Below are positions 1 to 64,000 of a DNA stretch of 64,000 nt, piece by piece (position 1 is the stretch's first letter; each line of letters starts with the position of its first letter). The position numbers were made by a program, and so were the translations under genes. Below the pieces are notes generated by a model. The model saw nothing but the letters and a program-made list of their open reading frames with translations, was not told where the DNA came from and ran no database searches. Source of the stretch: Hyphomicrobiales bacterium (GTDB lineage Bacteria; Pseudomonadota; Alphaproteobacteria; Rhizobiales; Xanthobacteraceae); the NCBI GenBank assembly GCA_017305535.1, contig JAFKKN010000007.1:124001-188000 (forward strand), read 5' to 3'.

Positions 1-848
1 TCGGGATCGGCGCCTATGGCATCGCCATTGCGTCGACCCGGATGGAGCCGGGCTGGACGGCATTGGCGGTGGGCACGTCGTGCGCCATTCTGCTCTCCGT
101 TATTCTGGCGACAGTGATCGGCCTGTTCTCGCTGCGGGTCCGCGCGGTGTTCTTCGCCATGATCACACTTGCGGTGGCCACCGCGTTTTCGACCTTGATG
201 TCGCAATTGTCGGAATGGACCGGCGGCGAGGATGGCATCACCTTCAAGATGCCGACGATCTTTCAGCCGGCGTACCGCCTGTTCGAAGAGCCCGTCCTGG
301 GGATCGTCATCAACGGACGCATTCTGTCGTACTACGCCATCCTGATCGCGGTCGTGGTGCTGTTCCTGCTGATGCTGCGGATCGCCAACTCGCCGTTCGG
401 ACGCGTGCTTCAGGCGATTCGCGAGAATCCGTTCCGGACCGAAGCGATCGGCTATCGCACCGTTTTCTATCGCACCATCGCCAGCGTGATATCGGCGGTG
501 TTCGCCACGCTCGCGGGCGTCCTCATGGCGATCTGGCTGCGTTACAATGGGCCGGATACGACGCTCTCACTCGAGATCATGGTCGATATCCTGCTGATCA
601 CCGTGATCGGCGGCATGGGGACGCTCTACGGTGCGATCGTCGGGTCCGTGGTGTTCATGATCGCACAGACCTATCTGCAAGACGTCATGGTGCTCGTCAG
701 CAAGGCGAGCGAGCATATCCCGCTGGTCGCCACTCTGGCCCACCCGGATCGCTGGCTGTTGTGGCTCGGTCTGCTGTTCGTCCTGAGCATCTACTATTTC
801 CCGCAAGGGGTGGTGGGCAGCCTCAGGGATCGCGCGCGGGGGACGTGA
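1..848 (+). CDS. livM: Branched-chain amino acid-type ABC transporter permease (LivM family), 5'-truncated
   Basis: The open frame runs in from the left edge (codons in frame from base 3) and ends with TGA at 846-848, so the N-terminus lies outside the window. The visible part starts within the conserved GAYG segment of LivM-type inner-membrane permeases and holds several hydrophobic helices. The LivM/LivH cytoplasmic loop (FGRVLQAIRENPFRTEAIGY) follows, and then the TVIGGMGTLYGAIVGS segment typical of the family C-terminus. It would form half of the membrane channel of a HAAT-type importer for amino acids or aromatic and short organic acids. The stop overlaps the next start by one base (TGATG), so it is translationally coupled to an acyl-CoA ligase. 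That suggests an organic acid that is activated with CoA after uptake. Confidence 0.9.
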   Translation, partial: GIGAYGIAIASTRMEPGWTALAVGTSCAILLSVILATVIGLFSLRVRAVFFAMITLAVATAFSTLMSQLSEWTGGEDGITFKMPTIFQPAYRLFEEPVLGIVINGRILSYYAILIAVVVLFLLMLRIANSPFGRVLQAIRENPFRTEAIGYRTVFYRTIASVISAVFATLAGVLMAIWLRYNGPDTTLSLEIMVDILLITVIGGMGTLYGAIVGSVVFMIAQTYLQDVMVLVSKASEHIPLVATLAHPDRWLLWLGLLFVLSIYYFPQGVVGSLRDRARGT

Positions 849-2350
849 TGCTGATCACCGATTGGTTGCAGCGCGCGGCGGATCATTCTCCGGAGCGCAT
901 CGCGATGGAAGACATCGCGACCGGCGAGCGGCTGAGCTATGCCGCGTTCGATCGGCGCGTCGGGCGGATTGCGTGGAGCTTGCGCGAGCGCTTCCAGCCC
1001 GGCGATCGCATTGCCATCCTGGCGCAGAACTGCTTTGCCCATCTCGAATTGCTGTTCGCTTGCGCGCGGGCGGAACTGATCCTGGTGCCGCTGAACTGGC
1101 GTCTCGCGGCCGCCGAGCTTCGGCAGATCGTCCATGATTGTCGGCCGTCGCTGCTGGTCCATGAACCAGATTTCTCCGCCGCTGCAATCTCGGCGGTGGA
1201 CGGGATCGATTGCGTCTCGATGACGCTCGGCGATCCGCAGGGCTATGAGGCCATGGAGGCCGATGCCGCCGGAGCGATCGCGGTCATGACGCCGCGTCGG
1301 GACGATGATCTCTGGATGCTGCTCTATACGTCGGGCACCACCGGGCAGCCGAAAGGCGTGATGCAGACCTTCGGTATGGTCTATGTCAACGCGGTGAACA
1401 CATTCATCTCGGGCAAGGTGCTGGCCGGCGACGTCTTCCTCAATGTGCTGCCGTTCTTTCATACCGGCGGCCTCAATCTCTACACGCTGCCGGTTCTGAT
1501 GACCGGCGGCACCGTCATCATCGAGCGGCGTTTCGATCCCGCGGTGACGCTGGCGCGTCTGTCGCAGGACGTGGTCTCGATGTTCGCGGTGCCGGCGATT
1601 TATTTGACGCTCGCCAATCATCCGGATTTCGCCGCCGCGCATTTTCCTCGACTGCGCAATCTGTCGGTGGGCGGCGCGCCGATCCCGCCCGCGATTGGCG
1701 AAGCATTCGCCGCCAAGGGACTCGTCGTGGCGCCGAGTTACGGCATGACGGAAGCGGGGCCGACGATCTTCGCGTCCGATCCGGAGACGGCGGCGCGCAA
1801 GCCGCTGAGCGTCGGCAAGCCGGTCGGGGCCGCGCTGATCCGTCTGGTCGATCGCGATGGTCACGAGATTCGCGGGGCGGGTCGCGGAGAGCTTCAACTC
1901 GCGGGGCCCGTGGTGACGCCGGGCTACTGGAACAGGCTTGCGGCGACGCGCGATGCGATCAAGGACGGATGGCTCAACACCGGCGATGTCGCCGTTCGCG
2001 ACGACGATGGCGACATTTTCATCGTCGACCGCCTCAAGGACATGTTCATCTCCGGCGGCGAGAACGTCTATCCGGCGGAAGTGGAGAATTTTCTCTATGA
2101 TCTTCCCGATATTGCCGAAGCCGCTGTGATCGGCGTGCCGGATTCGCGCTGGGGCGAGGTCGGTCTTGCCATCGTGGTCCCGAAGGCGGGAATGACGATC
2201 GAGCCCGATCGGCTGCGCACGGCATGCCGGGAACACCTCGCCGCCTACAAGGTGCCGCAGCACGTCCGCATCGTCGATGCGCTGCCCCGAACCCCATCGG
2301 GAAAGGTCGAGAAGCACAAGCTGCGCGATCAGTTGCTGAGCAAACAATAA
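848..2350 (+). CDS. AMP-dependent acyl-CoA synthetase/ligase
   Basis: A 500-residue ANL-superfamily adenylating enzyme that makes an acyl-AMP and then an acyl-CoA from a carboxylic acid. The P-loop-like A3 motif (YTSGTTGQPKG) is at about residues 159-170, the YGMTE motif at about 298, the TGD motif in the hinge region, and the A10 catalytic lysine in TPSGKVEK near residue 484. The ATG at 848 overlaps the permease stop. A longer open frame extends upstream to base 80, but that part is a shadow of the permease. Substrate cannot be told from sequence. Its place between a Liv permease and an enoyl-CoA hydratase suggests activation of the imported acid for beta-oxidation. Confidence 0.9.
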   Translation: MLITDWLQRAADHSPERIAMEDIATGERLSYAAFDRRVGRIAWSLRERFQPGDRIAILAQNCFAHLELLFACARAELILVPLNWRLAAAELRQIVHDCRPSLLVHEPDFSAAAISAVDGIDCVSMTLGDPQGYEAMEADAAGAIAVMTPRRDDDLWMLLYTSGTTGQPKGVMQTFGMVYVNAVNTFISGKVLAGDVFLNVLPFFHTGGLNLYTLPVLMTGGTVIIERRFDPAVTLARLSQDVVSMFAVPAIYLTLANHPDFAAAHFPRLRNLSVGGAPIPPAIGEAFAAKGLVVAPSYGMTEAGPTIFASDPETAARKPLSVGKPVGAALIRLVDRDGHEIRGAGRGELQLAGPVVTPGYWNRLAATRDAIKDGWLNTGDVAVRDDDGDIFIVDRLKDMFISGGENVYPAEVENFLYDLPDIAEAAVIGVPDSRWGEVGLAIVVPKAGMTIEPDRLRTACREHLAAYKVPQHVRIVDALPRTPSGKVEKHKLRDQLLSKQ

Positions 2351-2364
2351 CAAGGAATGTAGCA

Positions 2365-3183
2365 TTGACCACGATCGCTGAGGCGCCGGAATTTCACCAC
2401 GCTTGCATCACATGGCGGAACGGCGAGGTCGCAACCGTGGCGATCCGCAATTCCGGACCGCTCAACATTCTGTCGTCGGCGGTGATGGAAGATATGCGCC
2501 GGGCCATCACGCATGTGAGCGCCGATCCGCGCCTGCGTGTTCTCATCCTGCGCGGCGAGGGCGAGGCAGCCTTCATTGCCGGCGCCGACGTGCACGAGAT
2601 GGTCGATCTCGATGGTCCCGGTGCGACGGCATTCATCACCGGGCTTTACGATCTCTGTGAATCGGTGCGGGACTGTCCGGTCCCGGTCATCGCGCGGTTG
2701 TGCGGATACTGCCTCGGCGGCGGCCTGCAACTGGCGGCATCCTGCGATATCCGCCTCGCGGCGGAGGGTACGAAGTTCGGAATGCCGGAGGTGCGCGTCG
2801 GCATGGCGTCCATCATTCACGCGGCGTTGCTGCCGCGGCTTGCCGGATGGGCGGAGGCGAAATGGCTGTTGCTGACAGGCGAACAGATCGGCACCGAGGA
2901 AGCGTTACGCTGCGGCCTTGCCACCCGCGTCGTCGCCAAGGAGCAGCTCGACCGCACGATCGATGCGGCCGTCGCCGCGATTCTTGCCTGCGGCCCGAAC
3001 AGCATCCGCGAACAGAAGTGGCTGCTGCGTCGCTGGGAAGGCGAAGATATCGCGGAGAAGATTTCCGGAACGATCCCGCTGTTCGCGGAGGCATACGCTT
3101 CCGGTGAGCCCCAGCGCTATCTCCGCGCCTTCATCGACGCACGGCGATCGCCGCCCCGAAAGGCTCTCATGAGCGCGGAGTGA
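2365..3183 (+). CDS. Enoyl-CoA hydratase/isomerase (crotonase) family protein
   Basis: A 272-residue crotonase. I place the start at TTG 2365 because AAGGA at 2352-2356 lies 8 bases before it and family homology begins there. The open frame upstream overlaps the ligase gene in another frame. The oxyanion-hole segment FIAGADVHEM and the CLGGG turn near residue 115 are present. At the first catalytic glutamate position (GGGLQLA) there is Gln, while the second (MPEVRVG) keeps Glu. That is a variant active site, so hydratase activity is likely but isomerase or hydrolase activity is possible. It is the last gene of the permease-ligase-hydratase run and is convergent with the next gene. Confidence 0.85.
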   Translation: MTTIAEAPEFHHACITWRNGEVATVAIRNSGPLNILSSAVMEDMRRAITHVSADPRLRVLILRGEGEAAFIAGADVHEMVDLDGPGATAFITGLYDLCESVRDCPVPVIARLCGYCLGGGLQLAASCDIRLAAEGTKFGMPEVRVGMASIIHAALLPRLAGWAEAKWLLLTGEQIGTEEALRCGLATRVVAKEQLDRTIDAAVAAILACGPNSIREQKWLLRRWEGEDIAEKISGTIPLFAEAYASGEPQRYLRAFIDARRSPPRKALMSAE

Positions 3184-3210
3184 CGATGCGATGCAGAGGC
3201 CGCTTGGCGA

Positions 3211-4560
3211 TTAGTTCGTGAGTTCCGCGAACACCGCGGAGGCCTCGGTCAGCAATCGGTCGGCATCCGCCGCCGAGAACACCAGCGGCGGCCGGATTTT
3301 CAGCACATTGGCGTTTGGTCCCGTCGCCGAGATCAGCACCCGGCGTTCGCGCAGTCCGTTGACCACGGTGGAGGCTGCGTGGGCATCGGGAGACTTGGTG
3401 TTGCGATCCGTCACCAGTTCAACGCCGATATAGAGACCGGACCCGCGAACGTCGCCGATACACACGTAGCGTTGCGCCAGATCCGCGAACCCGTCGCGAA
3501 TGATCTTTCCGACCTGCGCGGCATTCTCCATCAGCTTTTCGTCCTGAATGACGTCAAGGGTCGCCTGCGCTGCGGCGATGGCAACGCTGTTACCGCCAAA
3601 CGTGTTGAAGTAGCGCGTGTCGCGACCGAAGCGCTCGACGGCTTCGGGCGTCAGCACCGTTGCCGCAATCGGGAATCCATTGCCCATCGGCTTGCCCATC
3701 GTCACGATATCCGGTTTCACGCCATGGCGCTGAAAGCCCCAGAGCTTGTCGCCGGTGCGTCCAAATCCCGACTGGACTTCGTCAGCGATGAACAAGCCTC
3801 CGGCCTCGCGCACGACCTTGGCGACCGGCGCAAGAACGTCCGAGGGGTGGGTGAAGATGCCGTCGGAGGAGAATGCCGAATCGCAGATGAAGGCCGCCAG
3901 GCCTTCGCCGTGTCGTTGCAGGTTCTTGATCTGCGCGGCGACTTGCGCCGCCATCCATTCTCCCATTTGCGCGGCGGGGACGCGGTAAGAATCCGGCGCC
4001 GGCACTCGACGCACCCAGGTGCCGAGCGGTGAGAACTCACCCAGTGAAGGTGAGAAGCTCGACGTCAGCTCCGAATTGCCGTGGTAGGCCTCCTCGGTGA
4101 TGATGATGCCGCGATGGCCCGAACAATGCTTGGCGATCCGCAATGCGAGATCGTTGGCTTCCGAGCCGGTGCATGTGAACATGACGTGTTGCAGCGGCGC
4201 GCCGAGCGTTGCCAGCAACGCTTCGGCGTAATTCAGGATGCCTTCCTGGATGTAGCGCGTATGCGTGCACAATGTCTGCATCTGCGCCGATACGGCTTCG
4301 GCGACACGCGGGTGACAGTGGCCCACGGAGACGACGTTGTTGTAGGCGTCGAGATATTCGTTGCCGGCGCTGTCGAAGAGCAGGGTTCCCTTGCCGCGCT
4401 TGACCTCAACCGGATTGCTGTAGAACAGCCGGTAGGCGGGTCCGAGTAATTGAGTTCGTCGCTCGACCAGTTTGCGCGTGTGGGCGTCCAGATTGTTTGC
4501 TGCCGCCGGATTGAACGAGTTCACCATCTTGCCGCGCGAGGACGAAGCTGTGTTGGACAT
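3211..4560 (-). CDS. Class-III PLP-dependent aminotransferase-fold enzyme, probable phospho-lyase
   Basis: A 449-residue fold-type I PLP enzyme. The cofactor Asp is in ADEVQSGFGRTG (about residue 260) and the Schiff-base lysine in TMGKPMGNGFP (about 287). The GKPMGNG form and the neighbouring small-molecule kinase recall the AGXT2L/PHYKPL group: ethanolamine-phosphate and 5-phosphohydroxylysine phospho-lyases, which eliminate phosphate and ammonia instead of transaminating. In that group the kinase supplies the phosphorylated amino alcohol. The phospho-lyase call is inference from motif and context; an ordinary omega-aminotransferase remains possible. It lies 77 bases downstream of the kinase on the same strand, so the two form an operon. 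Confidence 0.8.
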   Translation of the reverse strand: MSNTASSSRGKMVNSFNPAAANNLDAHTRKLVERRTQLLGPAYRLFYSNPVEVKRGKGTLLFDSAGNEYLDAYNNVVSVGHCHPRVAEAVSAQMQTLCTHTRYIQEGILNYAEALLATLGAPLQHVMFTCTGSEANDLALRIAKHCSGHRGIIITEEAYHGNSELTSSFSPSLGEFSPLGTWVRRVPAPDSYRVPAAQMGEWMAAQVAAQIKNLQRHGEGLAAFICDSAFSSDGIFTHPSDVLAPVAKVVREAGGLFIADEVQSGFGRTGDKLWGFQRHGVKPDIVTMGKPMGNGFPIAATVLTPEAVERFGRDTRYFNTFGGNSVAIAAAQATLDVIQDEKLMENAAQVGKIIRDGFADLAQRYVCIGDVRGSGLYIGVELVTDRNTKSPDAHAASTVVNGLRERRVLISATGPNANVLKIRPPLVFSAADADRLLTEASAVFAELTN

Positions 4561-4625
4561 CGGGTTGGTCTCCTGCTGCGCGGCCTGTCAGGCCGAAGGG
4601 ATGCGGCTTGCCTTGGCGGACGCGA

Positions 4626-4657
4626 GAATCGGCAAACTCAAGAATTGGCAAACTCAA
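4626..4657. repeat. 16-bp tandem duplication across the kinase stop codon
   Basis: Two copies of a 16-base unit lie end to end (GAATCGGCAAACTCAA, then the same with one change, C to T). The duplicated unit contains the stop of the kinase gene. Sixteen is not a multiple of three, so the duplication changes the reading frame of the tail. Confidence 0.85.
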
Positions 4658-5699
4658 GAAGCGTATCGGATACTTGTTCGACCGAGCGGTGCATGAACCA
4701 CGCGAGTTGCGCCCAGCCCTGCGCCGTATTGCGCAGCAGATAGGCTGACTTCTCCGGCAATAGCGTGGCCCGCCAGATCGACAGCAGCGCTCGCGTCACT
4801 GCGCGCGCCATCACCAGATGGGGAATCAGTCGCAGTTCGTTCTCGCTCAGGTCGGCGACGCGCAGATAGCCGCGCAACAGATCGCGGGCGTCGGCGAACA
4901 GATCGTCGGCCGGTTGCGCCGGCAACTGATTCAGCAGCGCGGTCGAGACGTCGATGGCGATCAAGGTACGAACCGCGTCGCCGAAATCGATGATCCCGGT
5001 GATGAAGTCGGCATTGGCGCGGTCCACGACGATGTTGGATTTGCTGAAATCGTTGTGCACGACCTGAGTGCGGCAGTCGTTGAGGCGCGGCGAAAGTTCG
5101 GCGAAACGTTCCAGAGCGTGCGCCAGCACCGCGCGCTGCTCGCGATCCTCGATGGCGTCGAGCAGGCTGTTGAGTTGCAGCACGTGCTTGACGTCCCATG
5201 CCAACACCCGCCCGTCGGCCGGATGGGCAAAGTCGGCCAGCGCCAGCCGGAGACGGCCGAGGGTCTCGCCGATCCGTTCACGCTCGGCTGGTGTCACGAC
5301 AAATTCGCTGAGCGGCGTTCCTTCGAGATAGGACAACAGCCGCACCTGACGATGCTGCCCGGCGCCGTCATGATAGGCGAACTGCTCGTTGCCGCTATTG
5401 TCGGCAACCACGCGCGGCACGGGCAGGCTCGGATCGCGGGCCGCAAGATGCTGGAGCACCCCGAGCTGGCAGGAAATTTCGACGGCATCCTCGGACGGAT
5501 TGGCGACTTTCAGGATGAAGCGTTGTCCATGCTCGTTCTGGATTCGGAAGGTGTCGTCCTTCTCGGTCGCGAGCCGGTCGATCCGCCCGGTGAGGCCGTA
5601 ATGACGCCGTGCCAGTTCGAGCGCCTCGGCCTCCGGCATCAGCGCGTAGCTCGTCGCGAGTCCGCCCTGACTGATGACTGAGTGCTCCGGCAACACCAT
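4638..5699 (-). CDS. Phosphotransferase (APH/choline-kinase fold), hydroxylysine-kinase-like
   Basis: A 353-residue APH-fold kinase. The catalytic loop HNDFSKSN is at about residue 215 and the metal-binding IIDFGD at about 238. The start at 5699 is chosen because AAGGAG lies upstream and because a longer frame would run through the palindromic operator at 5790-5825. Kinases of this type paired with AGXT2L-type PLP enzymes phosphorylate hydroxylated amines (hydroxylysine in animals; unknown here). The last codons lie in a 16-bp tandem duplication that sets the present stop. It is probably co-transcribed with the PLP enzyme and controlled by the divergent GntR regulator. Confidence 0.8.
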   Translation of the reverse strand: MVLPEHSVISQGGLATSYALMPEAEALELARRHYGLTGRIDRLATEKDDTFRIQNEHGQRFILKVANPSEDAVEISCQLGVLQHLAARDPSLPVPRVVADNSGNEQFAYHDGAGQHRQVRLLSYLEGTPLSEFVVTPAERERIGETLGRLRLALADFAHPADGRVLAWDVKHVLQLNSLLDAIEDREQRAVLAHALERFAELSPRLNDCRTQVVHNDFSKSNIVVDRANADFITGIIDFGDAVRTLIAIDVSTALLNQLPAQPADDLFADARDLLRGYLRVADLSENELRLIPHLVMARAVTRALLSIWRATLLPEKSAYLLRNTAQGWAQLAWFMHRSVEQVSDTLLEFANS

Positions 5700-5789
5700 A
5701 TCGGCTCGCGCTCCTTGTGAGGTTCTGATCCGCCGTCCGCCATCGTCGACCGAACGATGGGTCCGACGGCAGGAGTAGCCGGCTTTATG

Positions 5790-5825
5790 CCATGATTGAC
5801 GATTGGCGACAATCGGCAATAATGG
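5790..5825. promoter_or_regulatory. 36-bp imperfect palindrome, likely GntR operator
   Basis: Two 16-base arms (CCATGATTGACGATTG and CAATCGGCAATAATGG) flank a GCGA spacer. Their reverse complements differ at two positions. It lies 91 bases before the kinase start and 57 bases before the GntR start, where a shared operator would be expected. Binding by the neighbouring GntR protein is inference. Confidence 0.7.
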
Positions 5826-5881
5826 TGGGCAGATACGCTCCGGTGCCGGTAGGGCCCGGCAAATGCCTGGAGAATTTCGAG

Positions 5882-6646
5882 ATGGCTTCGCTCAGCATTC
5901 CGCGGCTCGTCAAAACTCCGATCGAGACCCAGGCCGCGACGGCGTTGCGGGCATCGATCGTGGCGGGTGATATTCCCGCCGGGCAACGCATCACCGAGAT
6001 CGAAATCGCCGGACAGATGGGATTGTCGCGCGCCACCGTTCGCGCCGCGCTGCATCAGCTTGCGCGCGAGGGGCTGCTGACGCTGGTGCCCTACACCGGA
6101 TGGACGGTGATGTCGTTGAGCGCGCAGGATGCGTGGGAGCTTTACACCTTGCGTTCGGCCATCGAGCGACTGGCAGCGCAACTGGTGGCTGCTGCCATCA
6201 ATGATGCGGGGAAAGCGGATCGTCTTCGCGAGGCATACGAGCAACTGGTCAGCGCGTGCAAGCGTGGCCATGCGGCTCGGATCGCCGAGGCCGATTTCGG
6301 TCTGCATCAGACCATCATCGCGTTGGCCGGTCATCGGCGTCTGACCGAGCAATATGCGCTGCTCGAGCAGCAGATCCGCGTCTATATCCGCTCCAGCGAT
6401 GCCTTGCTTCCGAACCCCGGTATGGTCGTCGCCCAGCACAAGCCGATCGTCGCCGCGATTCTTGCCGGCGATCCTGATAAGGCGGGCGCGTTGTCGGAGC
6501 AGCACAATCTCACCGAGGGCAGGCGGCTGGCGGATCATCTGCTGGCGCTTGAACGTCGCGCGGCCGATGCGCGACAAGAGACCGTGCCGTCGCAACGGTC
6601 GCGTGGCGCTACGAGCACGCGCCAGACGCGACGCGCGAGAGCCTGA
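5882..6646 (+). CDS. GntR-family transcriptional regulator (FCD ligand domain)
   Basis: A 254-residue regulator. An N-terminal winged helix (about residues 20-80, with GQRITEIEIAGQMGLSRATV) is followed by an all-helical FCD domain (about 90-215) carrying metal-ligand-type His/Asp residues (EADFGLHQTII, VAQHKPI). The start at 5882 has GGAG at 5869-5872. The alternative ATG at 5792 lies inside the palindrome and is rejected. FCD regulators usually bind small organic or amino acids. The divergent position makes control of the kinase and PLP-enzyme genes, and of itself, the likely role. Confidence 0.88.
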   Translation: MASLSIPRLVKTPIETQAATALRASIVAGDIPAGQRITEIEIAGQMGLSRATVRAALHQLAREGLLTLVPYTGWTVMSLSAQDAWELYTLRSAIERLAAQLVAAAINDAGKADRLREAYEQLVSACKRGHAARIAEADFGLHQTIIALAGHRRLTEQYALLEQQIRVYIRSSDALLPNPGMVVAQHKPIVAAILAGDPDKAGALSEQHNLTEGRRLADHLLALERRAADARQETVPSQRSRGATSTRQTRRARA

Positions 6647-6670
6647 GAGGCACGAGCCGTCAGCGGCGCG

Positions 6671-7648
6671 CTAGGATGGCTGCGGTGCATCCGCCGCGCG
6701 ATTGGTGAGGTAGAGCCCGAGAAGGATCAGCGCAAATCCGACCAGGTGAAACCAGGCGATTTGCTCGCCGAGAAACAGCGCGGCCAGTACGGTGGAGGTG
6801 ATGGGCGACAAATACAGAAACGGTCCCGCACGCGCGGCGCCGAGACGTGTCGCTCCGAAAATCCACAACAGGTTCGCAATCAAAGTCGGCCCCAGCGCCA
6901 GGTACAGCATCGCGATGATGGTATTGGGCGCGGCCTCGCCGCTGAGAAACGGATCGATGCCGCCGGTCGCGAGGAAATGCAGATAGAACGGCACCATGGC
7001 TCCGATGACGCCGGACCATGCCGCGATCGTGGTCAGACTGAGCACCGAGATATTGAGGGTGCGGAATTTCAGCGCGACGGTATACCAGGCGAACAGGATC
7101 GCGGCGATCAGCGACCAGACGTTACCGAGCTGAAATTGCAGCCCGAAGACATTGCCCAGCGTTCCCTTGAAGAGGATGAGGCACGTTCCGGCCAGCGCCG
7201 TGACGACGCCGATGTTGCGCAGCCATACCGAGCGCGCCATGCCGAGGGCATAGGATAGGAACACGACCCATATCGGCGTGGTGGAGTTGAGCAGGCCGAC
7301 CTCCAGTGCCGTGCTGTGATAGGCGCCCGCCAGCAGGAAGATGGAGAACAGGCCGACGCCGATCATGCCAAGGCATATCAGGAAGAACAGGTTGGCTCGA
7401 ATGTTGGGCCAGTCCTTCCGCAGCGTCGGCCACGCCAGCGGCGTCAACACCACGAGCGACAGCACCCAGCGCCACAACACCACGGTCGGTAACGGAATAT
7501 CGGTGTGAACGGCCCGGGCCACAACATAGTTGCTGCCCCACAACATCGCGGTTGCGGTCAGCGCTATGACGGCCGCGACCGTGGATGACGCCTGCGATGG
7601 CGGGGAGGCGGCGACACGCGGATTGTGATCATCGGCGTCGGCCATCAT
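6671..7648 (-). CDS. EamA/DMT-superfamily transporter
   Basis: A 325-residue inner-membrane protein with two EamA repeats and about ten hydrophobic helices. The first repeat starts at VIALTATAMLWGSNYVVARA; the second carries the conserved ALGPTLIANLLWIFGATRLGA segment. DMT proteins of this type export metabolites and amino acids. I start it at the ATG at 7648; the adjacent ATG at 7645 is as good. Longer upstream sequence is low-complexity and overlaps the permease gene. It is last in a run of four minus-strand genes behind an ABC importer, which suggests handling of the same or a related compound. Confidence 0.82.
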   Translation of the reverse strand: MMADADDHNPRVAASPPSQASSTVAAVIALTATAMLWGSNYVVARAVHTDIPLPTVVLWRWVLSLVVLTPLAWPTLRKDWPNIRANLFFLICLGMIGVGLFSIFLLAGAYHSTALEVGLLNSTTPIWVVFLSYALGMARSVWLRNIGVVTALAGTCLILFKGTLGNVFGLQFQLGNVWSLIAAILFAWYTVALKFRTLNISVLSLTTIAAWSGVIGAMVPFYLHFLATGGIDPFLSGEAAPNTIIAMLYLALGPTLIANLLWIFGATRLGAARAGPFLYLSPITSTVLAALFLGEQIAWFHLVGFALILLGLYLTNRAADAPQPS

Positions 7649-7691
7649 GGGTACTCGGCTTCCGGCTGCCCGCGGTCGGTCGGAGCGATCG

Positions 7692-8480
7692 TCAGGGCGC
7701 CGCGGCGTGACCGGTGCGTTGTGAAACGTGCCAGGGCAGAGCAAGCCGTTCCATGAACTCGACGATGTAGAACAGGATGGTGCCCAACAGCCCAAGCAGG
7801 ATGAGGCAGACGAACACACGCGGCGTATCGAACTGGCCTTGTGCGGTCAGAATGGCAAAGCCGAGCCCCTCCGAGCCGGCGACGAACTCGCCGACGATGG
7901 TGCCGACCAGCGCGAAGGAGATCGCCACCTTCAGGCCCGCGAAGATGCTCGGCAGCGCATTGGGCAAGCGAATCTTGCGCAGAATGGCGAAGGACGAGGC
8001 GCGGCTGGCGCGTGCGAGGTTGATCATGTCGGGATCGACCGAGCGCAACCCCAGCACCGCATCGATCACCACGGAGAACAATGCCAGCATCAGCGCGATG
8101 GCAATCTTCGGCTCGATCCCGGTGCCCATCCACAGTACGAACAGCGGCGCCAGTGCCACCTTCGGCACGCTGTTGAGGGCCACCAGCAAGGTATAGACGG
8201 TTCGCTCCAGAAACTTCGAATGAACGATGCCGACGGCAAGTGCGAGGCCTATCGCGACCGCAAGCACGAAGCCGGCCACCGTTGTGTAGAGCGTCGAGAA
8301 CGACTGTTGCAGGAAGTAGCCCGGCGTGATCAGGAATTCACGCCAGATCTGGCTCGGCGCCGGGAGAATGATCGGCGGTGGCCGCAGTACAAACACCGCT
8401 GCTTCCCAAAGCAGCAGCGTTCCGATCAGCACTATGAGAACCATGCCGCTTTCGTACAGCGACTGCAATCTGCGCATCAT
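7692..8480 (-). CDS. ABC transporter permease, NitT/TauT (SsuC/TauC) type
   Basis: A 262-residue inner-membrane permease with about six hydrophobic segments. A BPD_transp_1-type EAA loop (DPDMINLARASRASSFAILR, followed by KIRLPNALPSI) contacts the ATPase. Family members import taurine, sulfonates, nitrate, pyrimidine precursors or aromatic acids. It follows the ATPase gene by three bases, and the binding-protein gene precedes both, giving a complete three-gene importer. The substrate is unknown; the divergent hydantoinase-type genes hint at a cyclic amide. Confidence 0.88.
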   Translation of the reverse strand: MMRRLQSLYESGMVLIVLIGTLLLWEAAVFVLRPPPIILPAPSQIWREFLITPGYFLQQSFSTLYTTVAGFVLAVAIGLALAVGIVHSKFLERTVYTLLVALNSVPKVALAPLFVLWMGTGIEPKIAIALMLALFSVVIDAVLGLRSVDPDMINLARASRASSFAILRKIRLPNALPSIFAGLKVAISFALVGTIVGEFVAGSEGLGFAILTAQGQFDTPRVFVCLILLGLLGTILFYIVEFMERLALPWHVSQRTGHAAAP

Positions 8481-8483
8481 GCG

Positions 8484-9314
8484 TTAGCCGTCCTTCAGCA
8501 GGCCGAGACTGGTGAAGAGGTGTCGGATATGCCCGACATAATGGGCGAACTCGGCTGTTTCACGGACCGCGAGATGTCGCGGTCGCGGCAGATCGATATC
8601 GATCACCTCGATGATCCTGCCGGGATTGCGGTCCATCATCACCACCCGGTCGGACAGGAAGATGGCTTCGGCGATGCCATGGGTGACGAACGCCACGGTC
8701 TTGCGCGTGTCCTGCCAGATGCGGGCCAGTTCCAGATTCAGATCGTCGCGGGTCATGGCATCGAGGGCGCCGAACGGTTCGTCCATCAGCAGCAGGTCGG
8801 GGTCGCACAACAGAGCGCGGCAGATCGCGGCGCGCTGCCGCATTCCGCCTGACAGTTCCCACGGATGGCGATCCTCGTATCCCTTCAAGCCGAAGCGCCA
8901 CAACAGCTGCAACGCGCGTTCGCGTACCGATGCCGTGGGGATGTGAGCGAATTCCGCGGTGATCAACACGTTGTCGAGCACCGTCCGCCAGTCCAGCAGA
9001 ACGTCGCGCTGAAACACCATGCCGAGACGATCCGGTGGTCCGCTCAAGGGCTTGCCCTGAACCTGAATCTGTCCCGACGTCGGCTTCTCAAGCCCCGCGA
9101 TGCACTTGAGCAGGGTGGACTTGCCACAGCCGCTGGGGCCGAGGATCGAAATGAATTCGCCTCCGCGAATGTCGAGATCGATTCCTTCGAGGGCGTGCAC
9201 GGCGCCCTTCAGCGAGCCGTATGATTTTCCAACCTGGCGGATTGCGACGTAGGCAGCTTCCGCGATCGGGTGAGGGGGCCGGTCCGGCCCCGCAGCCATC
9301 CCGTTCGTTGTCAT
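8484..9314 (-). CDS. ABC transporter ATP-binding protein, NitT/TauT (SsuB/TauB) type
   Basis: A 276-residue ABC ATPase. Walker A GPSGCGKST is at residues 59-67, the Q-loop at MVFQRDVLLDWRTV, the signature LSGGMRQR near 160, Walker B LLLMDEPFGALD near 178, and the H-loop at FVTHG. It energises the adjacent permease. I start at ATG 9314, 16 bases after the binding-protein stop. A start at 9347 would overlap that gene by 17 bases and cannot be ruled out. Confidence 0.9.
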   Translation of the reverse strand: MTTNGMAAGPDRPPHPIAEAAYVAIRQVGKSYGSLKGAVHALEGIDLDIRGGEFISILGPSGCGKSTLLKCIAGLEKPTSGQIQVQGKPLSGPPDRLGMVFQRDVLLDWRTVLDNVLITAEFAHIPTASVRERALQLLWRFGLKGYEDRHPWELSGGMRQRAAICRALLCDPDLLLMDEPFGALDAMTRDDLNLELARIWQDTRKTVAFVTHGIAEAIFLSDRVVMMDRNPGRIIEVIDIDLPRPRHLAVRETAEFAHYVGHIRHLFTSLGLLKDG

Positions 9315-9330
9315 TGCGCCATCCGCCGCG

Positions 9331-10341
9331 TCAATCGATGAAAGCATTGGTGAAATAATCCGAGGCTTTCCATCCTGGTTGAATCACCTTGGCTTTCTCC
9401 ATCACCTTCAGCGCCTTGTTCCAATCTTCCTCGGCTTGCCAGCCGATCGGCTTACCCTTGGTGGCTGGCGTATCGAAGAATTTGATGGTCAGCTTGATCT
9501 GCTCGATCAGCACATTGCGGTCCAGCTTGGCGCCGGGACGCTGATGGATCATGGCGTCCGCGCCCTCGGCCTCGTGGCCGTCGCGCAAGTAAGCCCATGC
9601 CTTCTGCTGGATGTTCACCAGCTTCTTCAGGGCGCCCTTGCGGGCCTCCAGCGTATCGTCGCGAACAATCAGTCCGTAGCTCGGAAAGAACACGCCTGCA
9701 TCCTCGGCGAGCACCGACTTGGATGGGCGCGAGGCCTCCGCGACCGGCAATGCCGACGGATCCGTGGACATCAGGCCGTCCGCGCGCTTCGTCGTATAAG
9801 TACCCCATAGCGCGGCCGGGTCGACGAACAGGATGTTCGCGGTCTTGCGGTCGAGCCCGCCCTGTTCCAGCCAGTAGTCGATGAACGGAGCCCAGGGGCT
9901 GGCGGCAAACACGACAAGGGTCTTGCCCTTGAAGTCCTGCACCTTCGCGATTGGAGAGTCGCGGTCGACCAGCACCGAGAGGTCCGTGCGACGCCCCCAT
10001 CCGGCGATACCCTTGACCGTCGCGCCGTTCGCTCGCGCTTGCGGTAGCAACCCGAGCTGAACCTGTCCGACATCGACCTGTTTGGCGTTGACGAGTTGCA
10101 GGGTATTGCCGGAGCCACGGCCATCCTGAATATCGACATCAAGGCCGGCTTCCTTGAACCATCCCTTGTCCTGCGCCAGATGCAGCGCGGCCTGTACGCC
10201 CCAGGGCGAGAAATCAAGGCGAACCGACAGCTTTTCCTGCTGGGCATGCGCCGGAGCGGACAGCCACGCGCCTCCCAGGAGCGTCAGTGCCAGCAACAAG
10301 CCGCGTCCCGGCCCGATTCCGCTTATGCGACCCGCGAACAT
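9331..10341 (-). CDS. Periplasmic substrate-binding protein, NitT/TauT family
   Basis: A 336-residue exported binding protein. The Sec signal peptide is clear: a hydrophobic core GLLLALTLLGGAWLS followed by an AHAQQ cleavage region. The mature part opens LSVRLDFSPWGVQAALHLAQ, typical of the NMT1/SsuA-like family. The start at 10341 has a very strong ribosome site (AGGGGGAGGA) just upstream; a longer frame to 10398 has none. It is first gene of the importer operon and divergent from hyuA. The ligand is unknown; NMT1-like proteins often bind pyrimidine-like or sulfonate ligands. Confidence 0.9.
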   Translation of the reverse strand: MFAGRISGIGPGRGLLLALTLLGGAWLSAPAHAQQEKLSVRLDFSPWGVQAALHLAQDKGWFKEAGLDVDIQDGRGSGNTLQLVNAKQVDVGQVQLGLLPQARANGATVKGIAGWGRRTDLSVLVDRDSPIAKVQDFKGKTLVVFAASPWAPFIDYWLEQGGLDRKTANILFVDPAALWGTYTTKRADGLMSTDPSALPVAEASRPSKSVLAEDAGVFFPSYGLIVRDDTLEARKGALKKLVNIQQKAWAYLRDGHEAEGADAMIHQRPGAKLDRNVLIEQIKLTIKFFDTPATKGKPIGWQAEEDWNKALKVMEKAKVIQPGWKASDYFTNAFID

Positions 10342-10463
10342 TTCATCCTCCCCCTTATTTTCTATTTGATAGACTATACAGTCCAATACGGGTTGCAAGA
10401 TTTTTTTCGCAATCTCCTATTTTCAAGCCGAATGAATGCATTCTTGACGAGGAGGAAGCTATG

Positions 10464-10481
10464 TACTAACCAATTAGTACA
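10464..10481. promoter_or_regulatory. Perfect palindrome GTACTAA-N4-TTAGTAC in the importer/hyuA divergent region
   Basis: Seven-base perfect arms with a CCAA spacer lie 23 bases before the hyuA start, within the 160-bp AT-rich divergent region. A second partial symmetry, GACTATACAGTC, lies nearer the binding-protein gene at about 10370-10382. Both could be regulator sites. No adjacent regulator is assigned; the TetR gene at 15492 is the nearest candidate. Confidence 0.55.
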
Positions 10482-10503
10482 ATAAGAATTTTGGGAGAAT
10501 GTG

Positions 10504-12627
10504 GTGAAAGCCCCTGTTTCCGCAGCCTCTTCGCGTGGCGCGCGCATCGGTGTCGATATTGGCGGCACCTTCACCGACCTCGCATTGATCGATCATTCGG
10601 GGCGCGTTGTTCACCGCAAGATTTCATCAAGTCCGGCCGCGCCGGAGGCGGCTGTGCTTGAAGGTGTGACCGCCATCATCGCCGATGCGGGGCTGGCCGC
10701 GGCCGACATCGTCGAGGTCGTCCATGGCACGACGGTCGGTTCGAATACGTTGCTGCAAAAGGTTGGTGCCGCGACCGGTCTGATCACCACGCGCGGGTTT
10801 CGCGACGTGCTTGAGATCGGGCGCCTGCGCACGCCGGGCATGTTCGACTTGCAGTGGGAGAAGCCGGAAGCGCTGGTGCCGCGCAGGCTCCGGCTCGAAG
10901 TCACGGAACGTATGCGCTTCGACGGCAGCGTGTTGACGCCGCTTGACGAAGACGATCTGCGCGCCGCCGTCGATCAGCTTGCCGCCGCCGATGTGGCCTC
11001 GATCGCGATCTGTTTCCTCAATAGCTATCGCAATCCCGTGCATGAGCGTCGCGCGGAAGAATTGATCGCGACGTGGTATCCCGAGATCAAGGTGACGAGT
11101 TCCGTTTCGGTGTTGCCGGAAGCCAAGGAATACGAGCGGACCAGCACCACGGTGGTCAACGCTTATGTCCGCCCGGTGCTCGAACAGTATTTGTCGCGGT
11201 TGGAAAGCGGTCTCGCGCGCATCGGCGTCGATGCGCCGCTGCTGGTTTGCAATTCCAACGGCGCGCTTGCCTCGTCGCAGACCGCGCGTGAGAAGCCGGT
11301 GTTCTTCATCTCGTCGGGGCGAGCTGCGGGTGTGGTCGGCGGTGCCCGGCTGGGCGATTCCGTCGATACGCGCAATCTTGTGGTGTTCGACATGGGCGGC
11401 ACAACGGCGTCGGCGTCGCTCGTTCAGGACGGCGAGTTGATCCGCGTCAGCGAATATGAATTCCGTGCCGGAATCTCGACGCCAAGTCGCTTCATCAAGG
11501 CCGGCGGCTACATGATGAGCGTTCCCGCGGTCGATGTCGCGGAAGTGGGCTCCGGCGCGGGTTCGATCGCTTACGTGGATGGCGGAGGGTTGATGCGGGT
11601 CGGCCCGATCTCCGCCGGCGCCGATCCCGGCCCGGCCTGCTACGGCAGCGGTGGCGACAAGCCCACCGTTACCGACGCCAATCTGCTGCTCGGCTATTTG
11701 CCGCCGGTGCTGGCTGGCGGCTCCCGAACCCTGGATGTGGAATCGGCGAGGCGTGCGATCGATCGCGCCTTCGGCGGTTCGCTCGGCCTGTCTGCTGAAC
11801 TTGCCGCCTTCGGCATCCGTGAAGTGGTGAACGCCAACATGGCCCGCACCATCCGCGCCGTTACGGTGGAGCGTGGCGTTGATCCTCGGGAGTTCACGCT
11901 GGTTGCCATCGGCGGTTCGGGCCCCGCCCACGCCGTCGATATCGCGCGATTGCTGTCGATGCCGCGCATTCTGGTTCCGGCGTCCCCGGGGGTGTTCACC
12001 GCGATGGGAATGCTGGCGGGTGACGTCGAGCGTTACTTCATTCGCGCCTTTGTTGGCCCCCTGGAGGCGCTCGATCTCGACGCAGCCAGGACGATCTTGA
12101 CTGAACTCGAGTCCGACGCGCGCGATGCGCTCCGCGCCGAGGGCATCGCCGATGCCGAGATGGTGATCACGCCGGAAATCGATATGCGCTTCCGCGGTCA
12201 GGAGTTGTCGCTCGCTATTCCGTTCACCGCCGACGGCGGCATCGAAAAACTGCGCGACGCGTTTCTTGCTGCCTATCAGGCCGTCTACAGTTACTCATCG
12301 TCGGATACAGTGGAAACCGTCAGCCTGCGGGTGATCGGCCAGGGAATCCGGCAAGGGAAGCTGGACTTCCGCGCCATCCGTCATCAGGCCGCGGACGCCA
12401 AACCGAAGTCGCGACGCACGGTCTATTTCGGCGGCACTCACGGCCATGTCGAAACTCCGATCTATGATCGTCTGGCGCTGCCGCCGCGCCTCGTGGGGCC
12501 GGCGATTCTCGAAGGCGCCGACGCCACCGTGGTCATTCCGCCGGAGACGGTCGCGACCGTCGATGCCAGCCTCAACGTGCTGATCCACCTCGTTGACACC
12601 CCTTCCGATGAGACGTTGCCGTCATGA
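10504..12627 (+). CDS. hyuA: Hydantoinase/5-oxoprolinase family subunit A
   Basis: A 707-residue HyuA-type protein of the acetone carboxylase/hydantoinase/oxoprolinase family, which uses ATP to open cyclic amides. The N-terminal ASKHA-like nucleotide motif IGVDIGGTFTDLALID is at about residues 14-30. VVHGTTVGSNTLLQKVGA and the second phosphate motif VVFDMGGTTASASLV (about 296) follow. GTG at 10501 and GTG at 10504 are both possible; GGGAGA at 10493-10498 fits 10504 better. The stop overlaps the hyuB start (ATGA), so the two subunits are made together. The substrate, whether hydantoin, oxoproline or another lactam, cannot be read from the sequence. Confidence 0.92.
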   Translation: MKAPVSAASSRGARIGVDIGGTFTDLALIDHSGRVVHRKISSSPAAPEAAVLEGVTAIIADAGLAAADIVEVVHGTTVGSNTLLQKVGAATGLITTRGFRDVLEIGRLRTPGMFDLQWEKPEALVPRRLRLEVTERMRFDGSVLTPLDEDDLRAAVDQLAAADVASIAICFLNSYRNPVHERRAEELIATWYPEIKVTSSVSVLPEAKEYERTSTTVVNAYVRPVLEQYLSRLESGLARIGVDAPLLVCNSNGALASSQTAREKPVFFISSGRAAGVVGGARLGDSVDTRNLVVFDMGGTTASASLVQDGELIRVSEYEFRAGISTPSRFIKAGGYMMSVPAVDVAEVGSGAGSIAYVDGGGLMRVGPISAGADPGPACYGSGGDKPTVTDANLLLGYLPPVLAGGSRTLDVESARRAIDRAFGGSLGLSAELAAFGIREVVNANMARTIRAVTVERGVDPREFTLVAIGGSGPAHAVDIARLLSMPRILVPASPGVFTAMGMLAGDVERYFIRAFVGPLEALDLDAARTILTELESDARDALRAEGIADAEMVITPEIDMRFRGQELSLAIPFTADGGIEKLRDAFLAAYQAVYSYSSSDTVETVSLRVIGQGIRQGKLDFRAIRHQAADAKPKSRRTVYFGGTHGHVETPIYDRLALPPRLVGPAILEGADATVVIPPETVATVDASLNVLIHLVDTPSDETLPS

Positions 12628-14378
12628 CCCAGTCCAATAACTCGCAGCACCAATCCAAGCTCGATCCCGTGACCTTCGCGGTGCTCAAGAGTGCATTCGA
12701 ATCCATCGTCGATGACATGGCCTATACAGTGATGCGCACGGCGCGCTCTCCCATCGTTCGGGACGTGCTCGACTACTCTACGACCATGTGCGACGCAAAG
12801 GGACGAATTCTGGCGCAGGCGAAGACAGTTGCGTTGCATCTCGGCGCCGTACCCGATGCGATGGAAGCGCTTCAGCGTCATTACGGCAATGACTTGCATC
12901 CCGGCGACGTCATTATTTTTAATGACCCCTATGACGGCGGAATGCATCTGCCGGACATTTTCATGTTCAAACCGATTTTCGCCGGGCCTCATCTGCTGGG
13001 CTTTGCCGTGGTGATCTGCCACCACTGCGATGTCGGCGGTCGCGTGCCGGGATCGAACGCCAGCGACTCGACCGAGATTTTCCAGGAAGGCTTGCGGATT
13101 CCGCCGCTCAAGCTGTTCGACCGCGGCGTTCGCAACAAGACCCTGTTCGACATCATCGCCAAGAACGTGCGCCTGCCCGATCTGGTGATCGGCGACCTCG
13201 AGGCGCAGCTTGCGACCTGCGCGCTCGGCGAACGCGAGTTCGTGCGGCTGGTCGGCAAATACGGTGTCGACGTTCTCGAGGGCTTTATCGTGGATCTGCT
13301 CGACTACGGCGAGCGGCTGACGCGCAAAGCCTTCGCGGCATGGCCGGATGGCACCTATCGCTTCACCGATTATATCGACGGCGATGGTTTCGACGAATCC
13401 GCCATTCCGATCGAGGTCGCCATCACCGTGATGGGCGACCACATCAAGGTCGATTTCGAGGGTTCATCGCCGCAGGTGCGCGGTGCGATCAATTCGACGC
13501 TGTCTTTCACCAAATCCGCGACCTATCTCGCGGTGCGTTGCGTGCTCGATAGCGATGTCCCGAACAATGCCGGTGTCTATCGTTGCATTGACGTCTCGGC
13601 CCCCAAGGGGTCGGTGCTCAATCCCGAATTTCCGGCGCCCGTCGCCGCGCGTGCGCTGACTGGTTACCGGGTTGCCGATACGGTCCTCGGCGCGCTCTCG
13701 CGCATCGTGCCGGAGCGCGCGGTGGCGGCCGGAGAGGGCGGCAATTCCGTGGTTTGCCTTGGTGGATATGACAAGACCACGCGCGAACCGTTCATTCTGG
13801 TCGACATGATCAACGGCGCGCTCGGCGCGCGCGCCACCAGGGACGGCATCGATGCGATCACCAACCCGTCGCAGAACATGTCGAATATGCCGGTGGAAAT
13901 TCTTGAGGCAACCTATCCGCTGCTGATCGAGGAATATTCGCTGCGCGAGGATTCCTGCGGGGCAGGCCGGCAACGCGGCGGGCTCGGAATTATCCGGCAA
14001 TATCGGTTCCTTGCCGACGAAGCCATTCTGCAATTGCGCTCCGATCGTTATGAGCACCGGCCTTATGGTTTGTTCGGCGGTGGTGAAGCCGCACCCTCAC
14101 GCAACCTGCTCAGTACGGGCGGCAACTTCGAACTGTTACCAAGCAAGGTCACGCGAACGGTGCATCGCGACACCGTGATCCGTCACGAGCAAGCCGGCGG
14201 GGGAGGCTATGGCGATCCGATGACGCGTCCGGCCGCCGCCGTGCTTGCCGACGTGCTGGATGGAAAAATTTCAGTTCCCTATGCCCGCAGCGGTTTCGGC
14301 GTCGTGGTTCGCGACGGCGCCGTCGATGAACAGGCGACCGCGCGGCTGCGTGCCGAGCACGTGGGAGCGCCGGCATGA
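12624..14378 (+). CDS. hyuB: Hydantoinase B/oxoprolinase family subunit B
   Basis: A 584-residue HyuB-type partner of the upstream HyuA. Characteristic blocks are [20 protein letters not shown] near the start, [17 protein letters not shown] at about residue 93, and the C-terminal [11 protein letters not shown] segment near 527. Full family length. Four-base overlaps with both neighbours indicate a tightly coupled hyuA-hyuB-TIM barrel operon. The pair should form the catalytic heteromer of an ATP-dependent cyclic-amide hydrolase. Confidence 0.92.
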
Positions 14379-15244
14379 GCGATCTGTCGCGCTTCGCCAT
14401 CAATCAGATCACCACCAAGACTCTGTCGCTCGAAACAGCGGTGGAAACCTATGCGCGGCATGGCGTCGGCGGCATTGGCGTATGGATGGATTATCTCGAC
14501 GCCGCTGGCATCGCGGCCGGAGCCAAGCGGATTCGCGATGCCGGGCTGTTCGTGCCGTGCCTTTGCACCAGCGCCTGGGTCAACCTGACCGATCCCTCGG
14601 CCTATCGTGCCGCTCTGGAAGAAAATCGACGGCGGCTTGACGCCGCTGCCGCGATTGGAGCGCCGACGCTGGTGATCGTGCCCGGCAGTCTGGCGACGGG
14701 CGAGCGTGATCTTGTCGCCGCGCGGCGGCGGGTCGAGGACGCGCTGGCCGAACTGTTGCCTTATGCGCTTGCCGCTGGTGTGAAGGTCGGTCTCGAGCCG
14801 CTGCATCCGATGTTCGCCGGTGATCGCTCGTGCCTCAACACCTTCGCTCAGTGTCTCGATTTGTGCGAGCGTCTCGGCGAGGGGACGGGACTGGTGGCGG
14901 ATGTCTATCATTGCTGGTGGGATCCCGAATTCCCGCAAGGACTCGTTGCCGCCGGGGCGGAGCGATTGCTGACCTTTCACCTGTCGGACTGGCTGACGCC
15001 GACCCGCGATGTTTATCAGGATCGCGGAATGGTGGGCGACGGCGTGATCGACCATGCCTATTACCGCGACCTGCTGGACCGGATCGGTTACGATGGACCG
15101 ATCGAGATCGAGATCTTTTCCAAGCTGGATTGGTGGCAGCGCGGTGGCGACGAAACTGTTCGGGTCTGCGTCGAGCGGTGCGCACCGCTGGTCGCGCGCC
15201 GTGTTGGCCAGGATTCACCGACCGTGGCGGCTGTTCGCGCGTGA
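14375..15244 (+). CDS. Sugar phosphate isomerase/epimerase-like TIM-barrel protein
   Basis: A 289-residue AP_endonuc_2-type (xylose-isomerase-like) TIM barrel. Conserved acidic and His residues typical of the divalent-metal site are seen in VGLEPLHPMFAGDRS, LVADVYHCWW, LTFHLSDWL and PIEIEIFS. Members isomerise or epimerise sugars, hydroxypyruvate-type acids or inositol intermediates. It overlaps hyuB by four bases, so it acts in the same pathway, possibly on a keto or amino acid product of ring opening. The reaction is not predictable from sequence alone. Confidence 0.82.
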   Translation: MSDLSRFAINQITTKTLSLETAVETYARHGVGGIGVWMDYLDAAGIAAGAKRIRDAGLFVPCLCTSAWVNLTDPSAYRAALEENRRRLDAAAAIGAPTLVIVPGSLATGERDLVAARRRVEDALAELLPYALAAGVKVGLEPLHPMFAGDRSCLNTFAQCLDLCERLGEGTGLVADVYHCWWDPEFPQGLVAAGAERLLTFHLSDWLTPTRDVYQDRGMVGDGVIDHAYYRDLLDRIGYDGPIEIEIFSKLDWWQRGGDETVRVCVERCAPLVARRVGQDSPTVAAVRA

Positions 15245-15491
15245 TTGGTTGAGCGTCCGGCTCTGAGGCGATCCACCATATCCGCTGGGTATGGTTTTGC
15301 TTTTCGATGCCTTCGTCATCGGGCGCGTCGGTCGTCATAAGTAAGCAGACCGTCGAAAATTCCCGGATCGGGCGTTGCGATGAGCTTGATCGCGAATTCC
15401 ATGGACTATGAAAAGATTATAGACTGACTTGTGCCACCCCCGATGGCGATTCGGTGGGGCCGATTTTTCGAGAAAGGATTGCTTCGCAGAT

Positions 15492-16172
15492 ATGTCCAAG
15501 TCTCCGAGCGCGAAGCCACGGATACGCAATGCGCGGCAGACCCAAGACAAAATTCTTGCCGCCGCGCACGCGGAATTCGCGCGCAAGGGCTATGAAGGCG
15601 CGCGTGTCGATGCCATCGCCAATCGTGCGAAAGTCAGCAAGAACCTGCTCTATCATTATTTTCGTTCGAAGGAGGAGCTCTACATTCGGGCGCTCGAACG
15701 GACCTATGCGACGTTGAGGCGGCGACAGAACGAAGTCTCTCTGGTTGGTCTTGATCCGATCGAAGCCATGCGCCTGTTGTGCGAGAGCACGTTTCAGACC
15801 TTCATCGACGATCCGACGGTCATCTCGATGTTGAACACCGAGAACCTCCATCGCGGCAAATACATCACGAAATCGCACACGATTTTCCCGCTCTATAACG
15901 ATCTCGGTGTGCTGCTGAACAATATCTTGCAGCAGGGCGTCAAGCGTGGCGTTTTCCGCGACGATATCGATCCGATCGACCTCTATATCTCGATTTCCTC
16001 GCTCGGTTACTTCTACCTGTCCAATCGGTATACGCTGTCGCTGCTCTTCGATCGGGATCTCATGCGGCCCGACACCCTCGAACGCCGCAAGGCGCATATC
16101 GTCGACGTCATTCTGTCCTACCTGACGTTTGGACTGAAGAATGCGACGGTTTCCTCCTCGTCAGTCCCGTGA
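15492..16172 (+). CDS. TetR/AcrR-family transcriptional regulator
   Basis: A 226-residue regulator. The N-terminal TetR helix-turn-helix spans about residues 13-60 (DKILAAAHAEFARKGYEG, then VSKNLLYHYFRSKEELY), followed by a helical ligand domain with a TetR_C-type segment (LYISISSLGYFYLSNRYT). The start at 15492 is chosen by homology; AAAGGA lies 13 bases upstream, a slightly long spacing. It follows the hyu operon on the same strand with a 247-bp gap, and it is the best candidate regulator for hyuABC and the divergent importer. A CTAT-N9-ATAG symmetry at about 15405-15421 could be its own operator. Confidence 0.87.
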   Translation: MSKSPSAKPRIRNARQTQDKILAAAHAEFARKGYEGARVDAIANRAKVSKNLLYHYFRSKEELYIRALERTYATLRRRQNEVSLVGLDPIEAMRLLCESTFQTFIDDPTVISMLNTENLHRGKYITKSHTIFPLYNDLGVLLNNILQQGVKRGVFRDDIDPIDLYISISSLGYFYLSNRYTLSLLFDRDLMRPDTLERRKAHIVDVILSYLTFGLKNATVSSSSVP

Positions 16173-16353
16173 GGCGAGTCGAGGGCGTCGTCGAAGAAGG
16201 TACCCCGGCAAGGCTGGCCTTTGCGAGGAAGCCGGGGCAGCCTTGTCGATCCACGGCAGCCTGATGATAGGTTTGTTGTCCTTCGCGGCGCAGAAAAGTT
16301 TAACGTATTTATATTCTATAGTTCCAGATAACGTCGGTGCAGTTGACCCGGTG

Positions 16354-16381
16354 ACATCCTCAGTCTTCAAGATGAGGATGT
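16354..16381. promoter_or_regulatory. Perfect 9-bp inverted repeat before a TetR gene
   Basis: Arms ACATCCTCA and TGAGGATGT around a 10-base spacer end 24 bases before the TetR start at 16406. It may be an autoregulatory operator or a 5' leader hairpin. No poly-T follows, so a terminator is less likely. Confidence 0.5.
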
Positions 16382-16405
16382 GATTCTGCAACAATTCAGG
16401 TGCTT

Positions 16406-17101
16406 ATGCGCAGTCCCCGAAATGATCTATCCAAAACTCTCACCCCAAAGAAGGCCGCCAAGGCAAAGTCGCAGCGCTCGGTCGCTCAGAAACCCAAGCC
16501 GCGCACCAATCGTGAGAGCCGTGAGGATAGTGTCGACCGCATCTACCATTCGGCGCTGCGGTTGTTTGTTCAGCAGGGATATCGTTCGACATCGATCGAT
16601 CAAATCGCGGCGGGAGCCGGGCTGACCAAGGGTGGCGTCTACTTTTACATTTCGAAGAAGGAGCATCTGATGGCACAGATGCTCGATGAAATCGCCGGTC
16701 GTTACATCGATGCGGTGATTGCCGAGATTGAGGCCAGGAAGCTGACGGCGCAGGAGCGTCTGGTGGCGTTCATGCATTCGCAGGTGTCGTTTGCGCTGGA
16801 GTGCCCGGAGGAGGTCATGTTGCTCGTCATGTCCTCCGTCGAGTTCTCGAAAAGCGACGATATGCTCACGAAGAAGATCGATGTGATCTATGAGCGGATG
16901 CGCAAGTTCGTTGTGCAGACGATCGAGGAAGGGCTGGCCAACAAGGTTTTCAAGACGAAGCTGCATCCCTACGCGGCCGCGTCGTTTTACGTCGCGACCC
17001 ACGACGGAATGATGCTGGAATGGTATCGTCGCGCGGCGCAGATTGACGGCCCGGAGCTGGTGCGAGTTTTCCGCGAGGCTTTCCTGGGCGTGCTGTCCTA
17101 G
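16406..17101 (+). CDS. TetR/AcrR-family transcriptional regulator
   Basis: A 231-residue TetR regulator with a basic N-terminal tail (about 35 residues rich in K/R), an HTH at about 38-85 (DRIYHSALRLFVQQGYRSTS, then LTKGGVYFYISKKEHL) and a ligand domain ending FYVATHDGMMLEWYR. That last segment recurs in the TetR encoded at 34635-35351 (FYVAAHDGMMLEWYR), so the two are paralogues. ATG 16406 is preferred over the in-frame GTG at 16400. It is convergent with the LysR gene. Its targets are not evident; the Liv block flanked by the two paralogues is a reasonable guess. Confidence 0.87.
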   Translation: MRSPRNDLSKTLTPKKAAKAKSQRSVAQKPKPRTNRESREDSVDRIYHSALRLFVQQGYRSTSIDQIAAGAGLTKGGVYFYISKKEHLMAQMLDEIAGRYIDAVIAEIEARKLTAQERLVAFMHSQVSFALECPEEVMLLVMSSVEFSKSDDMLTKKIDVIYERMRKFVVQTIEEGLANKVFKTKLHPYAAASFYVATHDGMMLEWYRRAAQIDGPELVRVFREAFLGVLS

Positions 17102-17217
17102 GGCTTTCGTCGTTCATCGGCGAGGCGAAGGAATCCGGATTTTTTGTTTGATGCCCGCTCTTCACGCGGACCGCCATCGTTTCCGTTCGTCGCCTCAAGC
17201 GCTCGTCGCGGTTTAAG

Positions 17218-18114
17218 CTAGACGGAGGCGTTGCTGCCTTCTTTTTGCAGGTAGTCGATGAATTTCCGCTCGGCCTCGGAGAGTGTCTTGCCGGGCGTCC
17301 AGGCGAGGCCGAGATCGAGAGAAGGGAGCTTGTCCGCGAGCGCGCGCGATTCGACACGGCCGCCATCGAGTGACCACGGGCGATAGACCAGATGCGCGAG
17401 AATCGTGACGGCTTCGCCGGTAGCGACGATGCCGCGCACGGCTTCCATCGAGGATGTACTGAGGACGACTTTCGGCTTCACCTTCAAATAGCCCCGCGCC
17501 GCGACAGGGGCTTCGTCTGACGCGAATTGCACATAGGTTTCGTCGCGCAGGTCCTGTAACGAAATCTTCGATAGGCGATTCAAGCGATGCCCGCTGGAAA
17601 GCCACAGCGTGCGTGGCGAGCGCATCAGCATCCGGTAACGCAGGTTATGCCTGCGCGAGAGATTGGAAACGATGACCAGTGCGAGGTCGATACCACCACC
17701 GTGAAGCGCTTCTTCCAGTTCGGAGCGCTCCATTTCGATCAGGTTGAAGACGACATTGGGATAGGCGCGGCGGAAGCGCGCCAGATTGGGCAACAGGTAA
17801 TAGCCGACGCCGGTATAGGTCACGCCGAGACGAATGCTGCCGGTGGTCTGTGCTTCCTTGTTCGTCATCGAGTTCATCGCATCGACGATGTTCGCCTCGA
17901 TGTTCCGCGCGTGGTGAAGGAATTTGTGACCGTCCTGGGTCAGTTCGATTCCGCCGACGCGACGGCGGATCAACGATATGCCGAGTTGCGCCTCCAGTTC
18001 CTTGATCGCCACCGTGACCGCCGACTGCGAGATGCCTAGGCTCGTGGCCGCGGCGGAAACCTTCTCCGTCTCGGCGGCGGCGACGAAATAGCGGATTTGT
18101 TTCAGTGTCAGCAT
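17218..18114 (-). CDS. LysR-family transcriptional regulator
   Basis: A 298-residue LTTR. The N-terminal winged HTH begins MLTLKQIRYFVAAAETEKVS and contains the recognition helix LGISQSAVTVAIKELE (about residues 26-41). A periplasmic-binding-protein-like effector domain follows from about 90. I start at ATG 18114; an upstream frame to 18177 would cover the operator. It is divergent from a FAD oxidoreductase gene with a T-N11-A site between them, the classical LTTR arrangement. Confidence 0.9.
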   Translation of the reverse strand: MLTLKQIRYFVAAAETEKVSAAATSLGISQSAVTVAIKELEAQLGISLIRRRVGGIELTQDGHKFLHHARNIEANIVDAMNSMTNKEAQTTGSIRLGVTYTGVGYYLLPNLARFRRAYPNVVFNLIEMERSELEEALHGGGIDLALVIVSNLSRRHNLRYRMLMRSPRTLWLSSGHRLNRLSKISLQDLRDETYVQFASDEAPVAARGYLKVKPKVVLSTSSMEAVRGIVATGEAVTILAHLVYRPWSLDGGRVESRALADKLPSLDLGLAWTPGKTLSEAERKFIDYLQKEGSNASV

Positions 18115-18126
18115 ATTAGGATTTCG

Positions 18127-18153
18127 AAATATGAGTTTGCAAAATTCATATTT
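18127..18153. promoter_or_regulatory. LysR-type T-N11-A operator
   Basis: A perfect inverted repeat AAATATGA-N11-TCATATTT sits 12 bases before the LysR start and 117 bases before the oxidoreductase start. It fits the canonical LTTR T-N11-A box and is probably bound by the LysR protein encoded beside it. Confidence 0.75.
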
Positions 18154-18269
18154 GTAATATTGCGCCGAGGTCGTCAATCTCGTTCCCCGGATGGATGCGC
18201 GGGCAGCTCTGGGAGCGCCGCGTTTTCGTGGCCCAATTCACCGTCCCGGCGGCAAGGCGAGGAAGCAAT

Positions 18270-19727
18270 ATGACGGATCAACCATCGATCAACAGCGTCT
18301 CGGAAGGCATGGGCCTCGAGATATTCGACGGCGCGCAGGGCCGTCAGCGGCGGCCTCGCCCCGCGCTGACCCATCGCGAAGCCGCGCGTGAAATTCCGGT
18401 CTTTTCCGAAACCGACGTGCTGGTGATCGGCGGCGGCCCCTCGGGCACCTCGGCGGCGGTCGCGGCGGCCAAGCTCGGCGCGGATGTCACGCTGGTCGAG
18501 CGCTACAATCATCTCGGTGGCCTGTCGACCGGCGGGCTGGTGATCTGGATCGACCGCATGAGTGACTGGAGCGGCACCCAGGTCATCTCCGGGTTTGCGC
18601 GCGACGTGTTCGATCGGTTGCCGAAAGAGGCCGTCCTGGGTCCGCCGCGCAGTGAATGGGGTTCGAAGGACGCCGCGATCACCGATTACTGGTCCTATCG
18701 TTCCGCGGCATTCCAGGGTGTCGTCACCTGGTCGCCGACCATCGATCCGGAGGCGTTGAAGACGCTGTCGATGCAGATGATGGTCGAAAACAAGATTCGG
18801 CTCGTTCTTCATGCGTTGGCGGTCGAGCCGATCATGGACGGCAACGTAATGACGGGGGCGATCTTCGAGAGCAAGGAGGGGCGTCAGGCAATTCGCGCGA
18901 AGGTGGTGATCGACACCACGGGTGACGCAGATATGCTGGCGCGCGCGGGCGCGAAGTCCGACTCCGACATCGACACCAGCGACATCCATCACTGCATCAA
19001 CACCGCCTTCATGCTGGGCGGCGTCGACATGGAGCGCTGGACTGAATTCCGTCGCACCAACAGCGCCGGCTTCGCCGATTTCATGAAGCGCGGACGCGAC
19101 CGGCTGAAATTCTTCGAGAAGCCGTTCTTCTCCTGGCGCTCCGATATCGGTCTGTTCATGGGGCCGCGCCTGTCGGGATACAGCGCCATCGACGTCGAGG
19201 ATCTCACTGAAGTCGAACTGAAGTCGCGGCAACTTGCCGTCAAGCATCTCGAAATCTACCGGACTGAGGCGCCCGGCTTCGAGAATGCCTTCCTGTTGCT
19301 GGGCGCGCCGCAAGTCGGCGTGCGTCACAGCCGTCGTTTCGCGGCGGAGCGCATGGTGACGCGCAAGCAATGGGACGAAGGCACGGTCTGGGACGACGAG
19401 GTCGGCGTCTCGACCTCGCTCGCGCCGAAGTGGAAGAACATTTCGGTCCCCTATGGCTCGTTGCTGCCCTCGGGGCTGGAAGGCGCGCTCGGCGCCGGGC
19501 GTCATGTTGCCTGTGATGCCAGTTCGCACACCTTCCTGCGCGAGGTGCCGCAATGCTGGATGACCGGGCAGGCCGCCGGCGTCGCCGGCGCGCTTGCCGC
19601 CAACGCCGGCATCGCGCCGCGTCGCGTCGAGCCGCGGGCGATCCAGCGCGAATTGCTCCGGCAGGGGGCGTATCTCTCGCCGTCCATCGTCGCGGCGGCG
19701 GAGCCGACGGCAAGCGCAGCCGAATAG
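18270..19727 (+). CDS. FAD-dependent oxidoreductase (FAD_oxidored family)
   Basis: A 485-residue flavoprotein. The Rossmann dinucleotide motif VLVIGGGPSGTSAA is at about residues 50-63, followed by VTLVERYNHLGGLSTGGLV, which is typical of the FAD_oxidored (PF12831-like) group. A C-terminal FAD-contact segment (LGAGRHVACDASSHTFLR) is also seen. The start at 18270 follows GAGGAAG; the 25-residue upstream extension is not supported. The family oxidises or reduces varied substrates. The divergent LysR and the downstream binding protein suggest use on an imported organic compound. Confidence 0.82.
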   Translation: MTDQPSINSVSEGMGLEIFDGAQGRQRRPRPALTHREAAREIPVFSETDVLVIGGGPSGTSAAVAAAKLGADVTLVERYNHLGGLSTGGLVIWIDRMSDWSGTQVISGFARDVFDRLPKEAVLGPPRSEWGSKDAAITDYWSYRSAAFQGVVTWSPTIDPEALKTLSMQMMVENKIRLVLHALAVEPIMDGNVMTGAIFESKEGRQAIRAKVVIDTTGDADMLARAGAKSDSDIDTSDIHHCINTAFMLGGVDMERWTEFRRTNSAGFADFMKRGRDRLKFFEKPFFSWRSDIGLFMGPRLSGYSAIDVEDLTEVELKSRQLAVKHLEIYRTEAPGFENAFLLLGAPQVGVRHSRRFAAERMVTRKQWDEGTVWDDEVGVSTSLAPKWKNISVPYGSLLPSGLEGALGAGRHVACDASSHTFLREVPQCWMTGQAAGVAGALAANAGIAPRRVEPRAIQRELLRQGAYLSPSIVAAAEPTASAAE

Positions 19728-19762
19728 CGCCGAATTTTCAACTTCTGTCCCGGCGGCTCGGC

Positions 19763-19781
19763 CGGCGTCCTTCGGACGCCG
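19763..19781. terminator. GC-rich hairpin after the FAD oxidoreductase gene
   Basis: CGGCGTCC-TTC-GGACGCCG forms a perfect 8-bp stem with a 3-base loop 35 bases after the stop. There is no T-run, so it may be only a weak or processing hairpin. Confidence 0.4.
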
Positions 19782-19852
19782 ATCGCCGGCTGCGGCCTGC
19801 GGGCAGTTAGCGGCGTCCACCGGACACCGACATCACGAGGAGGGAGCGAGAC

Positions 19853-21001
19853 ATGATATCTGGAAGGAAGCTACTGGTCGCCGCGTTGCTGGCGACCGTG
19901 TCGTTCGCGGCATCGTCCGCGATCGCGCAGAATGCCAAGCCGCTCAAGATCGGGCTTCTGCTGAGTCTCAGCGGTCCTGCGGCGTCGTTCGGCATTCCCG
20001 AACGCGACGCCGCCGAATTGATCGTCGCGGGCCTCAATTCGCAGGGCGGCGTTGACGGTCGAAAAGTCGAACTGGCGATTTACGACGACACCACCAATCC
20101 GACCGAGGCAGCGCGCGGTGCGACCAAGCTCATTCGCGAGGACGGCGTCGTGGCCATCGTCGGTGCCAGCACCGGCAGCGGCACGCTGGCGGCGGCCCCG
20201 ATCGCCGCGCGTGAGAAGATCCCGATGCTGGCTCCGAATGCGACGATCTCGGTCACGGCACGCGAAAGCCAGTCGTATCCGTATGTGTTCCGGACGATGT
20301 CGAACGATCTCGTCAACACCAAGCAGCTTTATGAGGCGGCGATCGCAGGCGGCGCCAAGAAGGTCGCGATCTTTTATCAAGAGGACGCCTATGGCAAGGA
20401 CTCCGCCACTTACGTCAAGAAGCTTGCTGAGGAGCGCGGCGCGCCGATCGTCGACATGGCGTCAGCGCCGCTGAAGTCGATTGAAGTCGCGGCGCAGGCC
20501 GTGAAGCTTCGTGGCAGTTCGCCCGACGCGGTCATCATGCAGGTGACGGCGCCGGCGCTCGGCGGAGCCTTCGTGCGCGCAGCCAAGCAGGTGGGCCTCG
20601 ATGTGCCGATCTGGGGGTCGATGGGACTCGGCCAGAAGTCGTTCATCGAAAGCTCCGGCGCCGCCGGAAATGGTGTTCGGCTCGTCGTGTTCGGCAACTG
20701 GGACGATCCGTCGCCGCGCCAGGCCAAGCTCGCGGATGTGATGAAGGCCGGCGGAAAATCGCCTCAGGGTTTCGCCGAACTGATTTCGACCAATGGTCTG
20801 CTGGCGATCGTCGAAGCCGCGCGCAAGATCAAGGGCGATATCACCGGCCCTGCGCTTCGCGATGAACTCGAGAAGCTGTGCAAGGTGACGACGTATTCGG
20901 ATGGCGAGCTTTGCTATTCGAAGGACGACCATGACGGCTGGAGCACCGACGCACTGACCACCGTGGAAATCCGCGACGGCGCGTTCAAGCGCGTTCAGTG
21001 A
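19853..21001 (+). CDS. ABC transporter substrate-binding protein (HAAT/LivK type), copy 1
   Basis: A 382-residue periplasmic binding protein. Signal peptide: KLLVAALLATVSFAASSAIA, then AQNA. The mature domain begins LKIGLLLSLSGPAASFGIPE and contains the family segments DGRKVELAIYDD and GASTGSGTLAAAPIA. The ribosome site GGAGGGAG is strong. It is closely similar along its length to the binding protein at 28243-29388. Such proteins bind branched-chain or aromatic amino acids or aromatic and alicyclic carboxylates. It lies upstream of livHMGF in the same direction, with a 226-bp gap that holds a promoter region. Confidence 0.9.
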   Translation: MISGRKLLVAALLATVSFAASSAIAQNAKPLKIGLLLSLSGPAASFGIPERDAAELIVAGLNSQGGVDGRKVELAIYDDTTNPTEAARGATKLIREDGVVAIVGASTGSGTLAAAPIAAREKIPMLAPNATISVTARESQSYPYVFRTMSNDLVNTKQLYEAAIAGGAKKVAIFYQEDAYGKDSATYVKKLAEERGAPIVDMASAPLKSIEVAAQAVKLRGSSPDAVIMQVTAPALGGAFVRAAKQVGLDVPIWGSMGLGQKSFIESSGAAGNGVRLVVFGNWDDPSPRQAKLADVMKAGGKSPQGFAELISTNGLLAIVEAARKIKGDITGPALRDELEKLCKVTTYSDGELCYSKDDHDGWSTDALTTVEIRDGAFKRVQ

Positions 21002-21118
21002 CGTCCACCGGACGGTGATTTCGGGGCTGCCGCGCCGCCGTGGCGCCGCGGCCCCGCGCCCGTATGTTTCCGTTTTTCGGCACGAATAGAGCAGTGCGGC
21101 GCGCGCTTGGAAGCGTTC

Positions 21119-21167
21119 TTGACAAAGAACAATCCTTCTGTACGGTATCAGATACCAACTGGTTGGT
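21119..21167 (+). promoter_or_regulatory. Candidate livH promoter with two overlapping palindromes
   Basis: A TTGACA at 21119-21124 could be a -35 element. Just downstream lie GGTATC-A-GATACC (21144-21156) and, sharing three bases with it, ACCAAC-TG-GTTGGT (21154-21167). They cover the expected -10 area about 60-85 bases before livH, a typical repressor position. The bound regulator is not known; the two paralogous TetR proteins of the block are candidates. Confidence 0.55.
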
Positions 21168-21227
21168 TTTTAATCTGCCGCGAGTTGAACGGCCGGCGGA
21201 TGCAAATCATTTCATCGGGGAGAGTGG

Positions 21228-22094
21228 ATGTACGAGTTGCTTGAGTTTTCCTCGCGCGGGGTTCTTCTCGGCGTGACTTACGGATTGCTCGCGTTTCCGA
21301 TCAGTCTGCTCTTCATCGCGACGGATACCGTCGATCTCGCGGTGGGCGCCTACGCGGTTCTGGCGGGCGCGGTCGCGATGTTTGTCGGCGGAAGCGTCAA
21401 TCCGGCGGTCGGCATCCTCACCGGCATTCTGGTTGGCGTGCTGGCGTCGGCGGCGATCGGTTCGATCTCGCTGATGCTCGGTCGCCGGCAGAAGGGTGAT
21501 CCGCTCGTGTTGGTGCTGGCGAGCTTCGGTTTCGCCATCTTCCTCGAATCCGTCGTCCTGACGTTGTTCGGAAAAGATCCGTTCATCCGTCAACCCTTCA
21601 CTTACTTCTGGAATATCGGCGGTATCCGCATCAGCCCGCAGGCCGGCGTCAATGTGGTGGTCGGTCTGTTGTTGATCGCCGCAGTGTACGTTCTGCTGTA
21701 TCGGACCTCCTGGGGGCGCGATGTGCGCGCCAGCGCCAACAACGAGCGGGCGGCGTTGCTTGCTGGCATTCCGGTGCGGGCGTTGCGGTTCTCGGCTTTC
21801 ATGCTCGCGGGATTGCTGGCGGGAATCGCCGGCGTCCTGGTGTTGTACACCTCCGGCATGGACTTCGCGTCGGGTATGCATCTGACGCTGGCCGGCTTCG
21901 GCGCGGCGATCGTCTTCGGTTTGCACGGTCCGCTGCGCGGATTCTTCGGCGGTCTCGCCATCGGTGTCGTCGAGACCATCAGTGCCGGTTACGCCAATGG
22001 CGGCCTTGCGAGTCTCGTGCCGCTTCTCTTCATCTTCCTGGTGCTGACGCTGGGGCGCGGCGGCCGTCAGGGTCCGGCGGGAGTTCGGGCATGA
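21228..22094 (+). CDS. livH: Branched-chain amino acid-type ABC permease, LivH family
   Basis: A 288-residue inner-membrane permease with about eight hydrophobic helices. It opens LLEFSSRGVLLGVTYGLLAF and carries the LivH cytoplasmic loop RASANNERAALLAGIPV (about residues 166-182). GGGGAGAG precedes the ATG. It pairs with the LivM encoded next, whose start overlaps this stop by four bases. Substrate is inferred only as an organic acid or amino acid, from the downstream acyl-CoA genes. Confidence 0.92.
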   Translation: MYELLEFSSRGVLLGVTYGLLAFPISLLFIATDTVDLAVGAYAVLAGAVAMFVGGSVNPAVGILTGILVGVLASAAIGSISLMLGRRQKGDPLVLVLASFGFAIFLESVVLTLFGKDPFIRQPFTYFWNIGGIRISPQAGVNVVVGLLLIAAVYVLLYRTSWGRDVRASANNERAALLAGIPVRALRFSAFMLAGLLAGIAGVLVLYTSGMDFASGMHLTLAGFGAAIVFGLHGPLRGFFGGLAIGVVETISAGYANGGLASLVPLLFIFLVLTLGRGGRQGPAGVRA

Positions 22095-23092
22095 ATTCCC
22101 TGCTGATGCGCTATCGTTCGGTGCTCGTGCTCATCGTTGTCCTGACCGTGGTCACGATGCTGATCCGCGCCAATACAGTGTGGCTCGATACATCCGTGGT
22201 GATTGCGATCTATTCGCTGATCGCGCTCTCCGTCGGTATCAGCTACGGTCAGGCCGGTATTCTCTCGGTCGCCCAGGCGGCGTTTGCTTCGGTCGGCGCC
22301 TACGCGACCGCCATCGTGACCGCGCGTTACGATCTTCCGGCGGCAGTGGGCCTGGTGCTGGCGCTGCTGCTTCCGCCGCTCATTGCCTATCCGCTGGCGC
22401 GACTGGTGACGCGGCTCAATGCGCTGTCGCTGGCGATCGCCACGCTGGTCTTCGGTCAGGCCTTCGACATCATCCTGCGCGAAGGCGGCGATTTCACCGG
22501 CGGTTATATCGGCTTGTCCGGCATTCCGCCGCTGCCGTTCGCATCCGGTCTGCTCCAGTTTCATTTCGTCGCCTGGGGAGCGGTGCTGATTGTCGCGGTG
22601 CTGCTCAGCAATCTCATCGATTCGCCGTTCGGCCGTGCAACGAACACGCTGCGTTCGGATACGCTGCGGGCCGTGGCCGACGGTGTGAACGTGCCGCATG
22701 TTCGCAGCGCGATTCTTGCATTTTCTGCGTCGGTCGCGGGTCTCGGCGGCTGGCTCTATGCGCATCACATCGCCTATATCGGCCCCGACTCTCTCGGCCC
22801 CTCGGTCTCTCTCTCCGTTCTGCTCATGGCGGTGGTCGGCGGTGCGCAAACCGTGCTTGGTCCGATCATCGGCGCCGCGCTGCTGACTTTGCTGTTCAAG
22901 TTCATTCCCAGTCAGGAAGTGCAGGGCATGTTCTATGGCGGCGCGCTGATTGCCGTGCTGGTGCTGACGCCGAACGGTCTGATGGGGCTTCGCACCGTTA
23001 TCGGACGGTGGATGAAATCATCCGCGACGAAGAGGGAACGGGCTACGGCCAACGTCGCCACCGGCGTCTCCGCGGCGAGGAGGGCGTCATGA
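22091..23092 (+). CDS. livM: Branched-chain amino acid-type ABC permease, LivM family
   Basis: A 333-residue permease with the LivM hallmarks: SYGQAGILSVAQAAFASVGA near residue 50, the cytoplasmic loop in the DSPFGRATNTLRSDTLRAVA region, and the C-terminal VVGGAQTVLGPIIGA segment. A basic tail of about 25 residues follows the last helix. It overlaps livH and livG by four and four bases respectively, so the whole transporter is translationally coupled. Confidence 0.92.
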   Translation: MNSLLMRYRSVLVLIVVLTVVTMLIRANTVWLDTSVVIAIYSLIALSVGISYGQAGILSVAQAAFASVGAYATAIVTARYDLPAAVGLVLALLLPPLIAYPLARLVTRLNALSLAIATLVFGQAFDIILREGGDFTGGYIGLSGIPPLPFASGLLQFHFVAWGAVLIVAVLLSNLIDSPFGRATNTLRSDTLRAVADGVNVPHVRSAILAFSASVAGLGGWLYAHHIAYIGPDSLGPSVSLSVLLMAVVGGAQTVLGPIIGAALLTLLFKFIPSQEVQGMFYGGALIAVLVLTPNGLMGLRTVIGRWMKSSATKRERATANVATGVSAARRAS

Positions 23093-23850
23093 GCATCGAG
23101 GTCGAGAAAATCGACGTCCGTTTCGGCGGTGTGACGGCGCTGCAGGATGTCGGCCTCACATTGCAGCGTGGCGAGGTTCTCGCCGTTATTGGACCGAACG
23201 GCTCGGGCAAGAGCACGCTATTCAACGCGATCACCGGATTTGTCGACATCGCGTCGGGAAGCGTCGCGGTGGACGGCAAGGACATGGCGGGCATTCCCGC
23301 GGCAAGCCGGATCGCCAGCGGCATTTCCCGCACCTTCCAGACTCCGCGGATCAATCCGGCCGCCACCGTGGAAGATTCGGTGCTGTGCGGATTTCATCCT
23401 CACGCGCGGATCAGCTTCTGGGAGGGGCTGCTGCGACCGCCGGCGATGTCACGAACGGAAGCGGAGTTGCGGCGGCGTCGCACCCGCGTCCTGGAACAGC
23501 TCGATCTTCTCGGCTTCGCCGAACAGCAGATGGGCGAGTTGCCGATGGGTATCGTGCGGATGGTCGATATCGCGCGGGCCATGGCGGCGGAACCGAACTA
23601 TCTGCTGCTGGACGAGCCGGCGGCGGGTCTTTCGAAGACCGAACAGAACGTATTGATCCAGCAGGTGAGGCAACTCGCCAAGCAAGGCGTCGGCGTGTTG
23701 CTCGTCGAACATAACTTCGGCCTCATTCGCCGCCTCGCCGACCGGGTGATCGTGCTCGACCGCGGCAAGGTTCTCCTGCGCGGCACCGCCGACGAGGTGA
23801 GCAAGCGTCCCGAATTCGTCACCGCCTATCTTGGCACCAGCGTGCAGTGA
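23089..23850 (+). CDS. livG: Branched-chain amino acid-type ABC ATPase, LivG family
   Basis: A 253-residue ABC ATPase. Walker A is GPNGSGKST (about residues 34-42), the Q-loop region ISRTFQTPRI is LivG-like, Walker B is LLLDEPAAGLS, and the switch is LLVEHNFGLI. The signature is degenerate: where LSGGQ is expected the sequence reads ELPMGIVRMVDIARAM. The ATG overlaps the livM stop. It energises the LivHM pore with LivF. Confidence 0.9.
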   Translation: MSIEVEKIDVRFGGVTALQDVGLTLQRGEVLAVIGPNGSGKSTLFNAITGFVDIASGSVAVDGKDMAGIPAASRIASGISRTFQTPRINPAATVEDSVLCGFHPHARISFWEGLLRPPAMSRTEAELRRRRTRVLEQLDLLGFAEQQMGELPMGIVRMVDIARAMAAEPNYLLLDEPAAGLSKTEQNVLIQQVRQLAKQGVGVLLVEHNFGLIRRLADRVIVLDRGKVLLRGTADEVSKRPEFVTAYLGTSVQ

Positions 23851-23860
23851 AGGGACCGTC

Positions 23861-24661
23861 ATGACCGGGGTGCTTTCCATTGTTTCGAATAACTCCAGCG
23901 CCGCGTCGCGAGGGCAATCCATTCTGACCTGCCGGAACATCACCGCGCGCTATGGCCGGATCGGGGTTTGTCACGGTGTCGACCTCGCGGTGTCCGCCGG
24001 AGAAGTCGTCGCTGTGCTGGGGCCGAATGGCGCCGGCAAGAGCAGCTTCCTTGGATCGATCGCAGGTCTGGTGCAGGGCGACGGCGAGGTGATCGTTGGT
24101 GATCGAGCGATCGGTCAAATGCCGGCCTTTCTCCGTGCCAAGCACGGCCTCGCATTCGTTCCCGAAATTCGCGGCAACATTTGTCCGGCGCTCTCCGTTC
24201 AAGAGAATCTCGGGCTTGGATTGCGGATGATCGACGACGACCGCGATGCCGCGCTCCAGCGCATATTGGAACTGTTTCCGATCCTCAAGGAGCGGCTCGA
24301 CGCGCCCGCCGGAATGCTGAGTGGCGGTGAGCAACAGATGTTGGCCGTCGGCATGGCGGTGGCGCGGCGCCCGCGTGTGCTGATCCTCGACGAGCCGACG
24401 CAGGGGCTCGCACCGGCGGTGTATGACATCTTGCGCGCGACATTCGCGAAATTTCGCGAGGACGGTCTTGCCATCGTCGTCGCCGAACAGAACGTCCCCT
24501 TCGCCGCCAGTGTCGCCGACCGTTTCATCATGTTGTCCGATGGGCAGGTCGTGCTCAGCGGCGGTCATGATCAATTGCAGAAGTACGACACGATCCTCGC
24601 CGCGTTTCTCGGCAGCGAAGAGAGCGTGTCCGGCACCACCCGACCTTCCAACGTTCAATAA
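23861..24661 (+). CDS. livF: Branched-chain amino acid-type ABC ATPase, LivF family
   Basis: A 266-residue ABC ATPase. Walker A GPNGAGKSS (about residues 57-65), LAFVPEIRGNICPALSVQEN at the Q-loop, signature LSGGEQQMLAVG, Walker B LILDEPTQGLAP, and switch VVAEQNVPFA. The N-terminus is about 20 residues longer than usual. ATG 23861 is used; it follows GAAGGGA. It completes the livHMGF set that begins at 21228. Confidence 0.92.
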   Translation: MTGVLSIVSNNSSAASRGQSILTCRNITARYGRIGVCHGVDLAVSAGEVVAVLGPNGAGKSSFLGSIAGLVQGDGEVIVGDRAIGQMPAFLRAKHGLAFVPEIRGNICPALSVQENLGLGLRMIDDDRDAALQRILELFPILKERLDAPAGMLSGGEQQMLAVGMAVARRPRVLILDEPTQGLAPAVYDILRATFAKFREDGLAIVVAEQNVPFAASVADRFIMLSDGQVVLSGGHDQLQKYDTILAAFLGSEESVSGTTRPSNVQ

Positions 24662-24673
24662 GGCCTGTTGTTA

Positions 24674-25861
24674 ATGTCAGAAGTTTCCGATCCGGGACAA
24701 CGTTCGTCCGGACCTCTCGCCGGCGTTCGCGTCATCGATCTGTCGCGGCTTGCTCCGGGACCGTACTGCACCATGCTGCTTGCCGATCTCGGCGCGGAGG
24801 TGATCGTGGTGGGTGGTGGCCGGTCGGGGCTGCCTGTAACTGAACTGTCGCGCGGCAAGACATTCATCTCGCTCGACCTCAAGAGCGCCGCCGGCAAGGA
24901 TGCCTTGCATCGTCTGGTCAAGACCGCCGACGTTCTGATCGAGGGATTCCGGCCGGGTGTCGCCGATCGCATCGGCGCCGGATATGCCGAACTCTCGGCG
25001 ATCAATCCGCGCCTCGTCTATTGTTCGATGACCGGCTATGGCCAAAGTGGCCCGCGGTCGCAGGAAGCCGGCCATGACATCAACTATCTCGCGCTCAGCG
25101 GTCTGCTCGGCGCGGTCGGCCCGAAAGACGAGGTGTCGTATCCGCCGCTGAACCTGCTCGCGGATTTCGGCGCCGGAGGATTGCTGGCCGCATTCGGTGT
25201 CGTGACCGCGTTATTCGAGACGCGCGCCTCGGGGCGTGGTCAGCACGTCGACGCCGCCATGGTAGACGGCTGCATGTCGATGATGGCGATGCATTATCCG
25301 TCATGGAATACGCCGGTGATGCCGGGGCGTGGCGACGGGCTGATCACCGGAAATGCGCCATTCTATCGTTGTTACTTCTGCGCCGACGGACAGCAGGTGT
25401 CGGTGGGGGCGCTGGAGCTGGCGTTCTTCCGCGCGCTATGGACCGTTCTCGATCTCGGCGACATCCCCGATCACATGGACAAGGCGACGTGGCCGTTCAT
25501 CGAGCGAACGCTCGAGAACACGTTTCGCACGCAACCGCGCAGCTACTGGTCCGATCTGTTCTCTGGCACCGATGCCTGCGTCGCACCCGTGCTGTCGCCG
25601 GATGAAGTCTGGCAGGAGCCGCATAACAAGGCGCGCCACCCGGATGCATCGCATGCGCAGGTGCCTGCCATCCCGCGCTTCAGCCGCACGCCGTCGCTGG
25701 CGCGCAAGCTGGATCGCAGTGATCGAAGCTGCGAAGTGCTGAAGTCGGTCGCGATGTCGAATGCCGATATCGCGCAGGCCGTGCCGTCCAATCCCGCTTC
25801 CGCCGTCGAAGGGCTGTCCTGGCCGCCCGTTCTTCGCAACGCCGAAATCGCTTCTCAATAA
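24674..25861 (+). CDS. Alpha-methylacyl-CoA racemase-like protein (CoA-transferase III fold)
   Basis: A 395-residue family III protein. Although the fold is shared with CoA-transferases, the active-site blocks are those of alpha-methylacyl-CoA racemase: GHDINYLAL with His134 and PLNLLADFGAGGL with Asp164, the acid/base pair of that enzyme. The racemase inverts 2-methyl-branched acyl-CoAs so that an S-specific dehydrogenase can act. The acyl-CoA dehydrogenase gene follows directly. ATG 24674 is used; a TTG at 24668 is also possible. CoA transfer remains an alternative function. Confidence 0.78.
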   Translation: MSEVSDPGQRSSGPLAGVRVIDLSRLAPGPYCTMLLADLGAEVIVVGGGRSGLPVTELSRGKTFISLDLKSAAGKDALHRLVKTADVLIEGFRPGVADRIGAGYAELSAINPRLVYCSMTGYGQSGPRSQEAGHDINYLALSGLLGAVGPKDEVSYPPLNLLADFGAGGLLAAFGVVTALFETRASGRGQHVDAAMVDGCMSMMAMHYPSWNTPVMPGRGDGLITGNAPFYRCYFCADGQQVSVGALELAFFRALWTVLDLGDIPDHMDKATWPFIERTLENTFRTQPRSYWSDLFSGTDACVAPVLSPDEVWQEPHNKARHPDASHAQVPAIPRFSRTPSLARKLDRSDRSCEVLKSVAMSNADIAQAVPSNPASAVEGLSWPPVLRNAEIASQ

Positions 25862-25872
25862 GGACAAGAACC

Positions 25873-27003
25873 ATGCAAGCAATGGACAAGCAGGCTTACG
25901 AATCGTTTCGCGACACCATGCGACGTCTCGCCGTCAACAAGGTCGCGCCGCATGCCGCCGAAGTGGATCGCACCAAGCAGCCGCCGGTGAAATCCCATGC
26001 CGGGCTGAGCGAAGCGGGCATCGTCGGCCTGGGTTTCCCCGAGGAGTTCGGTGGCCAGAGCGGTGATCTGCTCTCGCAGGTGATCGCGGTCGAGGAAACT
26101 GCGCGCGTCTGCGCCACCACCGGTCTCACGTTGATGACCGGTTGGGCGGCGCTCGATCCGCTGATCCGCTTCGGTGCGAAAGAGCTGATCGGCCAGATCG
26201 TGCCGTCCGTTGCCGAGGGCAAGACCATCGCGGGCTGGTGTCTGACCGAACCGCAGGGCGGTTCCGATCTGCCGGCCTTGAAGACCCGCGCGGTGCGTGA
26301 AGGCGACGAATGGGTCATCAACGGTACCAAGCGTTTCATCACCAACGCTTCGTGGGCCGAATGGTATCTCGTGCTCGCGCGCACCGGCGAGAAAGCCTAC
26401 GGCATCTTCATGGTGCATCGGAACGATCCGGGCCTGTCGTTCGGCAAGCTCGAGAGCAAGATGGGTTTGCGCGGCAGTCCGACCGCCGATGTGATCTTCG
26501 AAAACTGCCGGATTCCGGCGAGCCGGGCGATCGGCGATACCACCAAGGGCTACGAGTACATGACCGTGTCCCTGACGATCTCGCGACCGCTGATCGGCGC
26601 GCAGGCACTGGGGATCGCGCAGGGCGCGCTTGACGAAGCGGTGCTCTACACCCGCGATCGCAAGCAGTTCGGTCAGTCGGTGTCGCGCTTCCAGATGGTC
26701 CGGGGCATGATCGCCGAGATGGCGGTCAAGGTCGAAGCCTCGCGCAGCCTGCTGTATCGCGCGGTCGAGGCGATCGAGGAGAATCCCACCAACGGTCGCA
26801 CGCTGGCGTCGATGGCCAAGATGTTGTGCAGCGACACCGCGATGCAGGTAGCGACCGATGCGGTGCAGTTGCATGGCGGCTACGGCTATCTCGAGGATTA
26901 TCCCGTCGAGCGCATGATGCGGGATGCCAAGATCACGCAGATCTATGAAGGCACCAATCAGATTCAGCGGCTGATTATCGCCAAAAGCGTCTACGCGGAC
27001 TGA
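25873..27003 (+). CDS. Acyl-CoA dehydrogenase
   Basis: A 376-residue FAD-dependent dehydrogenase. The catalytic Glu is in YEGTNQIQR (Glu359), as in short- and medium-chain enzymes. The flavin- and substrate-contact block WCLTEPQGGSDLPALKT is at about residue 118, and HGGYGYLEDYPVERMMRDAK precedes the catalytic loop. It introduces the 2,3-double bond of an acyl-CoA and passes electrons to ETF. It sits between the racemase-like and CoA-transferase genes with gaps of 11 and 3 bases, so it acts in the same pathway. Confidence 0.92.
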   Translation: MQAMDKQAYESFRDTMRRLAVNKVAPHAAEVDRTKQPPVKSHAGLSEAGIVGLGFPEEFGGQSGDLLSQVIAVEETARVCATTGLTLMTGWAALDPLIRFGAKELIGQIVPSVAEGKTIAGWCLTEPQGGSDLPALKTRAVREGDEWVINGTKRFITNASWAEWYLVLARTGEKAYGIFMVHRNDPGLSFGKLESKMGLRGSPTADVIFENCRIPASRAIGDTTKGYEYMTVSLTISRPLIGAQALGIAQGALDEAVLYTRDRKQFGQSVSRFQMVRGMIAEMAVKVEASRSLLYRAVEAIEENPTNGRTLASMAKMLCSDTAMQVATDAVQLHGGYGYLEDYPVERMMRDAKITQIYEGTNQIQRLIIAKSVYAD

Positions 27004-27006
27004 GCG

Positions 27007-28188
27007 ATGTCGATCCTGAACGGAACGGTGGTGCTGGATCTCAGCGAAGTCTATCAGGCTCCGCTGGCGGCGCAGGTGCTGGGCGATTTTGGTGCAACGG
27101 TCGTCAAGATCGAGCGGCCGGGTTCGGGCGAAATTCTGCGCGGCTACGACAGTCATGCGACCGCGCAGGGCACGATGAGCAGCTATTTCGCCGCGGTCAA
27201 CCGCAACAAGAGCTCGCTCACGGTCGACCTCAAGACCGAAGCCGGCGTTGCCGTGGTCGCGCGCCTCGCGGCCCGCGCCGACGTGTTTCTGCACAACTAT
27301 CGTCCCGGCGTGATGGACCGTCTCGGCCTCGGCTACGATCAGTTGAAGACCAGCAATCCCCGGCTGATCTACGCGGAATCCAGCGGTTATGGCGAAACCG
27401 GACCGCTATCGAAAAATCCCGGACAGGATATGGCGATCCAGTCGCTCAGCGGCATCGCGATGGGCAATGCCAGACCGGATGGCTCGCCCGCTCTGGTGAA
27501 TACGCCGGTAGTGGATTTCGCGGCGGGCATGATCCTCGCGCAGGGCGTCGTGCTGGCGCTGCTGGAGCGAGAGCGTTCGGGACAGGGGCAGAAGGTCCAG
27601 ACGTCGCTGCTCAACGCGGCAATCGCGATGCAAAGCCTCGAAGCGGGATCGCAACTCGTTTACGGCTACGAGACGCGGTGGATCAACAAGAGCCTCAACT
27701 TCATCTTCCAGACCAAAGACGGCTGGATCACGGTTCTCGGTTTCTTTCGCGTCAATCCGCTTCAGCTGCTCTGTCAGGCCCTTGCGATCGAGGATCTGAG
27801 CGTGCGCGAAGGACTGGGCACCGCGGCCGCGCAACTCGCGCGCAAGGATGAGATTTACGAACTGCTCCGTCCACAGTTTCTGCAATTGACGACGGAGGAC
27901 GCGCTCGCGCGGCTCGTCAAGCAGGACATCCTGTGTTCGCCGCTCTTGTCGCTTGCAGAGGCGCTCGATCATCCGCAGGTCCGTCACAACGGCATGGTCG
28001 TCGAAGTGCCGATGCCGGAAGGCCATCGCGCGGAGGTTGTTGGTAATCCGCTTCAGTTTTCGCGCACGCCCGCAAGCATCAGGCAAGGACCGCCGCGGCT
28101 TGGCGCCGACGTCGATGACGTTCTGCGGTCGTTCGGGTTCGCCGAGGGTGAAATCGCTCAATATCGTCAGGCGGGGACGTTCGGCTGA
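27007..28188 (+). CDS. CoA-transferase family III protein (CaiB/BaiF)
   Basis: A 393-residue family III CoA-transferase. The probable catalytic Asp is Asp170 in NTPVVDFAAGM. The N-terminal LSEVYQAPLAAQVLGDFGA and VDLKTEAG blocks are typical. In contrast to its neighbour at 24674 it lacks the GHDINY racemase block (GQDMAIQSLSG instead), so transfer of CoA between acids is the better call. It starts three bases after the dehydrogenase stop. Acyl donor and acceptor are unknown. Confidence 0.87.
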   Translation: MSILNGTVVLDLSEVYQAPLAAQVLGDFGATVVKIERPGSGEILRGYDSHATAQGTMSSYFAAVNRNKSSLTVDLKTEAGVAVVARLAARADVFLHNYRPGVMDRLGLGYDQLKTSNPRLIYAESSGYGETGPLSKNPGQDMAIQSLSGIAMGNARPDGSPALVNTPVVDFAAGMILAQGVVLALLERERSGQGQKVQTSLLNAAIAMQSLEAGSQLVYGYETRWINKSLNFIFQTKDGWITVLGFFRVNPLQLLCQALAIEDLSVREGLGTAAAQLARKDEIYELLRPQFLQLTTEDALARLVKQDILCSPLLSLAEALDHPQVRHNGMVVEVPMPEGHRAEVVGNPLQFSRTPASIRQGPPRLGADVDDVLRSFGFAEGEIAQYRQAGTFG

Positions 28189-28242
28189 CTTCCGCTAGCA
28201 AGACTCTGAGTGTGAAATCGGTATGAGGGAGGAGTAAACATC

Positions 28243-29388
28243 ATGAAGAGACGATCGGTTATTCTCGCATTGGGCGCGATCGCGCTCGCGGGCGGACTAC
28301 ATGTCCAGACGGCGATGGCGGCGGAGCCGCTGCGGATCGGGCTTCTGCTGAGCTTGACCGGACCGGCGGCGCCGTTCGGCATTCCGGAGCGTGACGCTGT
28401 CGAGGTGCTGGTCAAGAAGATGAACGACGAGGGTGGCATCGACGGCCGCAAGATCGAGCTGTCGGTCTATGATGACGCCACCAATCCCACCGAGTCGGCG
28501 CGCGGCGCGACGCATTTGATTCAGCAGAACAAGGTCGTCGCCATCATCGGTTCGACCACCGGCAGCGGAACGCTGGCGGGTGCGCCGGTGGCGATGCGCT
28601 ACGAAGTGCCGATGGTTGCGCCCAACGGGACGCTGGCCGTGACCCTCAAAGAGAACAAATTCTATCCGTGGGTGTTTCGTTCGCTATCCGGCGATCTCAC
28701 GAACACGGCCGTGATGTTCGAGCGCGCCGTCGCCGGCGGTGCCAAGAAGGTCGGCCTGTTCTATCAGGAAGACGCCTACGGCAAGAACACCGCGGACTAC
28801 ATCGCCGAACTCGCCAAGAAAGCCAATGTCGAACTGGTCGAAACCGCGACCGCGCCGCTGAAGGCGCTGGATCTGACCTCGCAGGCGACCAAGATCCGCA
28901 ACGCCAAACCGGACGTGGTGTTGATCCAGGCATCGGCGCCGACGCTCGGCGCCGCTTTCGTGCGCGCCGCGCGTCAGGTCGGGCTCGAGGCGCCGATGTG
29001 GGCTCCGGTCGGCCTTGGCCAGAAGTCGTTCATCGATGCGAGCGGTGAGGCGGGGAACGGCGTCCGCATCGTGCTGGTGGCGAATTGGGATGATCCCGGC
29101 GCCGGTCTTCAGGAATTCGGCAAACTCCTGAATGCCGCCGGAAAACCCCCGCAAGGTTTCGGCGAAGTGATTGGATCGAACGCGTTGTTCGCGATCACCG
29201 AAGCGGTCAAGACCATCAAGGGCGACGTGACGGGACGCGGCATCCGCGATGCGATCGAGAAGCTGTGCGGTATCAAGACCTATTCGGAAGGGAAAATGTG
29301 TTTCTCGGCCGATGTTCACGATGGCTGGACCGGCGAACTGCTCGTCTCGGCGGAAATCCGCGACGGAAAGTTCAAGAACCTCAAGTGA
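28243..29388 (+). CDS. ABC transporter substrate-binding protein (HAAT/LivK type), copy 2
   Basis: A 381-residue exported binding protein with a signal peptide (VILALGAIALAGGLHVQTAM, then AAEP). The mature part opens LRIGLLLSLTGPAAPFGIPE and keeps the same landmarks as copy 1 (YDDATNPTESARGATHLI; SYGLGQKSF-type segment as VGLGQKSFID). There is no extra permease set beside it, so both proteins may feed the single LivHMGF system with different ligands. GGGAGGAG precedes the ATG. Confidence 0.9.
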   Translation: MKRRSVILALGAIALAGGLHVQTAMAAEPLRIGLLLSLTGPAAPFGIPERDAVEVLVKKMNDEGGIDGRKIELSVYDDATNPTESARGATHLIQQNKVVAIIGSTTGSGTLAGAPVAMRYEVPMVAPNGTLAVTLKENKFYPWVFRSLSGDLTNTAVMFERAVAGGAKKVGLFYQEDAYGKNTADYIAELAKKANVELVETATAPLKALDLTSQATKIRNAKPDVVLIQASAPTLGAAFVRAARQVGLEAPMWAPVGLGQKSFIDASGEAGNGVRIVLVANWDDPGAGLQEFGKLLNAAGKPPQGFGEVIGSNALFAITEAVKTIKGDVTGRGIRDAIEKLCGIKTYSEGKMCFSADVHDGWTGELLVSAEIRDGKFKNLK

Positions 29389-29427
29389 GGCGCGACCTGA
29401 ACGCGGCCTAGGAAACGGAAGGCACCC

Positions 29428-31083
29428 ATGACCAAGCCATACGAAACGACCGTCGGTGAATGCATTCGCGCGCGCGCGGCGGCGTTTCCTGATCGGGTTG
29501 CGATCGACATGGTCGGCGAGGGGCGCGAGACCTATGCCGAATGTTTCGACGCGTCATTGCAACTGGCCCGCGGTCTGATGGCCGCGGGCGTACGCCAGCA
29601 CGACACTGTCGTTGTGATGGCGCCGAACTGCCTTACCTCGATTCACGCGTGGTTCGGCATCAACCTTGCCGGCGCCACCGAGGTCACCATCAATACGGCC
29701 TATCGCGCCAAGCTGCTCGAGCATGCCATCAACATTTCCGGCGCGCGGCTGGTGATCGCGGCCGCCGAATTCCTGCCGGTCTTGCGTGAGAGCGAGGACG
29801 CGCTGCCGAAGCTCGAGCAGATCATCGTTTTCGATCCAGCCGGCGTGCCGGCGTCAACGGAACCTCCGTCCTTTGCACGGATTCGCCTATTACCACTCGG
29901 CGAGATACTGGCCCATCCCCCGGAGATGGCTCTGCCGACGGTACGGATGTCCGATATCGCCTCCGTCATCTACACGTCGGGAACGACCGGACCGGCGAAG
30001 GGCATCATGATGCCGCACGCGCAAGTCTGCGGTCTCGCCGAACAATCCATCGACGGGCTGCGTCTCGAAGAGGACGACGCGTTCTACTGCTTCCATCCGC
30101 TGTTCCATATGGCGGGAAAATTCATGGCGGTGTTCGCCACGCTGATGGCCGGCGGCCGTATCATTCTCGATCGGACCTTCAAGGCCGAACTGTGGGTTGA
30201 TCGTGTCCGCGAGTACGGCGCGACCGTGGGGCTTGCGCACGGACCGATGATCGAGATGATCTACGCGCAGCCTGATCGCCGCGAGGACAGCGATCATCGC
30301 GTGCGGCGACTGCTGTCGGCGCCGTTCCCGAAGGCGATCGCCGAGGCGTTCGAGGCGCGGTTCAATCTGCGCGGCATCGAGGTCTGGGGCATGACGGAGA
30401 TCAATATCGGGACCTGGCGTCCTTATGACGAGCCGTTGCGGCTGGGATCGTGCGGACGGATCAGCGAGGAATGGGTCGAACTGCGGGTGGTCGATCCGCA
30501 AACCGACGAGGAATTGCCGATCGGTGAGGCTGGCGAACTGGTGATCCGGCCGAAGAAGCCGTTCGTGTTCATGAGCGGCTATATCGGCATGCCGGAAAAA
30601 ACGCTGGAAGCCTGGCGCAATCTCTGGTTCCATACCGGCGACATTGGTTATCTTGATGGCGAAGGCTATTGCTATTTCGTTGACCGCCTCGGCGACCGGA
30701 TACGCCGTCGTGCGGAGAATATCTCCAGCTACGATATCGAGGCGGCGGCGGGCGCGCATCCGGCGGTGGCCGAAGCCGCCGCGGTCGGCGTCGCATCCGA
30801 GTTCGAGGCTGACGACGAGATCAAGATCTGTCTGGTCCTCAAACCCGATGCCACGGTTGCGGAGGAGGATATGCTTCGCCACCTGGCGGCGACGCTGCCG
30901 CACTACATGGTGCCTCGCTATATCGAATTCATGCCGGCGTTGCCGCGCACCCCGACCAACAAGGTGAAAAAAGCCGAGTTGCGGCAGCGCGGCGCCACGC
31001 CGGAGACCTGGGATCGCAAGCAGGCTGGTATAGTATTGAAGGATGTCGTCGCGTCGGTTCGCTCTGCCGCCCGGCAGGCGTGA
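29428..31083 (+). CDS. AMP-dependent acyl-CoA ligase, CaiC-like
   Basis: A 551-residue ANL ligase. The A3 motif YTSGTTGPAKG is at about residue 181, WGMTEINIG at about 323, and TGDIGYLDGEG at about 401. RAENISSYDIE in the hinge region (about 428) resembles carnitine/crotonobetaine-CoA ligases. The A10 lysine is in TPTNKVKKAEL. It would make the CoA ester of the imported acid that the racemase, dehydrogenase and transferase then act on. The substrate is not readable from sequence. Confidence 0.9.
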   Translation: MTKPYETTVGECIRARAAAFPDRVAIDMVGEGRETYAECFDASLQLARGLMAAGVRQHDTVVVMAPNCLTSIHAWFGINLAGATEVTINTAYRAKLLEHAINISGARLVIAAAEFLPVLRESEDALPKLEQIIVFDPAGVPASTEPPSFARIRLLPLGEILAHPPEMALPTVRMSDIASVIYTSGTTGPAKGIMMPHAQVCGLAEQSIDGLRLEEDDAFYCFHPLFHMAGKFMAVFATLMAGGRIILDRTFKAELWVDRVREYGATVGLAHGPMIEMIYAQPDRREDSDHRVRRLLSAPFPKAIAEAFEARFNLRGIEVWGMTEINIGTWRPYDEPLRLGSCGRISEEWVELRVVDPQTDEELPIGEAGELVIRPKKPFVFMSGYIGMPEKTLEAWRNLWFHTGDIGYLDGEGYCYFVDRLGDRIRRRAENISSYDIEAAAGAHPAVAEAAAVGVASEFEADDEIKICLVLKPDATVAEEDMLRHLAATLPHYMVPRYIEFMPALPRTPTNKVKKAELRQRGATPETWDRKQAGIVLKDVVASVRSAARQA

Positions 31084-31146
31084 GGTCGTAATCAGCACGG
31101 GTCGGCGCTTCGGCTGTCGATCACACAAGAACAAGAAGGATTGGTG

Positions 31147-34100
31147 ATGCTCCAGGAAGCAACCCTCCCCAACGTTTCGCTCGATGACAAGTACACGCTC
31201 GAGCGGGGGCGCATTTATCTCTCAGGCGTGCAGGCGCTGGTGCGGTTGCCGTTGATGCAACGCGCGCGCGACCGGAGCGCGGGCCTGAATACCGGTGGCT
31301 TCATCTCCGGTTATCGGGGTTCGCCACTCGGTAACTACGACAGCGCGCTATGGCGCGCTCGCCCTCATCTCGAGGCTGAGAACATCCGCTTCGAGCCGGG
31401 TCTCAACGAAGACCTCGCCGCGACCGCGGTGTGGGGCAGTCAGCAAGTCGGGCTTTTCCCGGGTGCCGAGGTGCAGGGTGCATTCGGCATCTGGTACGGC
31501 AAGGGGCCGGGCGTCGACCGTTCCGTCGATGCGCTCAAGCATGCCAACGCCGCCGGCACGTCACGCTATGGCGGCGTCCTTGCCATCGCCGGTGACGATC
31601 ATGGTTGCCAGTCCTCCACGCTGGCGCATCAGAGCGAGCAGGTGTTTCAGGCATCGATGATTCCGATCCTGAATCCATCGACCGTGCAGGAGTATCTCGA
31701 CTTCGGCCTTTACGGCTTCGCGCTGTCGCGTTTCTCGGGGTGCTGGATCGGCTTCAAGGCGATCTCGGAAACCGCGGAAAGCTCGGCCTCCATCGAGGTG
31801 GACCCGAACCGGCTTCAGTTCGTGACGCCGTCTGATTTCGAGATGCCTCCCGGCGGTGTGCACATCCGCTGGCCCGATCCGCCGCTGGAGGCGGAAGCGC
31901 GGCTGCATGGACCGAAGATGCTGGCGGTGTCGGCATTCGCGCGGGCCAATCCGATTGATCGCCTCGTTCTCGATTCGCCGAAGGCGCGGTTCGGCATCCT
32001 GACCACCGGCAAAGCCTATCTCGACGTCCGCCAGGCACTGGCCGATCTCGGACTGAACGACGAGCGCTGCAAGGAACTGGGGCTACGCATCTACAAGGTC
32101 GGCCTGACCTGGCCGCTCGAGACCGAAGGCGCCAAGGCGTTTGCCAGGGGACTGACCGACGTGCTGGTCGTCGAGGAGAAGCACGGTTTCATCGAGCAGC
32201 AGTTCACGCAGGCGCTCTACAACATGGATGCGTCGTATCGGCCGAGTGTCGTCGGCAAATGCGACGAGCGCGGCGCATCGCTGCTGCCGAGCAAGGGTGA
32301 ATTGTCTCCGACGCTGGTGGCGCGCGCGATCGTATCCCGGCTGGAGCGTCTCGGCGCGGGGAACGCGGCGCTGGCCCAGCGCGTCGCGCGGCTCGAGAGT
32401 TTTGAACTGGTCGCGACCACGCCACAGATCAAATCGGTGCGTTCGCCGTTCTTCTGCTCCGGCTGTCCGCACAACAGTTCGACGGTTGTTCCGGAGGGGA
32501 GCCGTGCGATGGCCGGTATCGGCTGTCACAGCATGGCGATGTGGATGCCGGTCCGCCGGACCGAGATGATCACCCACATGGGTGCGGAAGGCACCAACTG
32601 GATCGGTCAGGCGCCGTTCACGCGCGAGAAACACGTCTTCCAGAACCTCGGCGACGGGACCTACACGCATAGCGGCCTATTGGCCATCCGCGCCGCCGCC
32701 GTCGCCAAGGTCAATATCACCTACAAGATTCTCTACAACGATGCCGTGGCCATGACCGGCGGCCAGTCGGCGGAAGGCGGCTTCACGGTGCACCAGATCG
32801 CGGCGCAAGTCGCGGCCGAAGGCGCGGCGCGCATCGCCATTGTGTCCGACGAGCCGGGCAAATATGCCGGCGTTGCCGGTTTCCCGCCGCGCACGACAGT
32901 GCACGACCGCACGGACCTGGATGCGGTCCAGCGCGAACTCCGCGACATCTCCGGCCTGACCATCCTGATTTACGACCAGACCTGTGCGGCCGAGAAGCGT
33001 CGCCGCCGCAAGCGTGGACAATTCCCGGACCCGCAGAAGCGTCTGTTCATCAATCATCTCGTTTGCGAGGGATGCGGCGACTGCTCGGTGAAGTCCAACT
33101 GCGTGTCGGTGCGTCCGCTGGAGACCGAACTCGGTCGCAAGCGTTTGATCGATCAGTCTAATTGCAACAAGGACTATTCGTGCCTTAACGGCTTCTGCCC
33201 GAGCTTCGTCACCGTGCATGGCGGACAGCTCCGCAAGGCCGAGAAACGGGGTGGCAAGGTCGGGCGCGATCCGTTCGCGGCTCTTCCCGAGCCGACGCTG
33301 CCGCCGCTCAACGAGCCGTACAACGTGCTCGTCACCGGCATCGGCGGTACCGGCGTCATTACGCTGGGTGCGATTCTGGGAATGGCGGCGCATCTCGAAG
33401 GCAAGGGCTGCACGGCGCTCGATTTCACCGGGCTGGCGCAGAAGAACGGCGCGGTGATGAGCCATCTGCGGATCGCGCCGAAGCCCGAGGATCTGTCGGT
33501 GACCCGCATTCCGGTGGGCGGTGCCGATCTTTTGATCGGCTGCGACATGGTGGTCGCGGCAGGTGCGCAGGGCCTCTCGCGCCTCGAGAACGGCGTGTCG
33601 CGCGCCGTGATCAACACCGCGCTGGTGCCGACGGCAAGTTTCGTCATGGACGGCAACGTCGATTTCGAGGAGCGGCAGATTCTCAACACGCTTCGCGCCG
33701 CCATTGGCCCCAAGGGGCTCGATCTGATCGACGGGACCCGGATCGCCACCGCGCTGATGGGAGATTCGATCGCGACCAACCTGTTCATGCTGGGCTTTGC
33801 CTTCCAGAAGGGACTGGTGCCGGTCAGCCTTGCGGCGTTGGAACGAGCGATCGAGATCAACGGCGCGGCGGTGGAGGCCAACAAGCAGACCTTCGCCTGG
33901 GGGCGTCTTGCGGCCCACGATCTGGCGCAGGTCGAAACCGCACTCGGGCCGACCGTCGTGCCGTTGGAGTTGCCGAAGTCGGTGGACGCGCGAGTCGGTT
34001 TCCGGGCCGAGTATCTCACCCGTTATCAGGACGCGGCCTATGCCGCGCGCTACACCAACCTCGTCGCACGTGTCCGCGAGGCCGAGGCGAGCTGCGTCGC

Positions 34101-34638
34101 GGGGCGTTCCGATCTGTGGGAGGCCGCCGCGCTGAGCCTGTTCAAGCTGATGGCGATCAAGGACGAGTACGAGGTGGCCCGGCTTTATACCGACGGTTCG
34201 TTCCTCAAGGATCTCAAGCGGCAGTTCGAGGGTGATTACCATCTCGAATTTCATCTGGCGCCGCCGCTGCTCTCCGAACGCGATCCGGCGACCGGTCATC
34301 TCAAGAAGCGTTCCTTCGGTCCATGGATGTTCAGAGCGTTCGGCCTGCTGGCGAAGCTGCGAGGGCTGCGTGGCGGCAGATTCGATCTCTTTGGATATAC
34401 GGCCGAACGTCGAATGGAACGCCAGCTTCTGATTGATTATCAGAATCTGCTTGAGCGGTTGATCGCGGAGCTGACGCCGGAGAACTATGCGGTGGCCGTC
34501 GAACTTGCGAGCCTGCCGCAGACGATCAAGGGCTTCGGCCATATCAAGGAGCGCAACGTGGAGACGGCACGCAAGCTCGAGGCCGACCTGATCGCCAAGT
34601 TCAAGAATCCGTCCCTCCTCAAGGTAGCTGCTGAGTGA
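31147..34638 (+). CDS. Fused indolepyruvate ferredoxin oxidoreductase (alpha-beta fusion)
   Basis: A 1163-residue 2-oxoacid:ferredoxin oxidoreductase, the normal length of the proteobacterial IorAB fusion. The N-terminal pyrimidine-binding domain (about 1-420) is followed by the TPP domain with CSGCPHNSS and AGIGCHSMAMW (about 437-465). An iron-sulfur segment with CEGCGDCSVKSNC and CNKDYSCLNGFC (about 640-685) comes next. The C-terminal gamma-type domain begins VTGIGGTGVITLGAILG (about 730). It decarboxylates aryl or branched 2-oxoacids to acyl-CoAs with ferredoxin as acceptor. TTG 31141, GTG 31144 and ATG 31147 are all in frame; AGAAGGA before them favours 31147. It ends the catabolic run before TetR. 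Confidence 0.92.
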   Translation: MLQEATLPNVSLDDKYTLERGRIYLSGVQALVRLPLMQRARDRSAGLNTGGFISGYRGSPLGNYDSALWRARPHLEAENIRFEPGLNEDLAATAVWGSQQVGLFPGAEVQGAFGIWYGKGPGVDRSVDALKHANAAGTSRYGGVLAIAGDDHGCQSSTLAHQSEQVFQASMIPILNPSTVQEYLDFGLYGFALSRFSGCWIGFKAISETAESSASIEVDPNRLQFVTPSDFEMPPGGVHIRWPDPPLEAEARLHGPKMLAVSAFARANPIDRLVLDSPKARFGILTTGKAYLDVRQALADLGLNDERCKELGLRIYKVGLTWPLETEGAKAFARGLTDVLVVEEKHGFIEQQFTQALYNMDASYRPSVVGKCDERGASLLPSKGELSPTLVARAIVSRLERLGAGNAALAQRVARLESFELVATTPQIKSVRSPFFCSGCPHNSSTVVPEGSRAMAGIGCHSMAMWMPVRRTEMITHMGAEGTNWIGQAPFTREKHVFQNLGDGTYTHSGLLAIRAAAVAKVNITYKILYNDAVAMTGGQSAEGGFTVHQIAAQVAAEGAARIAIVSDEPGKYAGVAGFPPRTTVHDRTDLDAVQRELRDISGLTILIYDQTCAAEKRRRRKRGQFPDPQKRLFINHLVCEGCGDCSVKSNCVSVRPLETELGRKRLIDQSNCNKDYSCLNGFCPSFVTVHGGQLRKAEKRGGKVGRDPFAALPEPTLPPLNEPYNVLVTGIGGTGVITLGAILGMAAHLEGKGCTALDFTGLAQKNGAVMSHLRIAPKPEDLSVTRIPVGGADLLIGCDMVVAAGAQGLSRLENGVSRAVINTALVPTASFVMDGNVDFEERQILNTLRAAIGPKGLDLIDGTRIATALMGDSIATNLFMLGFAFQKGLVPVSLAALERAIEINGAAVEANKQTFAWGRLAAHDLAQVETALGPTVVPLELPKSVDARVGFRAEYLTRYQDAAYAARYTNLVARVREAEASCVAGRSDLWEAAALSLFKLMAIKDEYEVARLYTDGSFLKDLKRQFEGDYHLEFHLAPPLLSERDPATGHLKKRSFGPWMFRAFGLLAKLRGLRGGRFDLFGYTAERRMERQLLIDYQNLLERLIAELTPENYAVAVELASLPQTIKGFGHIKERNVETARKLEADLIAKFKNPSLLKVAAE

Positions 34639-35351
34639 AGGAAAAAGTCCACGCACAGGACAAGCGTCCGCTGTTCATTAAAGCGGACGTCAATGCTCGT
34701 CCGCCCGTGCGCCTCGCATCGATGGTGAACAAGAGTCGGACACAGGTCTCGCAGGAAGCCACCGTCGACCGCATATGCGACGCCGCGCTCCAGCTGTTCG
34801 TGAAGAAAGGCTATCGCGCAACGACGATCGATGAAATCGCGCGTCGTGTTCGCCTCACCAAGGGGGCGGTCTACTACTATTTCCACAGCAAGGCGGATTT
34901 GCTCGACGAAATTGTTCAGCGGGTGAGAAACGAATATCCATGCGGCATTCCCGAGGGCAACGGGCCACGGGAGAAGCTCGTCAAGTTTCTGCACACCCAG
35001 GCCAAATGGGCTATCGAGCGACCGACCAATCTGTTGCTGATGATCCTGATGTCGGTCGAGTTCAAGGATACCAAAAGCGATACCAAGCTGAAGATCGACA
35101 GCATTTATGCGGATATGTCGGATGCGATTGCCAAGATCATCGAGGAGGGCAAGCAGCTCGGCATATTCTCCAGCCCGCTGTCATCGCGGCAGATCGGCGC
35201 GTTCTATGTCGCGGCCCACGACGGCATGATGCTCGAATGGTATCGAGGTGGCCGCAAGCCGCAAAAGGGCATCGAGCTTGTTCAGGCACTGCGGACGTCG
35301 ATGTTGAACGCTCTCGCGGTGCGGGATGCCGAGAGCATTCCGGAACAATAG
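34635..35351 (+). CDS. TetR/AcrR-family transcriptional regulator
   Basis: A 238-residue TetR regulator, paralogue of that at 16406 (shared C-terminal DGMMLEWYR block). HTH at about residues 42-90 (DRICDAALQLFVKKGYRATT, LTKGAVYYYFHSKADLL). I use GTG 34635, which overlaps the oxidoreductase stop by four bases; ATG 34722 (MVNKSRTQ) is the alternative and would remove 29 poorly conserved residues. Coupling to the end of the operon suggests that it regulates it. A perfect bidirectional terminator follows. Confidence 0.85.
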   Translation: MKEKVHAQDKRPLFIKADVNARPPVRLASMVNKSRTQVSQEATVDRICDAALQLFVKKGYRATTIDEIARRVRLTKGAVYYYFHSKADLLDEIVQRVRNEYPCGIPEGNGPREKLVKFLHTQAKWAIERPTNLLLMILMSVEFKDTKSDTKLKIDSIYADMSDAIAKIIEEGKQLGIFSSPLSSRQIGAFYVAAHDGMMLEWYRGGRKPQKGIELVQALRTSMLNALAVRDAESIPEQ

Positions 35352-35386
35352 GGGTTTCCGCGCCATCAGGCTCGCGGCAAAAACGT

Positions 35387-35414
35387 GTGGCTCCGCCTTC
35401 GCAGGCGGAGCCAC
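35387..35414. terminator. Bidirectional rho-independent terminator
   Basis: A perfect 12-bp stem GTGGCTCCGCCT / AGGCGGAGCCAC around a TCGC loop. It is preceded by AAAAAC and followed by TTTCATTTT, so it can stop transcription from both the TetR gene (plus) and the hydrolase gene (minus), which converge here. Confidence 0.9.
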
Positions 35415-35421
35415 TTTCATT

Positions 35422-36456
35422 TTATCGGATGTTGAGTTCGCCACGAAGCGCGTGAGCGGCCAGCAGAAAGAAGCCCTGGCCAAACAGCGTTGTGCCGAAT
35501 GGAACGCCTGGGCCACCCGGCGGCACTGCGACGCCGGGGACCGCACCATCCTCCAGCACAGACCCGGCGACGACCTGCCAAGCCTTCAGGGCGCCGGCGA
35601 TGTAGTCGTCGCCAACGATCTTCTGGCTCACCGCCGCCCGGGCAGCGTAGGCGTACATCAACGTCGCGGATGCCTCGAACTTCGAATAGCGATCGTCGAG
35701 GATGTGATGGAAGAAGCCCGAGCGGTCCTGATGCGCGCGCATTGCCTCAAGCGCGCGGCGGCACGTCTCGGCGACAATTTTTGCCTTGGGGTGGTCGGGA
35801 GCCATGGCCAGCATATCGATCGAGCAGGCCACCAGCCAGCCGTTGCCGCGCGCCCAAAGCGTTGATTGCGGATAATGGTTCGGGCGTTCGCACCAGGCGT
35901 GCCGCGACAGATGAACGTGAGCGTCAACCAGATACTTAATGTGGATTTCGAACTGGCGGAATGCCTCGTCGATATAGCTCTGTTCGCCGGTCAGTTTTCC
36001 ATAGCGGATCATGAACGGGCACATCATGTAGAGGAAATCGACCCACAACTCAGGTGCTTCAGCGCGTGCGCAGATGCCGCCTTCCGATGTCCGCGGCGCA
36101 GCGAGAAGCGCTTGCATTTGGAGCTTGGCGGCGTCCATGTAACCCTGATGCTTGGTGCGTTCGTAGAAGCCGAGCAGGGGATAGCCCAGGCTTGCCGAGA
36201 GGCTTGCCGTCGGCGTGAAGGTCGAGACGTGACCGGCTGGAAGATCGAGCCGCTCGCTGTAATTGAGGCAGCCCTCCGACGTCTGGGTTTGGACGGCACG
36301 GTCCATCCATTTCTGGATGGCGGCAACGGAATCGTCGCGGCCCCATGCCAGAACGCCGGTAAGAGCGGGGGCTTTCTCCCAATAGTCTCGCTCGTAGGGA
36401 TTGTTGATGGTGTAGTTGATGACTTTCTCAACGAGCTTCGAGGGTTCAGATGTCAC
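35422..36456 (-). CDS. Glycoside hydrolase family 88/105-like protein (unsaturated glycuronyl hydrolase)
   Basis: A 344-residue alpha/alpha-barrel protein of the GH88/GH105 type. The segment ELWVDFLYM carries the likely catalytic Asp140, and WARGNGW at 201-207 matches the family motif. No signal peptide is seen with the start I choose, so it should be cytoplasmic and hydrate unsaturated glucuronyl or galacturonyl oligosaccharides. GTG 36456 has GGAAAGGA just upstream; the longer frame to 36549 would run through the palindrome at 36504-36527. It is out of keeping with its catabolic neighbours and may be a separate acquisition. Confidence 0.82.
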   Translation of the reverse strand: MTSEPSKLVEKVINYTINNPYERDYWEKAPALTGVLAWGRDDSVAAIQKWMDRAVQTQTSEGCLNYSERLDLPAGHVSTFTPTASLSASLGYPLLGFYERTKHQGYMDAAKLQMQALLAAPRTSEGGICARAEAPELWVDFLYMMCPFMIRYGKLTGEQSYIDEAFRQFEIHIKYLVDAHVHLSRHAWCERPNHYPQSTLWARGNGWLVACSIDMLAMAPDHPKAKIVAETCRRALEAMRAHQDRSGFFHHILDDRYSKFEASATLMYAYAARAAVSQKIVGDDYIAGALKAWQVVAGSVLEDGAVPGVAVPPGGPGVPFGTTLFGQGFFLLAAHALRGELNIR

Positions 36457-36503
36457 GCTCGCAGTCCTTTCCCGGTGCTTGGGGTTATCGACGGCTCTCA
36501 GCA

Positions 36504-36527
36504 TACAACCCGACCGGTCGGTATGTA
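36504..36527. promoter_or_regulatory. 24-bp palindrome with perfect CCGACCGGTCGG core
   Basis: The 12-base core is a perfect palindrome. The arms extend to TACAACCCGACC and GGTCGGTATGTA with two mismatches. The position, 48 bases before the hydrolase start, and the shape suggest a TetR-family repressor site. The TetR encoded at 34635 is the nearest candidate. Confidence 0.65.
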
Positions 36528-36581
36528 AATGGATGTCTCCCGGGCACATTCATCATCGCGGATGCATGGTCTTTCGCGCTG

Positions 36582-36655
36582 GCCCGGAACCCATGCGTCC
36601 GGTGGTTATGGATTCCGGGCTCGCTCGCAAAGGGGTTCGCGCCTCGGAACGACGG
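36582..36655. repeat. Interspersed intergenic repeat
   Basis: CCCGGAACCCAT (36582-36593) and ATGGATTCCGGG (36607-36618) are inverted copies with one mismatch, followed by a GGCTCGC...CTCGGAACGACGG tail. This matches my memory of a short repeat common between genes in Bradyrhizobium-type genomes; I could not search for it. Confidence 0.5.
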
Positions 36656-36762
36656 AGTTGGAGTGATTGAATCCGACCCGAAGAGACGCTGGTTACGCCA
36701 GGACTTCGATTGAAAGAGCGCCGGCCGTCACTGTGGTGACCGCTCGGATGGCTCGGGCCTCG

Positions 36763-38562
36763 TCACGCGTGTTCGGAGATCACCGCAAGGAAGGCTGCGC
36801 CGTAGCGGTCGAGCTTGGCTTCGCCGACGCCGGGCACCTTGGCCATCTCGGTGCGCGATGCTGGCCGCAGGGCGGCCAGTTCGATCAGCGTCTTGTCGTG
36901 GAAGATCACATAAGGCGGCACGCTCTGCGCGCGCGCCAGTTCCATCCGCTTGCGTCGCAGCGCTTCGAACAGGTCGCGATCCGTTTCGGTGACGGCGGAT
37001 GGCGTCACGCCGGGCGCGGCCTTTCGGCGTCGTGCGCGCGTGGGCGCCGGCACGCGCAGCATCAGCGTCGGTTTGTCGCGCAGGAAGTCGCGGCCGGCGG
37101 GCGCGATCGACAGGCCGCCGTGGCCGGCGAGATCAACATCGACAAGGCGCAACGCGATCAGCTGGCGCAGGATTGCGCGCCACACGCGGTTGTCATGCTC
37201 GGCGCCGATGCCGAAAGTGGAAAGGCGGTCGTGACCGAACTGCGCGATACGCTCGTTCTCGACGCCGAGCAGCACGTCGACGATATAAGCCTGCCCGAAG
37301 CGCTCGCCGGTGCGGTAGATGCACGATAGCGCCTTCTGCGCGGCGATAGTGCCGTCGAACAGGCTTGGCGGTTCGGCGCAGGTGTCGCAATTGCCGCACG
37401 GCTCGCTATGGTCGCCGAAGTAGGACAGCAGCACCTGGCGGCGGCAGCCCGCGGTCTCGGCCAAGCCCAGCAGCGCGTCGAGCTTCTGGCGCTCCATGCG
37501 CTTACGCTGGTCGGGCGCGTCGGATTGTTCGATAAAGCGACTGCGCAGCGCGATATCCTCGGAGCCGTAAAGCATCAGCGTGTCCGACGGCAGGCCGTCA
37601 CGTCCGGCGCGACCGGTTTCCTGATAATAAGCTTCGATGCTGCCCGGCAGGTCGATATGCGCGACGAAGCGCACGTCCGGTTTGTCGATGCCCATGCCGA
37701 AGGCGATGGTCGCGACCATGACGACCGCCTCGCCACGCTGGAAATGCATCTGGTTGGCTTCTCGCGCGGCCTTGTCCATTCCGGCGTGATAGGCCAGCGC
37801 GTCATAACCTTGTTCGCGCAGCCATGCGGCGGTTTCGTCCGTCTTCCGTTTCGAGAGACAATAGACGATGCCGCTCTCGCCCTCGTGTCGCTTGAGAAAA
37901 TCCTTGAGCTGCGCGCGCGGATTGTCCTTTTCCTCGATCGCGTAGCGGATATTGGGACGGTCGAAGCCGGCGATGAAGGCACAGTTGTCGGCGATGTCGA
38001 GATGCGACAGGATTTCGGCGCGCGTCGGCTCATCCGCCGTCGCCGTCAGCGCCATGCGCGGAATATCGGGAAACTGGCGGACAAGCGCGTCGAGCTGGCG
38101 ATAGGAAGGGCGGAAGTCGTGTCCCCATTGCGACAGGCAATGCGCCTCGTCGATGGCGATCAGCGACAGTCGCGCCCGGCCGAGCCGCTCAAGCACCGCC
38201 TCGCGCAGCAGCGTCTCGGGCGCGACATAAAGCAGATCGAGATTGCCGGCATAGATGTCGCGCCACAGCGCGCGCCGTTCGTCGGGCGGCAGGTCCGAGT
38301 TGAGGGCGGCCGCCCTCACGCCCGCCTGCCGCAAGGCCGCGACCTGATCGGCCATCAGCGCCAGCAGCGGCGACACGACAAGCCCCATGCCGGGCCGCAC
38401 GATGGCGGGAATTTGATAGCAGAGCGACTTTCCGCCGCCCGTCGGCATCAGCACGAAGGCATTGTTGCCGCCGATCACATGCGCGACGATGCGCGCCTGC
38501 GGTCCCCTGAACGCATCGTAGCCATAGACGGTCTTGAGGATTTCGAGAGCAGGGGCGGTCAT
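36763..38562 (-). CDS. recQ: ATP-dependent DNA helicase RecQ
   Basis: A 599-residue superfamily-2 helicase (3'-5') for recombinational repair. Walker A MPTGGGKS is at about residues 39-46, with IDEAHCLSQWGHDFRPSY at about 137. The helicase C-terminal motif VATIAFGMGIDKPDVRFV and QETGRAGRDG follow. The RecQ zinc-binding cysteines are in GCRRQVLLSYFG and CGNCDTC, then a winged-helix domain, and a C-terminal HRDC domain (about 525-595, FHDKTLIELA, KVPGVGEAKLDRYG). Full bacterial length. It is the only housekeeping gene in the window and separates two catabolic blocks. Confidence 0.97.
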   Translation of the reverse strand: MTAPALEILKTVYGYDAFRGPQARIVAHVIGGNNAFVLMPTGGGKSLCYQIPAIVRPGMGLVVSPLLALMADQVAALRQAGVRAAALNSDLPPDERRALWRDIYAGNLDLLYVAPETLLREAVLERLGRARLSLIAIDEAHCLSQWGHDFRPSYRQLDALVRQFPDIPRMALTATADEPTRAEILSHLDIADNCAFIAGFDRPNIRYAIEEKDNPRAQLKDFLKRHEGESGIVYCLSKRKTDETAAWLREQGYDALAYHAGMDKAAREANQMHFQRGEAVVMVATIAFGMGIDKPDVRFVAHIDLPGSIEAYYQETGRAGRDGLPSDTLMLYGSEDIALRSRFIEQSDAPDQRKRMERQKLDALLGLAETAGCRRQVLLSYFGDHSEPCGNCDTCAEPPSLFDGTIAAQKALSCIYRTGERFGQAYIVDVLLGVENERIAQFGHDRLSTFGIGAEHDNRVWRAILRQLIALRLVDVDLAGHGGLSIAPAGRDFLRDKPTLMLRVPAPTRARRRKAAPGVTPSAVTETDRDLFEALRRKRMELARAQSVPPYVIFHDKTLIELAALRPASRTEMAKVPGVGEAKLDRYGAAFLAVISEHA

Positions 38563-38713
38563 CGGCGTCGGCGAGAAGAATCAGGGAAGACCCTTCATAG
38601 CAGCTTCACCGCGATTGTGATCCATGATGTGTTCTTCCACCCTCTCGGCGCGCCAGGTTCGTTCTGGTCGCTCGCGCCGATTCGGGGCAGGATGGACTTG
38701 ATCGAGCCAGCGA

Positions 38714-39928
38714 TCAGCCGCGTCGAAGCGATGCGGATTCGGAAAATGTGCGCCCGGTCATCAATGAGCGAGTCTCCAGCATTGCCGGAACGGATGCAAA
38801 TTTCCGCATCTCGTCCAAATTGGCTGTCCGCTCCTTCAATCGCTTCAGGTCACTGGCAAACCGGTCCTCATCGTCGGAATTGAAGACAAGACGAAAGCTC
38901 TCGGTGGAAACCGGCGACGTCACTTGATCGAAAACTTTGCGTCGTTCCTCGGAATATTGATCGAGAATCCCGTCGGCGGCGGCGCCCTTCACGACGGCGG
39001 CGAGCGTCTCGCTCAGCAGGAATGAATCATAGAGCCCGCCCATCAATCCGAAGCCGCTGGTTGGATTGGTCAGGTGCGCGGCATCGCCGGCTAATAGCAC
39101 GCGGCCGGCGCGGTAGGAGCGGGCGGAGCGCTGGTGCATATTGTAGGCTGAATGCAGGACCAGATCGAACTTCTTGTCGCCGGGCAGAACCGCGTTGGCG
39201 AATGACATGATACGTGGCAGGACGCCTTCGATCGGAAGGCTGGCGTTTTCAGCAAAGGTGAATCGCCAAAGATTCTTTTCATCGATTCGATAGATCACGG
39301 CACCGTAGATCGGATCGATCAGGTAGCCGGAATTCCAGCCATGTTTCTCGAAATCGAAGCGGATATTGGTCGCCACGAAGCGCTGTGGCCATGTGAATCC
39401 GTCGAGCGGGATGCCTACCGATTTTCGTACGACGCTCCGTCCGCCGTCACCTGCCACCACCCAGTCGGCCTTGAACTCTACCGTCTCACCCTGTCGATCC
39501 GCGAGAACCGTCACCTCCCGGTCGGATTGAGTTAGGCTGGTGAACCTCGTCCCCCAGTGAATGGCGACATTGGGATAACGCTGAAGGTGCTTGAGGATGA
39601 CCTCCGCCAGCCGATCCTGTCCCAGTGTCAGGCTGTAGGGACGGTCAGTGATGTCGCGAACGGCGTCGTGATTATAGACGATGGTTTCGCCGGTCTTGAA
39701 GACGCGCCAGGTTCGTGCGTCAACGGTGTGGCCGGCCGCCATCATATCATCCAAGACTCCGAACGCTTCCAGCGGAGCGAAGATCGGCCACGCGTATGAG
39801 ATCGCGCGCGGCGTGTAGACGATCCTGTCCTCCGCCTCGATGAGGCAGACGTCGATATTCTCGCGGGCGAGGCCGAGCGCGGTCATCAATCCGACAGGAC
39901 CCGCACCCACGATAAGAACCTGAGTCAT
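38714..39928 (-). CDS. FAD-dependent aromatic monooxygenase (PheA/TfdB/UbiH type)
   Basis: A 404-residue group-A flavoprotein hydroxylase. The Rossmann motif VLIVGAGPVGLMTALGLA is at the very N-terminus, the DG-type motif WVVAGDGGRSVVRKSVGI near 155-172, and the FAD-ribityl motif GRVLLAGDAAHLTNPTSGFG near 285. It should hydroxylate a phenolic or aromatic acid with NAD(P)H and O2. ATG 39928 gives the Rossmann motif directly; the 44-residue upstream extension is not supported. It is divided from the binding-protein gene by 153 bases and lies in the minus arm of the aromatic block. Confidence 0.87.
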   Translation of the reverse strand: MTQVLIVGAGPVGLMTALGLARENIDVCLIEAEDRIVYTPRAISYAWPIFAPLEAFGVLDDMMAAGHTVDARTWRVFKTGETIVYNHDAVRDITDRPYSLTLGQDRLAEVILKHLQRYPNVAIHWGTRFTSLTQSDREVTVLADRQGETVEFKADWVVAGDGGRSVVRKSVGIPLDGFTWPQRFVATNIRFDFEKHGWNSGYLIDPIYGAVIYRIDEKNLWRFTFAENASLPIEGVLPRIMSFANAVLPGDKKFDLVLHSAYNMHQRSARSYRAGRVLLAGDAAHLTNPTSGFGLMGGLYDSFLLSETLAAVVKGAAADGILDQYSEERRKVFDQVTSPVSTESFRLVFNSDDEDRFASDLKRLKERTANLDEMRKFASVPAMLETRSLMTGRTFSESASLRRG

Positions 39929-39951
39929 CGTTATGCTCTGTTTACATTTTA

Positions 39952-39963
39952 CGACCGAGCCCG
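39952..39963. promoter_or_regulatory. 12-bp element CGACCGAGCCCG before the monooxygenase gene
   Basis: The same 12 bases occur again at 42957-42968 before the amidohydrolase gene, each preceded by a T-run and lying within 23-35 bases of a minus-strand start. Here the element continues into a CCGA-N5-TCGG symmetry. Possible shared regulator site; function unknown. Confidence 0.4.
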
Positions 39964-40081
39964 TCGGCATGGCTGCCGTCGGGCCTGGTTCGCGGAATTG
40001 CGATTGACGAATACCAACGGTGTCGGATGCGACGCTTGCTTGACTGGTGCGATCCGGCACAGGTGGAGGAGGCGGGAAACG

Positions 40082-41296
40082 TCACTTGGCAGCTGTCGGG
40101 CCTGCGGTTTCGTCGATCAGCTTCCAGGATTCGCCCTCGAATCGCGCCATCCGAAGCGATTTGTAGGGTGTGTAGTCGGTCGGCGTGCTGTTCAGCTCGA
40201 TGCCTGGCAGCATCATCTTGAAGCGCTTGCCTTTCAGGTTGGATGCTTGCTTGAGCAGGTTCTCGCGAGTCAGGTCATCGCCTGCGGCGCGGACGGCTTC
40301 CGCGACTCCTTGAGCCATGATGTAACCAGACAGTGCAATGAAGTCGCCGGGATTGTCGTTCGGAACCCACTTCTTCATGAATGCGACGTAGTCCTTCACC
40401 TCGGAGTCATCGGCCCAGGCCGGATCGCCGGCCTGCTTGCTGAACTGCGTGGTGAGGATGCCTTGAGCGTTCTCGAAGCCCGCCGGCTTGAGAACGGTCT
40501 GAATGGAATTGGTCGGGCTGACCAGGAACTGCAACGGGGCCCAGCTCATCTCTTTCACCTTGCGCAGGCCTTGCGCCGTGAATTTCGGCGTCGAGAAGTA
40601 CATCAAAACATCGGCGCCGCTGTCTTTGAGACGGACGATTTCGGAATCGACTGTCGGCTGTGTAATTTCATACGCCAGCTCCGAGACGATTTTTGCCTTT
40701 CCGCCGTTCAGCGTGGATTTCAGTCCAGTCAGGAAGTCCTTGCCGTAGTCGTCGTTCTGATAGAGGACGGCAATTTTTGCGTCAGGTTTGGTTTTGACGA
40801 TGTACTCGCCGAAGGTTCTGCCCTCCATTTCGAATCCCGGATACATCGGAACGCTCCAGGGAAAGTTCTTCGGATCGACGAAGCGCTTGCCGCCGGCGGA
40901 AATGAAGATATGGGGCACCTTGTTCTGATTGAGATACTTTTGAATGGCGACATTCGGCGTCGTACCGACAGTGCCGACGTCCGCAAGCACATTATCGCTT
41001 TCGACGAGCTTGCGAGTTTGCTCGAGGGCCTTCGGTGGGCTGAATGCGTTGTCGAGTGAGATGAGCTGAATTTTCCGGCCGTTGATCCCGCCCTGCTCGT
41101 TGAGCATGTTGAAGTAGCCGACCATTGTGCGGCCATAACTTCCAAAGGCCGAAGCCGGTCCGCTATATGGCACGGTCTGGCCGAGCTTGATCTCCGTGTC
41201 GCTGACGCCGGGGCCGTATTTCTTCTCGGCCGCTGACGCGCTCCCGATCAATCCAACCGCGAAAGCGCAGGCCAGGAATTTCAATCCGGTATTCAT
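40082..41296 (-). CDS. ABC transporter substrate-binding protein (HAAT/LivK type), copy 3
   Basis: A 404-residue exported binding protein. Signal peptide FLACAFAVGLIGSASA, cleaved before AEKK. The mature part starts YGPGVSDTEIKLGQTVPYSG, which is the subfamily often linked to aromatic-compound operons. It differs clearly from copies 1 and 2. There are no permease genes beside it, so it must use a Liv-type channel encoded elsewhere. GGAGGAGACAT precedes the start. It is on the minus arm, presumably transcribed after the genes at 41424-42922. Confidence 0.9.
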   Translation of the reverse strand: MNTGLKFLACAFAVGLIGSASAAEKKYGPGVSDTEIKLGQTVPYSGPASAFGSYGRTMVGYFNMLNEQGGINGRKIQLISLDNAFSPPKALEQTRKLVESDNVLADVGTVGTTPNVAIQKYLNQNKVPHIFISAGGKRFVDPKNFPWSVPMYPGFEMEGRTFGEYIVKTKPDAKIAVLYQNDDYGKDFLTGLKSTLNGGKAKIVSELAYEITQPTVDSEIVRLKDSGADVLMYFSTPKFTAQGLRKVKEMSWAPLQFLVSPTNSIQTVLKPAGFENAQGILTTQFSKQAGDPAWADDSEVKDYVAFMKKWVPNDNPGDFIALSGYIMAQGVAEAVRAAGDDLTRENLLKQASNLKGKRFKMMLPGIELNSTPTDYTPYKSLRMARFEGESWKLIDETAGPTAAK

Positions 41297-41423
41297 GTCT
41301 CCTCCTTGTCGTTCGATCGGCTATTGATCGCCGCTATGATTGATCGTGATGGTTTGGTTGTGCAGCGCAGGGTCTCTGAGGTTCGTGTGATCGGTGTTCC
41401 CGCCGGCCCCGGCGTGGCGATTG

Positions 41424-41919
41424 TCAGCCGCAAAGGCGCGCTTCGCCGGTCGTTTTCTGAATCTCGATGCGATCGACCGCGGCGAATGCCGACGCATCGA
41501 CGGGAAGGTCAATGGCGAAAGTCATCGGGTCGGCATGACCGCAGATGATCGGAGGATATGCCCACTCCGCCGTGGCGATCACCTTCTCACCAGCCATCGC
41601 CGCGATCTTGAGCGGGAATTTACTGCCGTTGCCGCAGGCGCTTTGATAGCCGTCGGCGATGCAATAGAGTTCCAGCCGCAGCACGTCCTCGGCGAGGCGC
41701 TGGATCGACAGTTCGATCTCGACAAGTCCGAACAGTGGGTCCTGGCGCGATGCCGCGTCATAAAAATAGACCGAGCCGATCTTGCCGTAGCGGCAGGGGC
41801 CAAGTTTCTCATTGCCGGGGACCTGCGGGTCCGGTCGTGCCGGCGTACGCGGCGGAAGCGGTCCCAAGGAGCAATATTGCGGATGGGAATGGCAAGCGTC
41901 CAAGAATGCTCTCCATCAT
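41424..41919 (-). pseudogene. Small secreted protein gene split by a one-base frameshift
   Basis: Two reading frames must be joined to make sense. The first, from ATG 41919 (or 41916), encodes a clear Sec signal peptide (ILGRLPFPSAILLLGTASAA, then YAG) but stops at 41809. The second frame runs from about 41820 to 41424 and encodes a mature domain with paired cysteines (KLGPCRYGKIGSVYFYD; YCIADGYQSACG; ICGH). Removing one C from the run of four at 41817-41820 joins them as AGPGNEKLG. The start lies 16 bases after the amidohydrolase stop. Either the gene is broken, or the base is a sequence error, or frameshifting occurs. The domain is not one I recognise. Confidence 0.7.
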
Positions 41920-41935
41920 CTCTCGAAGTTGCGGA

Positions 41936-42922
41936 TCATGCGGATATCTCGCCCACGAGGCGGCGGGCGTTCGCATCGAGCGTTGCCGGCGGAATTGATG
42001 TCGCCCGCGCGGTGAAGTCGGCCGGCCGGTCCTGTTTGATCGTGAACGGATAGTCCGATCCGACCACAATCTGACTTTCGCCCACGCGGTTGGTCAGAAA
42101 AGCCAACGCGTCGCGATCATAGAGGATCGTGTCGTAGTAGAAGCGTCGCGCCATTTCGGCGGGATCGCGTGGGAAAAGACCTTGCAGCGGCGGTCCAAGA
42201 TTCCAGGCATGATGTAGCCGTGGAAGAATCCATGGCAATGCGCCGCCGCCATGACTGAGCAGGAAGCGAAGCCTCGGAAAACGCTCCATCACGCCGCTGG
42301 TGAGCAGAGAGGTCGCAGCGAGCGCGGTCTCCAGCGGGAATGCGGCGACGGCCGCGAGCTCGGGGCGACCGCCGATCCGCTCCATCCCGGCCGGATGTAG
42401 CGGATGAATCATGATCAGAAGATCGGCGTTCTCGGCCGCTGCGTAAATATCATGGAGACTCTCATGTCCCAGCGGAACGCCATTGATATGCGTTCCAATC
42501 TCGATGCCTCGCAGCCCAAGTGACTTGACGCTCTCGAGGCATCTGACCGCTCGCTCCGGATCTTGCATCGGAACCATTCCGATCCCCACGAAGCGGTCCG
42601 GTGCGGCCGCGCAAAATCTGGCGGTCTCCTCATTGATGTTTCGCGAAAGAGCATCTGCATCGGCTGCCGGAAACCAGTGCGACAGCAATTCTGGCATCGG
42701 GGATACGACATGAGTGTGGACGCCGTCGGCAGCCATGTCCTCGAGGCGCCGTTCGGAATCCCAGCATCGCGAGTCGATCTTGCGGAAGACCTTGCCACCA
42801 ACCATCACGGCGGCATCACCGTCAGACCCATGTTCGATCGAAGGCCAGAGCGGGTTCCGCGCGGGTGCTCCGACGATCGTTCGTGGAACGAAATGGGTAT
42901 GAACGTCGATTGCGTGAACCAA
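41936..42922 (-). CDS. Amidohydrolase 2 (ACMSD-like decarboxylase family)
   Basis: A 328-residue metal-dependent TIM barrel. The HxH metal motif is DVHTHFVP (His8, His10). Further ligands are expected in LIMIHPLHPAG, FLLSHGGGALPW and VVGSDYPF (Asp). Members include aminocarboxymuconate-semialdehyde, gamma-resorcylate and 5-carboxyvanillate decarboxylases, so removal of a carboxyl group from a hydroxylated aromatic or a ring-cleavage product is likely. It is first in the minus arm, divergent from the ferredoxin reductase gene, which fits a role in the same dioxygenase pathway. Confidence 0.87.
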   Translation of the reverse strand: MVHAIDVHTHFVPRTIVGAPARNPLWPSIEHGSDGDAAVMVGGKVFRKIDSRCWDSERRLEDMAADGVHTHVVSPMPELLSHWFPAADADALSRNINEETARFCAAAPDRFVGIGMVPMQDPERAVRCLESVKSLGLRGIEIGTHINGVPLGHESLHDIYAAAENADLLIMIHPLHPAGMERIGGRPELAAVAAFPLETALAATSLLTSGVMERFPRLRFLLSHGGGALPWILPRLHHAWNLGPPLQGLFPRDPAEMARRFYYDTILYDRDALAFLTNRVGESQIVVGSDYPFTIKQDRPADFTARATSIPPATLDANARRLVGEISA

Positions 42923-42956
42923 GAGCGTTTCCCGTAGCGTGTTTGCTGATGATTTT

Positions 42957-42968
42957 CGACCGAGCCCG
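42957..42968. promoter_or_regulatory. Second copy of the 12-bp element CGACCGAGCCCG
   Basis: Identical to 39952-39963 and 35 bases before the amidohydrolase start. It lies in the 173-bp divergent region between the two arms of the aromatic block. That region also has a CTCCGGC-N8-GCCGGAG hairpin at 43051-43072, just before the reductase gene. Confidence 0.4.
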
Positions 42969-43095
42969 AAGGCGAGTTCGACAATATCACTTTACAAGCA
43001 GGTTGGACTGTTTTTAAATTGGACGCAATCGAATTCGCAACCGACACGCTCTCCGGCGCGATTTTGCCGGAGCCGGTAAGCGAAGCCTTGGGTGG

Positions 43096-44334
43096 ATGAC
43101 GCTGTTCAGGAGCGAGATACGATTGCCGTTTCCGTCTGAAAAGATCGTGATTGTCGGTGCCGGGCAGGCAGGTGGTCGTGCAGCCGAAGCGCTGCGGGCC
43201 AATGGCTTCGCCGGCGCAATTACGGTAATCGGCGATGAACCGCATCCTCCCTATGAGCGCCCGCAGCTCTCCAAGGCGATGCTTGCGACGCGTGATGCGG
43301 CGGCGACCTACCTGCGTCCGTCCGAAGACTGGCGCCAGTCCCTGGACGTGAATCTTGTAACCGCAACCTCGGCGGTTGCCTGTGATGCCGACCGCAGGAT
43401 CGTGACAACGGCGGATGGGCGCGACTTTGCCTACGAGCGCCTACTGCTCGCGACGGGAACTCGCCCGCGATGTCTTGCTGTTCTCGGGGACGATGGTCCT
43501 CCGAGGCATTACCTGCGAAATATCGAGGATGCCGTTCGGTTTCGGCAGCGTTTGCAACCGCAAGCCAGGATCGTGATTATTGGCGGCGGCGTGATTGGCC
43601 TTGAAGCGGCCTGCGCGGCAGTCAAGCACGGCTGCATCGTGACCGTGATCGAAGCCGAGCAACGTCTGCTTACGCGCGCCTTTCCTGCCATTGTCAGCGA
43701 TGTCGTTGCCGCGGCGCATCGCGACCGTGGCGTCGAGTTCATCTTTGGTGCAACGGTTGTGGGGAGCGGTGGGTCATTCGTCCGGCTCGGCAGTGGCCGG
43801 GAAATTCCGGCCGATGAGGTTCTTGTCGGGATCGGTGTCGAGCCGGCCGATGCGATCGCCCGGCAGATCGGTCTATCCGTCGACGGTGGCATTGCCGTCG
43901 ACGCGCGCGGGCAGACCGCGGCCCCCGATGTGTATTGCGCCGGGGACGCGGCTCTCCAGTGGAGTCGCTGTCACGATCGGGCGATCCGGGTCGAGACGTG
44001 GGCCAACGCTCAGAACCAGGCGATCAACGTCGCGAAAAGCATGGTCGGTCAAGGCGTGGACTATGTCGATCCACCGTGGTTCTGGAGCGACCAGTACGAC
44101 CTGAACATTCAGGTGGTGGGCGATTTGCGGGATGCCGATCTCATTCAGCGCGGCCGGCCCGACGATCGTCGTTTCTCGGTGATGGCGATGCGTGATGGCA
44201 ACCTGGTTGGTGCGATCTGCATCAATGCCGCAAAGGACATGGCGATGTTGCGGCGCCTCGTGGCCCAGCAAGCGCGCGTGACGCCGGGCGATCTCGAGTC
44301 GCCGCAATACGATCTTCGCCGTGCTTTGAAATAA
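43096..44334 (+). CDS. Ferredoxin reductase component of a ring-hydroxylating dioxygenase
   Basis: A 412-residue FAD/NADH oxidoreductase of the class that reduces Rieske ferredoxins. The FAD motif [19 protein letters not shown] is at about residues 16-34, the NAD motif [17 protein letters not shown] at about 155, and the [12 protein letters not shown] flavin segment near 280. It has the C-terminal reductase domain of the BphA4/HcaD type ([12 protein letters not shown]). It passes electrons from NADH to the small ferredoxin encoded at 46910. It is the first gene of the plus arm; the dioxygenase alpha gene follows after 23 bases. Confidence 0.92.
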
Positions 44335-44357
44335 TCAGGTCGAGGGGGAGGGTATCG

Positions 44358-45629
44358 ATGGCGAGCTATCCGGTATTAAACAGCGGCATCATGGTCGATG
44401 AGGATCGAAAGGTCTTCAAGGTTTCGCGTCAGGCGTTTGTCGATCCCGCGATTCTCGAAGCCGAGCGCGCCCGGATTTTCGATCGGTCCTGGCTTTATCT
44501 CGGTCACAGCGCCGAATTGCCGAAACCTGGAAGTTTTGTGACGCGACAGGTCGGTGGCCGCAACATTCTGTTCGCGCGCGACGCCAAGGGTGAACTGCGC
44601 GCCATGCTTAATACCTGTCCGCATCGTGGGGCGCAGGTCTGTCGCGAACGCAGCGGAACGGCAAAATCCTTTCAGTGTTTCTATCATGGATGGGTGTTCG
44701 GACTTGACGGCGCGTTGCGCAGTCAGCCGGGCGAAGCCTCCTACGCAGAGGATTTCAAGGAGCGCGGCACTTCCAACATGCAGCAGGTGCCGCGCTTCGA
44801 AAGTTATCGCGATTTCAATTTCGTCTGCTTTGATCCGAATGTGCAGAGCTTGTCCGACTATCTCGGGCCGGCCAGGGAATATCTCGACGTGATCTGCGAT
44901 CAAGCGGAATCCGGCATGACGATTGTCGGAGGCACGCAAGAATATTCGATGCGCGCGAATTGGAAACTGCTGACCGAAAACAGCATTGACGGCTATCACG
45001 CAGTCACGACCCACGCGACCTACTTCGATTACCTGAAGGCGACCAACGGCGGTCTGGCGCCTGTCCCGCTCAAGGGCTCCGCGCGCGATCTCGGCAATGG
45101 GCACGCGGTGCTCGAGTACAAGGCGCCGTGGGGGCGCCCGGTTGCGCAATGGATTCCGGCCTGGGGCGAGGAAGGAAAGAAGGAAATCGATCGGCTGTAT
45201 CAGAATCTGGTCGAGCGATTTGGTGAGGAGCGAGCCGAGCGTATCGCGCTCTACAACCGCAACCTTTTCATTTTCCCAAATCTCGTCGTCAACGACATCA
45301 TGGCCGTGACGATTCGCACCTACTACCCGACCGCGCCGGATTTCATGAATATCAGCGCTTGGGCGCTGGCGCCGAAGGAAGAGACGGAGTGGGCCCGCAA
45401 GTACCGCCTGTATAACTTTCTTGAATTTCTTGGGCCTGGCGGCTTTGCGACGCCGGACGACGTCGAGGCCCTGGAGCAGTGCCAGCGCGGCTTCCGCAAT
45501 TCCGCGGAAGCGCAATGGAACGATATCTCCAAGGGTATGGGAAAACCCGTTCCTGACTATGACGACGAACTCCAGATGCGTGCCTTCTGGTCCAACTGGA
45601 ACAAATGCGTGTTCCAGGAACGGGCATGA
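44358..45629 (+). CDS. Aromatic-ring-hydroxylating dioxygenase, alpha subunit
   Basis: A 423-residue Rieske non-heme-iron oxygenase. The [2Fe-2S] ligands are Cys87, His89, Cys107 and His110 ([15 protein letters not shown]). The mononuclear iron ligands are His214 and His219 in [15 protein letters not shown], with bridging Asp211. It inserts both atoms of O2 into an aromatic ring to make a cis-dihydrodiol. The type ([20 protein letters not shown]) and gene neighbours recall p-cumate and phenylpropionate dioxygenases. Strong ribosome site GAGGGGGAGG. The beta-subunit start overlaps its stop. Confidence 0.95.
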
Positions 45630-46126
45630 GGATGTTCACGATGCAGGATATCCCGCGCGCCGACGTCGAGGAGTTTCTCTTCGCCGAAGCTGATCTTCTC
45701 GACGAGTGGCGTTTGCCGGAATGGCTGGAGCTGTTCACCGACGACGCCACCTATTCCGTTCCCGCGACCGACGTGCCGGCGAACGCGTCGCCCGACAATA
45801 GTCTGTTCTATGTCGCGGATGATCGTTTCCGCCTGAGCGAGCGCGTCAAGCGGTTGATGAAGCGAACCGCCCATGCCGAATTTCCGCATTCGCGTACGCG
45901 CCACGTGGTGAGCAATGTTCGCATTCGATCGCGAGCCGAAGCCGAACTGGAGGTCAGTTCGGCCTTCATCACGTTCAGAACCAAGGACGGCGTGACCGAT
46001 ACCTACTTCGGCAGCAACAGGTACAGACTGGTGCAGGTCGATGGAAATCTGCGCATTCGCGACAAGCGTTGTTTGCTGGATAGCGAGGGCCTGCGTATGC
46101 AGGGCCGCGTCAGTATCATTCTTTAG
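45626..46126 (+). CDS. Aromatic-ring-hydroxylating dioxygenase, beta subunit
   Basis: A 166-residue NTF2-like-fold subunit that packs with alpha in an alpha3beta3 oxygenase. It shows the family segments [20 protein letters not shown] near the N-terminus and [12 protein letters not shown] near residue 92. ATG 45626 overlaps the alpha stop (ATGA) and has AGGA upstream; an ATG at 45605 would lie further inside the alpha gene. It has a structural and substrate-shaping role and no cofactor. Confidence 0.93.
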
Positions 46127-46138
46127 TTCGGAGAAACA

Positions 46139-46900
46139 ATGGCGACCAGACGGCAGAACAACATCGCCATCGTGACCGGCGCCGCGAAGGGCATCGGCCT
46201 CGCGATCGCCGAGCGCCTCGCGCGAGACGGCGCGCAACTTGTCATTGCCGATCTCGATGGAGCGGCCCTCGAGGAGGCCGCGGTGAAGCTAAGCGCCCGG
46301 TTTGGTCAGGACGTCGGCAGTCTGGCCGGTGATCTGTCGGATCAGGCAGTCGCCAAGGCGGTCATCGATCTGGCATTGGAGCGTTTCGGTGGTATCGATA
46401 TTCTGGTGAACAACGCTGGCGGCGGCATCATCAAGCCATTCGTCGATCAGACCCCCGAGACATTGAAGGCCACCATCGATCGCAATCTTTGGACGGTTCT
46501 ATGGTGCTCGTGGTACGTTGCTCCGATCATGCGGGCGCAGGCGTATGGCCGCATCGTCAACATCGGCGCGGATTCCGTTCGTAACGGCTTGTGGGATCAC
46601 GCCGCCTACAATGCCGCGAAGGGAGGCGTCCACGGCCTGACAACCGGGATGGCGCGTGAGTTTGCGCGCGATGGCATTACGGTCAATACGGTGGCGCCGT
46701 GCGCGGTAAATACACCGCAGATGGTAGAGATCACCCGGCGCGATCCGGCGCTGGCGGCCAAATTTGTTAACGTGATTCCAGTGGGACGCCCCGCGGAAAT
46801 GGAAGAAGTTGCGTCGATGGTAAGCTATCTTGCCAGCGCTGAGGCCTCGTTCGTGACGGGACAGGTGATCAGTGTCAATGGCGGCAGCACCATGCTTTAG
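46139..46900 (+). CDS. cis-Dihydrodiol dehydrogenase (SDR), CmtB-like
   Basis: A 253-residue classical SDR with TGAAKGIG at 13-20, NNAG at 91-94 and the catalytic Ser146, Tyr157 and Lys161 (YNAAK). The block IVNIGADSVRNGLWDHAAYN recalls 2,3-dihydroxy-2,3-dihydro-p-cumate dehydrogenase as I remember it. It would re-aromatise the cis-dihydrodiol made by the dioxygenase to a catechol, reducing NAD. Its position directly after the beta subunit supports this. Confidence 0.87.
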   Translation: MATRRQNNIAIVTGAAKGIGLAIAERLARDGAQLVIADLDGAALEEAAVKLSARFGQDVGSLAGDLSDQAVAKAVIDLALERFGGIDILVNNAGGGIIKPFVDQTPETLKATIDRNLWTVLWCSWYVAPIMRAQAYGRIVNIGADSVRNGLWDHAAYNAAKGGVHGLTTGMAREFARDGITVNTVAPCAVNTPQMVEITRRDPALAAKFVNVIPVGRPAEMEEVASMVSYLASAEASFVTGQVISVNGGSTML

Positions 46901-46909
46901 GTGATGGCG

Positions 46910-47224
46910 ATGGGACAGACACTTACTCTTTGCCGATCCGATGAAGTTATCGAGGGCGAGATCCGTCAGGCTCCACTGCCCGACGGCACTTTCGTCGCGC
47001 TTTACCGCGTCGACGGGGAAATCTATGCAACCGCCGACAAGTGCACCCACGAGGACGTTTCCTTGTCCGAGGAAGGTGTGATCTGCGGGAAGATCGTTGA
47101 GTGTACGTTTCATTTCGGCACGTTCGATGTGACGACGGGCGCGGCGACAGGCATGCCGTGTGAGATTCCGCTCAAGACATTTCCTGTGACGATCGTTGAT
47201 GGACAAGTACAGATCGAGATTTGA
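46910..47224 (+). CDS. Rieske-type ferredoxin of the dioxygenase system
   Basis: A 104-residue Rieske ferredoxin. The [2Fe-2S] ligands are Cys45/His47 (CTHED) and Cys65/His68 (CTFHFG). It carries electrons from the reductase at 43096 to the oxygenase. GTG 46901 and ATG 46904 are also in frame; ATG 46910 has AGGTG at good spacing. The gene abuts the dehydrogenase stop. Confidence 0.92.
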   Translation: MGQTLTLCRSDEVIEGEIRQAPLPDGTFVALYRVDGEIYATADKCTHEDVSLSEEGVICGKIVECTFHFGTFDVTTGAATGMPCEIPLKTFPVTIVDGQVQIEI

Positions 47225-47225
47225 A

Positions 47226-47909
47226 ATGGCACCACGTACAGGCAATGCCTCCGCAACCGCTGCTTCGCGCCGATCCGCGTCGGCAGGGGGGCGGCGCCGA
47301 ACGCAGGCGGAACGCAGCGAGGAAACGCGCACGCGCATTCTGAAGGCGGCCTCTCATCTTATTCGCAAACGCGGCTATGCCCGGTTTCGAACCGCCGAGG
47401 TTTCGGCGGAAGCCGGCCTTTCGCGTGGCGCGCAACTGCATCACTTTCCCACCAAGGATTCCCTGGTGGTGGCAACGCTGGAATTCGTATTCAAGCAGGC
47501 GCAAGAACTCAGTCGTAAGCGCGCATCGGCGGTGAATCGGCCGCGTGACCTGATAGACGCTGTTATCGCTGACGCACGCGAGTTCTTTTTCAGCGAGCAC
47601 TTCATGGTCGCGATCGATATCGTTCTATCGACATCAACCGATCAGGCGGTCCGCAAGCAGATCTTCGAGATTTCCCGGAAGGCGCGGCGGCCGGTCGAGA
47701 CTGCCTGGACCGAGGCGCTGGTGGCGAGCGGGGTCCCGGCGGCGCTCTCGTCCGATATCGTCGCGCTGACACTCAGCCTCGTTCGCGGCATGGCGCTTCG
47801 CACGCTTTGGGACAACGACCCCAAATGGTTCGATGAGTTATTTGGCTTGTGGAAGCGCATGATCAAGGTGTTTCTGGAAGCGCATCAGCAGGCCGGACGC
47901 GGCGCATGA
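47226..47909 (+). CDS. TetR/AcrR-family transcriptional regulator
   Basis: A 227-residue regulator with a basic 25-residue N-terminal tail, an HTH at about 30-75 (ILKAASHLIRKRGYARFRTA, GLSRGAQLHHFPTKDSLVVA) and a helical ligand domain. It starts one base after the ferredoxin stop, inside the dioxygenase operon, so it probably senses the substrate or an intermediate of this pathway. The start chosen is the ATG after the ferredoxin; an earlier frame to 47196 overlaps that gene. Confidence 0.87.
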   Translation: MAPRTGNASATAASRRSASAGGRRRTQAERSEETRTRILKAASHLIRKRGYARFRTAEVSAEAGLSRGAQLHHFPTKDSLVVATLEFVFKQAQELSRKRASAVNRPRDLIDAVIADAREFFFSEHFMVAIDIVLSTSTDQAVRKQIFEISRKARRPVETAWTEALVASGVPAALSSDIVALTLSLVRGMALRTLWDNDPKWFDELFGLWKRMIKVFLEAHQQAGRGA

Positions 47910-47925
47910 TCCGGAGCCGTTGAGT

Positions 47926-48810
47926 ATGTCGTCCGCGCTTGCCTCACCGACAACCTCGATCTGTTACGTCCGCCTCGCGGTTCGCGATCTCGACGCAGGT
48001 GCGCGGTTCGCTTCGGACACGTTTGGTTTGCAGCGTGTCGCGGGGCAGGATGGGGATATCGCCTTTCGATCCGACGAACGCTTCAGGACTGTCAGCCTTG
48101 TCTCGGCCGCGGTGGACGATGGCTCCGTCGGAGTGGAGATGTGGGATGAGCCCGCGCTCGAGCGGGTCGCCGGCCAACTCGCTGATGCCGGATTTTCGGT
48201 GCGGCACGCGGATCGGCACGAATGCGAGCGCAGATATGTCGAGGCGGCCTGGCTTGCAAAGGATTCTTCCGGCAACAGCATCGATCTCATTGTTCGCCCG
48301 CGCCAGAGCGGCCGTCGCTATTTCCCATCGCGGGATGCCGGTATCGTTCGGCTTCACGGTGTTGGCCTGCGCACAATCGATTCCACGCGCGACCTGATGT
48401 TCTGGAAGATTCTCGGTGCTCGGGTGAGTGACTGGGTGGGCGACATCGCCTACCTACAGATCGATGAGCTGCACCACCGCGTTGCGCTTTATCCCGCCGG
48501 GCGAGGCGGTTTGCTCTATTCGGCCTTCGAGGTCGAGGGGCTCGATCAGATCATGCAGAACAGCTACTTCATGCAGGAGCGGCAGATCAAGATACTGCAA
48601 GGACCGGGACGCGAATCCGCTTCCCAACAAATCTTCCTGCATCTCCAGGGGCCGGATGACAGCATCTTCACCTATGTCAGCGGCATGGCGGTGCTGGGTG
48701 AAAAGCCACGGCGTCCACGTCAGTTTCCTTTCACGAATGAATCGCTTTGCAACTGGGGGAGTGTGAGCACCGACGTTCCGGAGTTCAAAGCTGCCGACAG
48801 TCGGATATAG
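47926..48810 (+). CDS. Extradiol dioxygenase-like VOC protein, active site lost
   Basis: A 294-residue two-domain vicinal-oxygen-chelate protein, paralogue of the protein encoded next. It retains the first iron-ligand His144 (RLHGVG) and the second-shell His183/184. Against its neighbour the second ligand His is Tyr198 (GLLYSAF), the third ligand Glu is Thr249 (SIFTYVS), and the catalytic His of GPGRH is Glu230 (GPGRE). An iron-dependent ring-cleavage reaction is therefore unlikely. It may be a partner subunit, a binding protein or a newly adapted enzyme. ATG 47926 has GGAG 9 bases upstream; TTG 47920 is too close. Confidence 0.85.
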   Translation: MSSALASPTTSICYVRLAVRDLDAGARFASDTFGLQRVAGQDGDIAFRSDERFRTVSLVSAAVDDGSVGVEMWDEPALERVAGQLADAGFSVRHADRHECERRYVEAAWLAKDSSGNSIDLIVRPRQSGRRYFPSRDAGIVRLHGVGLRTIDSTRDLMFWKILGARVSDWVGDIAYLQIDELHHRVALYPAGRGGLLYSAFEVEGLDQIMQNSYFMQERQIKILQGPGRESASQQIFLHLQGPDDSIFTYVSGMAVLGEKPRRPRQFPFTNESLCNWGSVSTDVPEFKAADSRI

Positions 48811-48845
48811 CGGCCGATTCTGTTTGACCCACTTGGGAGGGTGCC

Positions 48846-49712
48846 ATGATCCAGTTGAAAGATGTAAGCTACGTTCGTCTCGGTTCATCCAACCTGGAGA
48901 CGGCGGAGACCTTCGCAACCGGTTGTTTGGGCCTTGAGATTGCGGAGCGTGGGAAGAAGACGCTGTACCTTCGGTCCGACGATCGGGCGCACACGTTGTG
49001 CTATTCCGAAGGCGATCCACGGCAACAGACGGTCGGCTTCGAGGTCGAGGACGAAGACGATCTCCAGATGGCAGCCGCGACGCTGGAAGCACTCGGTCAT
49101 CAGGTTGATGCCGGAACCGCGGAGGGCGCCGAGCAGCGGAAGGTCAAGGCTTTCATCGGTTTCCGTGACCCGACAGGTAATCATATCGAACTTGTCGTGC
49201 GCCCCGAGCGGCGCGGGCGGCGTTATTTCGCGACACGCGACGCCGGGATCACGGGCTTCAGCCACATCGGGTTGAATTCGACCGATCCTGTTCGCGACGA
49301 ACGGTTCTGGACTCGGGTCTGCAATGCGCGTGTCAGCGATCGGATCGGCGACATTCCCTTGATGCGCGTGAATGCAATCCATCACACCATTGCGCTGGTC
49401 CGCGCGCCAACAGCCGGCATTCAGCATATCAATCATCAGGTCGAGAGCAACGACGACGTTTTGCGTTCCTATTACTTCCTCAATGGAAAACGTGTCCCGA
49501 TTGTATTTGGTCCCGGTCGGCATCCCACCTCCGGCGCCCGGTTTCTCTACTTCAAGGGACCGGACGATATGATCTTCGAATATTCCGTTGGCGTTGATGA
49601 GATCGAGGACGAGGCCACGCATCGGCCGCGTCAGTTCGGTTTTGAGCCCTCGAGCCTCTGCATGTGGGGCGCGCGACCGGCCGGCATGGCATTGCCGGAC
49701 AGCAACGGGTGA
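48846..49712 (+). CDS. Extradiol ring-cleavage dioxygenase (type I, VOC family)
   Basis: A 288-residue catechol 2,3-dioxygenase-type enzyme. Fe(II) ligands are His140 (GFSHIG), His194 (IQHINHQ) and Glu245 (MIFEYSV); the supporting residues His180, His226 (GPGRH) and Tyr235 are all present. It would cleave the catechol made by the dehydrogenase at 46139, next to a hydroxyl, giving a coloured muconic semialdehyde. The C-terminal RPRQFGFEPSSLCMWG signature fits the group acting on 2,3-dihydroxybenzoate-type acids such as dihydroxy-p-cumate. GGGAGG precedes the start. Confidence 0.9.
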   Translation: MIQLKDVSYVRLGSSNLETAETFATGCLGLEIAERGKKTLYLRSDDRAHTLCYSEGDPRQQTVGFEVEDEDDLQMAAATLEALGHQVDAGTAEGAEQRKVKAFIGFRDPTGNHIELVVRPERRGRRYFATRDAGITGFSHIGLNSTDPVRDERFWTRVCNARVSDRIGDIPLMRVNAIHHTIALVRAPTAGIQHINHQVESNDDVLRSYYFLNGKRVPIVFGPGRHPTSGARFLYFKGPDDMIFEYSVGVDEIEDEATHRPRQFGFEPSSLCMWGARPAGMALPDSNG

Positions 49713-49756
49713 AGTTGTCCCGCCAGCGGCAGGTAAATCAGGGCAAAGGTTGAAAC

Positions 49757-50536
49757 ATGGATTTCGGACTGAAGGGGCGCAAGGCCATTGTCTGCGCAGC
49801 CAGCATGGGTTTGGGCAAGGCATCGGCGATTGCCCTCGGCAAAGAGGGTGCCGAGCTCGTCATCGTCGCGCGTCGACGCGAGATTCTCGCGCAAGCGGCC
49901 GATGATATCGCGGCACAGACCGGGGTGCGTCCGATGACTGTGGTGGCCGATGTGACGACGCCAGACGGTCGCGGGGCGATCATCAGCGCATGCCCCAATC
50001 CCGATATCCTGATTAATAATGCCGGTGGTCCGCCGGCGGGGGATTTTCGCAACTTCGGACGAGACGACTGGATCAAGGCGCTGGATGCCAACATGATCGC
50101 TCCGATCGAGCTGATCAAGGCCACGGTCGACGGCATGATGGCACGCGGATTTGGACGCATCGTCAATGTCACGTCACACGCCGTCAAGGCGCCGGTCGCG
50201 ATGCTGGCTTTGTCCAATGGCGCCAGAACCGGTCTCACCGGGTTTATAGCGGGGCTGGCGCGCACCACGGCGGCGCGCAATGTCACCATCAACAACATCT
50301 TGCCGGGAACGTTCGATACCGACAGGCTGAAGTCGAATCTCACGGCGCTTGCAAAGAACACCGCGCGTGACGTTGCCGCCGTCACCGACGAAATTCGTGA
50401 TGCGAACCCAACCCGACGTTTTGGTCATCCGGACGAGTTCGGCGCCGTCTGCGCGTTTTTATGTTCAGTCCAAGCCGGCTATATGACCGGTCAGAATATT
50501 CTGGTGGATGGCGGCGCGTATCCTGGAACGTTCTGA
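49757..50536 (+). CDS. SDR-family protein with atypical catalytic residues (SNGAR)
   Basis: A 259-residue SDR. The nucleotide loop is altered (CAASMGLG at 13-20), NNAG is at 87-90 and Ser140 is kept. The usual Tyr-x3-Lys pair is Ser153 and Arg157 (LSNGARTGL). Proteins with this SNGAR form are a recurrent subgroup usually named as FabG-like; their reaction is not known to me. It is the last plus-strand gene of the aromatic block, convergent with the MarR gene. It may be an NAD(P)-binding enzyme with a different mechanism. Confidence 0.85.
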   Translation: MDFGLKGRKAIVCAASMGLGKASAIALGKEGAELVIVARRREILAQAADDIAAQTGVRPMTVVADVTTPDGRGAIISACPNPDILINNAGGPPAGDFRNFGRDDWIKALDANMIAPIELIKATVDGMMARGFGRIVNVTSHAVKAPVAMLALSNGARTGLTGFIAGLARTTAARNVTINNILPGTFDTDRLKSNLTALAKNTARDVAAVTDEIRDANPTRRFGHPDEFGAVCAFLCSVQAGYMTGQNILVDGGAYPGTF

Positions 50537-50638
50537 TCCTCAAGTGCGAGCGATCCAAGATGAAGCCGTTTCCCCTCGCTTCCTTGCTGGATGGACGCGG
50601 CTTGCAAGATCGAAAGATGCGCTCCGTGACCAGAATTC

Positions 50639-51163
50639 TCAGGCTGCCCGGCGGCGCTTTTTAGGCTTTGAACGTGGCGTCACGTCGCTGTCGTTCTGCG
50701 TCTCGCCCTTGGGTAGCTTGCCGTCGGACATGGCAAGCAGGTTGTGTTTCATCGCCAGGAGCGCATGCGAGGCACTGTCCAACTGCTCCCGATCGATCCC
50801 GTCGACGATTTTGGCGTTGAACTTGTCGGTCTCCTTGCGAAGCTTTTCCAGGAAGCCCTTCGCCTGCTTGGTGACGTAGACGCGCTTGATGCGCCGGTCG
50901 ACAGGATCGGCCTGGCGGATCACGAAGCCGGACGATTCCAGGCGGTCGATCAGTGCTCCGACCGCAACCTTGCCGACATCCAGTTCGTTGGCGAGTTGGG
51001 TCTGAGGCAGGCCGTCCTTGCGCGAGATGAATGCGAGCACCCACCACTGCGAGCGTGTAATCCCCAGCGGCGATAATGCGCGATCAAACATCATCCGTCT
51101 TAGCCGCGACACATCGTGGATGAGGTATCCTAGCCGCAGATCCCAATCGGTTTGATCGACCAT
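50639..51163 (-). CDS. MarR-family transcriptional regulator of the alicyclic-acid block
   Basis: A 174-residue MarR protein. The dimerisation helix (LGYLIHDVSRLRRMMFDRAL) is followed by a winged HTH (about 35-105, LANELDVGKVAVGALIDRLE; wing at DPVDRRIKRVYVT) and a basic tail KPKKRRRAA. MarR regulators of CoA-dependent degradation usually release DNA on binding a CoA thioester. Five copies of a 14-bp palindrome lie before this gene and before the nearby ligase, crotonase, SDR, MDR and MaoC genes. By context it may be a BadR analogue, but that is not shown by its sequence here. Confidence 0.9.
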   Translation of the reverse strand: MVDQTDWDLRLGYLIHDVSRLRRMMFDRALSPLGITRSQWWVLAFISRKDGLPQTQLANELDVGKVAVGALIDRLESSGFVIRQADPVDRRIKRVYVTKQAKGFLEKLRKETDKFNAKIVDGIDREQLDSASHALLAMKHNLLAMSDGKLPKGETQNDSDVTPRSKPKKRRRAA

Positions 51164-51209
51164 TCATGCTTTCCTTCAGGCGAGTCGGGGTAATTTATCA
51201 ACTCATACC

Positions 51210-51223
51210 ATACATTAGCGTAT
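51210..51223. promoter_or_regulatory. MarR operator copy 1
   Basis: ATACATTAGCGTAT lies 47 bases before the MarR gene start. Its reverse complement matches copy 2 at 13 of 14 positions. Position fits autorepression. Confidence 0.7.
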
Positions 51224-51295
51224 TTTAAAGGATGGGCGCCGATTTCACGAGTGTGGATCCCGATGCCAGCGGGGAGCAGCCAATTTACAAAATAC

Positions 51296-51309
51296 GTACG
51301 CTAATGTAT
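51296..51309. promoter_or_regulatory. MarR operator copy 2
   Basis: GTACGCTAATGTAT, 66 bases before the SDR gene at 51375. It is nearly identical to the reverse complement of copy 1 and fits GTAC-N2-TA-N2-GTAC with one end change. Confidence 0.7.
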
Positions 51310-51374
51310 GATATCTATAAGTATCTGTTTCGAAGCCGCGATGCCGACTGGCGCGCGCGGTCGCAAGGAAGGAC

Positions 51375-52265
51375 ATGCCGCCGATGTTTGATGCTGCCCT
51401 GCTGCAAGGCAAACGCATTCTGATCACCGGTGGGGGCACCGGGCTCGGCAAGGAAATGGCCGTCGGATTTGCGGCGCACGGCGCGCATGTCTACATCTGC
51501 GGCCGCCGTCGGGAGGTGCTGGATCAGGCGACGCGGGAGATCCGCGAACGATCCGGCGGGCGGGCGGATGCCCTGATCGCGAACGTGCGCGACGCCGAAA
51601 GCATCGATGCCATGATGACCGCGATCTGGGCTGATGGTCCGCTGACCGGCCTTGTCAACAATGCGGCGGCCAACTTTCTGGCGCCGACCGAGAGCCTGTC
51701 GCCGCGCGGCTATGAGGCCGTTCGTTCGACCGTCATGGACGGCTCCTTTTATGCCTCGCTCGCCTGCGGCAAACGTTGGATTGCCGCGGGACTGCCCGGC
51801 GTCATTATCAGCAATCTCGTCACCTGGGTCTGGACCGGATCGGCCTATGTGGTGCCGTCCGCGATGGCGAAGGCGGCCGTGCATGCGATGACCATGTCTC
51901 TCGCGGTCGAGTGGGGTCCCAAGGGCATTCGCGTCAATGCGATCGCGCCCGGCCCGTTCCCGACCGAAGGGGCGTGGGACAAGCTCAATCCGCTGGCGGA
52001 AACCGGTGTCGGCGCGACACAAGCGGACGAGGTGCCGCTGCGCCGCTTCGGCAAGATGGACGAACTGCGCAACCTTCTGATTTTTCTGATGTCGGATGGC
52101 AGCAGCTACATCACGGGCGACACGATCAGCATTGATGGGGGCCATCATCTGGCGGCGCCCAGCACTTTCGCGGGCCTGGCGAAGTTGTCGCCCGCCGATT
52201 GGCAACGCGCGCGCGAAGCCATTCAGGCATCGGTGGACAAAGAAAAGCAGGCCCGCTCGATCTGA
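51375..52265 (+). CDS. 2,4-Dienoyl-CoA reductase-like SDR
   Basis: A 296-residue SDR that aligns along its length with mitochondrial-type 2,4-dienoyl-CoA reductase as I recall it: GSAYVVPSAMAK for GSGFVVPSASAK, then LAVEWGPKGIRVNAIAPGPF and a long C-terminal tail (LSPADWQRAREAIQ). As in that family Ser162 replaces the usual SDR Tyr before Lys166. However, the Tyr that DECR uses instead aligns with Trp151 (LVTWVWTG), so the proton donor is unclear. It probably reduces an unsaturated acyl-CoA with NADPH. AAGGAAGGA precedes the start, with operator copy 2 upstream. Confidence 0.83.
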   Translation: MPPMFDAALLQGKRILITGGGTGLGKEMAVGFAAHGAHVYICGRRREVLDQATREIRERSGGRADALIANVRDAESIDAMMTAIWADGPLTGLVNNAAANFLAPTESLSPRGYEAVRSTVMDGSFYASLACGKRWIAAGLPGVIISNLVTWVWTGSAYVVPSAMAKAAVHAMTMSLAVEWGPKGIRVNAIAPGPFPTEGAWDKLNPLAETGVGATQADEVPLRRFGKMDELRNLLIFLMSDGSSYITGDTISIDGGHHLAAPSTFAGLAKLSPADWQRAREAIQASVDKEKQARSI

Positions 52266-52318
52266 CGGACGCGCAATTCGCCGGACCTCCGTGCACAGCC
52301 AACAGCAAGGGACCGCTA

Positions 52319-53119
52319 ATGAACCTCGCGACGACGACTGAAACGTTTGATTGCGCCGTTGATCACGGTCTTGCCCATATCGTGTTGAATCGACCCGATC
52401 GTGGGAACCCGATCGACGGTGATTTCTGCCGCGAGTTCAATGTCTGCATGGCCGAGCTTGGCGAGCGGAACGACGTGCGTTCGGTTCTGATCTCCGCGCG
52501 CGGTAGGCTGTTCAGCGTCGGCGGAGATCTGTCGTCCCTGGTGAGGCAGGGCGATGCATTGCCGAGAACGATCAAGGCGTGGACGGCGGACCTTCATGTG
52601 GCGATCGCCCGCATGGTTCGCATGCGGGCGCCGGTGGTCGCGGCCGTTCATGGTAATGTCGCCGGCGGCAGTGTGTCGCTGATGGCTGCCGCGGATATTG
52701 TTGTCATGGCGGAATCGGCGCGCATCTCCGCCGCCTTTCCCAAAATCGGCTTCAGTCCGGATAGCGGTTCGACAACGACCCTCACGCGTCGGATAGGGGT
52801 GGCGCGGGCGAAGCGGTTTTTTCTGCTGGCCGAGACGCTGGATGCCGAGACCGCTCTGTCGCTTGGCCTCGTCGACAGGGTAGTGGCGGACGATGTCGTG
52901 CAGGAAGAGGCCGAACGAATAGCGCGGGAATTTGCCGATGGGCCCACCGAGGCCTATGGCGCGATCAAAAAGCTGTTTGCTCAGACGGGTGATCGCTCAT
53001 TCGAAAGCCAATTAGAGGAGGAGGCGGAGACGCTGGCCGCTATTTCCAGGACGGCGGACGCACGTGAAGGCGTCAAGGCGTTCGTGGACAAGCGAAAACC
53101 CGCATTCGTCGGGCGGTGA
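52319..53119 (+). CDS. Crotonase-family acyl-CoA isomerase (PaaG/ECI-like)
   Basis: A 266-residue crotonase. Both hydratase glutamates are absent: GGSVSLM has Ser120 and FPKIGFSPDSGS has Lys at the second site. Asp148 in SPDSGS is the acid used by PaaG- and ECI-type isomerases. It probably shifts a double bond in a cyclic or unsaturated acyl-CoA. ATG 52319 has AAGGGA upstream; the longer frame to 52199 overlaps the SDR gene. The 53-bp gap after the SDR suggests co-transcription from operator copy 2. Confidence 0.85.
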   Translation: MNLATTTETFDCAVDHGLAHIVLNRPDRGNPIDGDFCREFNVCMAELGERNDVRSVLISARGRLFSVGGDLSSLVRQGDALPRTIKAWTADLHVAIARMVRMRAPVVAAVHGNVAGGSVSLMAAADIVVMAESARISAAFPKIGFSPDSGSTTTLTRRIGVARAKRFFLLAETLDAETALSLGLVDRVVADDVVQEEAERIAREFADGPTEAYGAIKKLFAQTGDRSFESQLEEEAETLAAISRTADAREGVKAFVDKRKPAFVGR

Positions 53120-53188
53120 TCCGCACGCGGCCGCGCCCGCGGACGCGACAAACTTGCGCAGTTGCAAGCTGTCGTAATCTACAATAAG

Positions 53189-53202
53189 GTACACTAGTAA
53201 AC
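53189..53202. promoter_or_regulatory. MarR operator copy 3
   Basis: GTACACTAGTAAAC lies 148 bases before the acyl-CoA ligase at 53350. The left half-site is perfect; the right is degenerate (AAAC for GTAC). Confidence 0.6.
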
Positions 53203-53230
53203 TAATCCGGACGCAGAATTCGGAAGGCGA

Positions 53231-53279
53231 GAGCATGATCCCGACAAGTGGAAACCGGCTTTCGGAAAAGATCACGCTC
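53231..53279. repeat. Rhizobiales-type intergenic palindromic repeat
   Basis: GAGCATGATC at the left and GATCACGCTC at the right are inverted copies with one mismatch. The inner AAGTGGAAACCGG segment and a CCGACAAG/CTTTCGG pair complete the fold. The sequence matches a palindromic repeat I know from many Bradyrhizobium-group genomes. It sits in the leader of the ligase gene. Confidence 0.7.
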
Positions 53280-53349
53280 CAACAACAAGACAAGCAAAGA
53301 GGCTGATCCACTGCGGTTGGATCGGAACCGAGTGTCTCGGGAGGGATAG

Positions 53350-54975
53350 ATGATTGCCACGGCCGTCGAACACAATATATCCCATGCCAGCTTTCGGGAA
53401 GCCGGATACTGGCTGGATAAGACCGTCGATCAGCTCCTCGCCGAAGCGGTTGCCAGGACGCCGGACAAAATATCGATCGTCGCGGATCGCGCAGACCGTA
53501 CGCAGTCCCGCCGCCTGACTTACAAAGAGTTGGATAACCTCGCTGACCGCGCGGCCACGTCGCTGCTCCGTCTTGGCATCGGTCGTGGTGACGTCGTGAC
53601 GGTGCAGTTACCGAACTGGTGGGAGTTTGTCGTCGCCGCTTTCGCCTGCGCCAAGATTGGCGCGGTGATGAATCCGGTGATGCCGATCCTCCGGGAGCGG
53701 GAGCTGACCTACATCCTGAATTTCTGCAACACGAAAGTCTTCATCGTTCCGAAGACCTATCGTGGTTTCGACTACGCCGCGATGGCGCACGGCATGCGCG
53801 GCGATCTGCCGGATCTCAAGCAGATCATCGTCGTGGATGGCGAGGGCGACTCCAGTTTCGAGCGCATGCTGCTGGCGACCGAGCCAGGGCCGCTTCCGTC
53901 GCGTGCGAGCCCGGACGACATGTCGGTCCTGATGTTCACCTCGGGGACGACCGGTGAGCCGAAAGGTGTCATTCACACATCGAACTCGTTGATTGCCTGC
54001 TCCAAGGCACTGACGACCCGGTTCGGTCTCGATTCAAGTGACGTTCTGCTGGTCGCCTCACCGGTCGGGCACATGACGGGCTATGCCGCGATCGTCCTGC
54101 TTGCGGTTTACCTTGGCGGCACGATGGTTCTTCAGGATGTCTGGGACGCAAAGCACGGCGTCGACCTGATGTCACAGGAAGGCGTGACCTATACCGCCGC
54201 ATCGACACCATTCCTCAGCGACATTTGCGAGGCGGTGAAGGCGGGCGCGCCCCGTCCGCAATCGCTGCGCTCGTTTCTGTGCGGCGGCGCGCCGATTCCT
54301 TCGGTGTTGATCGAGCGGGCGGCCAAGGAACTGGACCTGAAGGTATGCTCGCTCTGGGGAATGACGGAAGTTCTTTCCGGCACATTGACCGAACCGTCGC
54401 GTGTCGCGGAAAAGTCCGCCAGCACTGACGGCAGGCCTCAGGACGGGATGGAGGTCAACATCGTTGATTTCGATGGCCAGCCGCTTCCCGCGGGAGAATC
54501 GGGCAGGCTGCTTGTCCGGGGCAGCCAGATGTTCAAGGGGTATTACAAGCGACCCGACTTGCCGACGTTCGATGGCGAAGGATGGTTTGATTCCGGCGAC
54601 CTCGCCTACATGGACGCGGACGGTTACATCCGCATTTCTGGCCGGGTGAAGGACATCCTGATCCGTGGCGGCGAGAACGTTCCCGTCGCCGAGATCGAAA
54701 ACCTGCTCTACAAGCATCCGTCCGTCGCCGCGGTTGCCGTGGTCGGCTACCCGGACGCGCGGCTCGGTGAGCGGGGCTGCGCATTTGTTGTTCCCCGTCC
54801 CGGAACGGAGATCGATCTTGCTTCGGTACAAGACTATCTGCGCGACGCCAGAATGGCCAAGCAGTTCTGGCCGGAGCGCGTTGAGATCGTCGCCGAGCTT
54901 CCTCGCACCGCCAGCGGCAAGATTCAGAAGTTCCGATTGAAGGAGATCGCCGCGACGTTCGCTGATGTGACTTAG
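53350..54975 (+). CDS. Acyl-CoA ligase, cyclohexanecarboxylate-CoA ligase (AliA)-like
   Basis: A 541-residue ANL ligase. A3 motif FTSGTTGEPKG is at about residue 197, LWGMTE at about 336, SGDLAYMDADG at about 416, ILIRGGENVPVAEIENLLY at about 437, and the A10 lysine in TASGKIQK near 522. The FWPERVEIVAELPRT ending and the presence of BadH- and BadI-like genes suggest activation of a cyclohexane-carboxylate-type acid; this is inference. GGGAGGG precedes ATG 53350. Operator copy 3 and an intergenic repeat lie in the 230-bp upstream gap. Confidence 0.87.
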   Translation: MIATAVEHNISHASFREAGYWLDKTVDQLLAEAVARTPDKISIVADRADRTQSRRLTYKELDNLADRAATSLLRLGIGRGDVVTVQLPNWWEFVVAAFACAKIGAVMNPVMPILRERELTYILNFCNTKVFIVPKTYRGFDYAAMAHGMRGDLPDLKQIIVVDGEGDSSFERMLLATEPGPLPSRASPDDMSVLMFTSGTTGEPKGVIHTSNSLIACSKALTTRFGLDSSDVLLVASPVGHMTGYAAIVLLAVYLGGTMVLQDVWDAKHGVDLMSQEGVTYTAASTPFLSDICEAVKAGAPRPQSLRSFLCGGAPIPSVLIERAAKELDLKVCSLWGMTEVLSGTLTEPSRVAEKSASTDGRPQDGMEVNIVDFDGQPLPAGESGRLLVRGSQMFKGYYKRPDLPTFDGEGWFDSGDLAYMDADGYIRISGRVKDILIRGGENVPVAEIENLLYKHPSVAAVAVVGYPDARLGERGCAFVVPRPGTEIDLASVQDYLRDARMAKQFWPERVEIVAELPRTASGKIQKFRLKEIAATFADVT

Positions 54976-54998
54976 CTGCGAAGCTTCATCCACTTTCC

Positions 54999-55802
54999 TT
55001 ACTGATCACCATAAGAGGGTGCGCGTCGTTCCCGAAACGCGGCCACGGCTTCAGCATGGTCGTTCGTCTCGAGAAGAATGACTTGCTGACGATCCTCCAT
55101 CATCAGTGCGGCGTCGAGACTCGGAGCGTCCACGAGCATGTTGAGGGCCTGTTTCGTCAATCGCAGGCCCATTGGAGACACATTCAACATGTCCGTTGCA
55201 AACTCGATTCCCTTCGCGAGTAATTCGTCGCCCGGCACGATATCGCTGATGAGGCCGATCGCCTTGGCGCGGTCGGCCTTCAGGAAACGGCCCGTCATGA
55301 GAAGTTCGGAGGTGACGGAAAGGCCGACCAGTCGCGGCAACAGGTAGCCCGAACCCATGTCGCAACCGCCGACACCGATGCGGATATAGGCCGCATTCAT
55401 TCGCGCATCCGGAGTTGCGAAGCGAATGTCGCAAGCCAGCAGGAAGGAGAAACCCGCGCCGCACGCAGCGCCGTGCACGAGGCCGATGATCGGCTGCGGG
55501 CAGGAACGCATCAGCCGGATGACGCCGGAATAGTTTTGTTGCATCTTGAGCTGGCGCTGAGGACGGCCTCCGCCGGGCGCGGCAAACGCATCCGATCCGA
55601 GTTCGGCGCCGGCCGAGAATTCAGAACCGTGGCCACGCAGGATGACCACGCGCGTCGCCGGCCGATCGTGAAGTCCCGAGAAGTACTCAGTCAGTTCGCC
55701 GATCATGTCCGGCGACACGGCGTTCAGCTTGGCGGGCCGGTTCAACGACAGGATGTCGATGGCGCCGCGAGATTCAACGGTAATCGTCGTGGGCTGTGTC
55801 AC
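54999..55802 (-). CDS. Enoyl-CoA hydratase/isomerase family protein
   Basis: A 267-residue crotonase. The oxyanion-hole segments are FSAGAELGSD and GAACGAGFSFLLACD. The two hydratase Glu positions are replaced (GFSFLL; AAYIRIGVGG), and an Asp is present in GGCDMGSGYLLPRL, as in isomerases and C-C hydrolases. The reaction is uncertain. It starts 40 bases from operator copy 4 and is divergent from the SDR at 55906, and convergent with the ligase gene. Confidence 0.85.
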   Translation of the reverse strand: MTQPTTITVESRGAIDILSLNRPAKLNAVSPDMIGELTEYFSGLHDRPATRVVILRGHGSEFSAGAELGSDAFAAPGGGRPQRQLKMQQNYSGVIRLMRSCPQPIIGLVHGAACGAGFSFLLACDIRFATPDARMNAAYIRIGVGGCDMGSGYLLPRLVGLSVTSELLMTGRFLKADRAKAIGLISDIVPGDELLAKGIEFATDMLNVSPMGLRLTKQALNMLVDAPSLDAALMMEDRQQVILLETNDHAEAVAAFRERRAPSYGDQ

Positions 55803-55841
55803 GTGCGGACCTCCATTCGCTCGTTGTCATTTGAATTTATA

Positions 55842-55860
55842 GTAATATAGTGTACTATAT
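55842..55860. promoter_or_regulatory. MarR operator copy 4 in a divergent promoter
   Basis: GTAATATAGTGTAC (55842-55855) fits the 14-bp motif. It overlaps a perfect ATATAGT-GT-ACTATAT palindrome (55845-55860). It lies 40 bases from the crotonase start and about 50 from the SDR start, so one site can control both genes. Confidence 0.65.
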
Positions 55861-55905
55861 CTGGAGGCAACGCGAAACGTGCCGCCGATGTCGGGAGATT
55901 TCGAG

Positions 55906-56781
55906 ATGTCATATCAATCCGTGTTCAGGCCGGATCTGTTCAAAGGGCAGACGATCATTGTGACCGGCGGCGGCAGTGGCATCGGACGTTGCACGGCCCA
56001 TGAGCTGGCCGCTCTCGGTGCGAATGTCGCGATCGTCGGCAGGACAATGGAGAAACTCGAGGAAGTACGACGAGAGATCGAAGCCGATGGCGGTCGGGTG
56101 ATGAGCCAGGCCTGCGACATTCGTGATGAGGCCATGGTGGTCGCCGCAATCGAGGCGGTGCTTGTCAGATTCGGACGCATCGACGGTCTCGTCAACAACG
56201 CCGGCGGTCAATTCCGCGCGCCCCTGAAGACAATCTCCACGAAGGGATTCGAGGCGGTGGTGCGCAATAACCTGACCGGCGGCTTCATCTTCATGCGCGA
56301 AGCCTACAATCGCTGGATGGAGGCGAACGGCGGGGCGATCGTGAACATCATCGCTGACATCTGGCACGGCTGGCCTGAGTTCGGCCACTCGGCGGCGGCG
56401 CGCGGCGGCATGCTGACCCTGACGGAAACGGCGGCCTGCGAGTGGTCGTCATCCGGCGTGCGTGTGAATGCGGTGGCGCCGGGTGGAGTCGTGTCGAGCG
56501 GTTTCGATACCTACACGCCGGAAATGCAGAAGAAGCTGCTGGATTTTACCGAACGCGTGCCACTCCAGCGCTTCGGCACCGAAGCGGAAATATCGGCCGC
56601 CATCACCTATCTGCTTTCACCGGCGGCCGCCTATATCACTGGCTCTTGCCTGCGCGTTGATGGCGGAACGCCGAACGCGCGGACCACCTGGAAGCTGGAG
56701 CCACACAGCCGCAGCGTGCCGTTCGAGGGATTCCATCGCGCCACGTTGCCGGACATGATGAGGCGGAAAGCCAGCGTGTAG
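55906..56781 (+). CDS. Enoyl-CoA reductase-like SDR (PECR type)
   Basis: A 291-residue SDR with TGGGSGIG at 20-27 and NNAGG at 97-101. In place of Tyr-x3-Lys it has Ser162-x3-Arg166 (GHSAAARGGM), close to the HSGAARAGV block I recall from peroxisomal trans-2-enoyl-CoA reductase. SPAAAYITG near the C-terminus also fits that family. It probably reduces an alpha,beta-unsaturated acyl-CoA with NADPH. ATG 55906 has GGGAG at good spacing; GTG 55879 is too early. Confidence 0.83.
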   Translation: MSYQSVFRPDLFKGQTIIVTGGGSGIGRCTAHELAALGANVAIVGRTMEKLEEVRREIEADGGRVMSQACDIRDEAMVVAAIEAVLVRFGRIDGLVNNAGGQFRAPLKTISTKGFEAVVRNNLTGGFIFMREAYNRWMEANGGAIVNIIADIWHGWPEFGHSAAARGGMLTLTETAACEWSSSGVRVNAVAPGGVVSSGFDTYTPEMQKKLLDFTERVPLQRFGTEAEISAAITYLLSPAAAYITGSCLRVDGGTPNARTTWKLEPHSRSVPFEGFHRATLPDMMRRKASV

Positions 56782-56792
56782 CGGTTGATCGT

Positions 56793-57806
56793 CTAGTCCA
56801 TCGCGATGATCAGCTTGCCATAGTTTTCACCGCGATAGAGCCGGGCAATCGCGCCGGGCGCATGTTCGAGCCCCGACAGAATTTCCTCGTCGTAGACGAT
56901 CTTGCTCTCAAGCGCGAGCCGGGTCAGACGATCCGCGGCCGTGTCATATTCAGCGACATGATCGAGGACGACGAAGCCGGACCAGCGCAGGCGCTTGGTC
57001 AGCACCTCCCGCTCGGGCCGAGGTCCCGTCGGAACCGGTGTCCAGGATGCATTCGCGGCGGTGCCACACTGAATGATGCGTCCGCGCACGCGCATTGATC
57101 TGATGGCGGCATCGGCGATCGCGCCGCCGGTGTTGTCGAAGTAGATATCGTTTCCCTGCGGGCATGCCTCGCGGATCGCGGCGGCGATATCCTTGGTCTC
57201 CCGGTAATTGATCATGCCTTGATAACCGTAGCGCGTCCGTGCCAGCGCAGCTTTCTCGGCCGAGCTGGTCAGGCCGACAGCACGGCAGCCCGCGATGCTG
57301 GCAAGCTGCCCGACAAAACTTCCGACGCTGCCGGCGGCGGTGGACACCAGAACGTGTTCGCCCTGTTTCGGATCGCCGAGTCCGTGGAAAGCGAGGTAGG
57401 CGGTGAGACCGTTGATGCCGAGCAGGCTCAAATTCGCGCTGAGCGGCAACGCGGAAGGATCGACCCGACGCAGAACGGCGTCCGGCGCGGCAACGCAGTA
57501 GGTCTGCCAGCCGAACCAGCCGTAAAGGAATTCACCCGCCTTGAACCCGGGCGCATTGCTTTCGATGACTTCGCCGACGGCAAGCGCCCGCATCGGCATA
57601 TCGAGCGGGACGGGCGCGCTGTAGTTGCCTTCGTCATTGGCCCATCCGCGCTGTGCCGGATCGACTGAAAGATAGCGATTCCTGACCAGAATCTGGTCGG
57701 GACCGGGAGAGGGCGCGGGCTCCGTTACAAGCGCGAAATGCTCCGGTTGAGGAATGCCTTGCGGCCGTTTCACGAGCAGCACCTGACGATTGGTTCGGGC
57801 TTGCAT
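56793..57806 (-). CDS. NADP-dependent MDR oxidoreductase (prostaglandin reductase/2-alkenal reductase type)
   Basis: A 337-residue zinc-independent MDR protein. The N-terminal GroES-like domain has RYLSVDPAQRGW; the Rossmann motif is STAAGSVGSFVG at 155-166. No zinc-ligand cysteines are seen. The LTR/PGR subgroup reduces the C=C bond of enones and enals. Its role may be to reduce a ring or side-chain double bond in this pathway. It starts 19 bases from operator copy 5 and is convergent with the SDR gene. Confidence 0.88.
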   Translation of the reverse strand: MQARTNRQVLLVKRPQGIPQPEHFALVTEPAPSPGPDQILVRNRYLSVDPAQRGWANDEGNYSAPVPLDMPMRALAVGEVIESNAPGFKAGEFLYGWFGWQTYCVAAPDAVLRRVDPSALPLSANLSLLGINGLTAYLAFHGLGDPKQGEHVLVSTAAGSVGSFVGQLASIAGCRAVGLTSSAEKAALARTRYGYQGMINYRETKDIAAAIREACPQGNDIYFDNTGGAIADAAIRSMRVRGRIIQCGTAANASWTPVPTGPRPEREVLTKRLRWSGFVVLDHVAEYDTAADRLTRLALESKIVYDEEILSGLEHAPGAIARLYRGENYGKLIIAMD

Positions 57807-57824
57807 GAGAGGCTCCTCAGATTA

Positions 57825-57838
57825 GTACGCTTGTGTAC
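57825..57838. promoter_or_regulatory. MarR operator copy 5 in a divergent promoter
   Basis: GTACGCTTGTGTAC has both half-sites perfect. It lies 19 bases from the MDR gene start and 97 from the MaoC gene start, between two divergent units. Confidence 0.72.
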
Positions 57839-57934
57839 GAATTAAAGATACGCTAGAATCCGATCGGATGACAAGGCGGTCGACGAGCCGGCGCTTGCAT
57901 CGATCCTTCCTGACGTTCAGCGAGAGGCGGTACA

Positions 57935-58387
57935 ATGGCAGGACTCTATTTCGAGCAGTTCGCTGTCGGACAGAGGTTTGTCCATGAGATCCGACGAACC
58001 GTAACGGACATGGACAATATCCTGTTTTCATCACTGACCTACAATCCGGCGGCGGTCCATATTGATCACGAATATTCCAAGAGCACCGAGTTCGGAAAGC
58101 CGCTGATGAATTCGATCTTTTCGCTCGGTCTCATCATCGGTCTGTCGGTTCAGGATACGACGCTCGGTACGACCGTCGGCAATCTGGGAATGGAAGACAC
58201 GAGATTTCCGCGCCCCGTGTTCGGCGGTGATACGCTCCGTGCCGAAACGAGCGTCGTCGCCGTCAGGGAAAGTAAGTCGCGCCCGACGCAGGGCATCGTG
58301 ACATTCGAGCATCGCGGCTTCAACCAGCGTGACGAAGAGGTGGTGTACTGCCGCCGCAACGCGCTGATGATGAGGCAACCGGCATGA
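57935..58387 (+). CDS. MaoC-family (R)-specific acyl-CoA dehydratase
   Basis: A 150-residue hot-dog-fold protein. The hydratase-2 motif region is visible as TYNPAAVHIDHEYSKSTEFG (about 28-47), with the Asp/His pair typical of MaoC enzymes, slightly changed from the usual D-x4-H. VFGGDTLRAETSVV follows. It hydrates enoyl-CoA or dehydrates hydroxyacyl-CoA, possibly a methylmalyl-type compound given the lyase that overlaps it by four bases. It is first gene of a three-gene operon led by operator copy 5. Confidence 0.87.
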   Translation: MAGLYFEQFAVGQRFVHEIRRTVTDMDNILFSSLTYNPAAVHIDHEYSKSTEFGKPLMNSIFSLGLIIGLSVQDTTLGTTVGNLGMEDTRFPRPVFGGDTLRAETSVVAVRESKSRPTQGIVTFEHRGFNQRDEEVVYCRRNALMMRQPA

Positions 58388-59265
58388 GGCTTCGCTCGCT
58401 TCTCTTCGTGCCGGCCGATAGCGAGCGCAAGTTCGCCAGGGCTGCGACCGTCAGCGCCGATGCCTTGATCCTCGACCTCGAGGATTCCGTCGCGCCGGGC
58501 CGCAAGGCATTTGCGCGTGATGTCGTCAGGCAATTGCTGAACGGCGAAACGAGGGATTGGTCGTTTCTGGTCCGGATCAATCCATTCGGCACCGGCCTGA
58601 CGCTGGAAGATCTGGCGGCCGTGGTACGTCCGGGCCTCGACGGCATCCTGATTCCAAAGGTCGATGGAATTGAAGACGTCGATCTTATCTCGCATTATGT
58701 CGACGCGCTGGAAGTCGCGGCGGGTATCGCACCCGGTCACGTCAAACTGGTGGTCGTGGCAACCGAAACACCTGCCGCCATGATCGGCTTCAGCGGATAC
58801 GCCCGCAAGAACAGGCGGCTGGTGGCGATGACATGGGGCGCGGAAGATCTGAGCGCCGCGCTTGGGGCCATCACGCCGCGCGAGGCGGATGGTAGCTGGA
58901 CTTTCCCCTATCAAGTCGCACGCGCCCAGTGCCTGTTTGCGGCCGGCGCTGCCAGTGCGGCGGCGCTTGAAACGCTCTACGTGGATTTCAAGGATCAAGA
59001 GGGGCTGGCGGAAAGCTGCAAGCTTGCGCGGCGGGATGGATTCGTCGGCCGCATCGCGATCCACCCCGATCAGGTCGCAACCATCAACGCGTGCTTCACG
59101 CCGTCGGATGACGACATCGCGCATGCACGCCGCGTCGTCGCGGCATTCGACGCGCAACCGGATGTCGGCACGGTCGGCATCGACGGCAAGATGTATGACA
59201 TTCCGCATCTGGTTGCGGCCCGAAGAACCCTTGCGTCGGTCGGAGAGGGAGCAACCCATGGATAG
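58384..59265 (+). CDS. CitE-like CoA-ester lyase (HpcH/HpaI family)
   Basis: A 293-residue TIM barrel of the citrate lyase beta/malyl-CoA lyase group. It opens LRSLLFVPADSERKFARAA and has the metal and CoA motifs ALILDLEDSVAPGRK (about 28-42), VVVATETPAAM (about 121) and MTWGAEDLSAALG (about 149). It should cleave or condense a beta-hydroxyacyl-CoA such as malyl-CoA or methylmalyl-CoA, or hydrolyse the thioester. Pairing with MaoC is like beta-methylmalyl-CoA handling, but the substrate here is unknown. Confidence 0.86.
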   Translation: MRLRSLLFVPADSERKFARAATVSADALILDLEDSVAPGRKAFARDVVRQLLNGETRDWSFLVRINPFGTGLTLEDLAAVVRPGLDGILIPKVDGIEDVDLISHYVDALEVAAGIAPGHVKLVVVATETPAAMIGFSGYARKNRRLVAMTWGAEDLSAALGAITPREADGSWTFPYQVARAQCLFAAGAASAAALETLYVDFKDQEGLAESCKLARRDGFVGRIAIHPDQVATINACFTPSDDDIAHARRVVAAFDAQPDVGTVGIDGKMYDIPHLVAARRTLASVGEGATHG

Positions 59266-60442
59266 ATCGTTTTCCAACCAGCCCGACGTGTCGGACGATC
59301 ATGCCGCAATCAGAGAGGGTGTTCGCGCGGTGGTCACGCGCTTCGACGACGACTACTGGCTGGCGCGCGACGACGATGGCGAGTTTCCCCGCGCGTTCCA
59401 TCGCGCGATGGCGGATGCCGGCTGGCTTGGCATCACCATGCCTGAACAATATGGCGGCGCAGGTCTCGGCGTCACCGAAGCGGCGGTGATGATGCATGAG
59501 GTGGCGAGCCATGGCGGCGGCATGGCGTCGTCGTCCGCCGTCCATATCAATCTGTTCGGGCCGCATCCGATCGTCGTGAAAGGAACCGACGACCAGAAGC
59601 GACGCTGGATTCCGCGGCTTGTCTCCGGCGAGGACCAATGCTGCTTCGGTTTCACCGAGCCGGATGCCGGCTTGAACACGACACGCATCAAGACCTTTGC
59701 CGAGAAAGTGCCGGGCGGCTATCGCGTTCACGGACAGAAGGTCTGGACGTCGACGGCGCAGATCGCCAACAAGATCATGCTGCTGACGCGAACCACGAAG
59801 TTCGAGGATTGCCGGCGACCGACCGACGGGATCACCATCTTCTATACGGATCTCGATCGTTCGAAGATCGAAGTCCGGCGCATTCCCAAGATGGGCCGCA
59901 AGGCGGTGGATTCCAACGCGATCTTCATCGACGGCCTGTTCATTCCGGACAAGGACCGGATCGGTGAGGAAGGGAAGGGCTTCTCCTACATCCTGCACAG
60001 CCTCAATCCCGAGCGAATTCTGATCGCGGTCGAGGCCATCGGGATCGGGCAGGATGCCTTGCGCCGTGCGACGCGCTATGCCCGGGAGCGCGTGGTGTTC
60101 GATCGGCCCATCGGCCAGAACCAGGGCATTCAGCACCCGCTGGCCGAGAAGTGGATGTATCTTGAATCCGCGTGGCTGATGGCGATGCGTGCGGCCTGGC
60201 TGTACGACAACGGCAGGCCCTGCGGCGCCGAAGCCAACAGCGCAAAGTTTCTCGGGGCTCGTGCCGGCCATGATGCCGCGTGGCAGGCGATCATGACCCA
60301 TGGCGGGTTTGGCTATGCCAAGGAGTATCACGTCGAACGACTGTTCCGCGAAGTGTCAATCACCCGGCTTGCTCCCATCACCGAGCAACTGATGCTGAGT
60401 TTCATCGCGGAGAAAGTGCTCGAACTGCCGAAAAGCTATTGA
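59258..60442 (+). CDS. Acyl-CoA dehydrogenase, atypical catalytic loop
   Basis: A 394-residue acyl-CoA dehydrogenase. CFGFTEPDAGLNTTRIKTF is the flavin block. The helix-G region has LNPERILIAVEAIGIG with a Glu at the isovaleryl-CoA dehydrogenase position. The C-terminal loop reads LAPITEQLMLSF and lacks the YEGT glutamate. The ATG at 59258 follows GGAGAGGGAG and overlaps the lyase gene by 8 bases; a much longer open frame upstream is a shadow. It oxidises an acyl-CoA of the pathway, possibly branched or cyclic. Confidence 0.88.
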   Translation: MDRSFSNQPDVSDDHAAIREGVRAVVTRFDDDYWLARDDDGEFPRAFHRAMADAGWLGITMPEQYGGAGLGVTEAAVMMHEVASHGGGMASSSAVHINLFGPHPIVVKGTDDQKRRWIPRLVSGEDQCCFGFTEPDAGLNTTRIKTFAEKVPGGYRVHGQKVWTSTAQIANKIMLLTRTTKFEDCRRPTDGITIFYTDLDRSKIEVRRIPKMGRKAVDSNAIFIDGLFIPDKDRIGEEGKGFSYILHSLNPERILIAVEAIGIGQDALRRATRYARERVVFDRPIGQNQGIQHPLAEKWMYLESAWLMAMRAAWLYDNGRPCGAEANSAKFLGARAGHDAAWQAIMTHGGFGYAKEYHVERLFREVSITRLAPITEQLMLSFIAEKVLELPKSY

Positions 60443-60472
60443 GGCCGCGTGACGCGACGAACGATCCGCGCG

Positions 60473-61618
60473 TCAGAGATTGCGTGAAATCAATTCGCGC
60501 ATGATCTCCGAGGTACCACCGTAGATGCGCAGCACGCGAGCATCCGCGAACAGCCGGCAGATCTCGTATTCGCGCATGAAGCCATAGCCGCCGAAGAATT
60601 GCAGGCACTGATCGACCAGCCGTCCGTGCATTTCAGTGGTCCAGAGCTTGGCGGTCGATGCCGCATAGGTCGTGAGTTCGCCGCGAATGTGCTGGGCGAG
60701 ACATTGATCGACATAGGCCCATCCGACCATCAGGTCGGATTTCAGATCGGCGAGCTTGAAGCGCGTGTTCTGGAATGAGCCGATCGGTTGCCCGAACGCC
60801 TTGCGCTCCTCGACGTATGCCTTGGTGATATCGAAGGCCTTCTGCGCGGCGGCGATGGAGTGCAGCGCGATGGTCAGCCGCTCCTGAGGCAATTCGCTCA
60901 TCAGTGCCGCCATCGCGCCGCCCTCCGCGCCGAGAAGGTTGCCGACGGGGACGCGAACCTGATCGAAAAACAGTTCCGACGTATCGGACGACAGATGGCC
61001 GAGCTTGTCGAGGTTGCGGCCATGCCGGAAACCCGGGCGGTTGGTCTCGACCAGGACCAGACTCATGCCGCGCGATCCGCCGTCCGCATTCGTGCGCGTC
61101 ACCACGATCACGAGATCGCACATCTGGCCGTTCGAGATGAATGTCTTCTGGCCGGAGATCACGAATTCATCGCCCTCACGAACCGCGCGTGTCCGGATGC
61201 CCTGAAGATCGCTGCCGGTGCCGGGCTCGGTCATCGCGATTGCGCAGACCGCTTCGCCGGCAATCATGCGGGGCAGCCAGGTCTTCTTCTGCTCTTCTGT
61301 GCCGTAGCTGAGGAGATAGCCGCAGCAGACGTCGTTGTGCACGGAGAAATCCGTCGCCGGACCTGCAAATCCCGAATAGGACAGTTCTTCGATGATGACC
61401 GCGTTGTGGCGGAAGTCGCCGCCGATTCCGCCGTACGCCTCGGGCACCTGTGGGCAGAGCAGGCCGGCCTGACCGGCGGCCGGCCACAGCGCCCGGTCGA
61501 TGATCCCGGCTTTCTCCCAGTCCGCGAAATGCGGCCGTATCCGGGTGTCAGCAAAGCGCCGAACACTTTCGCGCAGCAGCGCATGTTCTTCGTCAAAGAC
61601 CGGGCGGTTTTGCAGCAT
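60473..61618 (-). CDS. Acyl-CoA dehydrogenase, isovaleryl/cyclic-acid type
   Basis: A 381-residue acyl-CoA dehydrogenase. The flavin block is IAMTEPGTGSDLQGIRT (about 127-143). The likely catalytic base is Glu246 in LPQERLTIAL, as in isovaleryl-CoA dehydrogenase, since the C-terminal loop is YGGTSEIMRE with Gly at the usual YEGT Glu. It is similar to the dehydrogenase at 63351, sharing TSELFFD. It may be a cyclohexanecarboxyl-CoA or side-chain dehydrogenase, by context with BadI and BadH. It is last of the four minus-strand genes at the right end. Confidence 0.9.
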   Translation of the reverse strand: MLQNRPVFDEEHALLRESVRRFADTRIRPHFADWEKAGIIDRALWPAAGQAGLLCPQVPEAYGGIGGDFRHNAVIIEELSYSGFAGPATDFSVHNDVCCGYLLSYGTEEQKKTWLPRMIAGEAVCAIAMTEPGTGSDLQGIRTRAVREGDEFVISGQKTFISNGQMCDLVIVVTRTNADGGSRGMSLVLVETNRPGFRHGRNLDKLGHLSSDTSELFFDQVRVPVGNLLGAEGGAMAALMSELPQERLTIALHSIAAAQKAFDITKAYVEERKAFGQPIGSFQNTRFKLADLKSDLMVGWAYVDQCLAQHIRGELTTYAASTAKLWTTEMHGRLVDQCLQFFGGYGFMREYEICRLFADARVLRIYGGTSEIMRELISRNL

Positions 61619-61699
61619 GTTTTTCGAGCCGTTGCGTTGGAGTGGAGGACGGCGGTGTCGCCGCCCTTCAGTTCGATGTCATCGTATGATGACCCGCTC

Positions 61700-62494
61700 T
61701 CAGGTCGCGAATTTGTGGAAGTCGGGATCGCGCTTCTCGTTGAACGCCGCAACGCCTTCCTTCGACTCGGCAGTCTCGTAAAACAGCTTGACGGCGTAGA
61801 GGCCGAAACTGCTGATGCCGCGAATGCTGTCGGAGTCGGCGTTGAAGGAACGCTTCGCAAGCGCGATGGCCGTCGGCGACCGCTGCCCGAGTTTATCGGT
61901 CCAGTCCTTCACGGCGGCGTCGAGCTGCGCGGCGGGAACGACCTTGTTGACGAGGCCCATTTCGCGCGCCTGTTCCGCGGTGTAACGCTCGTTGAGAAAC
62001 CAGATCTCACGCGCTTTCTTGTCGCCGACATGGCGCGCCAGCAAGGCGGTGCCCCACCCGGGATCGACGGAGCCGACCTTGGGGCCGACCTGACCGAACT
62101 GCGCGGTATCGGCGGCAATCGTGAGGTCGCAGAGCGTCGCCAGCACATTGCCGCCGCCGATGGCAAATCCATTGACGCGCGCGATGACCGGTTTCGGAGC
62201 ATCGCGGATCAAACTTTGCAGTTCGTCGATCGGAAGACCCACCACGCCGCGGCCGTCGTACTGACCTTCGTGCGCCGACTGGTCGCCGCCCGTGCAGAAC
62301 GCCTTGTCGCCGGCGCCGGTCAACACGATGCTGGCGACCTGCCGATTGTTCGCCGCAAGCTGAAAGGCTTGAATCAATTCCTCCAGCGTTTGCCCGCGGA
62401 AAGCGTTGTAGACTTTCGGCCGGTTGATGATGATCCACGCTGCGCGATCGCGGACTTCGTAGATGACGTCGGTGAACTGTTTCGGGTCTGTCAT
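61700..62494 (-). CDS. badI: 2-Ketocyclohexanecarboxyl-CoA hydrolase (BadI-like)
   Basis: A 264-residue crotonase-fold ring-cleaving hydrolase. Long stretches match R. palustris BadI as I recall it: AWIIINRP, DKAFCTGGDQSAHEGQYDGR, KPVIARVNGFAIGGGNVLAT and GQVGPKVGSVDPGWGT. Asp144 in SVDPG is the MenB/BadI-type catalytic residue. The enzyme adds water to a 2-oxocyclohexane-carboxyl-CoA and opens the ring to pimelyl-CoA. The BadH-like gene lies 18 bases upstream, as expected for consecutive steps. The true ring may carry substituents. Confidence 0.88.
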   Translation of the reverse strand: MTDPKQFTDVIYEVRDRAAWIIINRPKVYNAFRGQTLEELIQAFQLAANNRQVASIVLTGAGDKAFCTGGDQSAHEGQYDGRGVVGLPIDELQSLIRDAPKPVIARVNGFAIGGGNVLATLCDLTIAADTAQFGQVGPKVGSVDPGWGTALLARHVGDKKAREIWFLNERYTAEQAREMGLVNKVVPAAQLDAAVKDWTDKLGQRSPTAIALAKRSFNADSDSIRGISSFGLYAVKLFYETAESKEGVAAFNEKRDPDFHKFAT

Positions 62495-62512
62495 GGCGCT
62501 TCCTTCCGTAGC

Positions 62513-63271
62513 CTAGATCATGTTCATTCCACCGGAGACCGAGATGGTCTGTCCGGTAATGTATTTGCCGTCGTCCGAGGCCAGCATGGCGACGATCCCG
62601 CCGTAGTCTTCGGGTTCGCCCATGCGGCGTAGCGGAATTCCGCGCACCATCGCGTCCTTCCACTTCATGGCGTGCTCGCCTTCGCCAAGGACGGCGGCCA
62701 TCATCGGCGTGTTGGTCGGCCCAGGGCAGACGGCATTCAGCAGGACATTCTTGCGCGCCAGTTCGCGCGCCAGCGATTTGGTGAAGGAGATCAACCCACC
62801 CTTGCAGGCCGAGTAGACTGCCTCATCACTTGTGCCGACGCGCGCGGCATCGGAGGCGATGTTGACGATCCTTCCGCCGCCACGCTCGGCCATCAACGGC
62901 GCAACCGCCTTGTGCGTATTGAGCGGACCATAGAGATTGATGCGGATGATCTTGTCCCAAAGCTCCTTGTCGGTCTTCAGGAACGGCGTCGGTCGATCCC
63001 ATCCCGCGTTGTTGACCAGCAGCCAGATCGGGCCGAGCTCGGATTCAACCCTGGCCACCGCGTCATTGACGGAGGCCGCGTCTCCGACGTCAACCGCGTA
63101 GCTTTTGATATGCGCGTGAGGTGCGAGTTCAGCGGTTTCTTCGCCAGCTTTCGGGTTGATGTCGAAGATCGCCACCTTGCAACCTTCCTGCGCCAGACGC
63201 AGCGTCAGCCCGCGTCCGATTCCCTGTCCTCCACCGGTCACGATGGCGACTTTTCCAGATAGGCCTTTCAA
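62513..63271 (-). CDS. badH: 2-Hydroxycyclohexanecarboxyl-CoA dehydrogenase (BadH-like SDR)
   Basis: A 252-residue classical SDR with the cofactor loop TGGGQGIG at 12-19, NNAGWD at 87-92 and catalytic Ser140, Tyr153 and Lys157 (YSACK). The segments NIASDAARVG and FTKSLARELARKNVLLNAVC resemble BadH. It oxidises the ring hydroxyl to the ketone that the BadI-like enzyme cleaves, with NAD. It keeps the full catalytic set, unlike three other SDRs of this region. GGAGACG lies upstream, and the gene is in one operon with flanking dehydrogenases. Confidence 0.87.
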   Translation of the reverse strand: MKGLSGKVAIVTGGGQGIGRGLTLRLAQEGCKVAIFDINPKAGEETAELAPHAHIKSYAVDVGDAASVNDAVARVESELGPIWLLVNNAGWDRPTPFLKTDKELWDKIIRINLYGPLNTHKAVAPLMAERGGGRIVNIASDAARVGTSDEAVYSACKGGLISFTKSLARELARKNVLLNAVCPGPTNTPMMAAVLGEGEHAMKWKDAMVRGIPLRRMGEPEDYGGIVAMLASDDGKYITGQTISVSGGMNMI

Positions 63272-63350
63272 CGCTCGTCTCCTTTGCGAATGTCGTTGCT
63301 GTCATGCAGACGCGACCGCGTTCCGACACGTCGAAACGCGGCGGTTTCGT

Positions 63351-64000
63351 TCACGAAGCCGCCTTGTCCTTCCGCAAGGAAAACCCGTGCTGCGAATACA
63401 TTTGTCGTGCGATGATCGTCTTCATGATCTCGATCGAACCGCCGGCGATCTTGACGATCCGCGCATCCGCGTAGGCGCGGGCGATCGGGTATTCCCACAT
63501 GTAACCCCAGCCGCCGAATAGCTGGAGGCACTCGTCGACGGTTTCGCAATGAAGCTCGGACGTGAACATCTTCGCCATCGCCGCATCGACGGGGTCGAGT
63601 TTTCCTTCCATGAACAGCGAGATGCATTTGTCGGTAAAGACGCGCGCGACGGTTGCCTTGGTCTTGAGAGCCGCGAGCTTGAACTGAGTGTTCTGGAAGT
63701 CGGCGAGCTTCTGGTCGAACACGCTGCGCTCGGCGGTGTATTGCAGCGTCCAGTCGATGACCGTTTCGACCACTGTCGCCGAACGAATGGCCTGCGCCAG
63801 ACGTTCCTGCGACAGCTTGGTCATCATCAGCGCGAAACCCTTGCCTTCCGCGCCAAGCATGTTGCTGGCGGGGATGCGGACGTTGTCGAAAAACAGTTCC
63901 GATGTGTCCTGCGCTCGCATGCCGAGCTTCTCGAGATTGCGGCCGCGCTTGAAGCCCGGCCGATCGCTCTCGACGATGAACAGCGTGACCCCCTTCGCGC
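63351..64000 (-). CDS. Acyl-CoA dehydrogenase, truncated at the window edge
   Basis: The C-terminal about 215 residues of an acyl-CoA dehydrogenase; the frame is open to the right edge, where it reads KGVTLFIVESDRPGFKRGRN. The TSELFFDNVRIPASNMLGAE block and the helix-G base LSQERL are present, and the C-terminal loop is IAGGSIEIMK without the YEGT Glu. It is a paralogue of the enzyme at 60473. It is the most upstream gene seen of the BadH-BadI operon; its promoter and any sixth MarR operator are outside the window. Confidence 0.9.
   Translation of the reverse strand, partial: AKGVTLFIVESDRPGFKRGRNLEKLGMRAQDTSELFFDNVRIPASNMLGAEGKGFALMMTKLSQERLAQAIRSATVVETVIDWTLQYTAERSVFDQKLADFQNTQFKLAALKTKATVARVFTDKCISLFMEGKLDPVDAAMAKMFTSELHCETVDECLQLFGGWGYMWEYPIARAYADARIVKIAGGSIEIMKTIIARQMYSQHGFSLRKDKAAS

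Follow-up and report, generated by a model that had tools for sequence, protein, structure and literature searches.

The MarR-family regulator encoded at 50639-51163 of the window, a stretch of 64,000 nucleotides from a Hyphomicrobiales bacterium, very probably controls a regulon of its own, as judged from the DNA: nine sites in six promoter gaps, with about 19 genes in the predicted operons (Table 1). The sites, their placement, their conservation and their co-occurrence with the MarR gene were computed here. An earlier note had proposed a MarR regulon of at least eight genes around five motif copies. The regulon is backed by predictions outside the window, by all 34 orthologous loci, by gene-by-gene placement, and by presence and absence in 12 genomes. 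Its size had been understated.

Table 1. Predicted operators, genes and promoter gaps of the proposed MarR regulon (window coordinates)
Feature	Position	Strand	Remarks
Predicted operator ATACGCTAATGTAT	51210..51223	-	Upstream of MarR gene; weak pair TTTAAA-16-TATGAG spans it
Predicted operator GTACGCTAATGTAT	51296..51309	+	MarR/DECR-like SDR gap; inside promoter-like TTTACA-17-TATGAT, 51284-51312
Predicted operator GTACACTAGTAAAC	53189..53202	+	Ligase gap; overlapping second match at 53179
Predicted operator GTACACTATATTAC	55842..55855	-	ECH_b/SDR2 divergent gap; overlaps promoter-like TTGTCA-16-TATAGT, 55824-55851
Predicted operator GTACGCTTGTGTAC	57825..57838	+	MDR/MaoC divergent gap; 0 mismatches to refined 20-mer
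Weaker second site ATACGCTAGAATCC	57848..57861	+	23 bp from 57825 site; five-site matrix 12.9; 3 mismatches to 20-mer
MarR-family regulator (174 aa)	50639..51163	-	Winged helix-turn-helix MarR domain above curated cut-offs: MarR_2 (PF12802) 56.2 bits (27), MarR (PF01047) 50.7 (24.6); proposed repressor, including of itself
SDR (DECR-like)	51375..52265	+	Nearest NCBIfam 2,4-dienoyl-CoA reductase, 239 bits, below cut-off 318
Crotonase-family ECH_a	52319..53119	+	Second gene after DECR-like SDR; Pfam ECH_1 166.6 bits
Acyl-CoA ligase, AliA-like (cyclohexanecarboxylate-CoA ligase)	53350..54975	+	TIGR03208 708 bits, cut-off 792
Crotonase-family ECH_b	54999..55802	-	Pfam ECH_1 142.2 bits
SDR2	55879..56781	+	Pfam adh_short_C2 163.2 bits
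MDR-family reductase	56793..57806	-	Nearest curcumin reductase, 285 bits, below cut-off 440
MaoC hydratase	57935..58387	+	Nearest RipB/Ich, 138 bits, cut-off 340
HpcH/CitE-type CoA ester lyase	58384..59265	+	Nearest RipC/Ccl, 159 bits, cut-off 375
Acyl-CoA dehydrogenase ACAD1	59243..60442	+	Profile search
Acyl-CoA dehydrogenase ACAD2	60473..61618	-	Last gene of operon starting ~64532; acryloyl-CoA reductase 288 bits (cut-off 640)
BadI-like hydrolase ECH_c	61700..62494	-	TIGR03210 418 bits, cut-off 468
BadH-like SDR3	62513..63271	-	TIGR03206 310 bits, cut-off 431
Acyl-CoA dehydrogenase ACAD3	63351..64000	-	Cut by window end; start ~64532, some 26 bp from operator 64559
Regulon gap 1			MarR / DECR-like SDR-crotonase
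Regulon gap 2			AliA-like ligase
Regulon gap 3			Crotonase (ECH_b) / SDR2
Regulon gap 4			MDR / MaoC-lyase-ACAD
Regulon gap 5			ACAD-BadH-like-BadI-like-ACAD / crotonase-CaiB
Regulon gap 6			ABC substrate-binding protein / weakly kinase-like gene-SDR

The five 14-mers of the earlier note are present at 51210 (-), 51296 (+), 53189 (+), 55842 (-) and 57825 (+), reading as quoted in one orientation, and each is located in the gap upstream of the genes named for it. The formula given for them, GTAC-N2-TA-N2-GTAC, is weak and incomplete: three copies deviate by one mismatch, two by two and none fits perfectly, and the aligned sites define a longer, palindromic operator, the 24-bp near-palindrome WWWT-N-GTACRCTAGYGTAC-N-AWWW. 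The motif set comprised 137 sites, reduced to 83 by removal of near-duplicates (at least 80% alike), with the coding site 62551 excluded. Conservation extends to flanking positions that were not used in site finding (71 of 83 sites have A at position 16, and 53 of 83 have T at position -1), and part of this conservation may reflect a -10 hexamer instead of operator contacts.

The unusual feature of the motif is its clustering. The loose formula, with up to three mismatches, has 83 matches in the window against 60.2 +/- 8.0 in shuffled sequences, barely above chance. With at most one mismatch it occurs at 12 places in the 4.73-Mb genome compared with 64 for the reversed control, i.e. without genome-wide over-representation. 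Five of these places fall within one 17-kb stretch (C7:175296-192540), including 53179, which overlaps the 53189 site in a shifted frame, and 68527, outside the window; among the seven elsewhere, six lie within an open frame of at least 100 aa and one does not. A further genome-wide pattern search gave 28 and 21 matches versus 78 and 68 for the reversed controls, and for the refined 20-mer 29 and 33 versus 28 and 27. Because the reversed controls are about as common as the patterns or commoner, it is clustering and conservation, not total counts, that carry the argument. As to whether many unrelated promoters match equally well, they do not at high stringency (eight places with at most two mismatches to the 20-mer, six of them in the cluster), but at three mismatches 33 places lie outside the cluster and the total approximates that of the reversed control. 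Since the window's own sites were among those from which the 20-mer was built, its enrichment there is not independent; the independent tests are the five-site matrix outside the window, the 34 orthologous loci, and presence or absence in 12 genomes.

Between positions 1 and 51,000 the five-site matrix has no match scoring at least 12 (best 11.2). One weak match in the window is located inside a coding gene (62551, score 13.3). The 36 kb to the right of the window contain three matches, each in a gap flanked by divergent genes (68527, 20.7; 68675, 15.9; 64559, 12.6; continued coordinates). The first was also found by the genome-wide pattern search, and the last lies upstream of the operon that begins right of base 64000, where the earlier note had suggested looking.

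Loci around MarR orthologues were then scanned with the same matrix (35 fetched, 34 counted; L110, a partial match with 52% identity over 42 residues, was dropped). A site scoring at least 14 was present in all 34, with 128 such sites in total, whereas 100 column-shuffled matrices gave 7.4 on average and 33 at most. When the score was lowered to at least 12 there were 157, compared with an average of 30.8 and at most 110 for the shuffled matrices. According to a crude gene caller, 106 of the 128 sites lie in gaps, which make up 14.3% of the DNA, and 22 are coding; we think that several of the latter sit in over-extended 5' ends, as at 68527 and 68675, where the gene starts were read by eye. 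Placement was therefore counted from homology-based starts instead of those of the caller, using genes that had no less than 300 bp of DNA in front of them and reached 45% identity and 60% coverage. The sites are mostly upstream of the matching genes, including where gene order differs. In the Bradyrhizobium-type loci they precede the genes for MarR (22/22), DECR-SDR (20/20), SDR2 (20/20), ECH_b (20/21), MaoC (18/21), MDR (15/19), the substrate-binding protein (10/11) and the ligase (11/16); none was found upstream of the operon-internal genes ACAD1 (0/20), HpcH (0/21) and ECH_a (0/18) or of the neighbouring TetR (0/6), VOC1 (0/4), VOC2 (0/5) and SDR0 (0/3) genes of these loci. Rearranged loci of other genera have sites before ACAD3 (6/8), DECR-SDR (7/8) and ECH_d (6/6). 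In a more distant group the counts are lower (MarR only 4/14, MaoC 1/7, SDR3 2/9, ACAD2 4/8, SDR2 0/2, substrate-binding protein 0/1), and distant relatives from plasmid records have only partial sites.

The sites could be real operators of another transcription factor encoded elsewhere, with the adjacent MarR a bystander, and the distant group, where most MarR genes are without a site of their own, is what speaks for this. However, among 12 other genomes, 20-mer sites with at most one mismatch occur in all six that have the MarR orthologue and in none of the six that do not, even though two of the latter (g25, g27) belong to the same genera as carriers; 14 of the 16 near-perfect places in the carriers lie within 30 kb of the MarR gene, and the reversed control yields one place across the 12 genomes. 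Together with the complete record of MarR genes in Bradyrhizobium-type loci and the palindromes before MarR paralogues described below, this makes a foreign regulator improbable. A chance origin of the sites was rejected on the results for the shuffled matrices and for the genomes lacking the orthologue.

At three of the four gaps scanned, promoter-like hexamer pairs lie under the sites, and weaker pairs were found at two more sites; site 57848 overlaps TTGTCA-18-TATCTT on the - strand. In the MarR/DECR-like SDR gap one pair was found against a shuffle mean of 0.5, which is within chance, and a search of the ligase gap of the window gave none. The motif could instead be mostly an extended -10 signature that is conserved in the core promoters of co-expressed genes and recognised by the sigma factor, not by a repressor. 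TAYNAT at positions 12-17 resembles a -10 hexamer, and in four of the pairs detected by script the -10 has that offset; yet the palindromic GTACRCTAGYGTAC core corresponds to no promoter consensus. Such a signature as the sole explanation was rejected on the near-confinement of near-perfect copies to the cluster in the genomes searched, which leaves it very improbable. With MarR as the regulator, the position of several operators over -35/-10-like hexamers makes repression the likely mode of control: unliganded MarR, bound as a homodimer to the 24-bp near-palindrome, would repress its own and the catabolic promoters, with one regulated gap common to both genes of each divergent pair.

BadR is the MarR-type repressor of the bad-ali genes of Rhodopseudomonas palustris and Aromatoleum sp. 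CIB, and release by cyclohexanecarboxyl-CoA or 2-oxocyclohexanecarboxyl-CoA would be expected of it. The present system resembles it in having a MarR-family gene beside genes for a CoA ligase, an acyl-CoA dehydrogenase and BadH- and BadI-type enzymes, in having its operator in the promoter region, and in that a CoA-thioester effector is plausible. The AliA-, BadH- and BadI-like enzymes would fit a BadR orthologue governing the known bad-ali regulon, but our MarR is only 23% and 26% identical to the MarR proteins of two bad-ali loci (L155 and L156) whose AliB passes its cut-off, too little to count as an orthologue, and its recognition-helix region differs from theirs. The BadR operators given in the accessible part of the published description, CAATacATTG and CAAN4TTG (PMC9795900), are likewise absent from the six gaps; CAAN4TTG has four places in 44-72 kb, all outside those gaps. 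Exact CAATNNATTG is missing from the two bad-ali loci too, and their gaps hold versions with one or two changes (AAATATATTG and AAATACATTG). Identity, helix region and operator, the last as far as that source gives it, largely refute a BadR identity, which we regard as extremely unlikely; six promoter gaps and the extra MaoC-lyase-ACAD, CaiB and substrate-binding-protein genes also distinguish the present regulon.

None of the bad-ali-type enzymes reaches its equivalog cut-off (BadH 310/431, AliB 229 and 227/575, AliA 708/792, BadI 418/468); they are related but diverged, and point to a diverged alicyclic-acid route. ECH_c is 74% identical to its homologue in locus L155. AliB (TIGR03207, 229 bits, cut-off 575) is the second-best NCBIfam of ACAD2. 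Both dehydrogenases encoded with the BadH- and BadI-like genes are nearer to acryloyl-CoA reductase than to AliB, and an AliB-like name was dropped. A phosphotransferase-like name for a gene right of the window was lowered to weakly kinase-like, below Pfam cut-offs. The case for the regulon depends on neither name. The MaoC hydratase and HpcH/CitE lyase, which are accompanied here by an acyl-CoA dehydrogenase, recall the itaconate (Ich-Ccl) and mesaconyl-CoA hydratase/lyase modules, but score far below the Ich-Ccl equivalog cut-offs. Itaconate, isoflavone and steroid routes were considered for the substrate, and no support was found for them. Breakdown of an alicyclic carboxylic acid may be the job of the regulon, an assignment to which we give about even chances. 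The route would comprise CoA activation, dehydrogenation, hydration, oxidation and BadI-type ring opening, followed by dehydrogenase-hydratase-lyase steps. MarR would probably keep this ring-acid pathway off until needed and would be released by an intermediate of the pathway, probably a ring acyl-CoA that the AliA-like ligase produces.

The closest solved structure to our MarR is SlyA (3q5f, 53 bits), also its best NCBIfam family (NF002926), although the score of 66 bits is below the equivalog cut-off of 120. It differs from the SlyA-like paralogues in its helix, GKVAxG, and in its operator, where positions 4/11 of the palindrome are C/G and not A/T. The paralogues whose helices are of the PI[TS] type have palindromes of the form TAAGC-N2-GCTTA, which share the 14-bp frame of our operator; in one helix class, 16 of 23 have such a palindrome before their own start with at most one mismatch. 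The helix test includes four genes in duplicate (L042/L071, L043/L073, L044/L074 and L047/L075). The pairing of another helix with another site suggests a specificity switch. Another MarR (C15, sites 269325 and 269461) is located at an arylmalonate-decarboxylase-like operon, and we take it to be a separate system. We lean slightly towards a broader proposal, drawn from sequence comparison: that a separate MarR clade (helix LDVGKVAxG) runs an undescribed alicyclic/branched-acid regulon through GTACRCTAGYGTAC across Rhizobiales and Rhodobacterales, and that it split from a SlyA-like clade (LDxxPITLTR, TAAGC-N2-GCTTA) through a change of a single symmetric base pair of the operator (A:T to C:G, positions 4/11) plus the helix change.

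With this regulon, an anonymous run of enzymes becomes one probable co-regulated pathway with named member genes, some beyond the window, and the five-site matrix locates the same regulon in other genomes. The promoters and predicted operators form a ready set for a possible acyl-CoA sensor. If the proposal on the two clades is true, they would represent a natural specificity switch, testable by residue swaps (GKVAxG / PITLTR; sites GTACGCTAGCGTAC versus ATAAGCTAGCTTAT). The paired difference in helix and operator base between these related clades allows the choice of DNA sites by MarR proteins to be tested directly.

The five 14-mers of the earlier note were found at the reported positions and orientations, each within the gap 5' of the genes named as its targets. 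The formula used to summarise them, GTAC-N2-TA-N2-GTAC, is loose by itself, being matched perfectly by none of the five (0/5). At three mismatches it occurs 83 times in the window versus 60.2 +/- 8.0 in shuffles, a modest excess, and at no more than one mismatch it occurs at 12 places in the 4.73-Mb genome, 5 of them inside one 17-kb stretch around the MarR gene. Its reversed control in the same genome gives 64 places versus 12, so the signal of the formula is clustering, not abundance. A matrix built from the five sites alone was then applied to the window (C7:124001-188000 of the genome) and the adjoining 36 kb. It gave no match scoring at least 12 in window positions 1-51,000, and three matches right of the window, each in a gap between divergent genes; one of these lies upstream of the operon beginning right of base 64000, where the earlier note had proposed to look. 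The claim of at least eight genes thus holds as to a regulon, but the predicted regulon is larger, with 9 sites, 6 promoter gaps and about 19 genes (operon limits inferred from spacing).

Predicted operators of the MarR regulon (window coordinates, continued beyond 64000; start codons in the last two gaps placed by eye)
Position	Strand	Matrix score	Genes flanking the gap	Promoter-like pair
51210	-		MarR (-) / DECR-like SDR	weaker pair, spanning
51296	+		same gap	TTTACA-17-TATGAT, spanning
53189	+		ligase	none found in gap
55842	-		crotonase / SDR	TTGTCA-16-TATAGT, overlapping
57825	+		MDR / MaoC	none in scripted scan
57848			same gap	TTGTCA-18-TATCTT, overlapping
64559		12.6	acyl-CoA dehydrogenase operon (-) / crotonase-CaiB pair (+)	none in scripted scan
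68527		20.7	ABC substrate-binding protein (-) / weakly kinase-like gene (Pfam score under cut-off), then SDR (+)	weaker pair, spanning
68675		15.9	same gap	none in scripted scan

Relatives of this MarR were found in one scan at 35 loci, and 34 of these were used. With the five-site matrix at a score of at least 14, all 34 contain a site (128 sites in total), whereas 100 column-shuffled matrices give 7.4 sites on average and 33 at most. Lowering the threshold to 12 gives 157 sites (shuffled mean 30.8, maximum 110). Among the loci used, the 12 that are not of the Bradyrhizobium type contain 23 sites at the higher threshold (shuffled mean 2.2, maximum 7). Placement was assessed gene by gene. Gene order differs in Mesorhizobium, Rhodobacterales and others, yet sites still precede ACAD3, the DECR-like SDR, ECH_d, ACAD2, the ligase and MDR there; the low fractions for MarR, MaoC, SDR3, ECH_a and HpcH, and the lack of sites at SDR2, SBP, APH, ACAD1 and ECH_c, count against conserved placement.

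Genes with a site within 300 bp upstream, by type of locus
Gene	Bradyrhizobium type	Mesorhizobium, Rhodobacterales and others
MarR	22/22	4/14
DECR-like SDR	20/20	7/8
SDR2	20/20	0/2
ECH_b	20/21	
MaoC	18/21	1/7
MDR	15/19	1/1
SBP	10/11	0/1
Ligase	11/16	1/1
CaiB	1/1	
ACAD1	0/20 (operon-internal)	0/3
HpcH	0/21 (operon-internal)	1/4
ECH_a	0/18 (operon-internal)	2/7
ACAD2	0/4 (operon-internal)	4/8
ECH_c	0/3 (operon-internal)	0/9
ECH_d	0/1	6/6
ACAD3		6/8
SDR3		2/9
APH		0/1
TetR, VOC1, VOC2, SDR0 (neighbouring)	0/6, 0/4, 0/5, 0/3	

The adjacent genes at 45605-50536 of the window encode, by Pfam, a ring-hydroxylating beta subunit, SDRs, TetR and two glyoxalase/dioxygenase-type proteins; in several Bradyrhizobium loci, too, homologues of TetR and VOC are found close to the MarR cluster, without these operators upstream. 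A second MarR copy, 59% identical, is present in the same cluster in two loci (L101:17807-18229 and L104:18280-18714), and in genomes G341 and G209 the first copy is accompanied, at a distance of about 11-12 kb, by a second one (49% and 48%, respectively). Less closely related MarR proteins (45-51%) are encoded on plasmids of Paraburkholderia, Sphingopyxis, Diaphorobacter and Sphingobium (L111-L114), near genes for MaoC, a CoA ester lyase and an acyl-CoA dehydrogenase. Some partial motif matches in L114 and the Azoarcus locus L115 are stepped by 10 bp.

In a whole-genome search of 12 genomes of the family with the 20-mer WTNRTACRCTWGYRTAYNAW at no more than one mismatch, all six genomes with a MarR orthologue (79-86% identity) have sites, and 14 of their 16 distinct places lie no more than 30 kb from the MarR gene. 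No such site is present in the other six genomes, in which MarR matches reach E 3e-19 at best and two of which share genera with carriers; the reversed control gives one place in all 12. Within the organism's own genome, the fraction of places inside the cluster falls from 3/3 at up to one mismatch to 6/8 at up to two and 9/42 at up to three, the last corresponding to 62 rows versus 55 for the reversed control. One of the two outsiders at two mismatches is covered by an open frame of coding-like composition; the other lies between amidohydrolase and oxidoreductase genes. Elsewhere in this genome (L136:7280-7560, G000:C15:269280-269560), another MarR gene, encoding 192 aa, shares a gap with a divergent arylmalonate-decarboxylase-like/amidase/ACAD operon. 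Two near-palindromes that contain GTAC lie in this gap at a spacing of 136 bp, and the arrangement is probably a separate MarR regulon. In seven other genomes of the same genus no MarR match reached E 1e-28, whereas matches at 79-86% occur in genomes from other genera of the family; the MarR cluster of G000:C7 may have been gained by transfer.

The core of 83 dereplicated sites (9 from the own cluster, 74 from orthologous loci) is GTAC[G/A]CTAGTGTA[C/T], which with both strands pooled extends to a 24-bp near-palindrome, WWWT-N-GTACRCTAGYGTAC-N-AWWW. MarR proteins generally act as dimers. Flanks played no part in site finding, and the commonest flank on both sides is ATAT, with A at position 16 in 71/83 and T at position -1 in 53/83. 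Part of this conservation may be promoter sequence, since promoter-like pairs span or overlap several sites (for the pair at 51296, shuffles give 0.5 such pairs). The placement of operators on core promoters suggests that this MarR would act by repression at the putative sites.

The identification of this MarR with BadR, the known repressor of bad-ali genes, was rejected, as the MarR proteins beside two bad-ali clusters are only 23% and 26% identical to it. Their recognition-helix region reads RQNLAG, in contrast to GKVAVG here (aligned by eye). For BadR, the reported operator (PMC9795900) is CAATacATTG in R. palustris and, in Aromatoleum, CAAN4TTG. The latter is absent from all six promoter gaps of the predicted regulon, whereas the two bad-ali gaps contain AAATATATTG and AAATACATTG, which differ from the published operator by two changes and by one, respectively. 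Among the literature matches listed, titles and abstract openings contain no description of this regulon, and excerpts of a comparative study of proteobacterial regulons name one MarR regulator, HmgS of tyrosine breakdown (PMC5343134).

Distant paralogues, drawn from 100 relatives at 31-40% identity, often have, ahead of their own start, a palindrome that keeps this 14-bp frame. Within 250 bp upstream and at no more than one mismatch, TAAGC-N2-GCTTA precedes 16/23 genes with a PI[TS]-type helix and 1/47 of the GKV/GKA type (the 47 include two genes counted twice), while TACRC-N2-GYGTA precedes 1/23 and 30/47; these counts are not independent, because many of the genes are closely related. At up to two mismatches the overlap of the classes is greater (18/23 and 9/47 for TAAGC-N2-GCTTA, 11/23 and 39/47 for TACRC-N2-GYGTA). 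The pattern suggests that the recognition helix may set the operator base at positions 4 and 11, a possible specificity switch.

The nearest family is AliA for the ligase (708 bits, cut-off 792), BadH for SDR3 (310, cut-off 431) and BadI for ECH_c (418, cut-off 468). ECH_c shares 74% and 65% identity with the corresponding proteins of the two bad-ali clusters, both of which have AliB above its cut-off. For the two dehydrogenases of the SDR3/ECH_c operon, the best scores are those for acryloyl-CoA reductase (288 and 331, cut-off 640), ahead of AliB (229 and 227, cut-off 575). Since all these scores fall under the curated cut-offs, the AliA-, BadH- and BadI-like enzymes and both dehydrogenases are, judged by sequence, diverged relatives of the named families; the relationship of MaoC and the CoA ester lyase to the itaconate module is distant. 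From the general chemistry of such pathways, we infer that the genes may break down an alicyclic acid by BadI-type ring opening and then dehydrogenase-hydratase-lyase steps.
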